Of a DNA stretch of 64,000 nucleotides, positions 1-64,000 are shown piece by piece. Position 1 is the first letter of the stretch, and the number at the start of each line of letters is the position of its first letter. The DNA comes from Tremella fuciformis (Eukaryota > Basidiomycota > Tremellomycetes > Tremellales > Tremellaceae), in contig CP136496.1 of the NCBI GenBank assembly GCA_032768795.1, forward strand, positions 2,267,148-2,331,147, written 5' to 3'. A program made the translations under genes and the position numbers. The notes under the pieces were generated by a model that did no database searches, was not told where the DNA came from, and saw only the letters and a program-made list of their open reading frames with translations.

Positions 1-67
1 CATACTCCCTGCGAGGCAACCTCGACTTCCCAGCTCGACGCGGACTATCCTACGTCCGGTCTTGACA
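1..67 (+). repeat. 3' end of left LTR of element 1
   Basis: These 67 bases match 7107-7173 exactly and end in CTTGACA, the LTR terminus. The rest of this LTR lies outside the window. Confidence 0.9.
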
Positions 68-69
68 TT

Positions 70-84
70 AGATACATTCGACTA
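70..84 (+). other. Primer-binding site with self-complementarity to the LTR (self-priming type)
   Basis: Two bases after the LTR, AGATACATTCGACTA is the exact reverse complement of 7052-7066 inside the LTR. A TATA-like ATATAGTA lies about 30 bp before 7052 (around 7021). If transcription starts near 7052, the 5' end of the RNA could fold back onto this site, as in the Tf1/sushi retrotransposons. No tRNA-like TGG start is present. Confidence 0.65.
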
Positions 85-115
85 TACTTGCACTGAGTAT
101 TGCAAGTCGAGGAAC

Positions 116-1390
116 ATGAGTGCTTCCACTCGCCAACTACGGTCGCATGTCGACCCGGACTCGGAGGACCTCGACACTCCTACGGAGGTTGAGGAACTCC
201 GACGTCAGATACTCGAGCTTCGCCAAGCCAAGGAGCAGAGCGACTCGGCCCTAGCGGCCGCCCGTCTCGCATTGGCCGAACGGGCCACCCCGGCAACCAC
301 TCATCACACGGGAGCCGCGCAAGGTATACCCCTGGAAGAGATCACGGACACGGATCTCGACCACGACCACTCGCCGCTCGAGTCCGCTCAGAGGATTTCG
401 AACGCGACGAGATCCTTCAAGGTGAACCCCCCAGATGAATATCACGGTGACCGCGATAAGCTACCGCAATACATTACCCAGGTACGAATGTACCTTAGCA
501 TGCAAGGCGGTGGCCTGGACTCGCGGAGGCAAGTCATTTGGGCGGCATCCTACCTACGGGGAAATGCCCTTCGTTGGTGGGAACCGTACTTCAACAGGCC
601 GAAAATCGAACAACCCCTTTTTTGCTCCGACTTGGACCATTTCATTTCCGAGTTACAGGACATGTTCGGCGACCCGGATAGACACCGAATTGCGGTGCAG
701 CGACTCAAGAAACTGTCGCAAACCCGCACGGTCTCAGAATACTATGCACGATTCCTGGCGATCTCAGCCGATGTGGAGTATGAGGACCGTAGCCTACGAG
801 ACATGTTCGAGTCGGGTCTGCGACCCGAGATCCGCCTGGCCATAGCGAATCGCGAGCACGAGCCCAGATCCCTAAAAGAGCTGGCGGACGTAGCGATTCG
901 TCTCAATGTACAGCAGGACAGTGTCCGCAACAACTTGCTGCAGCGCGAGCCGGAGCGAGCTACCTCGAAAAGGTTCGGCGAGGCGCCGGCGACAACTCAC
1001 TCTCGCGACCGCGCCGACAGACCTTCGAGGGACTACGTTCGATCCCCGAATCCGCCCTCTCGACCCCCGACCAACCAGAGATATCGGAAGGACGACGGGC
1101 ACTCGAGGGGTAGGATCTCGCCCAGCGAAAGACAGCGACGGATGGACAAAAACCTGTGTCTATACTGTGAGAGCCCGGATCACATTGTAGCCAACTGCCC
1201 CACGGCCCCGAAAACGCGAGCTCCTCGAAACAGCCCCGCATCGGGGGCGAACGCAGTCCGCCTCAATGGTATTAGACACGAATCACCGAATGCGAACGCC
1301 AACCTCGATCATACGAAATTCGACAAAGACGATTGGGAAAACAAGTTGGCGTACCCCAGCCCCGCGGCGGCGAGGTACGCCTCAGCGTGA
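116..1390 (+). CDS. Gag polyprotein of element 1
   Basis: A 424-aa Gag starting at the ATG at 116; the frame is open upstream but without an earlier ATG after the LTR. A coiled-coil-like N-terminal stretch (L/E/R-rich, residues ~20-65) precedes a retrotransposon Gag core with the W-A-x-x-Y-L-R-G-N-A-x-x-W pattern around residues 145-160. A CCHC zinc knuckle follows (CLYCESPDHIVANC, spacing C-x2-C-x4-H-x4-C), near residue 350. It would form the capsid-like particle and bind element RNA. It overlaps pol by 58 nt; pol is in the -1 frame. Confidence 0.92.
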   Translation: MSASTRQLRSHVDPDSEDLDTPTEVEELRRQILELRQAKEQSDSALAAARLALAERATPATTHHTGAAQGIPLEEITDTDLDHDHSPLESAQRISNATRSFKVNPPDEYHGDRDKLPQYITQVRMYLSMQGGGLDSRRQVIWAASYLRGNALRWWEPYFNRPKIEQPLFCSDLDHFISELQDMFGDPDRHRIAVQRLKKLSQTRTVSEYYARFLAISADVEYEDRSLRDMFESGLRPEIRLAIANREHEPRSLKELADVAIRLNVQQDSVRNNLLQREPERATSKRFGEAPATTHSRDRADRPSRDYVRSPNPPSRPPTNQRYRKDDGHSRGRISPSERQRRMDKNLCLYCESPDHIVANCPTAPKTRAPRNSPASGANAVRLNGIRHESPNANANLDHTKFDKDDWENKLAYPSPAAARYASA

Positions 1391-4300
1391 CCGCCACCTT
1401 CGCCGCACTCCCAATCTCGACGCCAGCTATTCCTGATACCCCAGACCTTTTCCATATACCTGTCGCGATCGCAAACAAACAATCACTAGTCTCCCGAGCG
1501 CTGCTCGACACCGGGGCCTCCCGGAACTTTATAGAGAAAACCTACGCCATCGAGTCGAAACTCGAATTGCGCCCTTCTAGAATCAAACAGACCCTACGAT
1601 TAGCGGATGGCTCCCGCAGCGCTATCGAACAAGAGGTTACCCTCACCCTCTTGCTAGGGGAAGGGTTCCAGCCTTACACAGCTACATTTCTGGTCGCCAG
1701 ACTAGATGTGGGCCCCATCATCCTTGGGGCGCCATTCTTCAAAGAAGTCAAGCCAACGCTCGACTGGGATAACCTGGCCATTCAACCTCCTCCCTCGAGA
1801 TCACACCAGGGCAAGTCGGGAAAACTAAAAGCAATCTCCCTCATCTCGGCCGAGGCATTCGAACAGATTACGGACGAACCCAAGGGGGCGATCTACCTAC
1901 GAGCCATCTCCGTGGACCCACCTCGGATGGAGGAAGTGGTACCTACGGAATACCACGAGTTCCTGGATGTCTTCTCGGAGTCGGAGGCCACCAAGCTACC
2001 TCCTCATAGGCCTTTCAACCACCGCATCCCGCTACTCGACGGCGCTGAGCCGACATTCGGCCCGATCTACTCGCTGTCCGTGACCGAACAGGAGGCCCTC
2101 CGAGACTACTTGGATACGAACCTCAAGAAAGGCTTTATCGTACCTTCGGAGTCGCCAGCGGCCTCGCCAATTTTATTCGTAAAGAAGAAAGACGGATCCT
2201 TACGCCTCTGCGTGGACTACCGCAAGTTGAATAACATAACCGTCAAGAACCGTTATCCCCTACCGTTGATCGGAGATCTACTAGACCAACTCCGTGCGGC
2301 CACTATCTACTCAAAAATAGACCTACGTGGCGCGTACAACCTCCTCCGGATCGCCGCCGGGGAAGAATGGAAAACCGCATTCAGAACTCGGTTCGGGCTG
2401 TTCGAGTACCGAGTGATGCCATTCGGCCTCACGAATGCCCCAGCCTCATTCCAACACTTGATGAACCACATATTCCGCGATGTGCTGGACATTTTCGTCA
2501 TAGTCTATCTGGACGACATACTTATCTTCTCGAAGTCACGGAGCGAGCACGAGAGGCACGTCAAAGAAGTCCTACAACAACTGCGGAAATTCGAACTGTT
2601 CGCAAAACACGACAAGTGCCAGTTCCATACCGACTCCGTAGAGTTCCTGGGCTACATCATCGACCCGAAGGGCGTATCGATGGACCCGAACAAGGTGCGA
2701 GCGGTGTCGGCATGGCCAGCACCTCGGAACGTCAAGGAAGTCCAATCCTTCCTGGGTTTTGCAAACTTCTATCGAAGGTTCATAGCAGGGTTCGCCAAGG
2801 TAGCTAAGCCACTGCACGAACTCACTCGGAAGTCGACCCCGTTCTCCTGGTCGGAACCGCACCAGGCGGCGTTCGACCTGCTCAAGACGAAAATGACGAC
2901 CGGACCCGTCCTGAAACACTATGACCCAGACCAGGAATGCGTGGTAGAGACCGACGCGTCCGATTTCGCGATCGGGGCAGTCATATCCCAGAAAGACGGG
3001 GAGAATGGGCTGCGCCCAGTCGCATATTCGAGTCGAGTCATGTCGCGAGCCGAGTTGAACTACCCGATACACGACAAGGAATTCTTGGCAATCGTGTACG
3101 CTTTCAAGGAATGGCGACACTACCTGGAAGGTGCCCGACACCGGACACAAGTGCTCACCGACCACCGCAGCCTGGAAACCTTCTTGTCAACCAAGCAACT
3201 GACCCGACGACAGGCACGATGGGCAGAGATGATGGCAGACTTCAACTTCGAGATCTCCTATCGTTCGGGGAAGCAAAGTACTAAACCGGACGCCCTCAGT
3301 CGAAGACCGGATTACCTCCCCACCGACTCGACAGCCACGAGCCTGTCTCAGGAACTCAACGGACACAATTTCCGACCGCTCCTGTCCTCAGAACAGTTGC
3401 TACTCTCCCTACAAGTACAGCTGCTGGGCAAGACGCCGTCCGACTTGTACGAAGGGGACGACGAGCTAGGATCATTGATCGCGGACGGAAAAGTAACCCA
3501 AGACACGCAAGGATACTATAGACACTCGAAAGCATACTACTGTCCCTCGAAGTCTCGGACAGAGGTCATCGAGGCACATCACGATATAGTCTCGGCCGGT
3601 CACCCTGGACCCCGAAAGACTTATCAGGCAATTAGGCAACACTGGTGGTGGCCGAACATCAAGACGGATGTAGAGAAATCTGCGGCGGAGTGCGAGAAGT
3701 GCCAAAGAAACAAGCCCTCGAGACAGAAACCGTACGGCCTCCTTCGACCGCTCGAACCGCCACTACGACCATGGGCAGACCTGTCTGTGGACTTCATAGT
3801 CGACCTGCCCACCTCGAATACCTACGACTCCATCATGGTTGTCGTGGATCGCTTCTCGAAGATGGCAGTATTCGCGCCCTGTCACAAGTCGATCACCGCT
3901 AAAGGAATGTCCGAAATCTTCACGGATAGAGTATATACTCGTTTCGGCATACCCGACAGCATAGTGTCGGATCGTGGGAGTCTGTTCGTATCCAAATTCT
4001 GGAAAGCCTTCTGCCAAGGCCTAGGAACCAACCTGCGCTACTCGACAGCATACCACCCACAAACAGACGGACAAACCGAGAGAACGAACCAGTGGCTGGA
4101 ACAGTACCTACGCAACTATGTGAACCTCGAACAAGACAATTGGGTGCCCCTACTGCCGCACGCGGAGTTCTGCTACAATAGCACGCACCACGCCTCGCTG
4201 GGTATGAGCCCCCTGGAGGCCTACACCGGGAGAGCATATCGTACGACCCTAGTCGATCCGCCAGGAGACCTGTCCGACCTGCAAGTTCCAGCAGCCGCCG

Positions 4301-4929
4301 ACCGGGTTCAGCAGCTAGAACAGCTGCACCATCGAATACGAGGGAACTTGCTCAGAGCCCAAGAAGGGTGGAAGAAGCAATATGATAAGCGTCGACGTAC
4401 ACCGGACTTCCAAGTAGGGGACAAAGTCTGGCTAAATGGCAAGAACTTGCGCACGCTCCGTCCGACTAGGAAATTCGACCACCGTCACGTAGGACCGTAC
4501 TCCATACTAGAAAGGATAAACGAGAACGCATATAAACTGGACCTGCCTCCGGAATTGGTCGCCAATCGAGTTCACCCAGTCTTCAACGTAGAGCTCTTGT
4601 CGCACGTTCGTGGGGCTCGAGTCGAAGCGCAACCCGCGCTGGTCGCTCCGCCACCAGCCCCACACACTAGCGAGGAGGAGCTTTACGAAGTCGAAGGGGT
4701 ACTGAAACGAGCTCGACGATCCCGGGGTAAGGCAAGACAACTCGAGGACCAGGTCCTTGTGAAATGGAAGGGGTACCAACAACCGACCTGGCAACCAACA
4801 GACTCTCTAAAGAGAGACCCGCGGTTCGAGTCGTGGATGAAGGGCATCGAGGACAGCCAAGTCGAACCCCTAGTATCCGATGCGAAACGCATAAGGCGCG
4901 CCCCGCGCTGGAGAACGGAGTCGGCATGA
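1333..4929 (+). CDS. Pol polyprotein of element 1 (protease, RT, RNase H, integrase)
   Basis: About 1,198 codons, open from 1333 without its own good ATG, so probably made by -1 frameshifting from gag within 1333-1390. Domains in order: aspartic protease (LLDTGA, ~59), reverse transcriptase (VYLDDI, ~392), RNase H (ETDASD, ~539), integrase with the HHCC zinc region (~747-790: HH...C-x2-C) and the catalytic D...DRG...E series (~819-915), and a C-terminal chromo-like segment (VLVKWKGY, ~1140). Ty3/gypsy order (integrase after RNase H) plus the chromo-like tail places it among the chromoviruses. No internal stop is seen. Confidence 0.93.
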   Translation: MGKQVGVPQPRGGEVRLSVTATFAALPISTPAIPDTPDLFHIPVAIANKQSLVSRALLDTGASRNFIEKTYAIESKLELRPSRIKQTLRLADGSRSAIEQEVTLTLLLGEGFQPYTATFLVARLDVGPIILGAPFFKEVKPTLDWDNLAIQPPPSRSHQGKSGKLKAISLISAEAFEQITDEPKGAIYLRAISVDPPRMEEVVPTEYHEFLDVFSESEATKLPPHRPFNHRIPLLDGAEPTFGPIYSLSVTEQEALRDYLDTNLKKGFIVPSESPAASPILFVKKKDGSLRLCVDYRKLNNITVKNRYPLPLIGDLLDQLRAATIYSKIDLRGAYNLLRIAAGEEWKTAFRTRFGLFEYRVMPFGLTNAPASFQHLMNHIFRDVLDIFVIVYLDDILIFSKSRSEHERHVKEVLQQLRKFELFAKHDKCQFHTDSVEFLGYIIDPKGVSMDPNKVRAVSAWPAPRNVKEVQSFLGFANFYRRFIAGFAKVAKPLHELTRKSTPFSWSEPHQAAFDLLKTKMTTGPVLKHYDPDQECVVETDASDFAIGAVISQKDGENGLRPVAYSSRVMSRAELNYPIHDKEFLAIVYAFKEWRHYLEGARHRTQVLTDHRSLETFLSTKQLTRRQARWAEMMADFNFEISYRSGKQSTKPDALSRRPDYLPTDSTATSLSQELNGHNFRPLLSSEQLLLSLQVQLLGKTPSDLYEGDDELGSLIADGKVTQDTQGYYRHSKAYYCPSKSRTEVIEAHHDIVSAGHPGPRKTYQAIRQHWWWPNIKTDVEKSAAECEKCQRNKPSRQKPYGLLRPLEPPLRPWADLSVDFIVDLPTSNTYDSIMVVVDRFSKMAVFAPCHKSITAKGMSEIFTDRVYTRFGIPDSIVSDRGSLFVSKFWKAFCQGLGTNLRYSTAYHPQTDGQTERTNQWLEQYLRNYVNLEQDNWVPLLPHAEFCYNSTHHASLGMSPLEAYTGRAYRTTLVDPPGDLSDLQVPAAADRVQQLEQLHHRIRGNLLRAQEGWKKQYDKRRRTPDFQVGDKVWLNGKNLRTLRPTRKFDHRHVGPYSILERINENAYKLDLPPELVANRVHPVFNVELLSHVRGARVEAQPALVAPPPAPHTSEEELYEVEGVLKRARRSRGKARQLEDQVLVKWKGYQQPTWQPTDSLKRDPRFESWMKGIEDSQVEPLVSDAKRIRRAPRWRTESA

Positions 4930-4961
4930 GGTCTCTGCATAAAATACAACCTGGACTACAA

Positions 4962-6641
4962 TCACTTGCGGCGGCCGCGCTTCGTCTTGAGGGCGCCAAG
5001 CGCGGCGCGCTGTGGCGCCTTCGCCTCACTGGCAGTCTTCTCCTTGGTCTGCAGTCGGGTCGTGCGGTGCGGGATGTCGGATTCCGACTCGAGGGACTCA
5101 GCTCGGGCAGACAGAAGTCGAGTAACCGAGTGGTGCCGGTCGGGAGACGAGTGAATGGAGGGCGCGGGCGAGTCCTCCAATAGCCGCTTCAAACCACCCC
5201 CACCGACCACCGAGGGACCCGCAACCCCCTCCTCAGCGCCTTCGGCCATCGCGTCGTCCAAAGAGCTCCAGTCGAGTGTAGACACCAACGGAGGATCACC
5301 CGAGTCTAGCAGAGCGACTTGAGACTCGCCGCGGAATGCAGTCCGGTTCAAATGCTGCAAGTCAGATCTCGACAAGACCAAGACGAAATCCGACTACACT
5401 TACCTGATATTTGGAGTAATTGATTCTATAGATCTCCAAGATAGCATTACGGGCCAGACCGGGTTTCGCATCTGCAAGTAGAGCTGCCGCCTGGCGGTGA
5501 ATTCCTGCGATAACACCCTTACGACGAACGACCTCGTCGGCAGGGAGGACGAGTTGAGCTCGGGGCCCAAGAGCGGTGTTGGGCAAAAGGGTGCAGTGTT
5601 TCGACTTGAGCATACACCCAAGACACCTATACGTCAGCGAAAATCGAGTACGGTAAGTCGAAAACATACTTCTGCGCCACATACCGCCTACCATCGACCT
5701 CCACAACCGGGCAGACGCAGAGTAGACCCGAGTAGCCCGACATGGGAGGGCGATTATGGGACACACAGGCTGCACAACGCTCCGCCCCCATCAGGACGCC
5801 CCACGAGCCGGAGTCAAGCGCTTCGAGGATGTTCGACCCGGTATCCGCGGTGTCGCCAGTACGAGTCGAAATGTACGACTCGATCCACGAGTAGAAGGAC
5901 TCGATCCTCGAGTCGTCGTGTCCAACGACCTCCGGTTCTTTCAGCGGGTACCGATACACGCGATTCAGACGCTTGACCACCAACTCTTCGCCTTCAACCC
6001 TCGGGAACACCCCACTAGGAGTTCGACCTGCCTTGGTCGGCGAAGGAGTAGGGATCGGCTGACCCGGGCTCGAGTCGGGGGCCGAGCCGAACAAGTCGCT
6101 CAGACCGACCTCAGTAGCCGAAGACACGACTTTGGCAGGCGGAGATGCGGCCTTAGGGAAGCCCAAAGGGCGATGAGCATGACCCTTTTGACTAGCCGGT
6201 GTCTCGGGAATGCTGCTCGAGCCGAAGGGTGGTTGACGAGAGATAGGAGAGGGATCCAAGATGTGTTTCTTGGGTGAGAGACGACCGATGGGAGCAAGGG
6301 GAGCCTTGAAAGGCGATTGAATAGGCGGGAATACCGACTCAGCACGAGCAGGAGTCGACTTTACGGGAGAGGAACCCTAACAGCTTAACTCGAAGTCCGT
6401 CTACTGGCATTCGACTCACGGATTTATCCCTTTCTCGACGTAAAGCCGCCTTCCCCGCAGCAACCAGCTTGTCGACCTCAAACTTGAAAATGGCATTTTC
6501 GGGCTGCGCTTCGAGGTTCTCTCGAGCGGCCTGGAGTTGAATTCGATAGTCGTCCGCCGAGGCCGTACCGAGGTACGCCTCATCGTAGGCATCTTGTATG
6601 CCCTGCTCAACATTGAATCCGGCCAGCTCGTCGTCGACCAT
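4962..6641 (-). CDS. Antisense four-exon gene inside element 1, unknown function (Cys-rich)
   Basis: Between pol and the right LTR a coherent gene reads on the opposite strand. Exons are 6641-6420, 6376-5670, 5626-5404 and 5354-4962; introns are 43, 43 and 49 nt. Donors are GTGAGT, GTATGT and GTAAGT; acceptors end in TAG, TAG and CAG; the last two introns have CTGAC branch-like motifs. The sum is 1,545 nt, giving 514 aa. Residues ~1-75 are acidic/helical, ~75-200 are Ser/Pro-rich, and a central region holds paired cysteines (ERCAAC, CVCP, then KCLGC...HC formed exactly across intron 2). The C-terminus is basic (KTKRGRRK), possibly a nuclear signal. I do not recognise the family. Splicing removes only the antisense introns; on the element's own RNA this region is the 3' non-coding part. 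Confidence 0.72.
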
Positions 6642-6860
6642 GATGAGAACAGTACGAAAGACGACTCAAGGAAGACGAAGTCCGGACACAACAACCAGAA
6701 CAACAACTTGCATGAAAGGGTAAACAACGGCGTCTCTCGGGCTTACGGGCGTGGCATCTACCTCAACGAACCGAACACACAGTGCCAAAGGACGCAACAT
6801 CGAATAAAGGATGTCAACAACCGAGGATGTCGGGTCGACATCAAAGAAGAGGGGGGCGAC

Positions 6861-7173
6861 TGTCAGGACTGTGGCACTGAGACTGTGGCGGAATGAGACA
6901 AGGCCAAGTGCCACACGGCCTGACTCAGCCAACCGCCCACTTGCCTCATCCGGGTGAAGTAGCCGAACTGCTAAATGCGGCACTCGGACTGTCTAGTATA
7001 GTTGAACGGTTTTCGAATACATATAGTAGACATTCGAGTAGAGAAGATCTCTAGTCGAATGTATCTCTTGTACTCTCAGTCTACTTCTAGTAACCCTACT
7101 CGATTGCATACTCCCTGCGAGGCAACCTCGACTTCCCAGCTCGACGCGGACTATCCTACGTCCGGTCTTGACA
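6861..7173 (+). repeat. Right LTR of element 1 (313 bp)
   Basis: Runs from TGTCAGGACT to ...GTCTTGACA, with short terminal inverted repeats TGTCA/TGACA, and is preceded by a purine-rich tract. It contains a TATA-like ATATAGTA near 7021 and the 15-nt self-priming segment at 7052-7066. Confidence 0.9.
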
Positions 7174-7174
7174 T

Positions 7175-7285
7175 GAGCTTGGGCAACGACGGAGCGGGAG
7201 CTCTGCCTTTCTGTGGTCCTGCCATAGCAGGAGCGACGAGCGCGGCGAGTAGGGCGGCAGTAGACGCGAGAGGGAAGTAGACCAT
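7175..7285 (-). pseudogene. 5' end of a secreted-protein gene disrupted by element 1
   Basis: Reading leftward from an ATG at 7285, the first 37 codons give a classic signal peptide: a hydrophobic core (TAALLAALVAPA) followed by AMA-like small residues, then a basic/proline-rich mature start. The frame runs straight into the LTR at 7173. The rest of the gene must lie left of the element, outside the window. The protein family cannot be told from 37 residues. Confidence 0.6.
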
Positions 7286-8114
7286 AGCTGAGACTCCCGT
7301 CTAGAGATGAAGTCGTCCGGAGGGGGAAGAGGGGGGGAGTTGTTGACGAGCGAAGAGGAATGAATATCTGATGCGACCAGCCCTATGTATATACATTCTG
7401 ACCTGTCTTGTACCCATCCTTCGTCGTCTTCTGCCACTTGGACATGGTTGTTGTTCCGCAGGGCAAGGTACTAAGCAGGGCCAGGTGAATGTATGACCTT
7501 GTCGATCAGCCGACGGTTGGCCGTTTCAGGGCAAACCTTGTTTACTCGGGATTACACAACGGCTCATCGGATGGACCACGAGATCATCCCAAGGTTGTTG
7601 GAACATTCGGCACCCAGTTGCTTCGAAACGTTCCTCGTCTTCGAGAACAAGTCTCTCACAAGCGCGATGCTGCGGCGCCAAGACACCACGGCATAGAAGG
7701 CTCAAGTGCATGTTGCCAGCGTCAGTAGGGCACCCTGTAAAGTTCGGCTGGAAGGAGCCGAGACCGTCCAATGTGTTATGTATCGGGCAGTGACGACCCA
7801 TCGCCATATCGTCGCGGCCACCCGCTACTCCGGACGCTATTTTAAGCACTCTGATGCCATGTGCATACTGTTGGGCAGTGTGATGCTTGGCAGGTTTGTG
7901 CTCGGAGACGGCAGCAACATCGCCACGACAGACAAACACTCAAGTGAACAGTCATCTCTTCGACGACGGGAGGAGACTCACTCTCCTGCTCAAGATCTTC
8001 CTGACGTCGCATTGCAAGAGCATCAAAGCCTAACTAAAGGACGGTTTCCTCACGGCGTTGATAGCTCTCTAATCAAATTTTAACCTTGTTGCCCGCCTAG
8101 ATTCTCTCAATCAT
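7286..8114. other. Intergenic region, nothing recognised
   Basis: Includes the likely promoter of the disrupted secreted-protein gene just right of 7285. Short ORFs at 7489-7939 are on both strands, lack splice partners and resemble nothing I recognise. Confidence 0.4.
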
Positions 8115-8243
8115 TTACATCTCAAATTCCATCTCAAGCCTGTCGATGCCCAACTCGCCTTCCCGTCCGACGCTATGCTCTGCCGCACGAATCGGGTAGC
8201 CCGCATTGGGCATCGAAAGGGTACTGTAGCCAGCTGGCATATT
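8115..8243 (-). pseudogene. Relic of a sugar-transporter C-terminus
   Basis: On the minus strand a frame ending at the stop codon at 8115 reads IRAAEHSVGREGELGIDRLE. It closely matches the C-terminal tail of the transporter at 9820-11637 (VRAAEHGVVRNGEIGADKIE). Nothing upstream resembles the rest of a transporter, so this looks like a leftover of a duplicated, mostly deleted paralogue. Confidence 0.6.
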
Positions 8244-8363
8244 GACGCGCCTATCTAGCCTGGCGATCCACGCTGAACAAACGGGCGCCTGTTTGTGGCG
8301 CGGCCCAGCAGATCAGTTGCTCAATCACCGTCAGCGACACCACTCTGACCCTCTACTTCTAGT

Positions 8364-8660
8364 CACCTCTTAGGTCACGACCTCGATCAATACTACACGG
8401 CATCCGGCTCCTACGTCCAAGTATGCGCGTCTCGCAGAGCGGGACAGATGAGCCCCAGCCGACATCATCTGCTTCTTTGGCCGGTGGCGACCGTCCGCGA
8501 CGCTATTTTGATTCTCTGCGTCGTCGATCACCTCTTAGGTCACGACTTCAATCATTACTGCACAGCATCCGGCTCCTACGTCCAAGTATGCATGTCTCGC
8601 AGAGCGGGACAGACAAGCCCCAGCCGTCATCATCTGCTCCTTTGGCCGGTGGCGACGACA
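8364..8660 (+). repeat. 165-bp direct tandem duplication
   Basis: The stretch beginning CACCTCTTAGGTCACGAC at 8364 recurs at 8529 with few changes. The second copy falls within the N-terminal part of the ORF at 8423 and duplicates its start codon (second in-frame ATG at 8588). Confidence 0.75.
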
Positions 8661-9589
8661 AGGGCGACGGCAAGGGCGACGGCAGCGGTGCAGATAGTGT
8701 ACAGCAGGCCAGCACAAGCGCTGTTAAGCCTTCATTCCCGCCGAAACCGCGCGATGCTTCACGCCTTTCGTCCCGTCCAGAACCCAGGGCTTTTATCGTC
8801 CCACGTGCATTTCTCGCTTCTCGACCATCGCAGGATCACCATATCCCCAACGACTCTGCGCTCGATCCGGGTGATGGCAACAGCAAGGGCGATGGCAACG
8901 GCACAGATAGTGCTCCTCAGGCCAGCACAAGCGCTTCTCATCATCCTCCAGGGCCTCTATTCCCGCCGACTCCGTTCAAACCCGATCCTGCATGGCTTCC
9001 TGTGCCTATAGGACTCGGGCCTTCGCTTGCACCGGCCTCTTCCCCTTCTCGAGCATCGCAGGATCACGATTTACCAAACGACTCTGCGCTCAATCCGGTG
9101 ACAAGCACCAAATCCGCCTCGAACCATCCCCACGGCCCTCTCCTCGCCACAACGTTTTTCCGACCCTCCACGGGCACGGATAGCTTCCCTTCAAGGGAAT
9201 CGCCACTCTTGCAGTACTGGGGCACAGGGCTACTCCGGGGGATTGCCCCGTATCTCGAGACTTCCGGCCTGGTCCCATTATCTGCATTAACCATGATCGA
9301 TCTTCGTCAGATCAAACATCCGGGACATGCCGCATGTGGAGGTCGCATGGGCGGCACCTCTCAGGTTGGAGACGAACCCTACTGGGTCATCAGCATCGGC
9401 GTTCGTCCGGGTTCCATGGACAGACGCGAGGCCGCTTATTTGGCTCTCGAACTTCGGCAGCACCTGGACTCGATTCTGGCGCCACTGTTACCACGAGGGG
9501 AGACCGAACTCGACTATAATCGGGACAAGCTCCATGTGGAGGTGAGAAACCAGGTCCCGGGAGGTTTGTTTGCCAACGGTGACGGATGA
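8423..9589 (+). CDS. Hypothetical low-complexity Ser/Pro-rich protein
   Basis: A single open frame of 388 codons. The N-terminal third is built from a 165-bp tandem duplication. The middle holds two imperfect copies of a Gly-Asp-Lys/Ser-rich block (GDGKGDGSG / GDGNSKGDGNG, each followed by QASTSA). The last ~90 residues (from about 9310) look more ordered and charged. The ATG at 8588 (residue 56) is an alternative start. No domain is recognised. The ordered C-terminus may be the only functional part, or the ORF may be a fortuitous product of repeats. Confidence 0.4.
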   Translation: MRVSQSGTDEPQPTSSASLAGGDRPRRYFDSLRRRSPLRSRLQSLLHSIRLLRPSMHVSQSGTDKPQPSSSAPLAGGDDKGDGKGDGSGADSVQQASTSAVKPSFPPKPRDASRLSSRPEPRAFIVPRAFLASRPSQDHHIPNDSALDPGDGNSKGDGNGTDSAPQASTSASHHPPGPLFPPTPFKPDPAWLPVPIGLGPSLAPASSPSRASQDHDLPNDSALNPVTSTKSASNHPHGPLLATTFFRPSTGTDSFPSRESPLLQYWGTGLLRGIAPYLETSGLVPLSALTMIDLRQIKHPGHAACGGRMGGTSQVGDEPYWVISIGVRPGSMDRREAAYLALELRQHLDSILAPLLPRGETELDYNRDKLHVEVRNQVPGGLFANGDG

Positions 9590-9819
9590 TTGGGTCTACA
9601 GTACAAACGGAAGGAGCAGCCAAAGAGGGTAACCTTCTCAGATAATACTCAGTTAGAATCGCTTCACATGTAACTCAAGTCAGCTACTCCGCTTTGCCTA
9701 CTCCGCATCGCCATCCGGACTCGTCCCGTCACCACCATCATGCATTACCACTGAAACCTGATGACCCTTTCCTTGCCCGCAGCACAACTTCCGTCCCTCA
9801 TATCCACTCGCAACCTTAC

Positions 9820-11637
9820 CTAGACTCTCTCGACCGTCTCCATCTCAATCTTGTCCGCCCCGATCTCACCATTGCGTACGACACCGTGCTCCGCCGCCCG
9901 AACCTGCAGCTCGCCTTGAACATCCGAAGGATGCCATTTTGGGGACTGGATCGCGGAGACACGGTGTTCGAACAACAGATTGATCTCCTCGGGCGTGCGC
10001 CCCTTGCACTCGGGGATGAAGAAGTAGCCCCAGGCGGCGCCAAGCATGCAAAGGGATCCGAAGACTGCATTTCAGCGGGTTCGTACCCCATCGTCGGCTC
10101 GACTCACTGAACCCCACCTTACCGCCCAGGTATGAGGGAGCGTTGATGAGATACGGAATGCTGAATGTGACACCGCAATTGCTGGCAAAGTTGACCCAGG
10201 TGCCTATGCGCTGCGTCTTGTCCCGAAGCTTCTGCTCAGATACCTCGGCGACCAATACCCAATTGCTCGGCGCCCAACCGATCGAGTATGACACCGCATA
10301 AACGACGACGCAGCCCACGATCCCCGCGTCGGCCTTGTGGACGCCAGACCCCTTCACTGTGCCCAGTCCGCCGATGGTGAGCATCATGATGCCCTGCATG
10401 AGGATGCCGCCGATCATGATGGGCCTTCTCCCCACCACGTCGAGCAGATACATGGCGACCAGTGTGGCCACGAGCTGACAAGAGCTTGTGATCAACGTGA
10501 AATTGAAAGCGGGGAACGTGTTGAGCGACTTGACGAATACTGTGCCGTATTGACTGTTCAGAGACTGCCCTCCCCACTGGAGGAAGAAGCATGTTCCGAT
10601 CGTGATCATTGTTCGTCGGAGGGATCGGCCTTTGAACAGCTGGCTGTACGTCGATGTCTCCATCTGGTCGTATGCCTGCAGTCCGAGCTTGATGAAGTCG
10701 AGCTCGGCTTCGATGGACTCGATGTCATTCTTGACGCGAAGACGTGTCAGAGCACGGCGTGCCTTCTCCTCGTGCCCGTGGGCAAGGAGCCATCTTGGAG
10801 ATTCGGGAACGAACCACACTGCCGAAGCGACCACAGTCGGTGCTAGGTAGAACAAGGCCAGAGGAATTCGCCACGAGTTGTTCGACTTGATTGTAGACGT
10901 GAAATGACAGACGATACTCATCAAGAGCACTCCGACCGACTGGATGAGGTGAGACTTGATGACACTGGAATCATGTAGAGTGTGACGTACGATAGACATC
11001 TGGTACGAGGCCACTGCGAACCCACGGATGGGAACGGGCATGATCTCGGACTGGAAAACGGTGATGACGGATAGCTCCATCCCCTACGAGGTGTAAGCCC
11101 TGTTCGACAGAAATGAGAGAGCCGACTTGCGGCGTAGATATAGTTCAAGCATCGCCCGGCCAGGATCTGGCCGTAGGTCTTGGAGGTGATGCACACGGTG
11201 GCGGACACCAGGGCGAACAGAGACATCGAAAACACGGTCCATCGGCGGCCGTATCTCTCGGATATCATCGAGCCTATCAGACTCCCAAGGGCGAAGGTGA
11301 GGAACGGGAACCCTTTCCCTCAGTATACGTACAGCGCTCTCCAAGAGCGGACTGACCGTTCAGAAATGAAAGTCGGGTCGAGCCCAAGGAGCATGATCCT
11401 GCTTTGGTACATGTCCCACCAAACTGCTTGGCAAAGTGGTTCATCGCCTGGACTTGACTGAACCCGGACTGGTCAAAGCCTGCCTCTTAGTACCTCATCG
11501 ACGAACAGGCACGGGGAGAGACGCCTTCCCGTAGAGGACTCACCAAAGTTGGCCGACGAAAAGGTCAACAGACCAGAACATAGGAACAGCTGGAGATTGT
11601 AATTCTCGTAGATCCTCTTGGGCGAGAAGGAGGACAT
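9820..11637 (-). CDS. MFS sugar transporter (hexose/quinate-type)
   Basis: Six exons: 11637-11544, 11479-11357, 11312-11131, 11083-10991, 10939-10108 and 10064-9820, giving 1,569 nt or 522 aa. Introns are 64, 44, 47, 51 and 43 nt; the third is a GC-AG intron (GCAAGT donor). Sugar-porter signatures are present: FGFDQSGF in helix 1, ERYGRRW after helix 2, PESPRWL at the central loop, a D-x-x-GRRP-like loop, and PECKGRTPEEI near the end. It should sit in the plasma membrane and import a sugar or related polyol/acid by proton symport. It is divergent from the Gfo/Idh/MocA oxidoreductase gene across 479 bp, which suggests shared control. The 51-nt intron is a multiple of three without stops, so its retention would keep the frame. 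Confidence 0.85.
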
Positions 11638-12116
11638 GGTGACGGCGACTATTTGGCTCCCCGGTATATGGTATCAGAGGGACGATGGTCTTCGTGATCT
11701 GGAGGGCGCTGGTGGGACCCCACGGGCCGTTTATATGTGGTTCGATGCTGTGGAGGGGTGCCACGACCCAATGATCTGGAATTGACTTCCAGAGAGGGGA
11801 TCATTACATTCCCAAACGTCCCTCGCTCCCTTCGGACTCGATGATGCCTGTGTTGAGAGTCATGTTCGAGAGGGCGAACGTGATCTGGAAATGGGGTTTT
11901 CGGGCAATGAGAAGGCGAAAGTTCGGTCGGGGTCACGCATCGGTCTGCTCGCTCCGATCGGACAGGCTCGGTCTCGGAGCGAGGTCAGTGTTGGCTTCCG
12001 TAAAGTGATGTGTAACAATGTCGGCGCCGCCACTCGGTGTAGATGGTCATGCTGGAACGACTTGGCTGCCAGAAGGTATCGGTAGGACGGAAAGCTCCAA
12101 CGCAAAGCGTCTCACG
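11638..12116. promoter_or_regulatory. Divergent promoter between transporter and oxidoreductase
   Basis: 479 bp separate the two start codons. No long ORF on either strand has splice-compatible partners. I could not pick a confident zinc-cluster binding site by eye. Confidence 0.4.
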
Positions 12117-13792
12117 ATGACTAGGCCAGCGAGCGCACCAATCTCGACCCCTTTCAATGTCTTATACATAGGTGCCGGAGTGATCAACTTTGGGTCCCCA
12201 GCTCAGCCGTGGAACCATGTGAGCATAAAGGCGACCATCGTTTGGCGAGTGGAGCTGATAGGAGTAGAGCCTGCGGATTGAGCGGTGAGCACATCACTGA
12301 GCCCTCCGTGGTCTTACATCAGAAAGCTCGGCAACCGATTATGCGTCGTAGGGATTGTCGAAATAAGGCCCGAGGTAGCTCAGGCAGTCATCGAGAAGAA
12401 GAGAAACGAAAAGGTCGACGGCTATGCCAGTACACTTGTCTTTGAGTCTATCCAACAGGCTGGAGAGGCACTTCGGAAAGACCCAGCCCGTGTGCCTCAG
12501 TGAGCTACGCGGGCATCTGAGAGCACTCATGCTGACGCCCGCACAGCCTGGCCGTAATCGGGACTCACCCGTCCACACGGGGATCGCTGGTATCGGGTAG
12601 AGATGCCGAAGTTCAACTCCTCAAGTTCTTCCCGCAGATCGCCATGCACATCGAAAAACCACTGTCTAGCGGAAGCGTACAAGAGGTAGAAGAGCTAGCC
12701 GCGGTCTTGCGGCAGAGGGGGACGGTGACCAGTGTCGGATACATGCTTCGTTACCTCAAAGGTGAGACCCTGCGCTGCGAAGAGAAGTAGCGGAACTGAC
12801 GTGGTCAGGTGTGCAAGAAATGAAGAGGGTGATCGCGGACAATGACTTGACGGTCATGGCTACCATCGCCCGATTCCTGATGGCTTAGTACGTGCCTGTG
12901 GTAAGCAGAGCCGGAGATAACATTCAGTCAGTTTGCGGGGCAGACACCGGCACGCAAGGGGTTCTTCGACAAGACGGTACTACTGGGACGTGAGTTGCAA
13001 CGAACGACAGTATCAACAGGCACAACGACTGAAGATCAGCCATTGTGGAACAAGCCACCCACATCTGTAAGCCCGGGCCTTGTCATGATGTGTAATTGAG
13101 ACCAAGGCGACCTGTCCCGCTACTTCGCCCCGCCGATCGTTGCAAAGTCTTATCAGGTCCACACCATCTGCCACGCCGAGGAAGCGGGTCATCTCTCCCA
13201 AATTGCACACGACGAAAGCACGATACTCCCCGAGAACAGGATTCCCCGCATGACGACCGCCATTTGGAAGTACGAGAATGGCGCGTGTGGCACGCTCATC
13301 CATGGACTGACTCTACACGGTGCGAGGACTCCCCTGATCGCCCCCTTTCTGACGGATCAGAAGGCGAGATCTCGGTCGAGCTGCTTGTCCTTGCGGACGG
13401 CTGGAGTCTGCGCTTGGTCAATCCGTACAATGTTCATCCCAGGCTGTTTGTGCGGCAACCAGGTGGCAGGATAGAGAGTGACTCATCCATGACATTTACC
13501 AGGTAACACTGTCACTGACTTTGCAGAGGAAATCGAGCTGGGCGATGACGACTGTTATTTCAGTCAATTCTCAGCCTTGATAGACGTGGTAGATGGCCTC
13601 GCCCCTCGCACGGTCATTCAGTCCAGCTTTGAGGATGCCCTGGAGTCATACAAAATGGTGCGTCTGGCCCACACCGTCCTTGGGTCTCAGCTGACTCTGG
13701 CGGACCTGGGATATCCGGCTGAAGGGAGAAGAAAACAGGGTATGAGCATCGGGTTGCTAGTCGTCTCTGACCCAGTGCAGCTGTACGCGTAG
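12117..13792 (+). CDS. Gfo/Idh/MocA-family NAD(P)-dependent oxidoreductase
   Basis: Ten exons: 12117-12218, 12268-12284, 12323-12499, 12547-12761, 12809-12887, 12928-12989, 13040-13066, 13107-13319, 13361-13477 and 13527-13792; 1,275 nt, 424 aa. Exons 2 and 7 are microexons of 17 and 27 nt, and joining them rebuilds family motifs (PWNHSLRIERKLG; GPIVEQATHICDLSRYF). The N-terminal Rossmann fold has a GAGVINFG dinucleotide loop, then an HIEKPL motif in the usual EKP position, and a C-terminal Gfo/Idh beta-sheet domain. Such enzymes oxidise sugars, polyols or amino sugars in the cytosol. The substrate is unknown; a divergent sugar transporter and a downstream sulfatase suggest a sugar derivative. 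An ATG at 12018 in the same frame is possible, but 12117 sits directly before the Rossmann domain. Confidence 0.85.
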
Positions 13793-13991
13793 ATGCATGA
13801 GCGTCCTCGCTACCTTCGAAGTGCTCCTTTCTCCTGTTTCTGCTTGCTCCTGAACGGTCAACACCGTGGTTAGGCGGGGGAGCGAGCGGTCTCATCGCTT
13901 AAATGTGTAGTAGGAGCGAGCGAGCCGGGACGTCGGTCCCTTCGGGTCGGCTGAGTGATTCCCAGTCATGCCCGCTTCTCTTCGGACCTAG

Positions 13992-16309
<2,318 letters not shown>

Positions 16310-16380
16310 CCATTACATACTCTACAAAGTTGCACTTGCTATTGTGGTACATCACGATCGAGACCTTCAAAGTCGGGGAG

Positions 16381-19009
16381 TCAAGACAATGTCGTCCAAT
16401 TGAATGCGGTTACGGTCTCGCTGTTCTGACTGTTCACTGGCCTTTCCCGAATGTCGTCCTCACCGAAGGTCAGACCACCACTGTCTCCGAAGATCGAGCC
16501 AAAGGGATCGGGCTGACTCAGACCGAATGAATGGAGATCGAAGGGGAGCCAGTGGGCAGACGTATCGGACGGGTGGGGCACCTCATGGTTGAGAACAAAA
16601 GACTCGAGAGTGGCGGCTTCTCCGTGGCGTGGGTTGGCGCTCATTGTGAAGTCGGTGGTCGATGAGCTATGATTGTTCAGAGCCATGGTGAGCAGGTCCA
16701 TTGGGTTGGGCACAGAGAGTTGTTGGTCGGTATTCTGCAAGGCGGAGAAGCTAGCCCACTGGTCGTTGGCCGTACTGTGCGACTGACGTAAGCAGAGAGT
16801 GCTGCTCAAGAGCTGACCCACCAGCACGCTTCCCTCCACTGTTTCGTTGATTACCCCAGTGGCTGTCTTGGAACTGTACGACTGTGAGGGATGTGCGTTG
16901 GGCTGGGTGTCATCATCCTCCCATAACATCCGGACTGCCACCTACGGTCGAGTTTTGCGAACGCTGACTGGGGGAGCGTTCCTCATCCAGCTGAGGATGG
17001 TGCAAGTACCGACGCTGAAAGGGCATTTTCTGCAAGATGGGGCCAGCAGGCGGTGTGGTGGTCCCCACAGAGTGACTGACCCTGAGGCGTCAGTCCAGCC
17101 GATGATCCCCAGAAGATACATACAGCAGGTCTCCGCTCCACTCAGTGTCCACGACAACGCCGTGCTTCCAGCAGAATCGGATGACGTCCCGTATCTGCGT
17201 GTCAGCTTGTCTTGCTCCGGTAGGTAGTCAAGGGGGGGACTGACAATGCGCCTTGCGTAGAAGAAGCATCTCGACGACCTACCAGCCACATTGATCATCG
17301 CCTCCAGACCCGTCACCAGTCTCCGTCGTTCCTGGTCATTCAGACGCTTCTGAAAGACCGCGAGATACGCCAGCTGATCTCGGGAAGCGTCGTATGCGAA
17401 CATTGAGAAATGCCAATTGGGAGACTGATACTCGGGAAAACATTGATCGAGCAACCGGAAACAGTCGACGATATTGCAGATGTGACGATATGCAGCCGCC
17501 TGGCTGCCAGAGAGCCAGTCTGCCGGAGCGCCAGATAGATCCTCTATACTAAGTGAAGCAATGTCTCTCCGCACGCGATAAGGAATGCTGATTCGGTAAA
17601 GGGATGCTGATAGTCGTTCGTACCATATGTGAATAGATACCAGGGCGTCGAGCTCGTGTACAGACTTTCTGCTGTACATGTTGTTGATGTTCAAGGCAAG
17701 CTCGGATGGCAGAGACGACCGCCATTGTGTCAACGCGGATCGTAGCCGGTAGTACTCTGAGTTGTTCTCCCACGGCTTCACCGGGAACCGATCGAGATGG
17801 CGAGTGTAACTACCGATCAGACAACATATCCAGGCGAGGAGAGATTGCCGTTTAGCGAATCCCAACTCACTACAAGATGTCCCTCCTTAACAGCATCAGC
17901 CGGACATATCGTGCGGAAAGACCGTCGGATGGTGTGTGTAACACTGCGGGTGTCGATGTCTCGGATTCAGACAAAACTTGTGACATGCGCCGGGTCTTGA
18001 CCGCTATGGACATGCTGTAGTTATACTCGGGAGACGGTAGGTCAAGTTTGGCGACGACAGCTTTCGGCAGACCGTATTCACTGAAACCTCCGGATGCGAA
18101 GGCGTCTAGGCAGAACGCTGACCACATGATCCGTCTTCGGGCCTCTCGTTCGAGCCAATCCACAGATGCCGACTCTCCTTCGGTCGGAAGGCCTGCCGGC
18201 AAGGACTCTTCGTTGAAGCCCATGGCCATGGCCATCCGAGTGGCCATGCCGACCAACATCCATCCCGAACCAATCCTGCCGGAACTGTACTCGTGATTGA
18301 CGAGTATGACAAGAGCGGCGAGCTTGGAGATAGAGAAACGGTCCAAAGTCCGCATGATACTAAGTTTGACTTCCTCGGCCCATTGGGCGGGCCGGGCACC
18401 GCCATCCGGGTGCAAGGGATCGGCGCTCGAGAGGAAACGGGCGGTAGCAGCGCATATGATCCGTAGTAGAATAGGCGATGCGATCCCTTCTCTGATCTCC
18501 CGGTCTAGTCTGCCCCGATGAAGGAAGCTTGGGCCAATGTGATGCAGATGGGAGAAATACGCGTCGATATACACATTGAGGCGCTGTCGGGAAGAAAGCG
18601 GATCGTCGTTCTCGGTAAGGATTGCGGAAGTCGGGGGCGAGATCTGGTCAGCGGAATGAGGGTACAGAGGCGGTGGGATGGACCTGCTCTCCTTCATGCT
18701 GGCATCGTCTGTAGTAGCAGTTACTGTGATCCCCTGCTGGTCATCGAGGTGACCAGAAAGAACGGACTGAACGACAGGATCAGAGTCTTCCGCGGACGAG
18801 TCGACTCGGCGTGACGTATGCTCGTCATACTCGCACTCAATGCCTTGAGCTCGGCACGGATCACAGATAGGGCGCTGCAAAGGACAGGTGCTATTTGTTT
18901 GTCGGCATGCTCGACAAGCACTGTCATCCGTTCGGCCAACAGGAGCCAATGGACCTGTCAATAGGGTCGTAGAAGTGGAGTCGGGCGCAACGGCGTGATC
19001 ATCCTCCAT
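16381..19009 (-). CDS. Zn2Cys6 transcription factor 1
   Basis: Exons: 19009-17871, 17809-17245, 17194-17124, 17081-16946 and 16902-16381; 2,433 nt, 810 aa. A further stop-free 72-nt candidate intron at 16783-16854 would give 786 aa. The binuclear zinc cluster has Cys at ~32, 35, 42, 49, 52 and 59, and is poor in the basic residues usually found between them. A fungal-specific middle homology domain follows (YFSHLHHIGPSFLHRGRL; ARRRIMWSAF near residues 180-330), then a Ser/Gln/Asn-rich acidic tail. It sits between the two sulfatase genes and is the natural candidate regulator of this island. It is convergent with sulfatase 1 and runs in the same direction as the isomerase gene upstream. Confidence 0.85.
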
Positions 19010-19531
19010 CGCTGTGCCTTCTCGCGTTGGATTACCGGACCTTCTCGCATCTGAAAGGTGTCGCGGCCATTTGCACTCAAGACCGAGCCTTGAGCAGTTC
19101 GAGCATACTCCAAGAGTCTCGTCGCACTTGACTTTTCGGGCTCGGCATGACAGGCAGCCTGCCCAGGTCAGTCGTGATTTACTAGTTCTCGATGTGGCTA
19201 CGTACCTTTACGTGACCGAGTGATGGGTTGAGTCCTGGGGGCTTTACTAGGACGCTGCGAGGGCGCCGATGTCATGCTAAAGCATGTGCGCGATCAAATC
19301 GGCATATGAGTAGAATCAGGTTCAAAATTGCGACGCAGCCGAGTTCAAGTGGCTCGCTTTAGACTCTGTCGTTCTGGATAAGACATGTCACTTATTTGGG
19401 CCGTTTGTCGTTCATCTCCTATATTATCCGTTTCTTTGAAAGCGCGCTCTCGTCGAGCAAGCGGTCGAAGCATAACGGCGCCGACCACCAGGGCAATGCA
19501 TTCATGGCGAGGCTTTCGGGCCATAGCACCG
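19010..19531. other. Intergenic: promoter of regulator 1 and 3' region of isomerase
   Basis: 522 bp with only short ORFs lacking splice partners. Presumed to hold the promoter of the leftward regulator gene. Confidence 0.4.
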
Positions 19532-20938
19532 TCACTCCACAAAAGCGCGATAAACCTCCATTGTCCCACTCCACTGCACTGGTGTACCTGCGCCTATGAA
19601 GACAACGTCCCCTCGCACCAGCGCCAAGCTCCCTCCCGCATAGGCCTTTGAGCCCCGCCAAGATATCTCGCCACATCCGGAAGTGACCAGGCATATACTC
19701 GGTCCATCTACGGCCCGATGCTCCCCGTTCCCAAGCAGCGAGAGGCGCACCACCGTGAACTCCTCTATAGGCGGGTCATATGATAGTCCATCGGTGCTGC
19801 ACCCGAACGGGACCGGCTCTAGGCGCATGCGGGAACCTGGGCCCGAGTCGTAAGTGAGCATGTCAACGAGCGTCGGGATGTCGCAATGCAAGGGAGTGAG
19901 GCCACATCTTATGACATTGTTCGAGTTGGCCATGCATTCGATGATATCTGACAGTCAGTCAATGGCAGGTATGAGCGGTACATGAGGAGCTTGATCTCAC
20001 CACCGGAGAGGTATGCATGGGGCTCGTTCGCCCCAAGGTAAGCTGCTTGGCCAGGGTTGAGCGAGACTATGTTGAAGAAGAAAACGCAAAGAACCCCGAT
20101 GTCGGAGGGGTATTGCCGGTCGAGTGTGAGGATTATGTCCAACACATCTAGTTCAAGAGCTGACAAATGCGCTGCCAGTTGGCTGTCTTCATATCGCTTG
20201 ACAAGGCTGGCGACGGCGGGGCGAATCACTTCTGAAGGGGTCTGGATGAAGGCGGCAAACAGGCTGCGGAGGTTGGCTTTGTTCGACTGTCGAGCCAAAG
20301 CATCGACAAGAGTATGCGGGAGGAATTGTAACTCGGGAACAACTTTCAAGAAGTGATTGATCTCCTCGACAGGCCGAAAGCCTAACATTCCCTTGAAGTC
20401 AGTGAGAGCGATCGCCATTTCCGGCTTGTGATTTGAGTCTACCAGCGTGAGACTCTGAGTCATGTCCACAGCCACGCCTCACCGTTGTACATGATGGGGT
20501 CACGCTCGTGCAGGTTCCGCCCCAGAGCTTTGTCGGGGTGGGCCTGGATGCCGAGCGCTGTTCCCGGACTCAGCGCCTTGAACAAGAAAGGTAGTGATCC
20601 ATCTTCCTCCTCGGGGAACTTCTTCCTGACTGGGCCCATGAGTTCTGGGTGGGAGGCAAGCCTCGACTTGAGGGTAGTACTTGGATCGTCCCACAGCCGA
20701 GAAGGGTTGGAAGGGTGCGTCCCCATCCATAGCTGATGTACAATCAGCAGCGCATGGGTCGTCTATCTGGCCAAGAGTCGATACTTTTACTAACCTCTGC
20801 ATAGGTGGTCTGCTCGTCCACTTGGAAATCAGGGATTGACTGCACGCACAGTTGAGCAACGAGGCTTGATGATCCTCGCTTGCCCCACTTGTACGTCTGG
20901 AAGTCGGGTATGATCTTGAACACCGGACTCGTCATCAT
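19532..20938 (-). CDS. PMI40: Mannose-6-phosphate isomerase (class I)
   Basis: Four exons: 20938-20795, 20732-20483, 20438-20001 and 19947-19532; 1,248 nt, 415 aa, the normal size of the family. Class I hallmarks are the GIQAHPDK motif with zinc ligands, SNHKPEMAIAL reconstructed exactly across intron 2, NEPHAYLSG before intron 3, and a C-terminal VIRCGLTP...TLVDMLTY region. The enzyme interconverts mannose-6-phosphate and fructose-6-phosphate. Its zinc ligands appear intact. A single essential copy normally supplies GDP-mannose; a copy inside a subtelomeric sulfatase cluster may be a catabolic duplicate, but this cannot be decided from the window. It is divergent from sulfatase 2 over 280 bp. 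Confidence 0.92.
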
Positions 20939-21218
20939 ACAAGGCAAGCCTTGACAAGCTGCAGTTGCAGTTGATACTTTGCTTGTATGCATACCTGTCT
21001 AATGATCCACACCTCCCTTCGCAGTATTGCCGAGGAGAGCGAGAAACACCTCGGCTGTCTCGGTCCCGCTTGAACCTCACCGGATAAGCGACTGTGCAGC
21101 ATGTGTCGCTTCCGTGAGGGCAATTATGAACCTCTCCGAAAAGGATCCAAGCAGCCACCTTGTCGACGACGTTGTGCCGTCTGTGTGCGGCCTGTGACCT
21201 TGAGGACAAAAGAACAAC
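20939..21218. promoter_or_regulatory. Bidirectional promoter, isomerase / sulfatase 2
   Basis: 280 bp between two divergent start codons (20938 leftward, 21219 rightward), implying co-regulation of the isomerase and sulfatase 2. Confidence 0.5.
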
Positions 21219-23123
21219 ATGACGCGCCCGAACATCCTCTTCATCATGTCGTGAGCGAGACACTTGGCTGAAGAGGTTCTCCTAGATTTGCTGATGTTAG
21301 TGACGACCACGCTGCCAAGGCCATCAGTGCGTATGGCGCGGGTATCAACCACACGCCCAACCTCGACCGACTGGCCAAGGACGGTCAGATCTTCCACCAT
21401 TGCTATGTGACAAACTCCATTTGCACACCCTCTCGTGCCACCATCCTCACCGGCACCCACAATCACGTTAATGCGGTAAGAACGCTGGCTAGCGAGATCG
21501 ACACGAATCTGCCAAATGTTGCCAAGCATCTGCGGGCCCATGGTGGCTACCAGACAGCGATGATTGGGAAATGGCATCTCGGCGAGGGAAAGGCCCACGA
21601 GCCGAGTGGATTTGACGAGTGGGAGGTTGTGCCGGGTGCGTCGCCTGTCTGACAGCTCTTCATCTGAAAGTCAAAGCAAGAGACCGGGGTCTAATGAGCA
21701 GGCCAAGGTGTATACTACGATCCTACTTTCATCGGGCCGGACGGTTGTCACCGTGAAGAAGGCTACGTTACCGACATCATCACAGACAAAACTATCAAAT
21801 TCATTTCCAACCGCGACAAGTCCCGCCCATTCTTCGCGATGTGTCATCACAAGGCTCCTCACCGACCCTGGGTGTGTGATACCAAGCACAAGGATCTGTA
21901 CAAGGAGAAAATCACCGTCCCCGAGACGTTCACCGACGATTACATGAACCGGGCCAAGGCAGCCAGCGCGGCCAAGATGCGAGTCGAGATGGATATGACT
22001 TATGACGATCTGGGGTTGTGTCAGCCGGAAATCGGCAGTGCGGCTGGCCTCCTGATGGACGGTGGTGCTGGCGTCGCTTGGAGCGGGAGTAACGATGAAA
22101 GGAAGATTCCGGCCCCTCAGGACCCGCGAGGAATGCGACCATTGATCGACAAGGCTACTGGCGAGAACTTCTCGTTCGAGACGAGATCAGAGCTTGCCGA
22201 GTTCAAGTATCAGCGGTACATGCAGAGGTACCTGCGTACGCTTCAGTCAATCGACGACAATGTCGGCAGACTGCTCGACTACTTGGACGGGGAGGGACTG
22301 AGTGAGAACACAATGGTGATCTACACGTCCGATCAGGGTTTCTTCCTTGGGTGAGTAGCTTCTTGGGCAGCAAGTCAGTCTGATGGTGTCACAGTGAGCA
22401 CGGGTGGTTCGACAAGCGATTCATATATGAAGAGTCATTCATGATGCCGTAAGTTCGACAAGCTGCGACTCGAAGAGTTCGGCTTATTGCGCAGCTTCCT
22501 GGTCCGCGGTCCCGGTATACCCCAAGGCGTCAACAAAGACATAGTCTCCAATGTCGATTTTGCGCCCACTTGGCTCGAGTTTGCCGGTTTGAAGACTCCC
22601 TCGTACATGCAAGGGGAGAGCTTCCTCTCTTCACTGAAGACGTGTGGCGGTGGGCAATCGAAAGATGCGGTCGCGTACCATCGATACTGGATGCACCGAG
22701 AGTCGTTTCACAATGCCTATGTGGGTCCTTGCTCTCGTGAAACGAATGGCCGGGCGGGCAAGTGTACACACTGACATGAAGGCGCACTACGGCATCCGAG
22801 ACAAGCGATACAAGCTCATCTTCTGGTACAATCAGGGTCTCGGTCTTCCAGCTACGTTGCCGGGTGGAGAAAAAGGCGTAGACGACCAGGAATGGGAGCT
22901 TTTCGACTGCGAAGCAGACCCCATGGAGCTCTTCAATCTGTGGGGCGACGAGAAGTTCGCCGCAGTCAGTGAAAGAATGGTGCGTTTGCTGGAGCAGAAG
23001 ATGGAGGACATTGGGGATCTGCCGGCGCACCCGACTGGAAAGAGCGTCCAGGAGCTGCTAGCTTTGTACGTCCCAGGTTCGGTTGACATGACCGCAGCCA
23101 AGGCGGAACAGCATAATCTGTAG
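21219..23123 (+). CDS. Formylglycine-dependent sulfatase 2
   Basis: Six exons: 21219-21250, 21301-21635, 21702-22350, 22395-22448, 22495-22720 and 22782-23123; 1,638 nt, 545 aa. Motifs: metal-binding MSDDH formed across intron 1, CTPSR signature (Cys ~52, formylglycine precursor), MIGKWHLG, HHKAPHRPW, and TSDQGFFLGEHGWFDKR split by intron 3. The last pair marks a different sulfatase branch from sulfatase 1, so the two enzymes probably act on different sulfate esters or successive bonds. There is no evident signal peptide. It ends 175 bp from the 3' end of the oppositely oriented MFS gene. Confidence 0.9.
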
Positions 23124-23298
23124 GTCGACCCCACCTCACGCATGTTGCAGGCGCCGTATCACTATCCATAAAGCATCTTCAGAACAACTTTGACTCGCCA
23201 TTCTCGGATCGCTGGACCTCGCACTTACAAAACTTTCCCTCTTTGTCGAAGCCAAATCCGCTCACTCATCCACTTAACTCCTGACAAGTGATTTCTCG

Positions 23299-25063
23299 CT
23301 AGTAGATGTAGCGGAAACGAGCATTCTCCTTGTCGGTCTGGTCGTGCCATTCATCGAGCAAAGTGTGTTCCTCAGCCTCGGCGGGGTGTTCGGCAAGATA
23401 TTTCTCTTTGCGTCGGTTCAAAACTCGCACATTAATATAGTAAACACCGATTAGCTGTGATCAACACATTTTCCTTCGTGCAAATCATGTAGGTAATACT
23501 CACTGCCGTGGCGACGCAGTAGCTGACCAACATGGCAATGATACCCCCAGTGTATTTCGGTGCTTGTTTAGCCAAAAAGGTCTGCGGAGCGCTGGACGTC
23601 AGCGAGGCTTGACATGGCAGGCCGACCTACACGAGCTGCCCGACGAGGTAGCCACAATAGGCGACACCGTATACAATTGTCTTTTTGGTGTACCCACCCG
23701 TGTTGGCGTTGACGAGGGAGAGGACGACGACGTATGGCGCCCAATAACAGTAGATGAGATAGATACCGGCGAGGCTGCCAGAGACGTTGCTTCTGGGAAC
23801 GACGACGAGGACGATGTTGGCCGCAATGGCGATTAAACACCACCCAATGGCCACGAAGCATCGTTGCTGAGACTTGAAGGCCATGAACGCGGCGATAAGC
23901 GTGGAGACCATACTGATCATGCCGGTAGGAATGTTCAACAGCAGGGTATTGGCGGAGGAGAAGCCGAGACCGTTGATAATGATACTGTTGAAGGTCCCAA
24001 TGCCAGAGTCTTCGGTCAGCGCTGTGCCACCGGGCATAGACTGCAGTCGAAGTAGAAGAGGCGCGCAGAACACTTACTGGGGATGGCGAGAGCCATGTTA
24101 ATGAAGAAGACCAACCAGGTCCGCAGATCGAGTACAGCCTCTTTGACATGGTAGCCCTTGAATACCTTGTTCTCCACACCCGTGCGGTTGCGAGCCAGTC
24201 TTTGGGTCGCGATGACTCGTTGTCGGAGAGTCAACCACCGGGCTGAGGTGGGCGAATTGGGTAAGAAAGCCATCATGAGGCATCCCCAGGCCAAGGTTAT
24301 GGCTCCGATCATGAGATACTGAGCACGCCAGCGTTGGAGGGCGGTGACGTGCGAAGCCGCGAAAGAGAGGAGACCGTTGACTACAGAAGAGAACGTGTTG
24401 TAGGTGAAAGCGACACGGAACACTTGCTCTCGTCTGTTGTACCAGGGAAGTAATGATCAGGGAGGCGGCCTGCTGTCAGTGACGATGGGCAATGAGACTC
24501 ACAGTAAAGGTTATGGACTCGAATAGACCCAGGATGAACCGAACGGCGTAGAGACCATGGTAGTTCTGACAAGCGGCGTGACACATGGAGATTATGCCCC
24601 ATATAATGACGTTGCCAGCAAAGACGGTTCCTGGGGGGAACTTCTGGAAAAAGAACAAGGCGGGAAAGACGAAAGCAAGCTGTCCGAAGTATGTGATCGA
24701 AGAAGACCACGAGTACTGCTGCCCGACCAGGTGGAGATCGGTGCGGAGACCGATTACCGCAGCGGTACCGATGGCGACCTTGTCGACGGCGCCCATCCTG
24801 CTGTCAACGGTCTGTAGATCAAGTCTCACTCACGTAAGAGCGAAAGCCATCAAGGGCAGGACAATCATATCGGCTTTTCGGAGTACTTTCTTCTCCTCTT
24901 CTTCAGTCCAAGGCGCAAGCAGCTCGGCAGCATCTGGACGTTCGGCAATGGAGGCTATGAAACGACCGGCCACATCGTCCGCCTTCCCGACATGCTCGTT
25001 CCGATCGACGGCAGGTAGTTCTTTGACGTCGGCCATGTCTTTCTCGGGATGAACCTGGGACAT
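23299..25063 (-). CDS. MFS transporter, Dal5/allantoate-type anion symporter, apparently frameshifted
   Basis: Exons by splice signals: 25063-24834, 24797-24503, 24469-24078, 24009-23633, 23581-23504 and 23454-23299. Family features are DKVAIGTAAVIGLRTDLHL near the N-terminus, the WYNRREQ loop after helix 4, PRTWL-like RTWLVFF before helix 7, and a charged C-terminus. The exons total 1,528 nt, not a multiple of three. The break maps to about 24441, where TCC-CTG-G-TAC-AAC should read ...SLWYNRREQ; the conserved residues on either side lie in different frames and no alternative splice site repairs this. It is either a recent pseudogene or a two-base sequencing loss. Family members import allantoate, nicotinate, sulfonates and other small organic anions. 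Confidence 0.75.
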
Positions 25064-25284
25064 CTTGGTGAGATGCTGGATTGGGGAACACGCATCAGGT
25101 GGGTAGTCAGTTATATAAGGCTCCACTGAGATAAGGCCCGTCGGGATCGTAGGTGTGGTCGGAAACGCAACAAGCTTGACTCCTGCCGTTATGGGGCCAG
25201 AGTCGGAATCATCGGCATCGTAGGTAGCAGGAGTTTGAGATGGGAAAGTCACGTGACCACTGGTGAACGGCAACAAGGCCAATT
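25064..25284. promoter_or_regulatory. Upstream region of the Dal5-like gene
   Basis: Short stretch between the putative start codon and the first MITE-like repeat. The open frame extends through it, so a more upstream start is not excluded. Confidence 0.3.
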
Positions 25285-25923
25285 GTATTATTCCGGCAAG
25301 TAATTACATTTGCCCGGCAACTTGCTACAAGCTAATCTGACATCTAATCCGCAATTCGGCTACATTAGAAAAGCAACTCTTATACATCCAGCCAGCAACT
25401 CTTTCAATACTGCATGCATGCATCTGAGACTCGGTCAAGCTGTTGCTAGGACCTCATATATGCATAAGAAGCTGTCAGAACACCAGATCGCTTCGTGCAT
25501 GGACAGAGCTCTTTGAAGCTCTGAAATAGTGAAAGCGGTCATTAGGAAAGGGCCAAGCGGTCATTAGTGGACAAACTCAAATGCGATCAATAGTAAAGCA
25601 TCCATAGGAAGGCTAATACGTTAGGGATCGCGCTTTCTAATCAGTGTTTGGCTCGATCGCTAATCTCTGATCGCATTCGCTGATCGCTAATCGCGTTCGC
25701 TAATCGCTAATCGCTGATCGCTAATGACATTAGGTTAGCGATCGGCGCTCGTATTGCTTCTTTGCGAGCGATTAGCAATGCATAGTAATCATTGAGAGAG
25801 GCTTCAATCACCCTCCTAATCACACGCATGGATAACACATATCAGGAAAGTTGCTGGCTAGATGGGGTGTTAGGTATTACAAAGTTGCCGGTGAAATGGT
25901 ATTAGTTGCCGGTAAATCCATAC
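25285..25923 (+). mobile_element. MITE-like repeat with terminal inverted repeats, copy 1
   Basis: The left terminus (25285-25322) and the reverse complement of the right terminus (25883-25923) share GTAT...CCGGCAA.TAAT..CATTT...CCGGCAACT, an imperfect inverted repeat of about 40 bp. The interior has no ORF. It contains clustered TCGCTAATCGC/TGATCGC motifs at 25640-25780 on both strands. A second copy follows directly (25950 onward). Confidence 0.65.
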
Positions 25924-26043
25924 ACGCCGGCAACAAGTGGATGCCAATTGTATTATTCCGGCAAGTAATTACATTTGCCCGGCAACTTGCTACAAGCTAA
26001 TCTGACATCTAATCCGCAATTCGGCTACATTAGAAAAGCAACT

Positions 26044-26577
26044 TGTCATGAATCAACACTTAGGAGAAATAGTATTAGTATCAGGATCCAAGAAATAGAG
26101 TAAAGTCCGGACCTTAAGGGTAACAGTCGTAGAAGCTGCACAGAAGTTGCTCAGCACCTGCACAGCATCTGCTTAGAACCTGCGTAGCACTTACTTAGAA
26201 CTTACTTAGCACTTGCTTAGAACCTGCTCAGCACCTGCGTAGCACCTGCTCAGCACCATTCGTAGAATCTGCCCAGCGCTCTGGGTGGCAAATTCATAGT
26301 TCTTAGCAATCTGGTGAAAGGGATATAAGCAGGCCTGTTTGCCGCTGAAGACCTTTTCCCCAGTTATGGATCAAAAGTCATTCCCTTGTCTCTCTTCCTA
26401 GTCCCAGTCCCCCAGTCCTCCAGACCACGTCCAGTGCAACCCTGCGCCATCATTCTGTTACACAGAGAGGCAAGACAGCAGACAAGCCAGAGACTAGTCA
26501 TTCCAGTTCCAGTCCAGTTTGCCACTCACAGTAGTGCGCTTCCAGTCAAGTCCTGCCTAGCTTTAGCTCCATCCGTC
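26044..26577 (+). repeat. Left LTR of element 2, first part
   Basis: Matches 37858-38391. The remaining 39 bp of this LTR are at 32709-32747, beyond the nested element. Contains short tandem repeats of CTTAGAACCTGC / CTCAGCACCTGC type at about 26140-26260. Confidence 0.92.
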
Positions 26578-27101
26578 TGTCACGCTGGGGTCGGATGTAC
26601 GAGGAGTGACCTTGAGGGTTGAGGGGGTAGTCTCTGACTTGTCTGAGCGAGAGTGACTGAGGGTACTGAGGTTGTTGGGTTGGAACCAACTGTGTGACTT
26701 TGTACAAGGAAGTACAAGATACATCGCTGAAGAAGAAAAGCAATGTCAAACGAACTACAGGGTTTATATAGTCTACCTAGAGAAAATTACCTATATCACT
26801 GATATAGATTCGCCCGAAATCTCTATCTATTCTCATCATATCTCTCATATTTGCACGCTCTGCTCTGATGCCTTGTGATCTCCTATTCTCCTATATTCTC
26901 TTCTATTCTCATGCTCTAACAATGAGAATATAGGATATTCTCTATGAGACCGGTCTAGTTCTCTATGAGGATATGTTAGTTCTCTATGAGATATACTAGT
27001 TCTCAGTGAGAGTATGCTAGTTCTCAGTGAGAATATGCTAGTTCTCTGCGAGAATAGGCTAGTTCTCGTTGAGAATATAGCTTTTATTGCGAGTCATGAC
27101 A
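26578..27101 (-). repeat. 3' LTR of element 3
   Basis: 524 bp, same as 32180-32703. It holds a run of about seven imperfect ~22-26 bp repeats centred on TTCTC...GAGAA at about 26925-27075, each locally palindromic. Confidence 0.93.
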
Positions 27102-27113
27102 GGAGCTCCCCCT

Positions 27114-30100
27114 CTAAGGGCGAAGTCCTCTGAGCCTGGATGATCTGCGTTCAGATCTTTTGGTGTTTGTTGAAGTCTGGCGGTGTGCTCTGGATGGAGG
27201 GAAATGGTGTTGGGGATCCTTGAGGTGTTGTCGATGGAATTTGTTGTAGGCCGTGGTGTCATGGACGTTTTCCCATGGTTCCCATGAGTTGTGGGCGCTT
27301 GAATAGTCTTTCCAGCTGACAAGGTAGTCATAACCGTTGTCTGGGCTGATTCGAGAGTCAAGGATTCTGTCAATGATGTATTCTTCTTGTCCATTGACTT
27401 CAATGCGTGGAGGTGGATCCTGTGGTTGCTGAGGATGTCCGTGGCGCATTGGTTCCAGAAGGTTGACGTGGAAGACTGGGTGAATGTTCATGGATGGTGG
27501 GAGGTCCAACTTAAATGCGAGAGGAGAGGATGTGGCCTCAATGATCTTGAACGGTCCAAGCATCCTTTGGTCGAGCTTGAGTGAGGGTCGAAGTGTTTGT
27601 ATGTTCCTTCGATTCAGGAAGACCTGATCTCCTACTTTGAAGAGTGGTTGATCCTTGGCCTGGATTTCTTTGATTTTTCGATTATAGAACTTGGTGTAAT
27701 GCTCTTGGGCGGCCTTGATATTATCGGAGAGCTGTTGGTGCAAGGAGTGTAACTTTTCGAGGTGTGTCTGTGCTGCAGGAACCAATGATGTTGGAGGTGT
27801 TGTGGGATCATTTGGGTGGTACCCATAGTTGGCTTCAAAAGGAGTGAACTTGGTTGACGAGTGGACCGAGTTGTTGTAGCTGTATTCTGCCAGGTCCAAA
27901 AGGGATGACCAGTTGGCTTGGTCATAGTCACAAAATGACCGAAGGTAGTGTTCCAGAACTTGATTGACTCGTTCTGTTTGTCCATCGGATTGCGGATGAA
28001 AGGCCGTAGAGAAGTTTGGTGTAATGCCTAGTCCTTTGACAAATGACTTCCAGAATTGCGAGTTGAAGATTGATCCGCGGTCGGAAACAATGTTGTGGGG
28101 AAGTCCATGAAGTCTCCAAATGTTTTGTCGGAACATTGTTGCTAAGTTGGGCGCATCGAAGCCATCTTCTTTGAATGGGACAAAGTGGGCTTGTTTGGTG
28201 AAGCGGTCAACAAAGACCATAATTGAGTCGTAACCTCTCGATGACGGGAGCTTGACAATAGCATCCATAGAGATTGAGTGCCAAGGTTTGCTGGGTACTG
28301 GGAGCGGCTGAAGAGGTCCGTAGGGTTTGTGTCGAGGTATTTTGTTCCGTGCGCATGTGTGACATCCGTCCACATAGGTGTTGGTGAATTGTCGCATGCC
28401 AGGAAAGTAGTAGTGTCGAGCTAGAAGTTGATATGTCTTTTGTTGTCCAAAGTGTCCTGCGGTAGGGGTGTTATGACACTGGTGAAGTAGGTCGATTTTG
28501 AGATCCTGATTGTCTGGGACATAGACCTTTTGTTGGTATCGGATAATGTTGTCGTCAAGGCTGAAGTCTTTGATTTTTTCTTGGAGTGTGCTGGGAGCAG
28601 GTCGATCTGGATGACGCAGATAAGGCAAAAGCTCTTTAAGGATGGGGTCCTCAGGCTGAAGTTGCTCTATCTTAGTCATCAAGTCTGATTTTACTGGGAT
28701 GTTGGGAGTGTCGGTAGGTGTGAGGGCTCCAATGATGAATTGCCCGGGTTTGAGGAGTGTATGTGGAGGTGCGTCTGCGGCTCTACTCCCCCCTTGAAGG
28801 TCTGACCTCCTGGTCAGGGCATCTGGTTTGCCCATCTTTTCTCCAGGTCGGTAGTGTATCTTGAAATTGAAGTTGGCTAAGAGTTCTGCCCAACGAGCTT
28901 GTCGTCTGTTGAGCACCTTGGAGGTGGTGAAATATTCGAGGTTCTTGTGATCGGTATAGACTGTGATTTCTTTTGCTCCTTCTAGGCATGGCCGCCAGTG
29001 TTTAAATGCTTCTACAATAGCAAGCATTTCTTTGTCGTAGATCTCGTAGTTGAGTTCGGCCGGTTGGAGTTTTCGAGAGTAGTGGGCAATTGGGTGAAGT
29101 TGCTTCCCATCTATGTCGGGATGTGAGAGGACACCTGCAATAGCAAAGTCTGAGGCGTCTGTCTCCATGATGATTGGCTTTCCAGGTTGAAAGTGTTGAA
29201 GTATTGGGGCACTGGTGAAAGAGTGCTTGAGTGTATCAAAGGCGGATTGTTGTTTGTCTCCCCACACAAAGTCGACTCCCTTGCGCAGGAGGTGTGTGAG
29301 TGGTGATGTGACCTTGGAGTATGCGCTTATGAACCGTCGATAGAAATTGGCAAAGCCAAGGAAGACTTGAACATCATGTACCGATTGTGGTGGTGGCCAG
29401 TTGGTGACAGCTTCAACTTTCTGAGGGTCCATTCTGATTCCTTTGTCTGAGACAAGGTAACCGAGGAAATCAACCTCATGTTTGAAGAAGGTGCACTTTT
29501 CTGCCTTTGCCCAAAGATGGTGTTCTTGCAGTCGTTCCAAGACTTGTTTGACATGGGTAATGTGATCGTCCTTTGATTTGCTGAAGATGAGGATGTCGTC
29601 CAGGTAGACAATGACAAAGACATCCAAAAAGTCTCGAAGGACATCATTGATGAGATTCTGAAATGATGCGGGCGCATTTGTTAGCCCAAAAGGCATCACA
29701 AGGTATTCGTAGTGTCCATAGCGGGTGCGAAATGCTGTTTTCCATTCATCGCCTTTGGCAATGCGGACAAGGTTGTATGCAGCACGTAAGTCGATCTTGC
29801 TGAACCATGAGGCTCCTTGAAGGCGATCGAGTGATTCTTGAATTAACGGGAGTGGATATCGGTTTTTCCGAGTAATGCTATTGAGTTGCCGGTAGTCGAC
29901 ACATAATCTGAGGGATCCGTCTGGTTTCTTGACAAAAAGGATGGGTGAACCAGCGGGGCTTGAACTTGGTCGGATAAATCCTTTCTTGAGGTTCTCCTTG
30001 AGGTATTCGTCCAAAGCTTTGAGCTCGACCTCTGACAGACTGTAAATCGGGCCAAACTTGGGTTGGGCATTGCCCTCAAGTGTTATGGCGTGATCATAGG

Positions 30101-31094
30101 GTCCGTGGTCTGGTAGCTTGTCGGAGTTGGACTTGTTGAACACTTCAAGATGGTCGTGGAATTCTGAGGGAATGATCTCCTTGAGTTGCTGTAGGTTGAG
30201 ATCCGGGATGTCGTCATCGTCCTGTGCTGGTGTTGGATCAATGAGACCTGAGACTTGAGCCGTAGTTGTGACTCCGTAGATTGTTGCTCTCTTCACAGCT
30301 GTCCTGAATGCTGCAGCGCTGATGAGGGAGATCTTGATGGGTGACTGGGTTGGTGTAATGTTGATCGAAGAGGATGTCCCTTGTGTTGAGATTCCTTGTG
30401 TGTTTGGCGTACCTGAAGCGGTGTTGCTAGGCAGGTTACCGGCGCGCTTTCTTGAAATACTAAGTGACTGAAGAGCAGAATCTGCCCCCTCAGGTTTGTC
30501 AGACCTGATGCACTGCTCCAGGCAGTACTTGGAGGAGAAATTGATGGTCTGACCGGACCAATCAATGCTTGGGTTGTGCTGAAGAAGCCAAGGGAGCCCT
30601 AGTAGAATAGGGTATGGGCCAAGAGCTGTGATGTCAAGGGAGATGGTCTCCTCGTGACCTGGAAGGCAAAGTTTGATGGGTGCTGTGTAATGCGTGATGG
30701 CACCAGATGAAATCGGTCGGCCATCAATGACATTGAGTTCGAGTGGTGTGTCCTTGGGGAGTCGAGGGATGATGGTGCGGTTGAGAAAGCGTCGGTTGAT
30801 GAAGCTGGTTGTTGCTCCAGAATCAATGAGGGCGTATGTCTTGTATGTCGTATTGTTGTATGCCACTGTGAGTGGCAGGCAGAGATGATGTTCTGGAGTT
30901 GCTGGGAGGGTTGACGGTAGCGTTGAAGCGATGACCACAGGTTGTAGAGGATGTACCAAGTGGGTTTGCCCTGAAGAGAGCCCCAGAGACGGGGGCATGC
31001 CTAGGCCTGGGGCTTGGGGTTTTTTGACTTGTTGTCCGCTGTAGTAGCATTGACCTGGGCAGGCTGCTGGCGCTTGCGCTGAGACAAGCGGCAT
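27114..31094 (-). CDS. Pol polyprotein of element 3
   Basis: 1,326 codons. Expected to be translated by -1 frameshift from gag at the A_AAA_AAC site (31020-31026). Domains: protease (IDSGAT, ~91), reverse transcriptase (VYLDDI, ~496), RNase H (ETDASD), integrase with HHCC zinc region (C-x2-C at TCARNK) and VSDRG catalytic region, and a clear C-terminal chromodomain (YDYLVSWKDY..., WEPWENV). No internal stops. Closely related to, but distinct from, the Pol of element 2. Confidence 0.93.
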   Translation of the reverse strand: MPLVSAQAPAACPGQCYYSGQQVKKPQAPGLGMPPSLGLSSGQTHLVHPLQPVVIASTLPSTLPATPEHHLCLPLTVAYNNTTYKTYALIDSGATTSFINRRFLNRTIIPRLPKDTPLELNVIDGRPISSGAITHYTAPIKLCLPGHEETISLDITALGPYPILLGLPWLLQHNPSIDWSGQTINFSSKYCLEQCIRSDKPEGADSALQSLSISRKRAGNLPSNTASGTPNTQGISTQGTSSSINITPTQSPIKISLISAAAFRTAVKRATIYGVTTTAQVSGLIDPTPAQDDDDIPDLNLQQLKEIIPSEFHDHLEVFNKSNSDKLPDHGPYDHAITLEGNAQPKFGPIYSLSEVELKALDEYLKENLKKGFIRPSSSPAGSPILFVKKPDGSLRLCVDYRQLNSITRKNRYPLPLIQESLDRLQGASWFSKIDLRAAYNLVRIAKGDEWKTAFRTRYGHYEYLVMPFGLTNAPASFQNLINDVLRDFLDVFVIVYLDDILIFSKSKDDHITHVKQVLERLQEHHLWAKAEKCTFFKHEVDFLGYLVSDKGIRMDPQKVEAVTNWPPPQSVHDVQVFLGFANFYRRFISAYSKVTSPLTHLLRKGVDFVWGDKQQSAFDTLKHSFTSAPILQHFQPGKPIIMETDASDFAIAGVLSHPDIDGKQLHPIAHYSRKLQPAELNYEIYDKEMLAIVEAFKHWRPCLEGAKEITVYTDHKNLEYFTTSKVLNRRQARWAELLANFNFKIHYRPGEKMGKPDALTRRSDLQGGSRAADAPPHTLLKPGQFIIGALTPTDTPNIPVKSDLMTKIEQLQPEDPILKELLPYLRHPDRPAPSTLQEKIKDFSLDDNIIRYQQKVYVPDNQDLKIDLLHQCHNTPTAGHFGQQKTYQLLARHYYFPGMRQFTNTYVDGCHTCARNKIPRHKPYGPLQPLPVPSKPWHSISMDAIVKLPSSRGYDSIMVFVDRFTKQAHFVPFKEDGFDAPNLATMFRQNIWRLHGLPHNIVSDRGSIFNSQFWKSFVKGLGITPNFSTAFHPQSDGQTERVNQVLEHYLRSFCDYDQANWSSLLDLAEYSYNNSVHSSTKFTPFEANYGYHPNDPTTPPTSLVPAAQTHLEKLHSLHQQLSDNIKAAQEHYTKFYNRKIKEIQAKDQPLFKVGDQVFLNRRNIQTLRPSLKLDQRMLGPFKIIEATSSPLAFKLDLPPSMNIHPVFHVNLLEPMRHGHPQQPQDPPPRIEVNGQEEYIIDRILDSRISPDNGYDYLVSWKDYSSAHNSWEPWENVHDTTAYNKFHRQHLKDPQHHFPPSRAHRQTSTNTKRSERRSSRLRGLRP

Positions 31095-32041
31095 TCAAAG
31101 GCTTTGTGACCAGGTTTGCCACAGTACATGCAAAGATTTTCCTTGATGCGTCGATCACGTTCGGCTTGGGTGAGTGGTCCAAAGGGTGGTTGGGCTTGAG
31201 TTGCATCGATTTCCATGGGTGTTGGAGTGAATGTTGAGACTGTGGTGGCATGAGGTGTGAAGGCGGTGTTGGGCCTAGTAGCTGGGGTGATACGGTTGCC
31301 GTTGGTGACTGCAGACATGGGGCGCTGAGCCACTCCTTGAAAGCGCTGAGACAGCATTTGCGAACGTATGTTGCTGCTTGTACGTCGTCGCTGGTAAAGC
31401 AAATCGTCATATTCAATTGCTGCTGTGACCATGGCTTCGTAATCCCTGAACTTGCTTGGAGCAAGAAGTCGATCCTTGACATCATCTTTGAGTCCATCAA
31501 AGAAGTTCTGTTTCTTGGTCTCATCATTCCAGTGCACATAGGCGGCATGGTGCTGGAACTCTGTCGCATAGAGGCTTGCTGAACCTGTTTGGCGAAGGTT
31601 TCGGAGCTTGAAGCGTGATGTCTCGGCAAGGTTGGCGTCTCCAAAGTATTTCTTGAACTCGATCTGAAAGTCGTCCCATATATGAAGCCAGGTGGGCTGG
31701 TCCTCTGCCTCCATACCAAGGTAAGGCAGGACCCATCGATAAGCTTCGTCCTTGAGAAGGTTGGTGGCAAAAGCGATTCGAGTGAGATCCATAGAGTAGG
31801 TTCGAGGTTGAACTGCAAAGACCATATTGCACTTGGCCAGGAATTCCAAAGTCTGATCCTTACGACCACTGAAGGGCGGTGGATGAGAGATCTTTGGCTC
31901 TTTGACATGCTCAGGCCTGGTGGTAGCAGAGTTGACTTGAAGGGCATTGATTTGAGCTTGGAGCTGAAGGATCATGTCATGTTGAGCTTGAAGCGCCTGC
32001 TCAGCATTGATCTGAGTGTTGGGTTCTGAGGTGGCGTCCAT
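31001..32041 (-). CDS. Gag polyprotein of element 3
   Basis: 346 aa from the ATG at 32041 (the frame is open further upstream to 32155, but that part lies in the leader). Retrotransposon Gag core with YATEFQ near the middle and a CCHC knuckle (CMYCGKPGHKAFEC) near the C-terminus. It ends just after the slippery site. Confidence 0.92.
   Translation of the reverse strand: MDATSEPNTQINAEQALQAQHDMILQLQAQINALQVNSATTRPEHVKEPKISHPPPFSGRKDQTLEFLAKCNMVFAVQPRTYSMDLTRIAFATNLLKDEAYRWVLPYLGMEAEDQPTWLHIWDDFQIEFKKYFGDANLAETSRFKLRNLRQTGSASLYATEFQHHAAYVHWNDETKKQNFFDGLKDDVKDRLLAPSKFRDYEAMVTAAIEYDDLLYQRRRTSSNIRSQMLSQRFQGVAQRPMSAVTNGNRITPATRPNTAFTPHATTVSTFTPTPMEIDATQAQPPFGPLTQAERDRRIKENLCMYCGKPGHKAFECRLSQRKRQQPAQVNATTADNKSKNPKPQA
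31020..31026 (-). promoter_or_regulatory. -1 frameshift slippery site of element 3
   Basis: On the minus strand the gag frame reads TCA-AAA-AAC, a canonical A_AAA_AAC heptamer. A few bases downstream AGCCCCAG can pair with CTGGGGCT across a ~20-nt loop, giving a stem of 8 bp. Confidence 0.75.
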
Positions 32042-32168
32042 TTTGTGGGTGGCAAAAGGTGTGTGTATTGTTGAGCAAGTGTTGAACAAGGGTAGTTGTC
32101 GGATTCCAAGGGAAGGGATATCAAGGGTTGACAAGAGGAACAAGATGACAAGCAAGGACTACAAGGTG

Positions 32169-32177
32169 GCGATGTAT
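32169..32177 (-). other. Self-priming primer-binding site of element 3
   Basis: GCGATGTAT next to the 5' LTR is repeated as its complement at 32321-32329 (ATACATCGC) inside that LTR. The RNA 5' end could thus pair with the leader. A TATATAA-like box lies upstream on the minus strand near 32370. Confidence 0.55.
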
Positions 32178-32179
32178 AC

Positions 32180-32703
32180 TGTCACGCTGGGGTCGGATGT
32201 ACGAGGAGTGACCTTGAGGGTTGAGGGGGTAGTCTCTGACTTGTCTGAGCGAGAGTGACTGAGGGTACTGAGGTTGTTGGGTTGGAACCAACTGTGTGAC
32301 TTTGTACAAGGAAGTACAAGATACATCGCTGAAGAAGAAAAGCAATGTCAAACGAACTACAGGGTTTATATAGTCTACCTAGAGAAAATTACCTATATCA
32401 CTGATATAGATTCGCCCGAAATCTCTATCTATTCTCATCATATCTCTCATATTTGCACGCTCTGCTCTGATGCCTTGTGATCTCCTATTCTCCTATATTC
32501 TCTTCTATTCTCATGCTCTAACAATGAGAATATAGGATATTCTCTATGAGACCGGTCTAGTTCTCTATGAGGATATGTTAGTTCTCTATGAGATATACTA
32601 GTTCTCAGTGAGAGTATGCTAGTTCTCAGTGAGAATATGCTAGTTCTCTGCGAGAATAGGCTAGTTCTCGTTGAGAATATAGCTTTTATTGCGAGTCATG
32701 ACA
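32180..32703 (-). repeat. 5' LTR of element 3
   Basis: 524 bp, bounded by TGTCATGACTCGC and ...CAGCGTGACA on the minus strand, matching the other LTR over its whole length by eye. Confidence 0.93.
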
Positions 32704-32747
32704 CCGTCCGACAATCCGACCACCTCCCGTCCACGACAAGTACGACA

Positions 32748-32759
32748 GTATCCATAACC
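32748..32759 (+). other. Self-priming primer-binding region of element 2
   Basis: Directly after the left LTR, GTATCCATAACC contains ATCCATAAC, the complement of GTTATGGAT inside the LTR (38177-38185 in the right copy). A TATA-like ATATAA lies 34-39 bp before it (38138). Confidence 0.55.
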
Positions 32760-32926
32760 AAACCCCTCGTCCTCGCTTGTCTTGCTCCTAGTCATAGCCA
32801 ACCCTAGTCGCTCTTTACACACACTCGTTTACACCACACTCATTTACAATCAACCAAGGTACTCTTTCTTTTCAGCTTAGCTAATCAAGTAGAATCCAAA
32901 AGCGACCACACCCAAGCCGTAACATC

Positions 32927-33895
32927 ATGTCCGACCCCGTTACCAATACCCAAGATGAGGTCTTACAGGAGATGCAGGCGCGCATCATCCAGCTTGAAAC
33001 CATGCTACAGACCCAGACCATCAACAGTCCACGAGCCAAGGAACCCAAGGTCACCAATCCACCGCCTTTCAGTGGCCGTAAGGATGAGGCCTCTGAGTTC
33101 ATACTCAAGTGTGACATGGTCTTCAATGTTCAGCCTCAGACATATGCCAGTGACAAGGCAAGGATTGCTTTTGTCACCAACTTGCTCAAGGGAGAAGCCT
33201 ATCAATGGGTAATGCCTTACCTCCTTATGGACCATGACGCACAGCCAGCATGGGTCCAGACCTGGCTCAGCTTCAAGGAGGAGTTCAAAAAGGTTTATGG
33301 CGACTCCAACATCATTGAAACATCCCGTCGCAAGATCCAGTCCCTCCGCCAGACCGGTTCCGCCACCACCTATCTCACGGAATTCCGCCGTCACTCAGCC
33401 TATCTGCATTGGGGTGATGAGGCTTTACGTCATGCCTTCTTTGATGGTTTGAAGGAAGACGTGAAGGACAAGCTCCTCACTCCCAACAAGTTTAAGGACT
33501 TCAATGCCCTGGCAAACGATGCCATCCAGTGGGATGATCTTCTCTTCCAGCGCAGGAGAGGTTATTCCAATATCCGCCATCCCGCAGCCCGAGTTACCAC
33601 CCATGTCACCAATCAAGTCACCCGTCCTCAGTTCCAGCGCACTCCAGTCACCACCACAACCAGCTCTTTCACTCCAACTCCAATGGAGATTGATGCTGTC
33701 CGTCCACGCTTCACACCTCTCACCGCTCAGGAGAAGCAATACCGCTACGACAACAAGTTGTGCCTTTACTGTGGCAAGCCTGGCCATACAGCTTTCGCTT
33801 GTCCCAACCGGCCAGCTATCAGGGCCAACAAGGTGAACGCCACAACTGCCACTACCAATCCCATCAAGTCAAAAAACACCAAGCCCCTGGCCTAG
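32927..33895 (+). CDS. Gag polyprotein of element 2
   Basis: 322 aa from the ATG at 32927. Gag core with AYQWVMPYL and YLTEFRRHSAYLHW segments, and a CCHC knuckle (CLYCGKPGHTAFAC) near residue 280. Similar to element 3 Gag. It terminates 16 nt after the slippery heptamer. Confidence 0.93.
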   Translation: MSDPVTNTQDEVLQEMQARIIQLETMLQTQTINSPRAKEPKVTNPPPFSGRKDEASEFILKCDMVFNVQPQTYASDKARIAFVTNLLKGEAYQWVMPYLLMDHDAQPAWVQTWLSFKEEFKKVYGDSNIIETSRRKIQSLRQTGSATTYLTEFRRHSAYLHWGDEALRHAFFDGLKEDVKDKLLTPNKFKDFNALANDAIQWDDLLFQRRRGYSNIRHPAARVTTHVTNQVTRPQFQRTPVTTTTSSFTPTPMEIDAVRPRFTPLTAQEKQYRYDNKLCLYCGKPGHTAFACPNRPAIRANKVNATTATTNPIKSKNTKPLA

Positions 33896-36800
33896 TCATG
33901 CCCCAAGCCATGGGGCTCTGCTTAGGGCAAACATCCGGTCAACAACAACACGGTCTCCGTATTTCAGCCACAACGATCATGTCAATCATTCCAGTCAACC
34001 ATGAGCCACACCTGTGCTTGCCAATCACACTCAGCTATGGCAGTCATCAGTATGACACCTATGCTATGATTGACTCAGGTGCCACAGGCAACTTTATCAA
34101 CTCCGACTTCCTTGCTACCACCAGCATATCCCAGGTCCCCAAGGACACACCCTTAGAAATTCAAGTCATTGATGGACGACCAATCAAATCCGGCGCCATT
34201 ACACATCACACCACTCCAGTCCAACTCTCAGCCCTTGTTCATGAGGAAACAATATCCCTTGACATCACGTCCCTTGGCGACTACCCAGTTATCCTTGGCC
34301 TTCCATGGCTATCCCAGCACAATCCCAGTATTGATTGGACCCGTCAGTCCATCAATTTCTCCTCCGCACACTGTCTGGCACAGTGCATCAAGCCTGACAA
34401 GCTTGAGGAGGTAGATTCCAGTCCCAGTATATCAAGTTCCGGCAACCTGTCTGGAAAGACATCCTCAGGTACACCATCCCAGCAACCGAGTCTCACCAAG
34501 TCAAGCCACTCCAATCCAAGTCCAAGTCATGGCATGCCAAGCACGACCGCTTCATGCACATCCAGCCAATCCAGCAAACCCAGCCTACCAAGATCAAATC
34601 CAGTCAACATTGCCCTAGTCAGCGCAGCAGCATTCCACCTTGCCCTCAAGTCAGCCAGCATCTATGGTGTGACCACATCCAGCCAAGTATCCGGTCTCAT
34701 TGATCCTCCACCAGCAGAGGACAATGACGAGTCAACAATCCCCGACATCACTACCCTCAGGTCTCAAGTCCCAGCCGAGTTCCATGCCTACCTTGATGTC
34801 TTCAACAAATCCAACTCCGACAAACTCCCAGAACACGGAAGATATGACCATTCCATTGACTTGGAAGGGGACGCTCAGCCCAAGTTTGGTCCAATATATT
34901 CCCTTTCTGAAGTAGAGTTGAAAGCTTTGGATGAGTATTTGAAGGAGAACCTCAAGAAAGGATTTATACGCCCAAGTTCAAGCCCAGCAGGATCACCAAT
35001 CCTATTTGTCAAGAAAAGCGATGGATCATTGCGTCTCTGTGTGGATTACAGAGAACTCAACAAAATCACCAGGAAAAATCGCTATCCGCTCCCGCTTATC
35101 CAAGAATCATTGGACCGCCTCAGAGAAGCGCATTGGTTTACAAAAATCGACTTGCGTGCGGCCTACAACCTAGTCAGAATCAAGCCTGGTGACGAGTGGA
35201 AAACAGCTTTCCGCACCCGCTACGGCCTTTTCGAATACCTAGTCATGCCATTTGGCCTAACAAACGCCCCGGCATCATTCCAGCACCTCATAAACGACAC
35301 TCTCAGGGATTACCTTGACATCTTTGTCATTGTGTACCTTGACGACATCCTTATCTTCAGTAAAACCCGGGAAGATCACATCAGCCATGTTCAACAAGTC
35401 TTGCAACGCCTACGCCAGCATCATCTTTGGGCAAAAGCAGAGAAGTGCACCTTCTTCAAACATGAAGTGGATTTCCTTGGCTATCTTGTCTCTGACAAGG
35501 GAGTCAGGATGGATCCAAAGAAAGTTGAAGCAGTGACTTCTTGGCCACCACCAAAGAATGTTCATGATACCCAAGTATTCCTTGGCTTTGCAAACTTCTA
35601 CCGACGATTCATCAAAGCCTACTCCAAAGTCACAGCACCCCTCACCAAACTTTTACGCAAAGGAGAAAAGTTCATATGGGGAGACAAAGAATCAAAGGCA
35701 TTCAATACCCTTAAGGAGGCTTTCACCAGTGCTCCTATCCTTCAGCATTTCCAGCCCGGTACACCCATTGTCATTGAGACAGACGCATCCGACTTTGCCA
35801 TTGCAGGCGTCCTGTCACACTCAGTCAACAATCAGCTCCACCCAGTTGCCTACTATTCCAGGAAGCTCCAGCCAGCGGAGCTCAACTATGAAATCTACGA
35901 CAAAGAAATGCTTGCAGTAGTGGAAGCATTTAAGCATTGGCGACAATATTTGGAAGGAGCAAAGGACATCAGTGTCTACACCGACCATAAGAATCTGGAA
36001 TATTTCACCACCTCCAAAGTGCTCAACAGACGACAAGCACGGTGGGCAGAAATCCTAGCCAACTTTGATTTCAAAATTTATTACCGACCTGGTACCAAGA
36101 TGGGCAAACCCGATGCCCTGACCAGGAGGTCAGACCTTCAAGGGGGGAGTAGAGCTGCAGATGCACCTCCCCACACACTTCTCAAGCCTAGCCAGTTTGT
36201 ACTTGGAGCTTTACGCCAGCCCAGGTCACAAAATCCCAAGCCAAGTCCAACACAATCCAGTCTCATCCAACAAATCCGGCAATTCCAGTCTGAGGATTGC
36301 ACCCTCCAGCAACTGCGACCGTATTTAGAGGACCCCAGCCTAGTTCAACCTCCAGAGATCCAGCAACAAATCCAGTCATTCAGCATCCACGACAACATCA
36401 TCTACTATGCCAACCTAGCGTACATCCCAGACAATCATCAGCTCAAGCTCAACATTCTTCATCAAGTCCACAATGCGCCAACTGCAGGTCACTTTGGTCA
36501 GGCCAAGACCTATGACTTAGCAGCCCGACAATATTATTTTCCAGGCCTACGCAGCTTTGTCAACACATATGTCAATGGTTGTCACACCTGCGCACGGAAC
36601 AAAGCACCTCGACACAAGCCCTATGGACCACTCCAGCCATTGCCAATCCCGTCACGTCCCTGGCAGTCCATTTCAATGGATGCCATTGTCAAGCTTCCAA
36701 TGTCTGATGGTTACGACTCCATCATGGTCTTTGTAGACCGCTTCAGCAAACAAGCACACTTTGTGCCATTCACAGAAAAGGGTTTTGATTCACCCAATCT

Positions 36801-37845
36801 TGCAACAATGTTCCGGCAAAACATCATGCGACTTCACGGTATACCTCAAGACATAGTATCGGACCGTGGCCCAGTATTCAACTCTCAGTTTTGGCGAGCC
36901 TTTGTCAAAGGCTTAGGCATCACACCCAACTTCAGTACAGCATTTCATCCCCAATCCGATGGTCAAACCGAGAGAGTCAACCAAGTATTAGAGGCATATT
37001 TACGGAATTATTGCAATCACAATCAGGACAATTGGACATCACTCTTAGACCTTGCAGAGTTCAGCTACAACAACGCGGTACACACATCAACACATCATTC
37101 ACCCTTTGAAGCCAACTACGGTTACCATCCAACATCACCCTCAACACTCCCAGCTCCAGCCTTGGTCCCAGCAGCACAGTCCTATTTGGAGAATCTGCAA
37201 TCAGTACAAGAGGACCTTAAGGACAATCTCAGCCGCTCCCAGCAATCTCAAGCCCATTTCTACAACCGGAAAATCAAGGAAATCATGGATTCAGACAACA
37301 TTCCCAAGTTCAAAGTAGGAGATCAGGTTTTCCTCAACCGAAAGAACATCACCTCTCTCCGTCCATCACTCAAGTTAGACCAGCGCATGCTTGGTCCATA
37401 CACCATCATTGGCACTACATCATCACCACTTGCTTTCAAACTTGACCTCCCGCCAACTCTGCCAATTCATCCAGTATTCCATGTCAACCTCTTGGAACCA
37501 GTACGCCTTGGACATCCCGGCCAGCAGCAAGATCCCCCTCCGAAGATAGAAATCCAGGGAGAGGAGGAATATATTGTGGAAAGGATTCTCAATTCACGCA
37601 TCAGTGAAGATGGTGGATACGATTACCTTGTCCATTGGAAGGATTACTCCTCCGCACATGACTCATGGGAACCATGGGAGGAGATCTACCAGACAACTGC
37701 CTACACGCACTTCAGACGGCAACATCTGCACGACAAGACTCAGCACTTCCCGCCACACTCAGCTCATCACAACAAAACGGATGCTCCAGCAGCACACACA
37801 AGTCAGACACGTACATCAGCCAGGCTCAGAGGACTTCGCCTTTAA
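33760..37845 (+). CDS. Pol polyprotein of element 2
   Basis: Open frame of 1,361 codons in the -1 frame relative to gag; the translated part should begin at the slippery site at 33871-33877. Domains: protease (IDSGAT, ~104), reverse transcriptase (VYLDDI, ~526), RNase H (ETDASD), integrase with HHCC zinc region and VSDRG region, and a C-terminal chromodomain (YDYLVHWKDY, WEPWEEI, ~1285-1315). The chromodomain probably directs integration to marked chromatin. No internal stops. Confidence 0.94.
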   Translation: MPLLWQAWPYSFRLSQPASYQGQQGERHNCHYQSHQVKKHQAPGLVMPQAMGLCLGQTSGQQQHGLRISATTIMSIIPVNHEPHLCLPITLSYGSHQYDTYAMIDSGATGNFINSDFLATTSISQVPKDTPLEIQVIDGRPIKSGAITHHTTPVQLSALVHEETISLDITSLGDYPVILGLPWLSQHNPSIDWTRQSINFSSAHCLAQCIKPDKLEEVDSSPSISSSGNLSGKTSSGTPSQQPSLTKSSHSNPSPSHGMPSTTASCTSSQSSKPSLPRSNPVNIALVSAAAFHLALKSASIYGVTTSSQVSGLIDPPPAEDNDESTIPDITTLRSQVPAEFHAYLDVFNKSNSDKLPEHGRYDHSIDLEGDAQPKFGPIYSLSEVELKALDEYLKENLKKGFIRPSSSPAGSPILFVKKSDGSLRLCVDYRELNKITRKNRYPLPLIQESLDRLREAHWFTKIDLRAAYNLVRIKPGDEWKTAFRTRYGLFEYLVMPFGLTNAPASFQHLINDTLRDYLDIFVIVYLDDILIFSKTREDHISHVQQVLQRLRQHHLWAKAEKCTFFKHEVDFLGYLVSDKGVRMDPKKVEAVTSWPPPKNVHDTQVFLGFANFYRRFIKAYSKVTAPLTKLLRKGEKFIWGDKESKAFNTLKEAFTSAPILQHFQPGTPIVIETDASDFAIAGVLSHSVNNQLHPVAYYSRKLQPAELNYEIYDKEMLAVVEAFKHWRQYLEGAKDISVYTDHKNLEYFTTSKVLNRRQARWAEILANFDFKIYYRPGTKMGKPDALTRRSDLQGGSRAADAPPHTLLKPSQFVLGALRQPRSQNPKPSPTQSSLIQQIRQFQSEDCTLQQLRPYLEDPSLVQPPEIQQQIQSFSIHDNIIYYANLAYIPDNHQLKLNILHQVHNAPTAGHFGQAKTYDLAARQYYFPGLRSFVNTYVNGCHTCARNKAPRHKPYGPLQPLPIPSRPWQSISMDAIVKLPMSDGYDSIMVFVDRFSKQAHFVPFTEKGFDSPNLATMFRQNIMRLHGIPQDIVSDRGPVFNSQFWRAFVKGLGITPNFSTAFHPQSDGQTERVNQVLEAYLRNYCNHNQDNWTSLLDLAEFSYNNAVHTSTHHSPFEANYGYHPTSPSTLPAPALVPAAQSYLENLQSVQEDLKDNLSRSQQSQAHFYNRKIKEIMDSDNIPKFKVGDQVFLNRKNITSLRPSLKLDQRMLGPYTIIGTTSSPLAFKLDLPPTLPIHPVFHVNLLEPVRLGHPGQQQDPPPKIEIQGEEEYIVERILNSRISEDGGYDYLVHWKDYSSAHDSWEPWEEIYQTTAYTHFRRQHLHDKTQHFPPHSAHHNKTDAPAAHTSQTRTSARLRGLRL
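33871..33877 (+). promoter_or_regulatory. -1 frameshift slippery site of element 2
   Basis: gag frame TCA-AAA-AAC gives a canonical A_AAA_AAC heptamer. About 5 nt downstream AGCCCCTGG can pair with CCATGGGGCT with a single bulge, a possible stimulatory stem. Confidence 0.75.
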
Positions 37846-37857
37846 AGGGGGAGCTCC

Positions 37858-38430
37858 TGTCATGAATCAACACTTAGGAGAAATAGTATTAGTATCAGGA
37901 TCCAAGAAATAGAGTAAAGTCCGGACCTTAAGGGTAACAGTCGTAGAAGCTGCACAGAAGTTGCTCAGCACCTGCACAGCATCTGCTTAGAACCTGCGTA
38001 GCACTTACTTAGAACTTACTTAGCACTTGCTTAGAACCTGCTCAGCACCTGCGTAGCACCTGCTCAGCACCATTCGTAGAATCTGCCCAGCGCTCTGGGT
38101 GGCAAATTCATAGTTCTTAGCAATCTGGTGAAAGGGATATAAGCAGGCCTGTTTGCCGCTGAAGACCTTTTCCCCAGTTATGGATCAAAAGTCATTCCCT
38201 TGTCTCTCTTCCTAGTCCCAGTCCCCCAGTCCTCCAGACCACGTCCAGTGCAACCCTGCGCCATCATTCTGTTACACAGAGAGGCAAGACAGCAGACAAG
38301 CCAGAGACTAGTCATTCCAGTTCCAGTCCAGTTTGCCACTCACAGTAGTGCGCTTCCAGTCAAGTCCTGCCTAGCTTTAGCTCCATCCGTCCGACAATCC
38401 GACCACCTCCCGTCCACGACAAGTACGACA
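37858..38430 (+). repeat. Right LTR of element 2 (573 bp)
   Basis: TGTCATGAATC to AAGTACGACA, followed by the CAACT target duplication. It shows the uninterrupted form of the left LTR, including the CCGTC target of element 3. Confidence 0.94.
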
Positions 38431-38980
38431 CAACTCTTATACATCCAGCCAGCAACTCTTTCAATACTGCATGCATGCATCTGAGACTCGGTCAAGCTGT
38501 TGCTAGGACCTCATATATGCATAAGAAGCTGTCAGAACACCAGATCGCTTCGTGCATGGACAGAGCTCTTTGAAGCTCTGAAATAGTGAAAGCGGTCATT
38601 AGGAAAGGGCCAAGCGGTCATTAGTGGACAAACTCAAATGCGATCAATAGTAAAGCGTCCATAGGAAGGCTAATACGTTAGGGATCGCGCTTTCTAATCA
38701 GTGTTTGGCTCGATCGCTAATCTCTGATCGCATTCGCTGATCGCTAATCGCGTTCGCTAATCGCTAATCGCTGATCGCTAATGACATTAGGTTAGCGATC
38801 GGCGCTCGTATTGCTTCTTTGCGAGCGATTAGCAATGCAGAGTAATAATTGAGAGAGGCTTCAATCACCCTCCTAATCACAGGCATGGATAATACATATT
38901 AGGAAAGTTGCTGGCTAGATGGGGTGTTAGGTATTACAAAGTTGCCGGTGAAATGGTATTAGTTGCCGGTAAAATCATAC

Positions 38981-39276
38981 ACGCTGGATCGGTCGCCTTA
39001 TGGTTGTCGCAAACGGCCTACGGCTAGCATCGCTTCACTCACTGAGTCCGTGATCCAGGAAGGTCATCTCCCAGAACTCTTCTCCCAAAGCTCTCATCCA
39101 GGACTAAGCCTGACTCCGCACGACAGAGCCGGGCTACTTCCTCCTCGGCTCCTGTTTTCGGCATTCCAAGGCCATGCCAGCTTCAATTCCGATCAGCATG
39201 GCGGGATTACCGTACCCGCAAGCATCTTTAAAGGTCGACGACCAGTTGGGTTTGTACCATCATCCAACTCGATACC
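38981..39276. other. Intergenic, upstream of the oxoprolinase-like gene
   Basis: About 300 bp between the MITE-like repeat and the start codon. No gene seen. Confidence 0.4.
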
Positions 39277-42200
39277 ATGCCCATCGCTGTGCCGACCGAA
39301 GACAAGGTGAAGATTTGTATCGACAGAGGAGGGACCTTCTGTGTGAGTCCGCTCATTGCTCGAGAACTGGGGCTGAAGGCAGGATGTGATCGCCCACTCT
39401 GATGTCAAAGGGGACCACCTCGTCAAGCTCCTCAGTGTTGATCCCAACAAGTAAGCCCTCTCATACCCTACATGATGTTGATCATAGCTATGCGGACGCT
39501 CCGACCGAAGGTGTCCGAAGGGTCCTCGAGTGGTTTACCGGTACCAGTATTCCGAGAGACGCCCCGATCGACACGTCCAAAGTAGCATACATACGTATGG
39601 GTACGACGGTGGCTACCAATGCCCTGCTGGAACGGAAAGGAGCCAAGTCTGCTCTATTGATCGTGAGCTTTGGTGTGTCAAGACTCGGCTGACAGCAGAC
39701 ACAAGGACACAGGGATGCCCTGGAGATCGGTTATCAAGCGAGACCACATTTGTTTCAGCTTGCGGTCAAGAGAGTGAGTGAATTCCAGGCCGATTACATT
39801 GCTGACAACAGCGCGGCGTATTGTATTCGAAAGTGATCGAGGTCGAAGAAAGACTCGTCCCAGAATGGCCCGAGTTCTTGGTCGACGGCAAACCAGTTGT
39901 CGGGGAAGGGGAAAAAGGGTGGTCCAGACAGAAAGTGGTATCTGGGTCCGCGAGCTCCAGCCCGTCAGTGAGTAGTCCTTTCTGGCGCAGGAATCTCGCT
40001 AAAGGTAGATATCTCCAAAGTCACGCAAGACCTCCAAGGTCTCCACGATGAGGGGTATCGGTCTATTGCCGTGGTGCTCGCTCATTCATATCTTCTCCCC
40101 GAACACGAGCTACAGGTCGCCGCGATCGCCGAGTCTATAGGTTTCGAAAATATCAGTGTGTCCTCGGAGCTCCAGGCTAAGATCAACTTGGTTGCCCGAG
40201 GCCAGTCGGCCACTGCCGACGCGTACTTGACTCCGGAGGTCAAGAAGTACCTCAAAGGTTTCTCCAAGGGGTTCAAAAACGAGTTGGCGGGCTGTCAGGT
40301 CGCTTTTATGCAGTCTGACGGTGCACTCGCGGACGTCAATCACTTCTCCGGTCTCAAGGCTATCTTGTCCGGACCCGCTGGTGGTGTGGTCGGCTTTGCT
40401 AGAACATCCTATGACGCCCTTGACGGATCTCCGGTCGTGGGGTTCGATATGGGTGGAACCTCTACCGATGTCTCACGGTTCAGTGGAGAGCACGAACACG
40501 TCTTCGAAACAACGACCGCTGGGATCATTATCACGACACCTCAACTCGATATCAACACGGTCGCTGCCGGTGGTGGTTCCATCCTCACGTACGAGAACGA
40601 GATGTTCCGAGTAGGGCCGGAGTCTGCCGGTGCCCACCCTGTCCCGGCTTGTTACAGGAAAGGTGGACCTTTGACAGTGACCGATGCCAATTTGTTCCTT
40701 GGGCGCCTCCACATCGACTCATTCCCAAAGAGTGAGTCCAAAAATGACGAGGTGGAGCTGACCATAGTTTTCGGACCATCCGAGGACATGCCACTCGACT
40801 ACGACATTGTCAAGCGAAAGTTCCAAGAGTTGACCGACAAGATCAATAGCGAGAAGGGCTCCGCGCTAACTGCGGCCGAAGTCGCATGCGGTTTCATCAA
40901 TGTCGCCAACTCGTCAATGGCAAGACCCATACGAGCTCTGACCGAGCAGCGCGGCTTCAACGCCAACGATCACAACCTGGCGTGTTTCGGTGGTGCCGGC
41001 GGGCAGCACGCCACTGCATTAGCCACCTTGTTGGGCATGCGGTCCGTCGTGGTTCACAAGTGAGTAAACCTTCAGTAGCTTTGGCTGACGTCAGGTACTC
41101 TTCCGTCCTCTCGGCATACGGAATGGGTCTCGCCGATGTCGCAGTGGATGTCTCGGAGCCGCTGTCCGGGACGTATGGCCCACATCTCAAGGCGGTCATC
41201 GACGAAAGATTCGAGCGGCTCCGCACCAAAGCCGATGAGCAGCTCTCATCTCAGGGTACATCTGCCACTGAGATCAGCTACGAGTACTATCTCAACCTAC
41301 AATACGCTGGATCGGATACACAGCTCATGGTCCTTCGACCTGCGGACGGCGACTTTGTTGCGGCTTTCAGAGATCTGCATCAGAGGGAATTCGCATTCAC
41401 TTCGGAAGCTGAGATCCTCATCGAACGGGTCAGAGTGCGAGCCACCGCACATGGCGACTCGATCATCGACCGAAACGCGTCGCCCTACGTCGAGGAGCTT
41501 CGCTCTGTGCAAGGCGTCGACTTTGGTAAACCCATACCTTTCACCACCAACTCGGTATACTTCGAAGAGACGGGCTCGTTTGTCGACGCACCCGTGTACA
41601 AGTTGCAAACTCTCCAGCCCGGTCAAAAGGTCTCTGGTCCCGCCATTGTCCTTGACGCGACCCAGACAATCATCTTGCATCCGGCCAACACGGCGACCAT
41701 CCTCAAGTCCCACGTTATCATAGACGTCGGACTTGGTCCCAAGCCCAAAATCGCGACGGACAGGGTTGATCCTATTCGGCTGTCCATCTTTTCTCACCGA
41801 TTCATGGGTATCGCCGAGCAGATGTGTCGTGCCCTGCAGAAGACTGCGGTATCGATTCAGATCAAGGAGCGATTGGAGTGAGTCAAGCTTGTCGCCTATT
41901 CTGCCCAGACTGACGGCAGCTTCTCGTGTGCGATCTTTGAGCCGGAAGGACAGTTGGTGGCCAACGCTCCATCCGTCCCAGCCCATCTTGGCTCGATGCA
42001 GTACGCAATCATGTATCAGGCCGAGTTCCGACGAGGCCAGCTCAAGCCTGGAGACGTTCTGGTATCCAACACCCCTGAAACGGGTGGCAACCACTTGCCC
42101 GATATCACGGTCATGGCTCCAGTTTTCGAGGAAGGCGGCGACGAGATCGTATTCTGGGTTGCGTCTCGCGGTCACCACACCGACATCGGTGGTCTTGGCG

Positions 42201-43568
42201 GCAACTCTGGCAATCCGGCTATCACGGAACGGTGCCAAGAGGGCGCGGCTTTCAATTCGACTTACCTCGTTCGAGATGGCGTCTTCAATATAAAAGAGGT
42301 CGAGCAAGTGTTTGCCGATGCAGGCAAAGTTCCCGGCTGTTCACCTCCTGCCAAACTCGACTGGAACATATCGGACTTGAAAGCTCAGTGTTCAGCATGT
42401 GCTGTCGGTGCGGCTCAGCTCCGATTGTTGTTCAAAGAATTCTCCAAACCCGTGGTCCATTTTTACATGAAAGGTAGAGTAGTCAAATCACAGTCTCCCG
42501 CTGACCCGCAGCCGTTCGTGATAATGCCGAACTCGTTGTCAAAGAAGTCCTCAAATCGTACGCAGGCAGACGAATCCGAGCTGTCGACTGGTGGGACGAT
42601 GGCACACCCATCAAGCTCGCCGTCACCATCGACCCAGAGACTGGCCATGGCGTCTTCGACTTCACGGGTACCGGACCATGTGTGTTGACCAACTACAACA
42701 CGCCAAGCTCCAGTCTCTACTCGGGGATCCTTTACGCCTTGAGGACAATGTCAGGCACCGACATGCCCATGAATGGTGGTGTCCTCGCCCCATTGAAGAT
42801 GATCGTGCCGGACGGTACAATTGTCAGCGCCACACCGATCGCTCCAGTCTTCCAAGGCAACTCCGAGACCACGCAGCGCATCGTTGACGTCATCTTCAAA
42901 GCGTTCAAGGTCATGGCTCAGTCGCATGGGTGTATGAACTACACCCATTTGATGTACAATGACTGGGCTTGGGGGGAGACCATCGGAGGAGGTGCGGGGG
43001 CCGGTCCTGGCTGGAACGGGGAGTCTGGAGTACACGTCAACATGTCTAACACGTTATTCGAAACTCGATTCCCCGGTATATTGCGAGAGTTCAGCTTCAG
43101 GCATGGAACAGGTGGAAAAGGTCAATACACCGGGGGGAATGGGCTTTTGCGGATATACGAAGCTCGAGCTCCCATGCGTGCGAGTCATTCGGGTGAACGT
43201 CGAGTCGTTGCCCCGAAAGGCGCCGCAGGTGGAAGGGATGGCGGTCGGGGAGCTTCTTACCTCAACAAGCGGGACCACAATGGCAATTACCAACTGTTCA
43301 AGCTACGTCCATCGCAGGCATTAGAGTGAGTTGCCCATGTTTTCCGCTGCTGACTTGCAGTATGAAGACTGGAGAGCAGCTCGTAATCATGACGGCCGGC
43401 GGAGCAGGTTATGGCAAGCCCACGGATCCCGACGACGACGATGATGACGATGATGATTGGTCGATTGCGGCTCCTGCCAAAGCTCTCAATAACGGGCAAT
43501 ACTTTACAGAGACCAGGGCAAATGGCAGTCTGGCAGAGTATGCCGCAACTCAGAACACCGAGTGGTAG
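39277..43568 (+). CDS. 5-oxoprolinase / hydantoinase family protein, one apparent frame break
   Basis: Ten exons: 39277-39342, 39383-39450, 39488-39662, 39699-39773, 39812-39963, 40005-41059, 41095-41877, 41920-42473, 42512-43325 and 43361-43568; about 1,316 aa, the family length. N-terminal HyuA half: [51 protein letters not shown]-terminal HyuB half: [46 protein letters not shown]. It is an ATP-dependent ring-opening amidohydrolase of 5-oxoproline, hydantoin or a similar lactam. The exon sum is 3,950 nt, one short of a multiple of three. The break lies in exon 5 near 39903-39920 (runs G4-AA-G4-A5-G3), where VVGEGEK and RVVQTESG lie in different frames. This may be a lost base in a homopolymer or a real mutation. 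The C-terminus has nine consecutive Asp residues. Confidence 0.85.
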
Positions 43569-43927
43569 ATGATAATCGGTTTACTCTTGACATGCATATG
43601 AAAAAATCCTCCTCCTACCTCCCAAATCTACGGATAAAAAGCGCGCACGCTCATAATACCCAAGTCTGGGTGCTACGCTTCCTTCCACAGTGAAATACTC
43701 AGTGTGTCACCTGTCCTCTCACCTCGTGGTCGACTAAAACAGCTTTGACCAATTGACCATCGGAATTATCGTTCCGCAACGATTCCGCTCTTACGACCGT
43801 CGGCATTGCGCGTTCGGGATTCCTTCAGCTACAGACCGACCCACGATATATCCATCACAACTTTGATGTTGCAGAAACATCTACTTATACGACACATCAT
43901 ACAGATACTGAACCAACCATTCGCCAA
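43569..43927. other. Intergenic, promoter region of the FAD oxidase gene
   Basis: 359 bp, no ORF of note. Confidence 0.4.
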
Positions 43928-45478
43928 ATGAGTCATCACTGGGGTTCAAAGATCTTCCCGCCAGAGACTGACAAGTCGCCATGGCAGAAGAGCGTCGCCG
44001 ACGATCCGTTCCTGCACCACAACCGTGATGCTCAATTGCCGGCCGAGGCAGATGTTGTGGTCATAGGTAGTGGAATGTCGGGTGAGTTGAGCTTGGACGA
44101 CATGAGCTTAATAACAGGATCCATGACGAGTTACCACCTCTTGGCATCACCTGATCGCCCTCAAAAAGTAGTCTGCTTAGAAGCTCGGCATATCTCCTCC
44201 GGGGCCACCGGCAGGAATGGAGGCAATTGTCGGCCCGACGCGTTTCGGGGGTTCTCCGCGTACGCCAACATCCACGGAGCGGAAGAAGCGAAGAATATTG
44301 TCAAGTCGGAGAGGATTGTATTAGGCTTGTACGTTTACCCGTGTGTAAGAGGCTGATCGAAGGGTGGAGTCGTTCATCAAGGATCACGGGGTGGACTGCG
44401 ATTTCTTTCCGTTCACCACCTATGACGCGATTATGACAGAGGAGTTCGAACACTACGTCGATGCCTCTTTCCAAAAAGCCAAGGTCGCGGGGGTGGACAT
44501 GTCATGGGTCAGCAGGTTGGGAAAAGACGACGCCCAGAAGGTATGCGCCAAAGCGCGAGGTGCCTATACGTGGAGAGCAGCGACACTCAACCCCCTCAAA
44601 CTCGTTCTCGCCATACAGCGCATCAACATGAAATTCGGAGGCTACGATATCTTCTCGTGGGCACCCGTGACTACAGTCACTCCTGGCAAGAAGCGAAAAT
44701 GGTCTATCAATACATCCCGCGGGAACATCGAAACCGACAAGGTGGTTTATGCCACAAACGCATACACCAAGCTCATACTGCCGGAGATGGACGGCCTGAT
44801 CAAGCCGTGGACCAGTGAGTCACGGGGCATGGAGTTTGCTGACGGCAGTTTCGGCAGTCGCTCTCGCCGCTCCCCAAAAACAACTTACCGGCTCAGTCTC
44901 GTGCCGCTTCAGTCTCGACTCGTTCTACTATATGTAAGCGAGCGACTGCTCACTTCGAGAGCTGATTGGTAGCGCGCCTCGCCCCGACGGGACTTTGGTC
45001 GCCGGTACTAGCCCCGACCTTCGGCGACCAGAAGATCTTGGTCTGAAGGAGAACATGGACGACAGCACTGGTGACCAGGAGATTGCTGAAAGTATTCATC
45101 GCACCATGGCTTGGGCCTTTCCGAGTGCGGGGTACGACGCGAGCAAAGGGGTCGGAATGGAGTACAGCTGGGGCGGTGTTATCGCAATGGTAAGTTGGAG
45201 AGATGGGGCTGGCTGACCAGAAGACTCCTGATAGAGTGCCTTGGGTCGGTGCGGTCCCCGAGAAGGACGGTCAGTATATAATTGCAGGCATGGGGGCCCA
45301 CGGGATGGCGAGAATCTTCCATTGCGCTCCGAGTCTCGCCTCCATAATGCTGGGAGGACCATGGGACCCGGAGCTACCGTCGGTGTTCCAGGTCACTTCT
45401 GATCGACTACAGGCGTGGAAGCCGGTCGAGAAGATACAGGACGAATTGCAGGGCCGGTTGGTCTTTTGCAAATTGTGA
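43928..45478 (+). CDS. FAD-dependent oxidoreductase (DAO family)
   Basis: Six exons: 43928-44081, 44118-44328, 44363-44814, 44849-44933, 44973-45189 and 45221-45478; 1,377 nt, 458 aa. Introns are 36, 34, 34, 39 and 31 nt, unusually short. The N-terminal FAD site is GSGMSG (~47-52), followed by the R-x-SSGATGRNGGN motif typical of DAO-type glycine/sarcosine/amine oxidases. The C-terminal half has VPWVGAVP and a glycine-rich GMGAHGMAR motif that closes the FAD site. It probably oxidises an amino acid or amine, giving hydrogen peroxide. Adjacency to the oxoprolinase-like gene and to a zinc-cluster regulator suggests a nitrogen-compound catabolic unit. No C-terminal SKL-type signal is seen (it ends FCKL). 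Confidence 0.85.
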
Positions 45479-45617
45479 CAAATATGCATGCATCGTCATT
45501 GGATATTGCAACTGTCGGTTGATAAGTGCCACCGGGATTACAGCCTCCTGGAACCTCTATCTTTTCCGACGCCAGTCCCATTTGGCAGTAGTCCTCACTC
45601 ATTGTTGACCGCTAGTC

Positions 45618-48009
45618 ATGGATCATTCGAGTACATCGTCCGACGAAGCTCCGTCATCCAAGCGGAAGAGGACCTATACATCCAAAGCATGCGAGCGGTG
45701 TCGAAAGAGGTGAGACCCGAGTGATCATCATGGGAGGGATGTTTACTCTAGGAAACATCGTTGTAGCGGAGACCAACCTTGCAAGAGCTGTGTGGAGCGA
45801 CAAGCGCAATGCATCTTCTCGGAAGAACGGGACAAGAGACGTAGGCAGTCGGATCCGGCCCGGAGCGAGACTGCAGAGCCTCGCCCGACTGAGGATGCGG
45901 CAACAAGAGATGGTATCACTACCGCGGAGCCAAACACCACCAGGCAGCGCTCGACCACTGCGTCCACCCATGAGAGAGGCCCAGAAATCACCTCACCACA
46001 AGCACAGTTCGCACTGCATGATCGCCGCAACAGATTCGAACGGCTTAGAGTACGTCCCGAGTCTTAGCAACATTTGACGACCAGAAAGATACAACTAGTG
46101 GATTGCTCGTGCAGCATGGCGAGACATCATTCTGGTCCCACGCTCTTGATGGTGATCCGACTTCAGACGATCCACCACCTGTAGCGATGGGCTCAGAGTG
46201 GTTTGACTGGTCCCGAAATCTCCCTCCCGGTCTCAATCTCTCCCAGGAGGTCCACGATGGTGTCTTGGAGCACTACGGCTCTTACCTCGCATCATGGTCT
46301 CTCGTTGTCGATTGGCCCCACTTTACGGCCGACTTGATCACCTGCAACACAATGGGCGGAAAGTGGCGAACCCACCACTACTCTCCTTTCCTGCACAACG
46401 TGCTGCTGTACCATGGAATGTATTTCGGTCGTCGCGCTTGGCCGGAGGAGCAAGCACGATATGCTCAAATCTTCTTCCCTTTCGTCATGAGCCTGCTAGG
46501 CAAGGAGTGCTCGTCTCCAATGCTAAGCACCATCAGAGCTCTGGCTCTTCTGGCCTCGTACGTCCCTCTTGGTGACTTCGCTGATGGCAGCTGCATGAAC
46601 GAACCGCCGAATGGATCATCGATGTGGGGCTACACTCTAGCTGGAATGACTGTGGCTCTGTCCCAGGGGGTGAGCCATCAGCTTGTATGAAGCTGACATT
46701 AGATCGGATTGAACGTCCCGGCATCGTCTTATGTCCGCTCGGGACGTCTGACCGATGAGGAGAAACAATCCAGGGATTGTGCCTATTGGACGGTCCACGT
46801 GACCGATACGGTGAGGACCCCCCCCCCCCCCCCCCCCCAACGGTACGCAGCTGAGGATAGCTACGCGCGATCGGTGCAGGTAGACCAGCCCTAGGTGGCT
46901 CGACTGCTCCCATCGATTTTCCCGTCATCGACGCCCAAGCCGACGATATTCCTTGGCACCTTCCTCTACGATCTATCCCCTCCAGCTCCTATCTCGGCAT
47001 CACGCTAAACGGTATGAAGGGCATGTCATCCACGGCTTTTCATTTTCAGGCCCGGCTGTGTGCCCTCTACGGAGACATTCGGGCGGCTTTGTGAGTTTTG
47101 CGGCAAGGAGGAGCTCACCGCAGGTATCCCACAAACGACCTCGATCCTGTGCGGAAAGAGAAAATCAACACTCTATCCGAACAATTGGAAAGCTGGAATG
47201 TGGAACTACCGGCTGCGATCAAAGATCCCGAAAAGCTCCCTTTACCCCATATCCTGGCGCTCCATATGCTGTACAACCTCATCAATATCTACCTCTTTCG
47301 ACCTTTCTATCTTGGGACATCGGCTCAGTCGGGTTCGCCGGCCAAGAAGTGTGATCGTGCTGCTCGACAGATCCTCGCATTATTGAAGGTGCGTGATAGC
47401 AGGTGGTTTTGCTGACCGCAGCTCTTCGACCAGTATCACTCGGTCCGCAACGGCCCAGCGACGCTCAGTAAGTCTAGGGAGGCGATCGCGCTCAGACCAG
47501 CCAACATTGCGTTCACCACGATGACAGTATTCCTGATGGAGGCGGTGGAGGCATATCAGCGGGAAGGAAAATGCGATGAAGCTAGGCAGAACATCCGCAG
47601 CCTCGGTGCTCTCATGCGGGAAATATGTAAGCTTGATACTTCGTCCAAGCTGATCATAGCCAATACCTGGTGGGACGCGAGTCGGGCTCTTTCGATCGCC
47701 AAATGCCTATGTCAAGAATGGTTACCCGGTGTCATCGATGTTGATACTCTTGGACAACACCCATCCGATCTGACTCCCAATACCGACACTCTCGCCCCTG
47801 CCATTACTCCACAAATGTCGACGATGCTGCCGCTGCAATCAATGGACCGACCGACCGCGTATGATCCCACAGCATCGATCCGGAGAGCGTTCGAGCTTTC
47901 ATCAGATGCCAACGCTGAACCCGGCTGGACGTTTGACGGGGACATGTTTTCAAGTCTGACAGAGGAGTTTGGCAACTTTCCGATAGACATTGCCGCAAAC
48001 TTCTTCTGA
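45618..48009 (+). CDS. Zn2Cys6 transcription factor 2
   Basis: Eight exons: 45618-45709, 45752-46049, 46085-46669, 46703-46810, 46861-47090, 47124-47389, 47423-47467 and 47501-48009; 2,133 nt, 710 aa. A full zinc cluster (Cys ~25, 28, 35, 41, 44, 51 with RCRKRKHRC basic core) is completed only after splicing intron 1. A fungal-specific transcription factor domain follows (HYSPFLHNVLLYHGMYFG; CAYWTVHVTDT; YNLINIYLFRPFY). Introns of 33-50 nt; one (46811-46860) contains a 21-nt poly-C run. It starts 139 bp after the FAD oxidase and in the same direction, so it may regulate the oxoprolinase/FAD oxidase unit. Confidence 0.88.
46818..46838 (+). repeat. 21-nt poly-C tract inside an intron of regulator 2
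   Basis: A run of 21 consecutive C between the donor GTGAGGA and the branch region CAGCTGAGG. Likely length-variable. Confidence 0.9.
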
Positions 48010-48800
48010 CAGATTGCTGGATGGTCCTTTCCTCTCACGTTTTTCGTTGTCAGTGCTTCAGTTGGGACGCCGTGTCGTCGGATCGAGTAGGGGCAGGCTA
48101 CCTTGGGACATGCACAGACCTGGTTGTTAGGCTCTTCCGAGAAGGGGCCGTCAGGACGGAACATGGCAGACCATGTCTGAACCACCAAGTCGGCATCGAC
48201 TTCGGCGTATGCAACCTTTCAATGTGAATCCCGGTGGACTACACTGAGATGGGGATATCTCGTGCTTCCCCTGCGACTCTTGTAGTGCCTGAAGTCAGCA
48301 CACAGTCTCTGAGTCAGATTCGACTATTATCGTCGGACTGGTGCACGGCCTGAGACGGCATTGGTCTACCCAGCGCCTGTCTTTGTCCCAGCATCCAGAG
48401 AGATCATGATGACATCCTTTCCGATCGGTTCCTGCTTCAAGAAGAGGATTGCGGACACCCGTGATGACCTGTCCCTTTGCTTGCCATCCGCACCGACGAG
48501 AGTTGGTCATATGCTGCTCTTGTCAGAGTCCCTCTCATGATCCCGTCAGTGCTCTGCGATGGGCACCCCGACGATTGGCCTGTTCAGAATGATGGGTGAC
48601 ACGTTCATAGTCATTTGAAAAGCGAGACGATTATGACCTCAGGTCGGTGATTGGCAAAACCGCTGACCGTCGGCCTCGGCCAGCATGTTCTGACGTGTTG
48701 CCGAGGCCCGACCGATTCCGATCCTATGTGCAGGGGGCATAGTTATACGCGTCGTTCCTCCATCACCAGTCAACCTCGCCTCCATCGCGGGCTTCGTTAC
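48010..48800. other. Intergenic region, nothing recognised
   Basis: About 790 bp between regulator 2 and the NAPE-PLD-type gene. Only short unconnected ORFs. Confidence 0.4.
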
Positions 48801-50668
48801 ATGAGATCCTCCCGCCCCTTCCATTTCAGGCCCTGTCGAGCGTACTCAAGCCGTGGAGCAGTTGTCCTCACCGCCATGTCGATGTCGACTATCCGACTGT
48901 CTTCCGCCCCTGACGCGAGCACGAGAGTGAAGGGTGCCCACTGGGGAGATGCAAAGGGAACCTTCTTCAAGAACCCGTGGCCCAGTCACTCGGGTGGAGT
49001 CGTGAGTAGACTTGCTATTCTGTTGCTTTGCCGGTCACCAGGCTGACAGATTGCAGGGATTTTTGAAGATCGCTCCTGTGGGTCCGGGATCGTCTACATC
49101 TTATACGAGAGCCGGACGCTGACTTTCACAAAGACGTTGTACGATGTGAGGTTCCACACACTTCGGATATCCCTCCAGTCGACCATCATCCCCACACCTA
49201 CCCTCCGCAGCCACCCAAACACATATGCTGTATCTCATATCATCTGACACCTTTAGATCCAACGCAATAAAGACCCCCGTGTCAACGATCCCAACCTCGT
49301 CAAAAGCCTCATTCCGCAAGTCGTCCCGGACTACGGACATGGCCAGCCTTCGCACAAATTGAAAGCCACATGGCTGGGACATGCCTGTTACCTTCTCGAG
49401 ATGCCTAGCGAGAAGGAGGGAGGACCGGGAGTCAGGGTCCTACTGGACCCAGTCTTCAGTTCCAAATGTAGTCCGAGCAGAGTCCTCGGTCCGTCAAGGT
49501 ATACCCGTGAGTACAGAGAAGAGACATCCGCCGCCAAAAAATAGTTTGAACACACAAGACTGAATCCTCAGCCGCGCCGTGCCAGGTCGAAGACCTCCCC
49601 GAGATTGATGTCGTGGTGAGTCTCTGCGTCCCTCAAGAAAGACCTGCTGAAGATGAGGTAATATCGCACAATCACTACGACCACGAAGACACCCATACTC
49701 TCACCAAGCTGTACAAGAAGCAGTCCTCACACCAACCTGCACTATTCTTACCTCTCAATACGAAGCACACGATCAAAGGGTGCGGAATCCCGCCACCCTT
49801 GGTGACCGAGCTGGATTGGTGGGAGGATCGGACTGTCACGGTTGAGGGAAAGGGAACAGTCAAGTTGACATGTAGTGAGTATGAACCGGGTCCCGGACCG
49901 CTTCGGAGCAATGGTATCCGAATCGTCTCACAGCCCTGGAGCTACAATAACGAGCTACGGGCCGAGATCGCTGACGGCGTAGCGCCATCACAACACTTCA
50001 CCGCACGAGGTTTATTTGATAGAGACGTCTCACTGTGGGCCTCGTGGGCGATCAAAAGTCTACCGTCCACAAACGAGCAAGGGGCAAATGTGAGCAGAAC
50101 TATTCCTTGCCCCTTTCAGGCTCCCTCGGTCCGCCGCGCGCGGAGCTCCGTCGGTCTGCTCGCAACGGAAGAAAAGCTCATCATCAGGTCTGGTTTGGGG
50201 GTGACACAGGTAAGGAACTCCGCTATCTCGCATTGCTTCGCGCCTAGCTCACATCAGGTTATTGCAGTGTCGATACTGAGACTCACGAGATCGATCCTGC
50301 TCGTCCCACCTGTCCCGAATTCGCAAGGATCGGCGAGAAACTTGGGCCCTTCACGCTCGGTCTGATTCCGATCGGAGCGTATTCTCCCAGGATTATGATG
50401 AGTCCTGTGCACAACGCACCCATAGACTCTGTGAGGATGTTCAAAGATACTGTGAGCGATAGTCTTCGGTTTCACTGTGAACATCGCTTACGCGTCTTGC
50501 CAGAAATGCAAGAGGGCCATCGGCATCCACTGGGGCGCTTGGGTACTCACGAAAGAGCCGATCGATGAACCGCCAAAATACCTGGCAAACGCGAGGAAAG
50601 TTGTAGGATTGAAAGAGGAGGAGTTCTTCACTGTAGCTATCGGGGAGACGAGGGTTTTTGATCCGTAA
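48801..50668 (+). CDS. NAPE-PLD-type metallo-beta-lactamase fold phosphodiesterase
   Basis: Nine-exon model: 48801-49001, 49057-49077, 49257-49506, 49572-49615, 49658-49874, 49983-50089, 50188-50209, 50258-50451 and 50504-50668; 1,221 nt, 406 aa. Exon 2 and the long intron after it (179 nt) are the least certain. FKNPWPS and KATWLGHA are family marks; [12 protein letters not shown] carries the zinc-binding HxHxDH; VPSQHFT-like [20 protein letters not shown] and GIHWGAW complete the site. Members hydrolyse N-acyl phosphatidylethanolamine. The N-terminus ([20 protein letters not shown]) is Arg/Ser-rich without acids, as expected of a mitochondrial presequence, and yeast Fmp30 of this family is mitochondrial. 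An alternative upstream start in the same frame is possible. Confidence 0.8.
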
Positions 50669-50789
50669 TGTAAGAGCTTTGTTTTTCGATCGGTCTGCAT
50701 CCAGTATTCCAGTGGTTCTTGCTGAGCACGACCTCAAGAACCTGTTCAATCTCGTAGCGAACCGAGCGATGCCAAACCCGCCGCTCTTC

Positions 50790-51000
50790 TCCTTCTGGAC
50801 GGCAGCAAGCCCGGACTTTGGCTTTTTGGGACGGCGGGACGACCTAACTTTCGATTATTGGACCAGTCCTCCGTGACTTCGGATTTTTGGACGGCATCGA
50901 GCTGTGACTTTGGATTTTGAGCCGGGACTTTCGGTTTCCAGCCATGACTTTCGATGTCCCGCCCTGTCATTCGACTTTATGCCATGACTTTCGACTGAGC
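50790..51000 (+). repeat. Degenerate ~22-bp repeats of the GACTTTCGG type
   Basis: At least seven imperfect units such as GACTTTGGCTTTTTGGGACG, GACTTCGGATTTTTGGACGG, GACTTTGGATTTTGAGCC and GACTTTCGATGTCCCGCC occur in a row. No coding frame is maintained. Confidence 0.6.
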
Positions 51001-51294
51001 GGAAGCCAACTCGCCCTTCGATCTTTGTTGATACTACAGCCCCAGTGCACAATGTTAGCGTCTTGTTGCAGCTGCTCACTACCACAGCTCATTGCCACAG
51101 CCCGCAGCGACAGCGCGACTGGGAATGAGTCAAGGCCTCGGGACTTGTCGGGACCTGTGGCCTGTCCGGACCTGTTTGATCTGCGCGGTGCGGATCAGAT
51201 GTTTCACCACCGCCCTCCTAGCTTTCACTGACAACTCTGTGGACCGCATGATTGACGCATGCGCTGACACCGCATCGGCAAAGGAGCTGACGTT

Positions 51295-51345
51295 AACGCC
51301 TACACCGACGCTGCCAACACCGACGCCAACGCTGACGCGCTGAAT
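51295..51345 (+). repeat. Short imperfect CGACGC/CAACAC tandem repeat
   Basis: Units like ACACCGACGCTGCCA and ACACCGACGCCAACGCTGACGC in direct succession. No gene attached. Confidence 0.45.
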
Positions 51346-51615
51346 ACTAATACTGCAACGACAAGAGACCAGACCTGAACCGTCAACTCACGCTCCTCCC
51401 CTGACCGCCTTGCCCTCCTCAAGCGCGTGCTCCACCGATTCCTCCCCTCCTGACCCCTCCTGCCAAGGAATGGACGGGCCGTTTGCCTCCTACGGGTCAC
51501 GCCCTATACAAGAAGTCACACGATTCCGGGCGGAGCAAGGCGTAGTTCGGAAAAACTTCTCTCGTGTGACTGTTCGACACTGAGCTGTTGCTGACAGCAG
51601 CCGGCGCGAAATTGC

Positions 51616-52309
51616 GTGCACGACCTGCGTTGCCCACTTTCATCCCTGCCCATCATTGCCAAAGATTACCAAAGCGGGTGGACATCTGAAAGGCGGGAGG
51701 TGTTTTGGAAAGAAACCATGCCGTACTCCGTGGGGCAACGGACCCTGGGGCATCTTTGGACAATCAGCAACTTTATCATCAAGCATGTTGGGCGCGGGCG
51801 AGAGTCTACGTGAGTCAGCACCATCACCTCTATCGAGTCATATTGACTGCAGGGCTTTCGAAGGATCCAATCAGTCAGTTCGACACCTGCCTCCCCATCT
51901 CCGCCCATCAGGCCAACCTCGCTTGTAAATCCGACCCCGCCGATTTCCGACCGTTGTGGATCACGGACTTGGCGATCCCGAACCCGTACCTTGACGACGC
52001 GACAGCCTGATATCCTAAGCCAACGGAGGTAGATCGATGGCTTTATTTGCGCAAAGATGCGGTGAACAGCCAAGACTACTGTGCTCTTGTGCCAGCAACA
52101 CGGCTCGAGAACTTGAAAGCTGCGCTACGTGCGAAAGTCCGAAGCCTCAAGAGCCAACTCGTACGTTGGAGTTCGCGCGTCCAGAGATATATCCATCTGA
52201 TACACAGGACCCCGCCCCTCTCCAATTCGCCCCTCCCGCCGCTGCGCAGTTCATTGACCCCGATGCTGTGGAAGCTTGGGTTTCTGGCACAAACGTGATC
52301 GAACCTTAA
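51616..52309 (+). pseudogene. Possible decayed or unusually spliced hypothetical gene
   Basis: One frame reads smoothly from about 51850 to 52298 (…ISQFDTCLPISAH…, then …WLYLRKDAVNSQDY…) except for a TGA at 52008-52010. A donor-like GTGAGT and acceptor TTGACTGCAG at about 51810-51852 join it to an upstream frame. I do not recognise the protein. It may be a gene fragment with a nonsense mutation, or a gene whose introns I could not place. Confidence 0.3.
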
Positions 52310-53471
52310 GCAGTCAGCAAATGGGACTGCGCACAGTGACCGGGCGAAGAGCCCTACGCGTATAGCTCTGAAGAGGTGGTAGGTGCTTGTTCGCGACAGA
52401 ATTTTGTGTCCTTTGACTGGCTCAGATTGTGCCACATCACGCCTTCAGCCGGGTGCACGACAATCGCAAATGCTTGGCGTTCTTCGAGCACCGCTAACCG
52501 ATTTGTGGTCATCCTTCCGGAGGTTGAACGGGAGCTCAAAGACCTCGTGGCACAACACAGCTACAAGAATCCCGGACGGCACCTGGACCTTCCCTCCGAT
52601 CTAGCCAGCGGTCGCGTCATACGATTGAGTTCAGCGGCAACGCCATTATCACCCGACAACGTGACGTGCCGCTCCCGATTCTTGTGTGCGTCATCAGGTA
52701 GCAGAATTCGTCCAGGCGCTTCACGATGGCCATTTTGATCACCTGCTCAAGGATACTTGACAAGTCATATTCCACCTTTTGACCGCGCTGCTGCGTAGGA
52801 ACGGCATCGATGTTGAGGTGGAGGTGGATGAGGATCCAATCGAGCATGATGAGAATCTGAGGCTCAAGATCCCGGAATCATCTGTCAGCCCGGCTCATAT
52901 CGCTGGTTGGGAATTGACCTTTGACAGGTGGATTGCCCAGCTGAACCTCGTGCCGCCGCCTTCACCATCATGCCAAATCCCCCGAATTCGTTACCCTTAT
53001 CGGGTGCTTCTAGCTCGAGAGCTGCTGACAGCGTCGCCAATACCTTGAGAGCGAGCGGGGCGCCCCAGCCCGTTCTAAAACGACCGAATGGAGGCGTGGG
53101 CCTTAAGCGCGAGGCAGAGAAAGGCTCGGACCTCAAAAAGGGCGAGGGCAGTCGGGACACGAAGAACAGGCACGCTAAGAACCGCAGAGATATCAATGAC
53201 AAGGTGAGTGTCTAGTCACAAAGCCGCTCAAGTTCAGTTGTTTGCGTTTGCGCAGCGAGTGGGAGTCCTGACCGATCTTGACAATCCTGAGGGCAGAAGG
53301 GCCTTGTCGAACCCGGTTCTCGAGCGCGTGCGTTCTGAGTACCAGCAGCTTAAAGCGGATATCACTGGTAAGCTGGTATGTGCCGACTTGCGAGGCTGAC
53401 AGTAGCTCTCACTCCTCGCCGCCGTGAAAAGCTCAAGTAGATCAAGGCGTTCAAGTACGCTTGTTCGAACA
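52310..53471. other. Gene-poor region with unassigned short ORFs
   Basis: Several ORFs of 60-120 codons on both strands (for example 52376-52738 plus) show no recognisable domain and no convincing splice chain. Confidence 0.3.
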
Positions 53472-54476
53472 TCACTGAGCGAGCTTGTCTCGATATTGAG
53501 ATTCTGAGCCTGTGAGTGCGTCGACCTGGGTGGGCTCGAGGCCGGGTTGAGTGGGGTCGGCTTGGCTGACGGATGTTGCCTGGGGAGGGGGCAACGGGAG
53601 AGACGAGGGAGGTGTAGGCGTCGGCAACGCTTGGGTCGGCGGCGCAGGGGTCGGCGTAGGATAGGGCGCCCAGTCGGCCAGACCCAGCATCAAATTGTCG
53701 ATCTCGGCAACAGCGGCCTGATGGACGGCCCACCCCCACTTGTCTCCTGCCGCGGCATGGAAAATGATGCGGACCTTGATGTTCCCCGAAGGGGACATCA
53801 TAGCCTGCACGTTGGACCGTTGAGGGCTGGAAAAGTGTATACATCGAGACAGTACCTTGACCAGGTCGACGTGCTGAGGATAATAACCAAAGGGAGGAGA
53901 TTGGTCGAGGCGCCAGGGAAAAACCAAATTCAAGTCGAGCGACTGCAATGATCCTTGTGCTCCAGCGTACTCTTCCAAAATTTCCAATCCTTTGGCCGAC
54001 TGCCCGTAGCACCCCACTCCCTCCCATGTAGAAACATCGATCAGCGTGAAACAAGGGGGGTAGAATGTTAAGCTGAGACGCCGAAAAGAGGGATTCTGCC
54101 TACAGAGCTGACCGAGGCTTGGGTATGTGATGCTGGAGCGCGAGGGTGTGGCTACAAGGGATCGCAGCGTTTCGCCTTGCGGGTGACGGGAGAATAAGAA
54201 GATATCCGAGATGATATCGGAGAAGGGGCCGACGAGAGTTTGTGGACAGTTGAGTTTGTACCTGACAAGAGATGATGCCAAGTTTGTGAGCAGCATGTCG
54301 GGAGAGTCTAGCCGCCAGAATGTACACCAGGTCAAGCGATCAATGCGATGCACAATGAGGGGCTGGAGGTGGACGATGTGCAGCATGGCTCTCTCTCTCA
54401 TTGCAATGAGGGCCTGTAGACTGCCTGAAGGGACGCCACGTGTGCCTCGAGTACCATTCAACCGTCGCTCCTTCAA
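53472..54476 (-). CDS. Hypothetical protein with Pro/Thr-rich C-terminus
   Basis: A single-exon ORF of 334 codons from the ATG at 54476. The first two thirds are hydrophobic/leucine-rich with regular L-x-L-x spacing (LRSLVATPS, LRRLSLTFYPPCFTL, LQSLDLNLVF), reminiscent of the degenerate leucine-rich proteins common in basidiomycetes. The last third is a run of PTP/PPS repeats. No catalytic motif is seen. It could equally be the 3' exon of a longer gene. Confidence 0.45.
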   Translation of the reverse strand: MKERRLNGTRGTRGVPSGSLQALIAMRERAMLHIVHLQPLIVHRIDRLTWCTFWRLDSPDMLLTNLASSLVRYKLNCPQTLVGPFSDIISDIFLFSRHPQGETLRSLVATPSRSSITYPSLGQLCRQNPSFRRLSLTFYPPCFTLIDVSTWEGVGCYGQSAKGLEILEEYAGAQGSLQSLDLNLVFPWRLDQSPPFGYYPQHVDLVKVLSRCIHFSSPQRSNVQAMMSPSGNIKVRIIFHAAAGDKWGWAVHQAAVAEIDNLMLGLADWAPYPTPTPAPPTQALPTPTPPSSLPLPPPQATSVSQADPTQPGLEPTQVDALTGSESQYRDKLAQ

Positions 54477-54878
54477 GCGACCATGTCACAAATGACACAA
54501 AAGCAGCACCAAGACCAAGCAAGACCGAGCCAAAGGAACGTGAGTCGAGCACTTGTCGGCGCTCGACTCACGTCGGCGCTTGCCAAAGTGGCCACGCCTC
54601 CATGATCACCAACGCACGCCTACGAGTCTCGTTCCAGCCCAGCATGCCTGTCAGACACGTGAGCCTATCGTCGATCCTCGAGTAGCCTCAACAACGCTTG
54701 AGTAGCCTCGACAACTCTAGAGCTTGAGCCTCGTCGATGGTGTTTCAAGGAGAAAGCCCGAGGCGGTGCAGAGGAGGGCACGGGTGAAATATATACAAGT
54801 CCTCACCCGTAGACCGTCCTTAGCACCATGGTATTGAGCCCCATGGATAGAAAGTAACGGCGCAGCCGCGTTGTTGAC
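54477..54878. other. Intergenic, contains CCTCGAGTAGCCTC-type repeats
   Basis: 54675-54740 has repeated GAGTAGCCTC.AC/GC motifs that also occur at 61222-61290, right of the Helitron. Confidence 0.4.
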
Positions 54879-55012
54879 TGTTACAACTCGACTAACAGGC
54901 ATCGAGCCGTACACCGGCTTAAGCTGTAGTGGCATAAACCATTCAGCCAAAAGGCACAATATCACAATCAGGAGTAATGATTGTGATCCTATTATATGGT
55001 ACTAGAGTCTGC

Positions 55013-55031
55013 ACCCGTGAAATTCACGGGT
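55013..55031 (-). other. 3'-terminal hairpin of the Helitron
   Basis: ACCCGTGAA-A-TTCACGGGT, a 9-bp perfect stem seven bases from the terminal CTAG, in the position expected for the Helitron 3' termination signal. Confidence 0.9.
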
Positions 55032-55187
55032 CGAGTGGGTGGTGAATTTAGAGTCAATGGGCATTCATGTATTAATTCAGTGGAGCCCCCAGCACATGCA
55101 TGATGAAAGCTTGAACTACGGGCGTCCCCGCAGCCAAGACTATACACAATTCTACGTGATAATTAGCTACAAATTAGGTACAGAGTA

Positions 55188-58100
55188 CTATGTATGATCT
55201 ACGGAAGCTGCTCTCAACACGTCCTTATACACAATGTTCACTGTTTCTCCCCGCTTCCCGCGCTCAGACTCCTCCAATAGCACCTTCAGCCCATTCTTGA
55301 AGCGTGCGCGTGACAGACCCACATATAATTGCCCATGTGTGAAGACCGGCTTTGGCAGATAGAGACCAATTGTTGCAAGTGACTGACCCTGGGCTTTATT
55401 GATTGTAAGAGCCAGCCCTATGCGAATGGGGAACTGAGTACGGCGAAGCGTGAACGGAAGATTTGCCGATCGAGGGGAATCAAGCTTGATGCGGGGAATA
55501 AGACACTCGTTTGTATGGTAGTCACCGCCAAGAATCCGACCACGTATGACGTTTGAGTGCAACTCAGTCACATAGATCCGCGTGCCATTGCAAAGGCCAG
55601 CCGAAGGGTCGAGATTCCGTAATAGAAGTATTGTTGTTCCAACCTTGACGCGGGTCTTATGCAAAGGGAATCCACCAAAAGTGATTGAATTGAGATATTC
55701 GATAGGCCACAGTTGTTGATTGCTCAGTCGTCCCCGGCCTGGCTGAGAGCCATCGTTTTCCACAATATAGTCGGCACTGAGATATGTACGTGACTCCCCA
55801 GGCAACTCGTCCAGTAAGCTGATATTCAGGCCGTCCACTTCCGCATTTGTTGGTGCCAAGATAGCTCGATCCTTGAAGTACTCCATTGCCGTCTCATCGT
55901 CTCGATACCTGCCCAAGTTTGGGTACACATGCCGGCGGAGATCGTCCACATTGTTGACCAATAGTTCTGGCGGGATATGCACCGTGTCCTTCTCCCTGCC
56001 ATCACATTTCCCGTCCCCAATTTCTAACAACCATTGAGCAAATGTCTCAGCTTCGGCAAATTCCCTTGGGCTCATTGATGCACTGCGTAATCGCATGTTG
56101 ACTGTCAATCGAAGTCGGATGACGTCACTCCACAGTGAGGAGCTTGTGAGACAGGCATTTCGAATCTGTGCTTGCGAACCTTTCGGTACCACCGGAAGGC
56201 ATTGTCGGAAATCTCCAGCAAACACCATAACCACTCCTCCAAAAGGTGCATCAAAGTTGCGCACATCCCTAAGCATTCGGTCCACAGCTTCTGCCGCAAA
56301 TCGATGTTGCATTGGTGCTTCATCCCAGACAATCAGATTTGTTTTTCTGAACAGTTCCGCCAGTGTTGACTGCTTAGACACACTGCATTTTGAATCACCA
56401 TGAAGGTCAATCGGTATTTTGAAACGTGAGTGCGCTACCATGTCAGTCAAATGCTTCAACAATCTCAGTTTCATTCTCACCTGTACGGCCACCTTTGAGC
56501 AGGATTGCACAAATACCGGATGACCCAACCATGAGGACAATCTGTCCCTCTCCCCTTAGCACTGCGGCTACCGTGTTCTCCACAAACGTCTTGCCGCAAC
56601 CTCCTGGTCCGTCCAAGAAGAACACAGTCGGTGTCTGCTGTCGTGCTGCCAAAAGGATGCTCTGAATGATAGCCTTCTGCTCGCCATTTGCACTCTCAAG
56701 ATTTGTGCTTCCCACTCTCGCCAAATCGGTCCTATCGTATGACGTTTCCTCAAGGATCAAACGTCCTTCGGCTGATGTATCGAAACTGATCGTAGGTGTA
56801 GGCAAGCCAAAGTCGTCCAACTTCTTTCCCCTCTCGTCAAGGAGGTCCCGTAACATACACAGTGCCAGGGATTGCCTCTGTTCAGCACTTGGTCGATCAC
56901 AATGATATCTGTCTCGTAGAACCGGAATGAGATCATCGCTCAATGCTTGCCAGTGATTTGCCCATAGTCGTGCCGGATCCGAAGGTTCACTCTCCATCAA
57001 GATAATCACAAACAACCGCCGCATTCCATTGCCTGATGCCATGAGTGATGCCTGCTCCAAGCATGTCTCAAGATCGGAGTCGTCGTCAAGTAGTCCAAGG
57101 GCAATGCATGCTGCCCTGAATGTCGGATGCACAACCCCATCCACAGTTCGCAAGTGCTCAAATGAGGTCGGGCATGCCACCTGGTAGAGAAGTAGTCGCA
57201 AATAATAACGCTCGCCAGCTTGAGGCCCGGCAAAGTATACTCGCCCAATGGTCCCACCTCGTCGTCGCAGCCCCCAGCGCCGATTCGTTTTGTTCCAAGT
57301 CAAATACTTCGGAGCTTCAGGGTAGACCACATCCCGCAGTATGTCGGGCCAGCGCTGACATGCGTTGAAGAAAGCTGTGAGTGTTGTGCCACGTGCCAAA
57401 TTGCCCTGTGCCATCTGTGCCGCAATATCGTCCGTGGTATCGAACATCACCATTTGCTGATCAGGTAGATGTAACTGCAATCGTACCACAGGGGGGGAAT
57501 GTCCATGCATTGGCATCGAAAGCAATCGCCATGCCGCTGCTGATCAGGCCCAACCAATAATAGCATCTCAGGACAACTTACCTTCAGAGGAGGCCACATA
57601 ACGTGCATCTTCATAAGCCTCCACTTCATCAATGTCTGTTCCAACAGGACAGACCGCCACATTCGCTCTATCATGACCCTTGTAGACATACTTGAAGAGG
57701 TACTTCACGGCTGTGATTGAAGTACAAACCTCAACATTGATATGGCACTCATAGCGTGCAGACAGGTATGGGTTGTAGGGGACGACGTCCCGATTGCTGA
57801 ATGTCGTTCCTCCTTTCTCAAAGACTCGCCCATTATCGCTCCGTCGATACACCGGATATCCATCATTTTCAATTGAGGTCTCGGGCTGCCACGCTCGTGG
57901 ATACTTCTTTGAACACTTTCCATCCTTGAGGCACTTTGGTCCACAGGGCCCATGTACCATGCAGTTTGTGACAATCCGCCAAAGGGCCGGCTGTGTGTCT
58001 GGATCAGGCAACTCTGCGCATACAATTCTATCTATGTCGGCCGGTGTTTGTGGCTTGTCTGCTGGGTCCAAGCACAAAAGCATGTGACAGTGTGGCAGGC

Positions 58101-59750
58101 CTCGCTTTTGAAATTCGATAACCCAAATTTTGGAGACGACCTGTCACTCAATGTCCGCAAATCCTATATTCTTATTGCTCACTCACTGTACCAAAGACTC
58201 CTTTTTTGAAAATTTCATTCTGTAATGCGCCTAACTTGAGTCGGAAGACTCGTGCAACAATATCTGGTCGATCTTGAGCGGTCTGGCCCGTTTCCAAAGC
58301 GGATTGGATATCGTCCCACAGAGGATTGCAAGTCATCGTTATGAAGAGGTCGGGCTTTGTAGAATCGGCAACAATAGCCATTGCGTCTTGATATAAGGCA
58401 TGCATCTGCCTGGGTGATCCGGCAAAGGTGGAAGGTAGGATCACCCGTTGTCCAATGTCTGTAGGGTGCATCCCGATGTCCACTGCATCCATCACGCCCG
58501 CATAAGAATCTGCTCGAAGTGTGTCTTGATTGTTCCGTATGAATCGCAACCGATTTGTCTCTGTTTGAGCCCAAAAGTCCACCAAGTACTCCTGAAACAA
58601 TCGTCCGCAGTACAATATTGTATTGAAACAGGTCGCCCGCTTGAACATGTAATATGACGCAAACTGGGCTTGGGAGACCCGTGTTGATCCAGCTCGGCCA
58701 GTACGCACCACTTGATCATCCCCATTATCATCACCGCCATCACCACCATCAATGCCATCGCCGCCGTCAAACTGCTCATTATTTTCGTTTGCTCCAGTGT
58801 TGTGTGCATCATTCGTGTTGTTTCCAGGAAGTGGTTGGCCTGCAAGAGGGATTCCAGGGTGCCAGCCAGGTTCACCGTAAGGGAACATGAGAGTGAAGTG
58901 GAGGGGCATGAAACTTGAATGCAGCTCAGACATGCGCTGCGGGATACCACTGCCTCGTAGGTGAACAATAATCTCTCGACCTGCCGACTGTTCATCTTCA
59001 TTCCCCACATAAAGACAGGCCACCTCTTGCGCTGTCGGCCGATTGTATGTTCGAGGGTCACGGTTCTTTGGATCCAGCAGTGACAATGTGCGATCGATTA
59101 TGGTGCCATTCACGTCGTTGTGCCGCTCCTTGAAAGTAGTGAAAGCGGCATAGTATGGGTTCTCTCGTCGAATCATTTGCTCCAATTTGACCAACATTGA
59201 TGTTTCAATCCGCGCAAAATGATGCTGCTGCCGAATGGATGCTCGCTCCATGGGATCCTCTGCCGTGAAATACACCTGAGCAAACTTGGGTTGATCACCA
59301 ATAGGTGGCAGAATCGACCCAAGCAGGTGATAGCAACGTCCTTTAATCTTATATGTGTACACCCCCAACTGGCCGGCCACGGATTCGTCCTGCGTGCACC
59401 CAGTTGATGTAAACGCAAGGGCATTGTTATAGTTCCGCATGAATAAGCGTCGAGTCTTGCCCACTTGTCTCGTCAGCTCAGCCAAAATGTAATCAGTCCT
59501 AACGTACCCCCACTTTGATCTGTTAAAAGTTCTCGTAGCTCCAATGGGGGATCTAATGGTTGAGGAAGAACCACCGCCCCATTTGTGCAGCATTGAGAGA
59601 ATCTGGGGGAGGCCACCGTAGAATGCTCTCCCCCTGGTGCTCGTCCAACCGAGCGCTCATCTTTCCAGTGCAATGCACCACATTTGACGCATTGAATGTC
59701 ACAACTCCCAAGGCTATGGGGTGTCCATGACGTACTGTATGGCTGTAGTG
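55188..59750 (-). CDS. Helitron Rep/helicase (RepHel) protein
   Basis: Spliced minus-strand gene. From the N-terminus: HSLGS...C-x2-C-x-ALHW in the frame around 59700, a 44-nt intron near 59465-59510, then exons down to 58197, 58140-57582, 57539-56481 and 56434-55188 (introns 56, 42 and 46 nt). Helitron N-terminal domain: NYNNALAFTS, ILPSTFAGSPR, ITMTCNP. Rep/HUH nuclease: GLPHCHML with the two metal-binding His, and KYLFKYVYKGHDR with catalytic Tyr. C-terminal PIF1-type helicase: GPGGCGKT (Walker A), VWDEAPM (Walker B), GDFRQCLPVV, TINKAQGQS. All conserved residues I checked are present, so the element may be autonomous. The first exon start was not resolved. Confidence 0.85.
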
Positions 59751-60179
59751 CCTTCTTCGGGACTCTTCAGTTGTCAGCAGTGAAATCTAGACGTGCTATT
59801 GTCAACCCACACGTGCCCTTCTCTGTCTCTTCTCATTTGTTGCGCTGTTTGCCGCCTATTTTGTTCGGGTTGTTCCATTGCAATGGGGAGTCCGATAGGA
59901 CTGTGAATAACGGGGAAATCCAACGTAAACTGCAATTGATAGGCCAAGATTTGTGTAAGGGGGACTTTTTCAGTCCGGCACTCCCTTACATAGGTGGCAG
60001 GGAGGTCCCTGTGCCAAAACATGTATCTTAAAAAAACAGTACAACGAAAAATGGGACAAAAACGAAAAAAAAATGGTTTTCCCAGCCAAAATGGGATTTT
60101 TGGGGGATTTTGGCCGACGAATCGTCCGGTTCAAAATAGGTGTTTTTGGCAGTTTTGCTCTCGGGGCTCAAAAGACGTA

Positions 60180-60900
60180 GCCCCGGTCGACCCGATTTCG
60201 GGACTGGTCTCGGGACTTGTGTCGGGTCGACGGTTGGACGGGAAAACGGCTCGGAAGTTGACGTGCTGGGGGCTCTGGTCCAAAAACGTTTTTGGTCGAG
60301 GACGTAGCCCTGGTCGGCCTGAGCCCGGGACTGGTCTCGAGACTCGTGTCGGGTCGACGGTCGGGCGGGGAAAACGGCTCGGAAGTTCCGAGACCCGACG
60401 ATTTTTGAGCGACCGAGCCTCCCCGAGCCGTCCCGAGCCAAGACGGTGACGTGCTGGGGGCTCTGGTCGGAAAACGTTTTTGGCCGAGGACGTAGCCCCG
60501 GTCGACCCGAGCTCGGGACTGGTCTTGGGACTCGTGTCGGGTCAACGGTCGGGCAGGAAAACGGCTCGGAAGTTCCGAGACCCGACGATTTTTGAGCGAC
60601 CGAGCCTCCCCGAGCCGTCCCGAGCCAAGACGGTGACGTGCTGGGGGCTCTGGTCGGAAAACGTTTTCGGCCGAGGACGTAGCCCCGGTCGACCCGAGCC
60701 CGGGACTGGTCTCGAGACTCGTGTCGGGTCAACGGTCGGCCGGGGAAAACGGCTCGAAAGTTCCGAGACCCGACGATTTTCGAGCAGTCTATGTGCTGGG
60801 GGCTCTGCGTCGTTGGCTCGGGGAGCGGCGGAGACTTGAGATTTGGGTGCGGGTGGTGACGTGCTGGGGGCTCTGCTCGGAAATGACCGGTCGGCCGAGA
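60180..60900 (+). repeat. ~187-bp tandem repeats inside the Helitron
   Basis: The phrase GACGTGCTGGGGGCTCTG recurs at about 60260, 60448, 60635 and 60858; the first spacings are 188 and 187 bp, the last about 223. Each unit also holds TCGGAAGTTCCGAG, an 14-bp near-palindrome, and long GTCGGGTC-rich stretches. The 303-codon ORF on the minus strand here is repeat-encoded and probably not a protein. Confidence 0.85.
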
Positions 60901-61076
60901 GACGTCTTGGGTCGGATCCGGTCGTAAGGGTAATCTCATTAGGAAAGCAGTGTAAGTGAGCCGTTTGGGTGGGCTAATGTGATTAGTGAAGCCGGCTCAG
61001 ATGCCACGTGGTTGCCACATGGTTTGTCTATCGTGTTCTTTTATTATAGTAGATGACCCTGAGCAGGGTCATAACA

Positions 61077-61562
61077 GTACCCCCCTCCTTCAGGGCCGAA
61101 GTCCCTTGAGGCCACCAGTATCTATACCCAAACCTTAAGGTTTAACGGCGCTTTGGGTTCAATGTCAGGGCAGGATGGATGGATGATGACATAAGCAACG
61201 GAAATAGGTGGTACGCTCACATGAGCTTGACTCATCCTCGAGTAGCCTCGTCGAGGCACACACATCCTCGACGAGGTTCAGCCTCGACGAGGCAGGGAAG
61301 CCGCCACCAACGATAACTCCGCATATAACGCCGACACCCTCGACAACCTTGTAGAATGTCGCCGCCTGTTGCCCTTCTCATCACTCATAGCAAGTGCTGA
61401 GCGGGCAACAGGTGACCGGAATCCCATTGCCTCAGAGCTACGATTCCGTCGATAAGCGGTGACCAACCGCCGACTGCGGAGCCCCACCAGCCCCACAGGA
61501 CAAATGTGGATGAGACTGCCCAGGGTGGGAATTGAACCCGCTACCGCTGGATTGTGAGATTC
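61077..61562. other. Internal region of the small LTR pair, no ORF
   Basis: Begins (plus) with GTACCCCCCTCCTTCAGGG, a polypurine tract on the other strand, next to CCGAAGTCCCTTGAGG, which resembles the end of pol in the larger chromoviruses. It then has CCTCGACGAGG inverted repeats at 61222-61290. Confidence 0.5.
61517..61562 (-). other. tRNA-like 3' half beside the small LTR
   Basis: On the minus strand, directly after the LTR, the sequence includes CTCACAATCC, then GGTTCAATTCC (close to the RNA polymerase III B box and tRNA T-loop) and CACCCTGGGCA. The anticodon stem does not close and there is no 5' half, so it is not a functional tRNA gene. It may be a captured tRNA piece or part of a priming region. 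Confidence 0.4.
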
Positions 61563-61735
61563 TGTTACAACTCAACTAACAGGCATCAAGCCGTACACCG
61601 GCTTAAGCTGTAGTGGCATAAACCATTCAGCCAAAAGGCACAATATCACAATCAGGAGTAATGATTGTGATCCTGTTATATACTGGTGGTATGACCTAAC
61701 AGTATGAAATCCTTACCCGGAGGGCCGGGTACATG

Positions 61736-61840
61736 ATCCGACCGGGGGTTTTGTCATTTTACTGGGGGGTACCCAAAATTCGACCGGGGGTTTCGTCATT
61801 TTACCTGGGGGTGGCCCAAATGTTCGACTGGGGGTCGAGG
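61736..61840 (+). repeat. Tandem repeat of ~46 bp (TTCGACCGGGGGTTTYGTCATTTTAC)
   Basis: Three successive imperfect units: CCGACCGGGGGTTTTGTCAT, TTCGACCGGGGGTTTCGTCAT and TTCGACTGGGGG. Confidence 0.7.
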
Positions 61841-62055
61841 CCTCTGAACTGGGGGGGGGGAGACCTCGACCCAGATATGGGGGGTCCTCTGGCTGTGCTC
61901 TGCACCCGGGGCCGAGGGGTGTACTTGGGGGCGCACCGGGGCCTCGCCGGCCGTACCTGTGGCCGCTTCCGTCCCCTGGCTGTGCCTGCTGCGCCTACGT
62001 CGCTCCCTTGGAGCTCTGACTTGATGACGGAAGACGCCGGCAGCAGCCGGATCAA

Positions 62056-62270
62056 GCTGGCAATGACGAAACGACGTGATGACGAAACGACGTGATGACA
62101 AAACGACGCGATGACGAAACGACGCGATGACGCACGACGTGATGACGCACGACGTGATGACGCAGGATGCCGGAAGCAGCCAGATGACGCTGGCAACGAC
62201 GAAACGACGTGATGACGTGATGACGCAGTGACAAAACGACGCAAGACGAAATGACGAAACGACGCACGGC
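62056..62270 (+). repeat. Minisatellite of GATGACGAAACGACGT-type units
   Basis: More than ten variants of a 14-16 bp unit (GATGACGAAACGACGT, GATGACGCACGACGT, and so on), interrupted by a second copy of GATGCCGGAAGCAGCCAGATGA-like sequence that also occurs at 62030-62060. ORFs read through it are repeat artefacts. Confidence 0.8.
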
Positions 62271-62363
62271 CTGTCTATATAAGTCATCACCCTGGACCCC
62301 TGCTCCCCCTTGCCACCAACACCAACATTCACATAGACCTCACCAACATTCACATAGACCTCT

Positions 62364-62402
62364 GGGGGTTAGGGGGTTAGGGGGTTAGGGGGTTAGGGGG
62401 TT
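62364..62402 (+). repeat. Interstitial telomere tract 1
   Basis: About five TTAGGGGG units, in terminal orientation, before the first subtelomeric unit. Confidence 0.9.
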
Positions 62403-62851
62403 ACAGGCAGGTCCTGGGGGGGGGACTTTCTCGCGCATCGAGATTTTCGAAACTTTTTTTTTAGATTCAAAAAGTTCGACAAAAAAGCTATTCGTAAATG
62501 TAATGATCTTCCCGATCGGGTAAAAACTGACGGATTTACGGGCATCCAAAGTGGACTGGGTATTTGACTTTGATTGGCTGTGACGCGATCAATAATTGGG
62601 ATATTGAGTTGATTGTCGAAGAGAGTAGCCTAATATGGTCCTAGATATATGTGGGATGACTCTCGCATGCATCCCCAACTTGACGTAAAACGGTCCAAGG
62701 GGGGACCCTTGGAGCTCATGTGGCCCAAGGGGGGACCCTTGGAATTGGCTGGTTGTGCATGAAATTATTCTTGTGTTGTGAAGGGTGCTACTATACTCTA
62801 TTTGACGAGCTGATTAAGAATCTCTAACCCATTTCCAGATCGGAGCGGAAC
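62403..62851 (+). repeat. 449-bp subtelomeric unit, copy 1
   Basis: Starts ACAGGCAGGTCCTGGGGG and ends CAGATCGGAGCGGAAC. It appears identical to copy 2. No ORF of note. It contains a duplicated AAGGGGGGACCCTTGGA motif. Confidence 0.95.
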
Positions 62852-62869
62852 TTAGGGGGTTAGGGGGTT
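62852..62869 (+). repeat. Interstitial telomere tract 2
   Basis: Two TTAGGGGG units plus TT between subtelomeric copies 1 and 2. Confidence 0.9.
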
Positions 62870-63318
62870 ACAGGCAGGTCCTGGGGGGGGGACTTTCTCG
62901 CGCATCGAGATTTTCGAAACTTTTTTTTTAGATTCAAAAAGTTCGACAAAAAAGCTATTCGTAAATGTAATGATCTTCCCGATCGGGTAAAAACTGACGG
63001 ATTTACGGGCATCCAAAGTGGACTGGGTATTTGACTTTGATTGGCTGTGACGCGATCAATAATTGGGATATTGAGTTGATTGTCGAAGAGAGTAGCCTAA
63101 TATGGTCCTAGATATATGTGGGATGACTCTCGCATGCATCCCCAACTTGACGTAAAACGGTCCAAGGGGGGACCCTTGGAGCTCATGTGGCCCAAGGGGG
63201 GACCCTTGGAATTGGCTGGTTGTGCATGAAATTATTCTTGTGTTGTGAAGGGTGCTACTATACTCTATTTGACGAGCTGATTAAGAATCTCTAACCCATT
63301 TCCAGATCGGAGCGGAAC
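62870..63318 (+). repeat. 449-bp subtelomeric unit, copy 2
   Basis: Same length and boundaries as copy 1; by eye no difference. Confidence 0.95.
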
Positions 63319-63568
63319 TTAGGGGGTTAGGGGGTTAGGGGGTTAGGGGGTTAGGGGGTTAGGGGGTTAGGGGGTTAGGGGGTTAGGGGGTTAGGGGGTT
63401 AGGGGGTTAGGGGGTTAGGGGGTTAGGGGGTTAGGGGGTTAGGGGGTTAGGGGGTTAGGGGGTTAGGGGGTTAGGGGGTTAGGGGGTTAGGGGGTTAGGG
63501 GGTTAGGGGGTTAGGGGGTTAGGGGGTTAGGGGGTTAGGGGGTTAGGGGGTTAGGGGGTTAGGGGGGT
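63319..63568 (+). repeat. Interstitial telomere tract 3 (~31 units)
   Basis: About 250 bp of uninterrupted TTAGGGGG, ending with one six-G unit where the truncated third subtelomeric copy begins. Confidence 0.95.
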
Positions 63569-63787
63569 TATGGTCCTAGATATATGTGGGATGACTCTCG
63601 CATGCATCCCCAACTTGACGTAAAACGGTCCAAGGGGGGACCCTTGGAGCTCATGTGGCCCAAGGGGGGACCCTTGGAATTGGCTGGTTGTGCATGAAAT
63701 TATTCTTGTGTTGTGAAGGGTGCTACTATACTCTATTTTGACGAGCTGATTAAGAATCTCTAACCCATTTCCAGATCGGAGCGGAAC
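63569..63787 (+). repeat. Subtelomeric unit, copy 3, 5'-truncated
   Basis: Corresponds to the last ~219 bp of the unit, starting at TATGGTCCTAGATATATG. It has one extra T (CTCTATTTTGACG) compared with copies 1 and 2. Confidence 0.93.
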
Positions 63788-64000
63788 TTAGGGGGTAGGG
63801 GGTTAGGGGGTTAGGGGGTTAGGGGGTTAGGGGGTTAGGGGGTTAGGGGGTTAGGGGGGTTAGGGGGTTAGGGGGGTTAGGGGGTTAGGGGGTTAGGGGG
63901 TTAGGGGGTTAGGGGGTTAGGGGGTTAGGGGGTTAGGGGGTTAGGGGGTTAGGGGGTTAGGGGGTTAGGGGGTTAGGGGGTTAGGGGGGTTAGGGGGTTA
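63788..64000 (+). repeat. Terminal telomere, TTAGGGGG repeats
   Basis: About 26 units to the end of the window with a few variants (one five-G unit lacking TT, three or four six-G units). The G-rich strand runs 5' to 3' toward the end, as at a right chromosome end. Confidence 0.95.

Follow-up and report, generated by a model that had tools for sequence, protein, structure and literature searches.

The left end of the window, which is the whole stretch of 64,000 nt of Tremella fuciformis DNA that was analysed and which ends where contig C7 ends, is occupied by a recently active fungal Ty3/chromovirus-like retrotransposon. Its third gene is carried on the opposite strand and meets pol tail to tail. 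The features of this element are as follows:

1–68, plus strand: 3′ end of the 5′ LTR, identical to 7107–7174; the window begins inside this LTR
116–1390, plus strand: gag, with a Retrotrans_gag domain (PF03732, E 4.5e-12 on 119–1387) and a CCHC-like knuckle close to its end; ATG at 116
1333–4929, plus strand: pol, with Pfam matches to protease-like, RT, RNase H, integrase, Tf2-type SH3 and weak chromodomain regions; 1333 is the mechanical start of the open reading frame (TTG)
4962–5354, minus strand: exon 4 of the antisense gene, with the stop codon; basic C-terminus KTKRGRRK
5355–5403, minus strand: intron 3, 49 nt, GTAAGT..CTGAC..CAG; splice sites kept in 15/15 aligned copies
5404–5626, minus strand: exon 3, opening with the last base of the K codon, followed by CLGCMLKSKHC
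5593–5776, minus strand: cysteine cluster, residues 275–321, C-x2-C-x15-C-x1-C-x14-C-x2-C-x6-C, interrupted by intron 2
5627–5669, minus strand: intron 2, 43 nt, GTATGT..CTGAC..TAG; GT..AG in 15/15 aligned copies
5670–6376, minus strand: exon 2
6377–6419, minus strand: intron 1, 43 nt, GTGAGT..TAG; 50 nt (7-nt indel) in copies L013, L014 and L016
6420–6641, minus strand: exon 1, with the start codon
6642–6860, minus strand: upstream region, 219 nt, reaching the 3′ LTR (from the sequence)
6861–7174, plus strand: 3′ LTR, 314 nt, TGTCAG...GACAT
7175–7178, plus strand: GAGC, also found immediately 5′ of the 5′ LTR; probable 4-nt target duplication

The element displays the features of Ty3/Metaviridae, namely LTRs, gag, and a pol with Pfam domains in the order PR-RT-RH-INT. 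The matches in pol were to RVT_1, RT_RNaseH, Integrase_H2C2, rve, SH3_Tf2-1 and Chromo, the last of them below the cut-off: the chromodomain (PF00385, pol residues 1118–1168) reached 19.1 bits (E 0.0012), under the Pfam cut-off of 25.1, and the protease match was at, or slightly under, the Pfam cut-offs. The first 246 nt of the 5′ LTR precede the window (start at C7:2266902), and the two LTRs, of 314 nt each, show zero differences; because the LTRs are without differences and GAGC flanks both ends, the insertion is very recent. The stop codons of the antisense gene (4962) and of pol (4929) are separated by 32 nt. The tetranucleotide TCGA is approximately 2.5 times commoner in positions 1–7172 than elsewhere in the window (102 versus 41 per equal length).

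The rest of the window contains two more Ty3-type elements that are apparently nested, one at 26577–32703 (minus) inside the other at 26044–38391 (plus). The repeats of each are identical, over 525 nt in the former (26577–27101 and 32179–32703) and 534 nt in the latter (26044–26577 and 37858–38391), which suggests that both elements are young; outside them lies a third pair of repeats (25374 and 38431), and neither element has room for an antisense gene. A Helitron-like element occupies 55188–59593 (minus), whose PIF1 helicase and Helitron_like_N domains fall in different frames, and a 129-nt direct repeat, 91% identical and with a start-to-start distance of 165 nt, lies at 8363–8656, ca. 1.2 kb past the 3′ LTR. 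Likely host genes at 9866–19009 and 40071–41063 include those for a sugar transporter, a sulfatase, a Zn2Cys6 factor (Fungal_trans/Zn_clus) and a hydantoinase/oxoprolinase.

A first-pass annotation, made from the sequence of the window, had proposed a spliced four-exon gene on the strand opposite to the element, between pol and the 3′ LTR. We recovered the same gene, with the same coordinates, on the minus strand (6641–4962). Joining its four exons removes introns of 43, 43 and 49 nt, rebuilds the KCLGC junction and closes the frame exactly, giving 1,545 nt and an uninterrupted product of 514 aa, all as originally proposed. A crude splice-aware search, which used our own list of donors (including these three) and only the peptide CLGCMLK as an anchor, led to the same four exons. 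The promoter of the antisense gene is likely located in the 219-nt upstream region, whose plus-strand end is a purine-rich tract, AAAGAAGAGGGGGGCGAC.

A DNA search of the 28.1-Mb genome (11 contigs), whose copy lists are lower bounds, retrieved at least 17 copies of the element, 15 of them near full length and two in pieces (L015/L019 being one copy and L017/L018 the other). Copies lacking the reading frame or carrying stops in it, which the first-pass annotation had named as one observation that would speak against the gene, are not the rule: all 17 copies listed carry the antisense gene and the spliced frame is intact in 14, though three are broken. Thirteen copies (L001–L013) have exactly 515 codons, including the stop, and L016 has a 3-nt in-frame deletion and ends in TAA. 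The broken copies are L014, which is frameshifted and has 20 extra exon nucleotides; L015, with a 206-nt deletion; and L017/L018, with an insert of ca. 436 nt and a 5-nt duplication. With 14 of the 17 listed copies intact, we rejected the reading of the gene as a pseudogene.

Fifteen copies were aligned, leaving out L015 and L017–L019, and all of them preserve GT..AG at the three introns. This conservation, which had been put forward as a check on the gene model, together with a third-position excess that rotates in phase across the exons (see below), places the splice pattern beyond chance. The donor is GTGAGT or GTACGT in intron 1, and GTACGT or GTATGA in some copies in intron 2. The 7-nt indel of intron 1, which is not a multiple of three, occurs in three copies, of which L013 and L016 stay in frame. 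A search for RT sequences, in which 102 of 248 candidates were scored, listed 17 places at 95–100% identity; in 14 of these the antisense gene is at the expected distance, and the other three are 24.6–27.5 kb from one. The antisense genes of L002, L013 and L014 lie 25.8, 27.5 and 24.6 kb, respectively, from the RT match of the same family. We read these distances as nested insertions, because homology to the window element ends inside pol and, for L013 and L014, other RT matches lie in between; for L002 there was no intervening RT match among the matches listed. No copy without the antisense gene appeared among the listed matches of the DNA and RT searches.

Nucleotide differences between the window copy and L016 (ca. 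86% identical) concentrate in third codon positions in exons 1 to 4 (15/24, 64/96, 22/30 and 34/60 substitutions; binomial p against 1/3 of 0.003, 3e-11, 9e-6 and 2e-4, respectively), and the genomic phase of the peak is 2, 0, 1 and 2 in the successive exons, matching the three-intron model. Exons 1–3 are likewise third-position peaked in the comparison with L013; exon 4 lacks such a peak both with L013 (9, 2, and 4 substitutions at positions 1, 2, and 3) and with L014 (7, 0, and 3), and these exon 4 counts are small (15 substitutions for L013, 10 for L014) yet contrary to the pattern. The value below 1 anticipated for dN/dS in the antisense frame was obtained, at about 0.15. Using the Nei-Gojobori method on the 15 pairs from six chosen copies (out of the 15 aligned), dN/dS ranged from 0.09 to 0.37, the maximum corresponding to L013 versus L014, a broken copy; the informative values are those for the window copy, 0.142 versus L013 (dS 0.18) and 0.152 versus L016 (dS 0.46). 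Changes among the 12 young copies L001–L012 number 29 at 394 synonymous sites and 17 at 1148 replacement sites. For the 3′ part of pol, dN/dS was 0.157 versus L013 (256 codons) and 0.078 versus L016 (487 codons); the value for L014 (0.715, with 4 stops) is unreliable because of the indels in this copy. These comparisons among genomic copies show that the antisense gene and its three spliceosomal introns are real, and that the protein sequence is under purifying selection across copies. Since it is under selection, and several related element families have cysteine-rich frames at the same position (see below), the gene appears to be a long-standing helper of these elements, not a chance frame.

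Divergence in the non-coding parts of the gene is below that of third codon positions. Differences from L016 affect 14/135 intron positions versus 135/513 third codon positions (p 5e-5), as well as 30/219 positions of the upstream region. Outside of the splice signals the introns still differ at 8/63 positions, so that these signals explain part of the low divergence only. We rejected CpG hypermutability as its cause, with non-CpG differences at 11/110 intron positions versus 88/362 third positions. The low divergence of the introns does not fit the plain view of introns evolving neutrally; a conserved function at the RNA level, or patchy gene conversion, are possible explanations for that of introns and upstream region.

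The description of the product as a cysteine-rich protein holds locally but not overall, since its 514 aa include seven cysteines, all within residues 275–321. Other features are a proline- and serine-rich stretch and a basic end. Pfam returned no family for the whole protein at E values up to 1, including no match to bZIP or TRP28, and residues 255–363 had no match to PF00172 (Zn2Cys6) at E values up to 10. Likewise, there were no matches to PDB chains in a sequence search, to a set of 5.8 billion proteins (whole protein and residues 200–400), to viral contigs (whole protein) or to prokaryote genomes (residues 255–363); the window as a whole had no match in Rfam. A search of the genome with the protein gave 72 matches, all of them in copies of the element or in two diverged places of contig C10. 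The first of these (C10:634937–635505) is a relative with 39–53% identity, its alignment being interrupted near the site of intron 3, and is tail to tail with a diverged pol remnant; the second (C10:743744) is a 42-residue fragment with a stop, and there is no pol match in the 10 kb examined at this place.

Antisense cysteine-rich frames also follow pol in six further Ty3 lineages of the same genome. We examined 11 post-pol regions, from L053–L060, WA (27114–31094, minus), WB (33760–37845, plus) and the window element; the regions of L054 and L055 start some 650–700 nt past the expected end of pol. An intact six-cysteine motif (C-x2-C..C..C-x2-C-x6-C) in a single antisense frame was found in L053, L054, L055, L056 and L058, that is, in 5/11 regions, versus 0/11 in the sense strand and 0/2200 in shuffled antisense sequences, a count that is only descriptive because the motif was chosen after the first hits. 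The window element is outside those five, because splicing is needed to complete its cysteine cluster. The lineage with the most members among them, L057, contains two half-motifs and was excluded from the intact motifs because they are in different frames with no convincing intron to join them. In this family the antisense frame is opposite to and downstream of the RT match in 19/19 places, with an RT distance in L057 itself (C4:967718) and in the copy at C8:492159 that is unlike that of the other 17. The crude splice finder gave no complete gene model for L056 and L057, and the models for L053, L054, L055 and L058 are unproven; the motif of L054 may be incomplete in the RNA, because its trial model splices out the first two cysteines. 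On other contigs, the product of L053 matches three open frames, one of 1763 aa (E 2e-5), one of 486 aa (E 4e-4) and one of 2023 aa (E 0.018).

The motif was absent from the post-pol regions of WA, WB, L059 and L060. In WA and WB the pol stop is 12 nt from the LTR repeat, and there is therefore no room for an antisense gene. In a tree of 13 RT sequences, rooted on an element whose antisense-gene status was not examined, WA, WB, L059 and an element from C8 (in which the antisense gene was not looked for) grouped with a support of 100, versus 42–92 for nodes outside of this group, and the carriers of antisense frames were not a single clade. Because of this, the simplest reading of the tree, although not a firm one given the moderate support, is that the antisense frame was present in the ancestor and was lost in the WA/WB/L059/C8 group and in L060, which is more economical than many separate gains.

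The same six cysteines occur in these three frames matched by L053, which are the copia-like loci L061, L062 and L063, where they are in the sense orientation and within one stop-free frame; we take the part that precedes the motif in these elements to be the C-terminal part of the copia RNase H. Another repeated family, comprising L064 (C2:1088300–1089900), L065 and 7 further places, contains the motif as CRRCRREGRRC..KCYTCTTGRC (E 0.01–0.06), with no match to gag or pol of the window element in the 1.5–1.6 kb examined. Eight modules could be aligned with the six cysteines invariant. Comparison of these eight members with Zn_clus (Pfam) gave matches for 3/8 at E 0.076 or worse, and with DUF3716 for one at E 0.0077, all below the cut-off. 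A PDB search with profile A5 of the motif gave ten matches at E up to 10, eight of which were Zn2Cys6 transcription factors, including AlcR, GAL4, PUT3, Pho7 and PPR1 (E 0.9–6.6), none of them significant. P0001, the sole database match of the six-cysteine profile A3, is 59% identical to the copia-like module; its AlphaFold2 model has a mean pLDDT of 54.9, with the cysteine part below 50. The six-cysteine motif weakly resembles the fungal Zn2Cys6 clusters (PF00172; GAL4, AlcR), which have six cysteines in C-x2-C-x6-C halves, as in the motif; in contrast, the motif is below the cut-off, the window protein is unmatched and its loops are longer.

Once spliced, the cysteine cluster of the window protein, with spacing 2-15-1-14-2-6, fits the six-cysteine pattern, with longer distances than in the other members. 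The half-motif KCLGCMLKSKHCTL shares spacing and flanks with KCYSCAHDSKLCSL from L053 and KCHSCIRANKPCSL from L058. In a single hhalign comparison with A5, the window protein gave a weak match (probability 27.7, E 6e-4) over 21 columns of the second half only. Together, these data are suggestive, but do not prove, that the window protein belongs to the six-cysteine group.

The first-pass annotation considered a multi-intron, cysteine-rich antisense product to be new in a fungal chromovirus. As a kind, however, antisense genes in fungal Ty3 elements had already been published, according to papers that cite the original description: Boty-like elements of Botrytis cinerea carry an antisense gene named brtn (Zhao et al., 2011, Virology, via PMC7264820, PMC8365987 and PMC4227169), and a gene of the same type is reported from Sclerotinia in papers citing brtn. 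As described there, Boty is a fungal Ty3/gypsy element whose pol includes a chromodomain, and its additional antisense gene lies, as in the window element, between pol and the 3′ LTR. Our comparison with brtn is by description; for the window gene we report three introns, protein-level selection and presence in several lineages. Antisense genes with this location and orientation, retained by most copies, are also described from plants, in Grande (gene23, maize), RIRE2 (rice) and Retand (Silene) (PMC7264820; PMC11963269). According to the same two papers, the antisense ORF of Retand has a putative DNA-binding TRP28 domain, the gene of Grande produces a nuclear protein from its own promoter, and the roles of these plant genes are unknown. 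The window gene is an additional antisense ORF of the aORF-3R type, located between pol and the 3′ LTR, kept in most copies and conserved at the protein level; it differs from the plant ORFs in the lack of a TRP28 match and in its three introns, and the word "intron" is absent from the main text of both papers. A literature search covering titles and abstract openings, with subscription papers thinly represented, showed no six-cysteine or multi-intron antisense gene in fungal elements, which is weak evidence; likewise, the word "antisense" is absent from the main text of "LTR Retrotransposons in Fungi" (PMC3248453). Outside of retrotransposons, the HBZ gene of HTLV-1 and APH-2/3/4 are described as antisense genes near the 3′ LTR that produce spliced antisense RNA and regulate their element (PMC10186651). 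HBZ belongs to the bZIP proteins and is expressed from the 3′ LTR, whereas the window protein has no bZIP match, and the parallel implies no sequence kinship.

On balance, we lean towards this third gene of the element having its own or an LTR promoter, being spliced, and coding for a nuclear zinc-binding regulator that acts in trans. Transcription would begin at a promoter of the gene itself, within the 219 nt before the 3′ LTR, or in the LTR, and the transcript would be spliced by the host spliceosome. As the first-pass annotation suggested, and as is sound by general reasoning, its introns would persist through retrotransposition because they stand in reverse orientation in the genomic RNA and do not act there as splice signals. 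The proline/serine-rich stretch, the cysteine cluster, the basic end and the zinc-cluster likeness of the motif would fit a nuclear nucleic-acid-binding protein, and from the cluster and the basic tail we infer a zinc-binding, perhaps DNA-binding, product. By analogy with HBZ, this protein may act in trans on the transcription, chromatin state or integration of the element; the first-pass annotation had put forward regulation of the element, or the countering of host silencing, as possible roles. Antisense expression would be uncoupled from the sense promoter, and the protein could therefore be made while the element is quiet; there it might set the level of the element, as HBZ is described to do (PMC10186651).

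The main alternative, a rather unlikely one in our opinion, is that the protein is real but works in the retrotransposition particle or in integration (as a chaperone, in nuclear import or in target choice) and not in expression. Its constraint, not far from that of pol, is consistent with this, as is the presence of the motif in the RNase H frame of copia-like loci, in the sense orientation, where such a role is natural; a separate antisense transcript, however, is not made from the genomic RNA, and there would be no co-packaging by default. It is less probable that the antisense transcript itself limits the element by pairing with the genomic RNA, the protein being secondary. Regulation of other LTR elements by antisense RNAs is discussed in PMC7264820, and the introns and upstream region differ less than synonymous sites, but a dN/dS near 0.15 and the exact maintenance of the frame show that the protein matters, and both explanations can be true at once.

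As to the origin of the gene, the first-pass annotation contemplated a captured host gene. The three short introns do look host-like; nevertheless, a recent capture by this single element family is disfavoured, and we judge it very improbable, because the diverged relative is tail to tail with a diverged pol and several lineages carry antisense cysteine-rich frames. Moreover, the gene is present in all the copies listed, one of them at 86% identity, and its matches in the genome are confined to element copies and the two places in C10. An open frame with splice-like sites, both arising by chance, is refuted by the rotating codon-position signal, and is further opposed by the intact copies with kept splice sites and by the dN/dS values, which leaves it practically no probability. 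A more serious objection, which we consider possible but doubtful, is that the window gene has no kinship with the six-cysteine frames of the remaining lineages and would be an orphan with cysteines alike by convergence. Indeed, tblastn with the window protein gave E values of 0.30 or worse for six regions, and of 0.41 or worse or no match for four more, the profile match is weak, and the cysteine spacing is longer; against this, the frames coincide in strand and post-pol position, and the half-motifs from the window element, L053 and L058 are alike in spacing and flanks.

Returning to a regulatory third gene, we tentatively propose, as a reading more likely wrong than right, that a zinc-cluster accessory module has circulated among the LTR elements of this fungus, taking three or more forms: the multi-intron antisense gene of the window, the shorter antisense genes of other Ty3 elements, and a sense extension of the copia-like pol. 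This module might represent an ancient family of element-owned regulators, a fungal counterpart of HBZ, that would be ancestral to an entire chromovirus radiation and lost where the gap between pol and LTR shrank.

Antisense frames of LTR elements are easily doubted. Intron phase provides here unusually clean evidence, from DNA only, for the splicing and translation of an antisense gene from an LTR element. With 17 copies listed in one genome, and several related lineages, the gene now lends itself to tests at the RNA and protein levels. Should the six-cysteine motif of Ty3 and copia-like elements prove to be a single family, the question would be what single task both superfamilies need.
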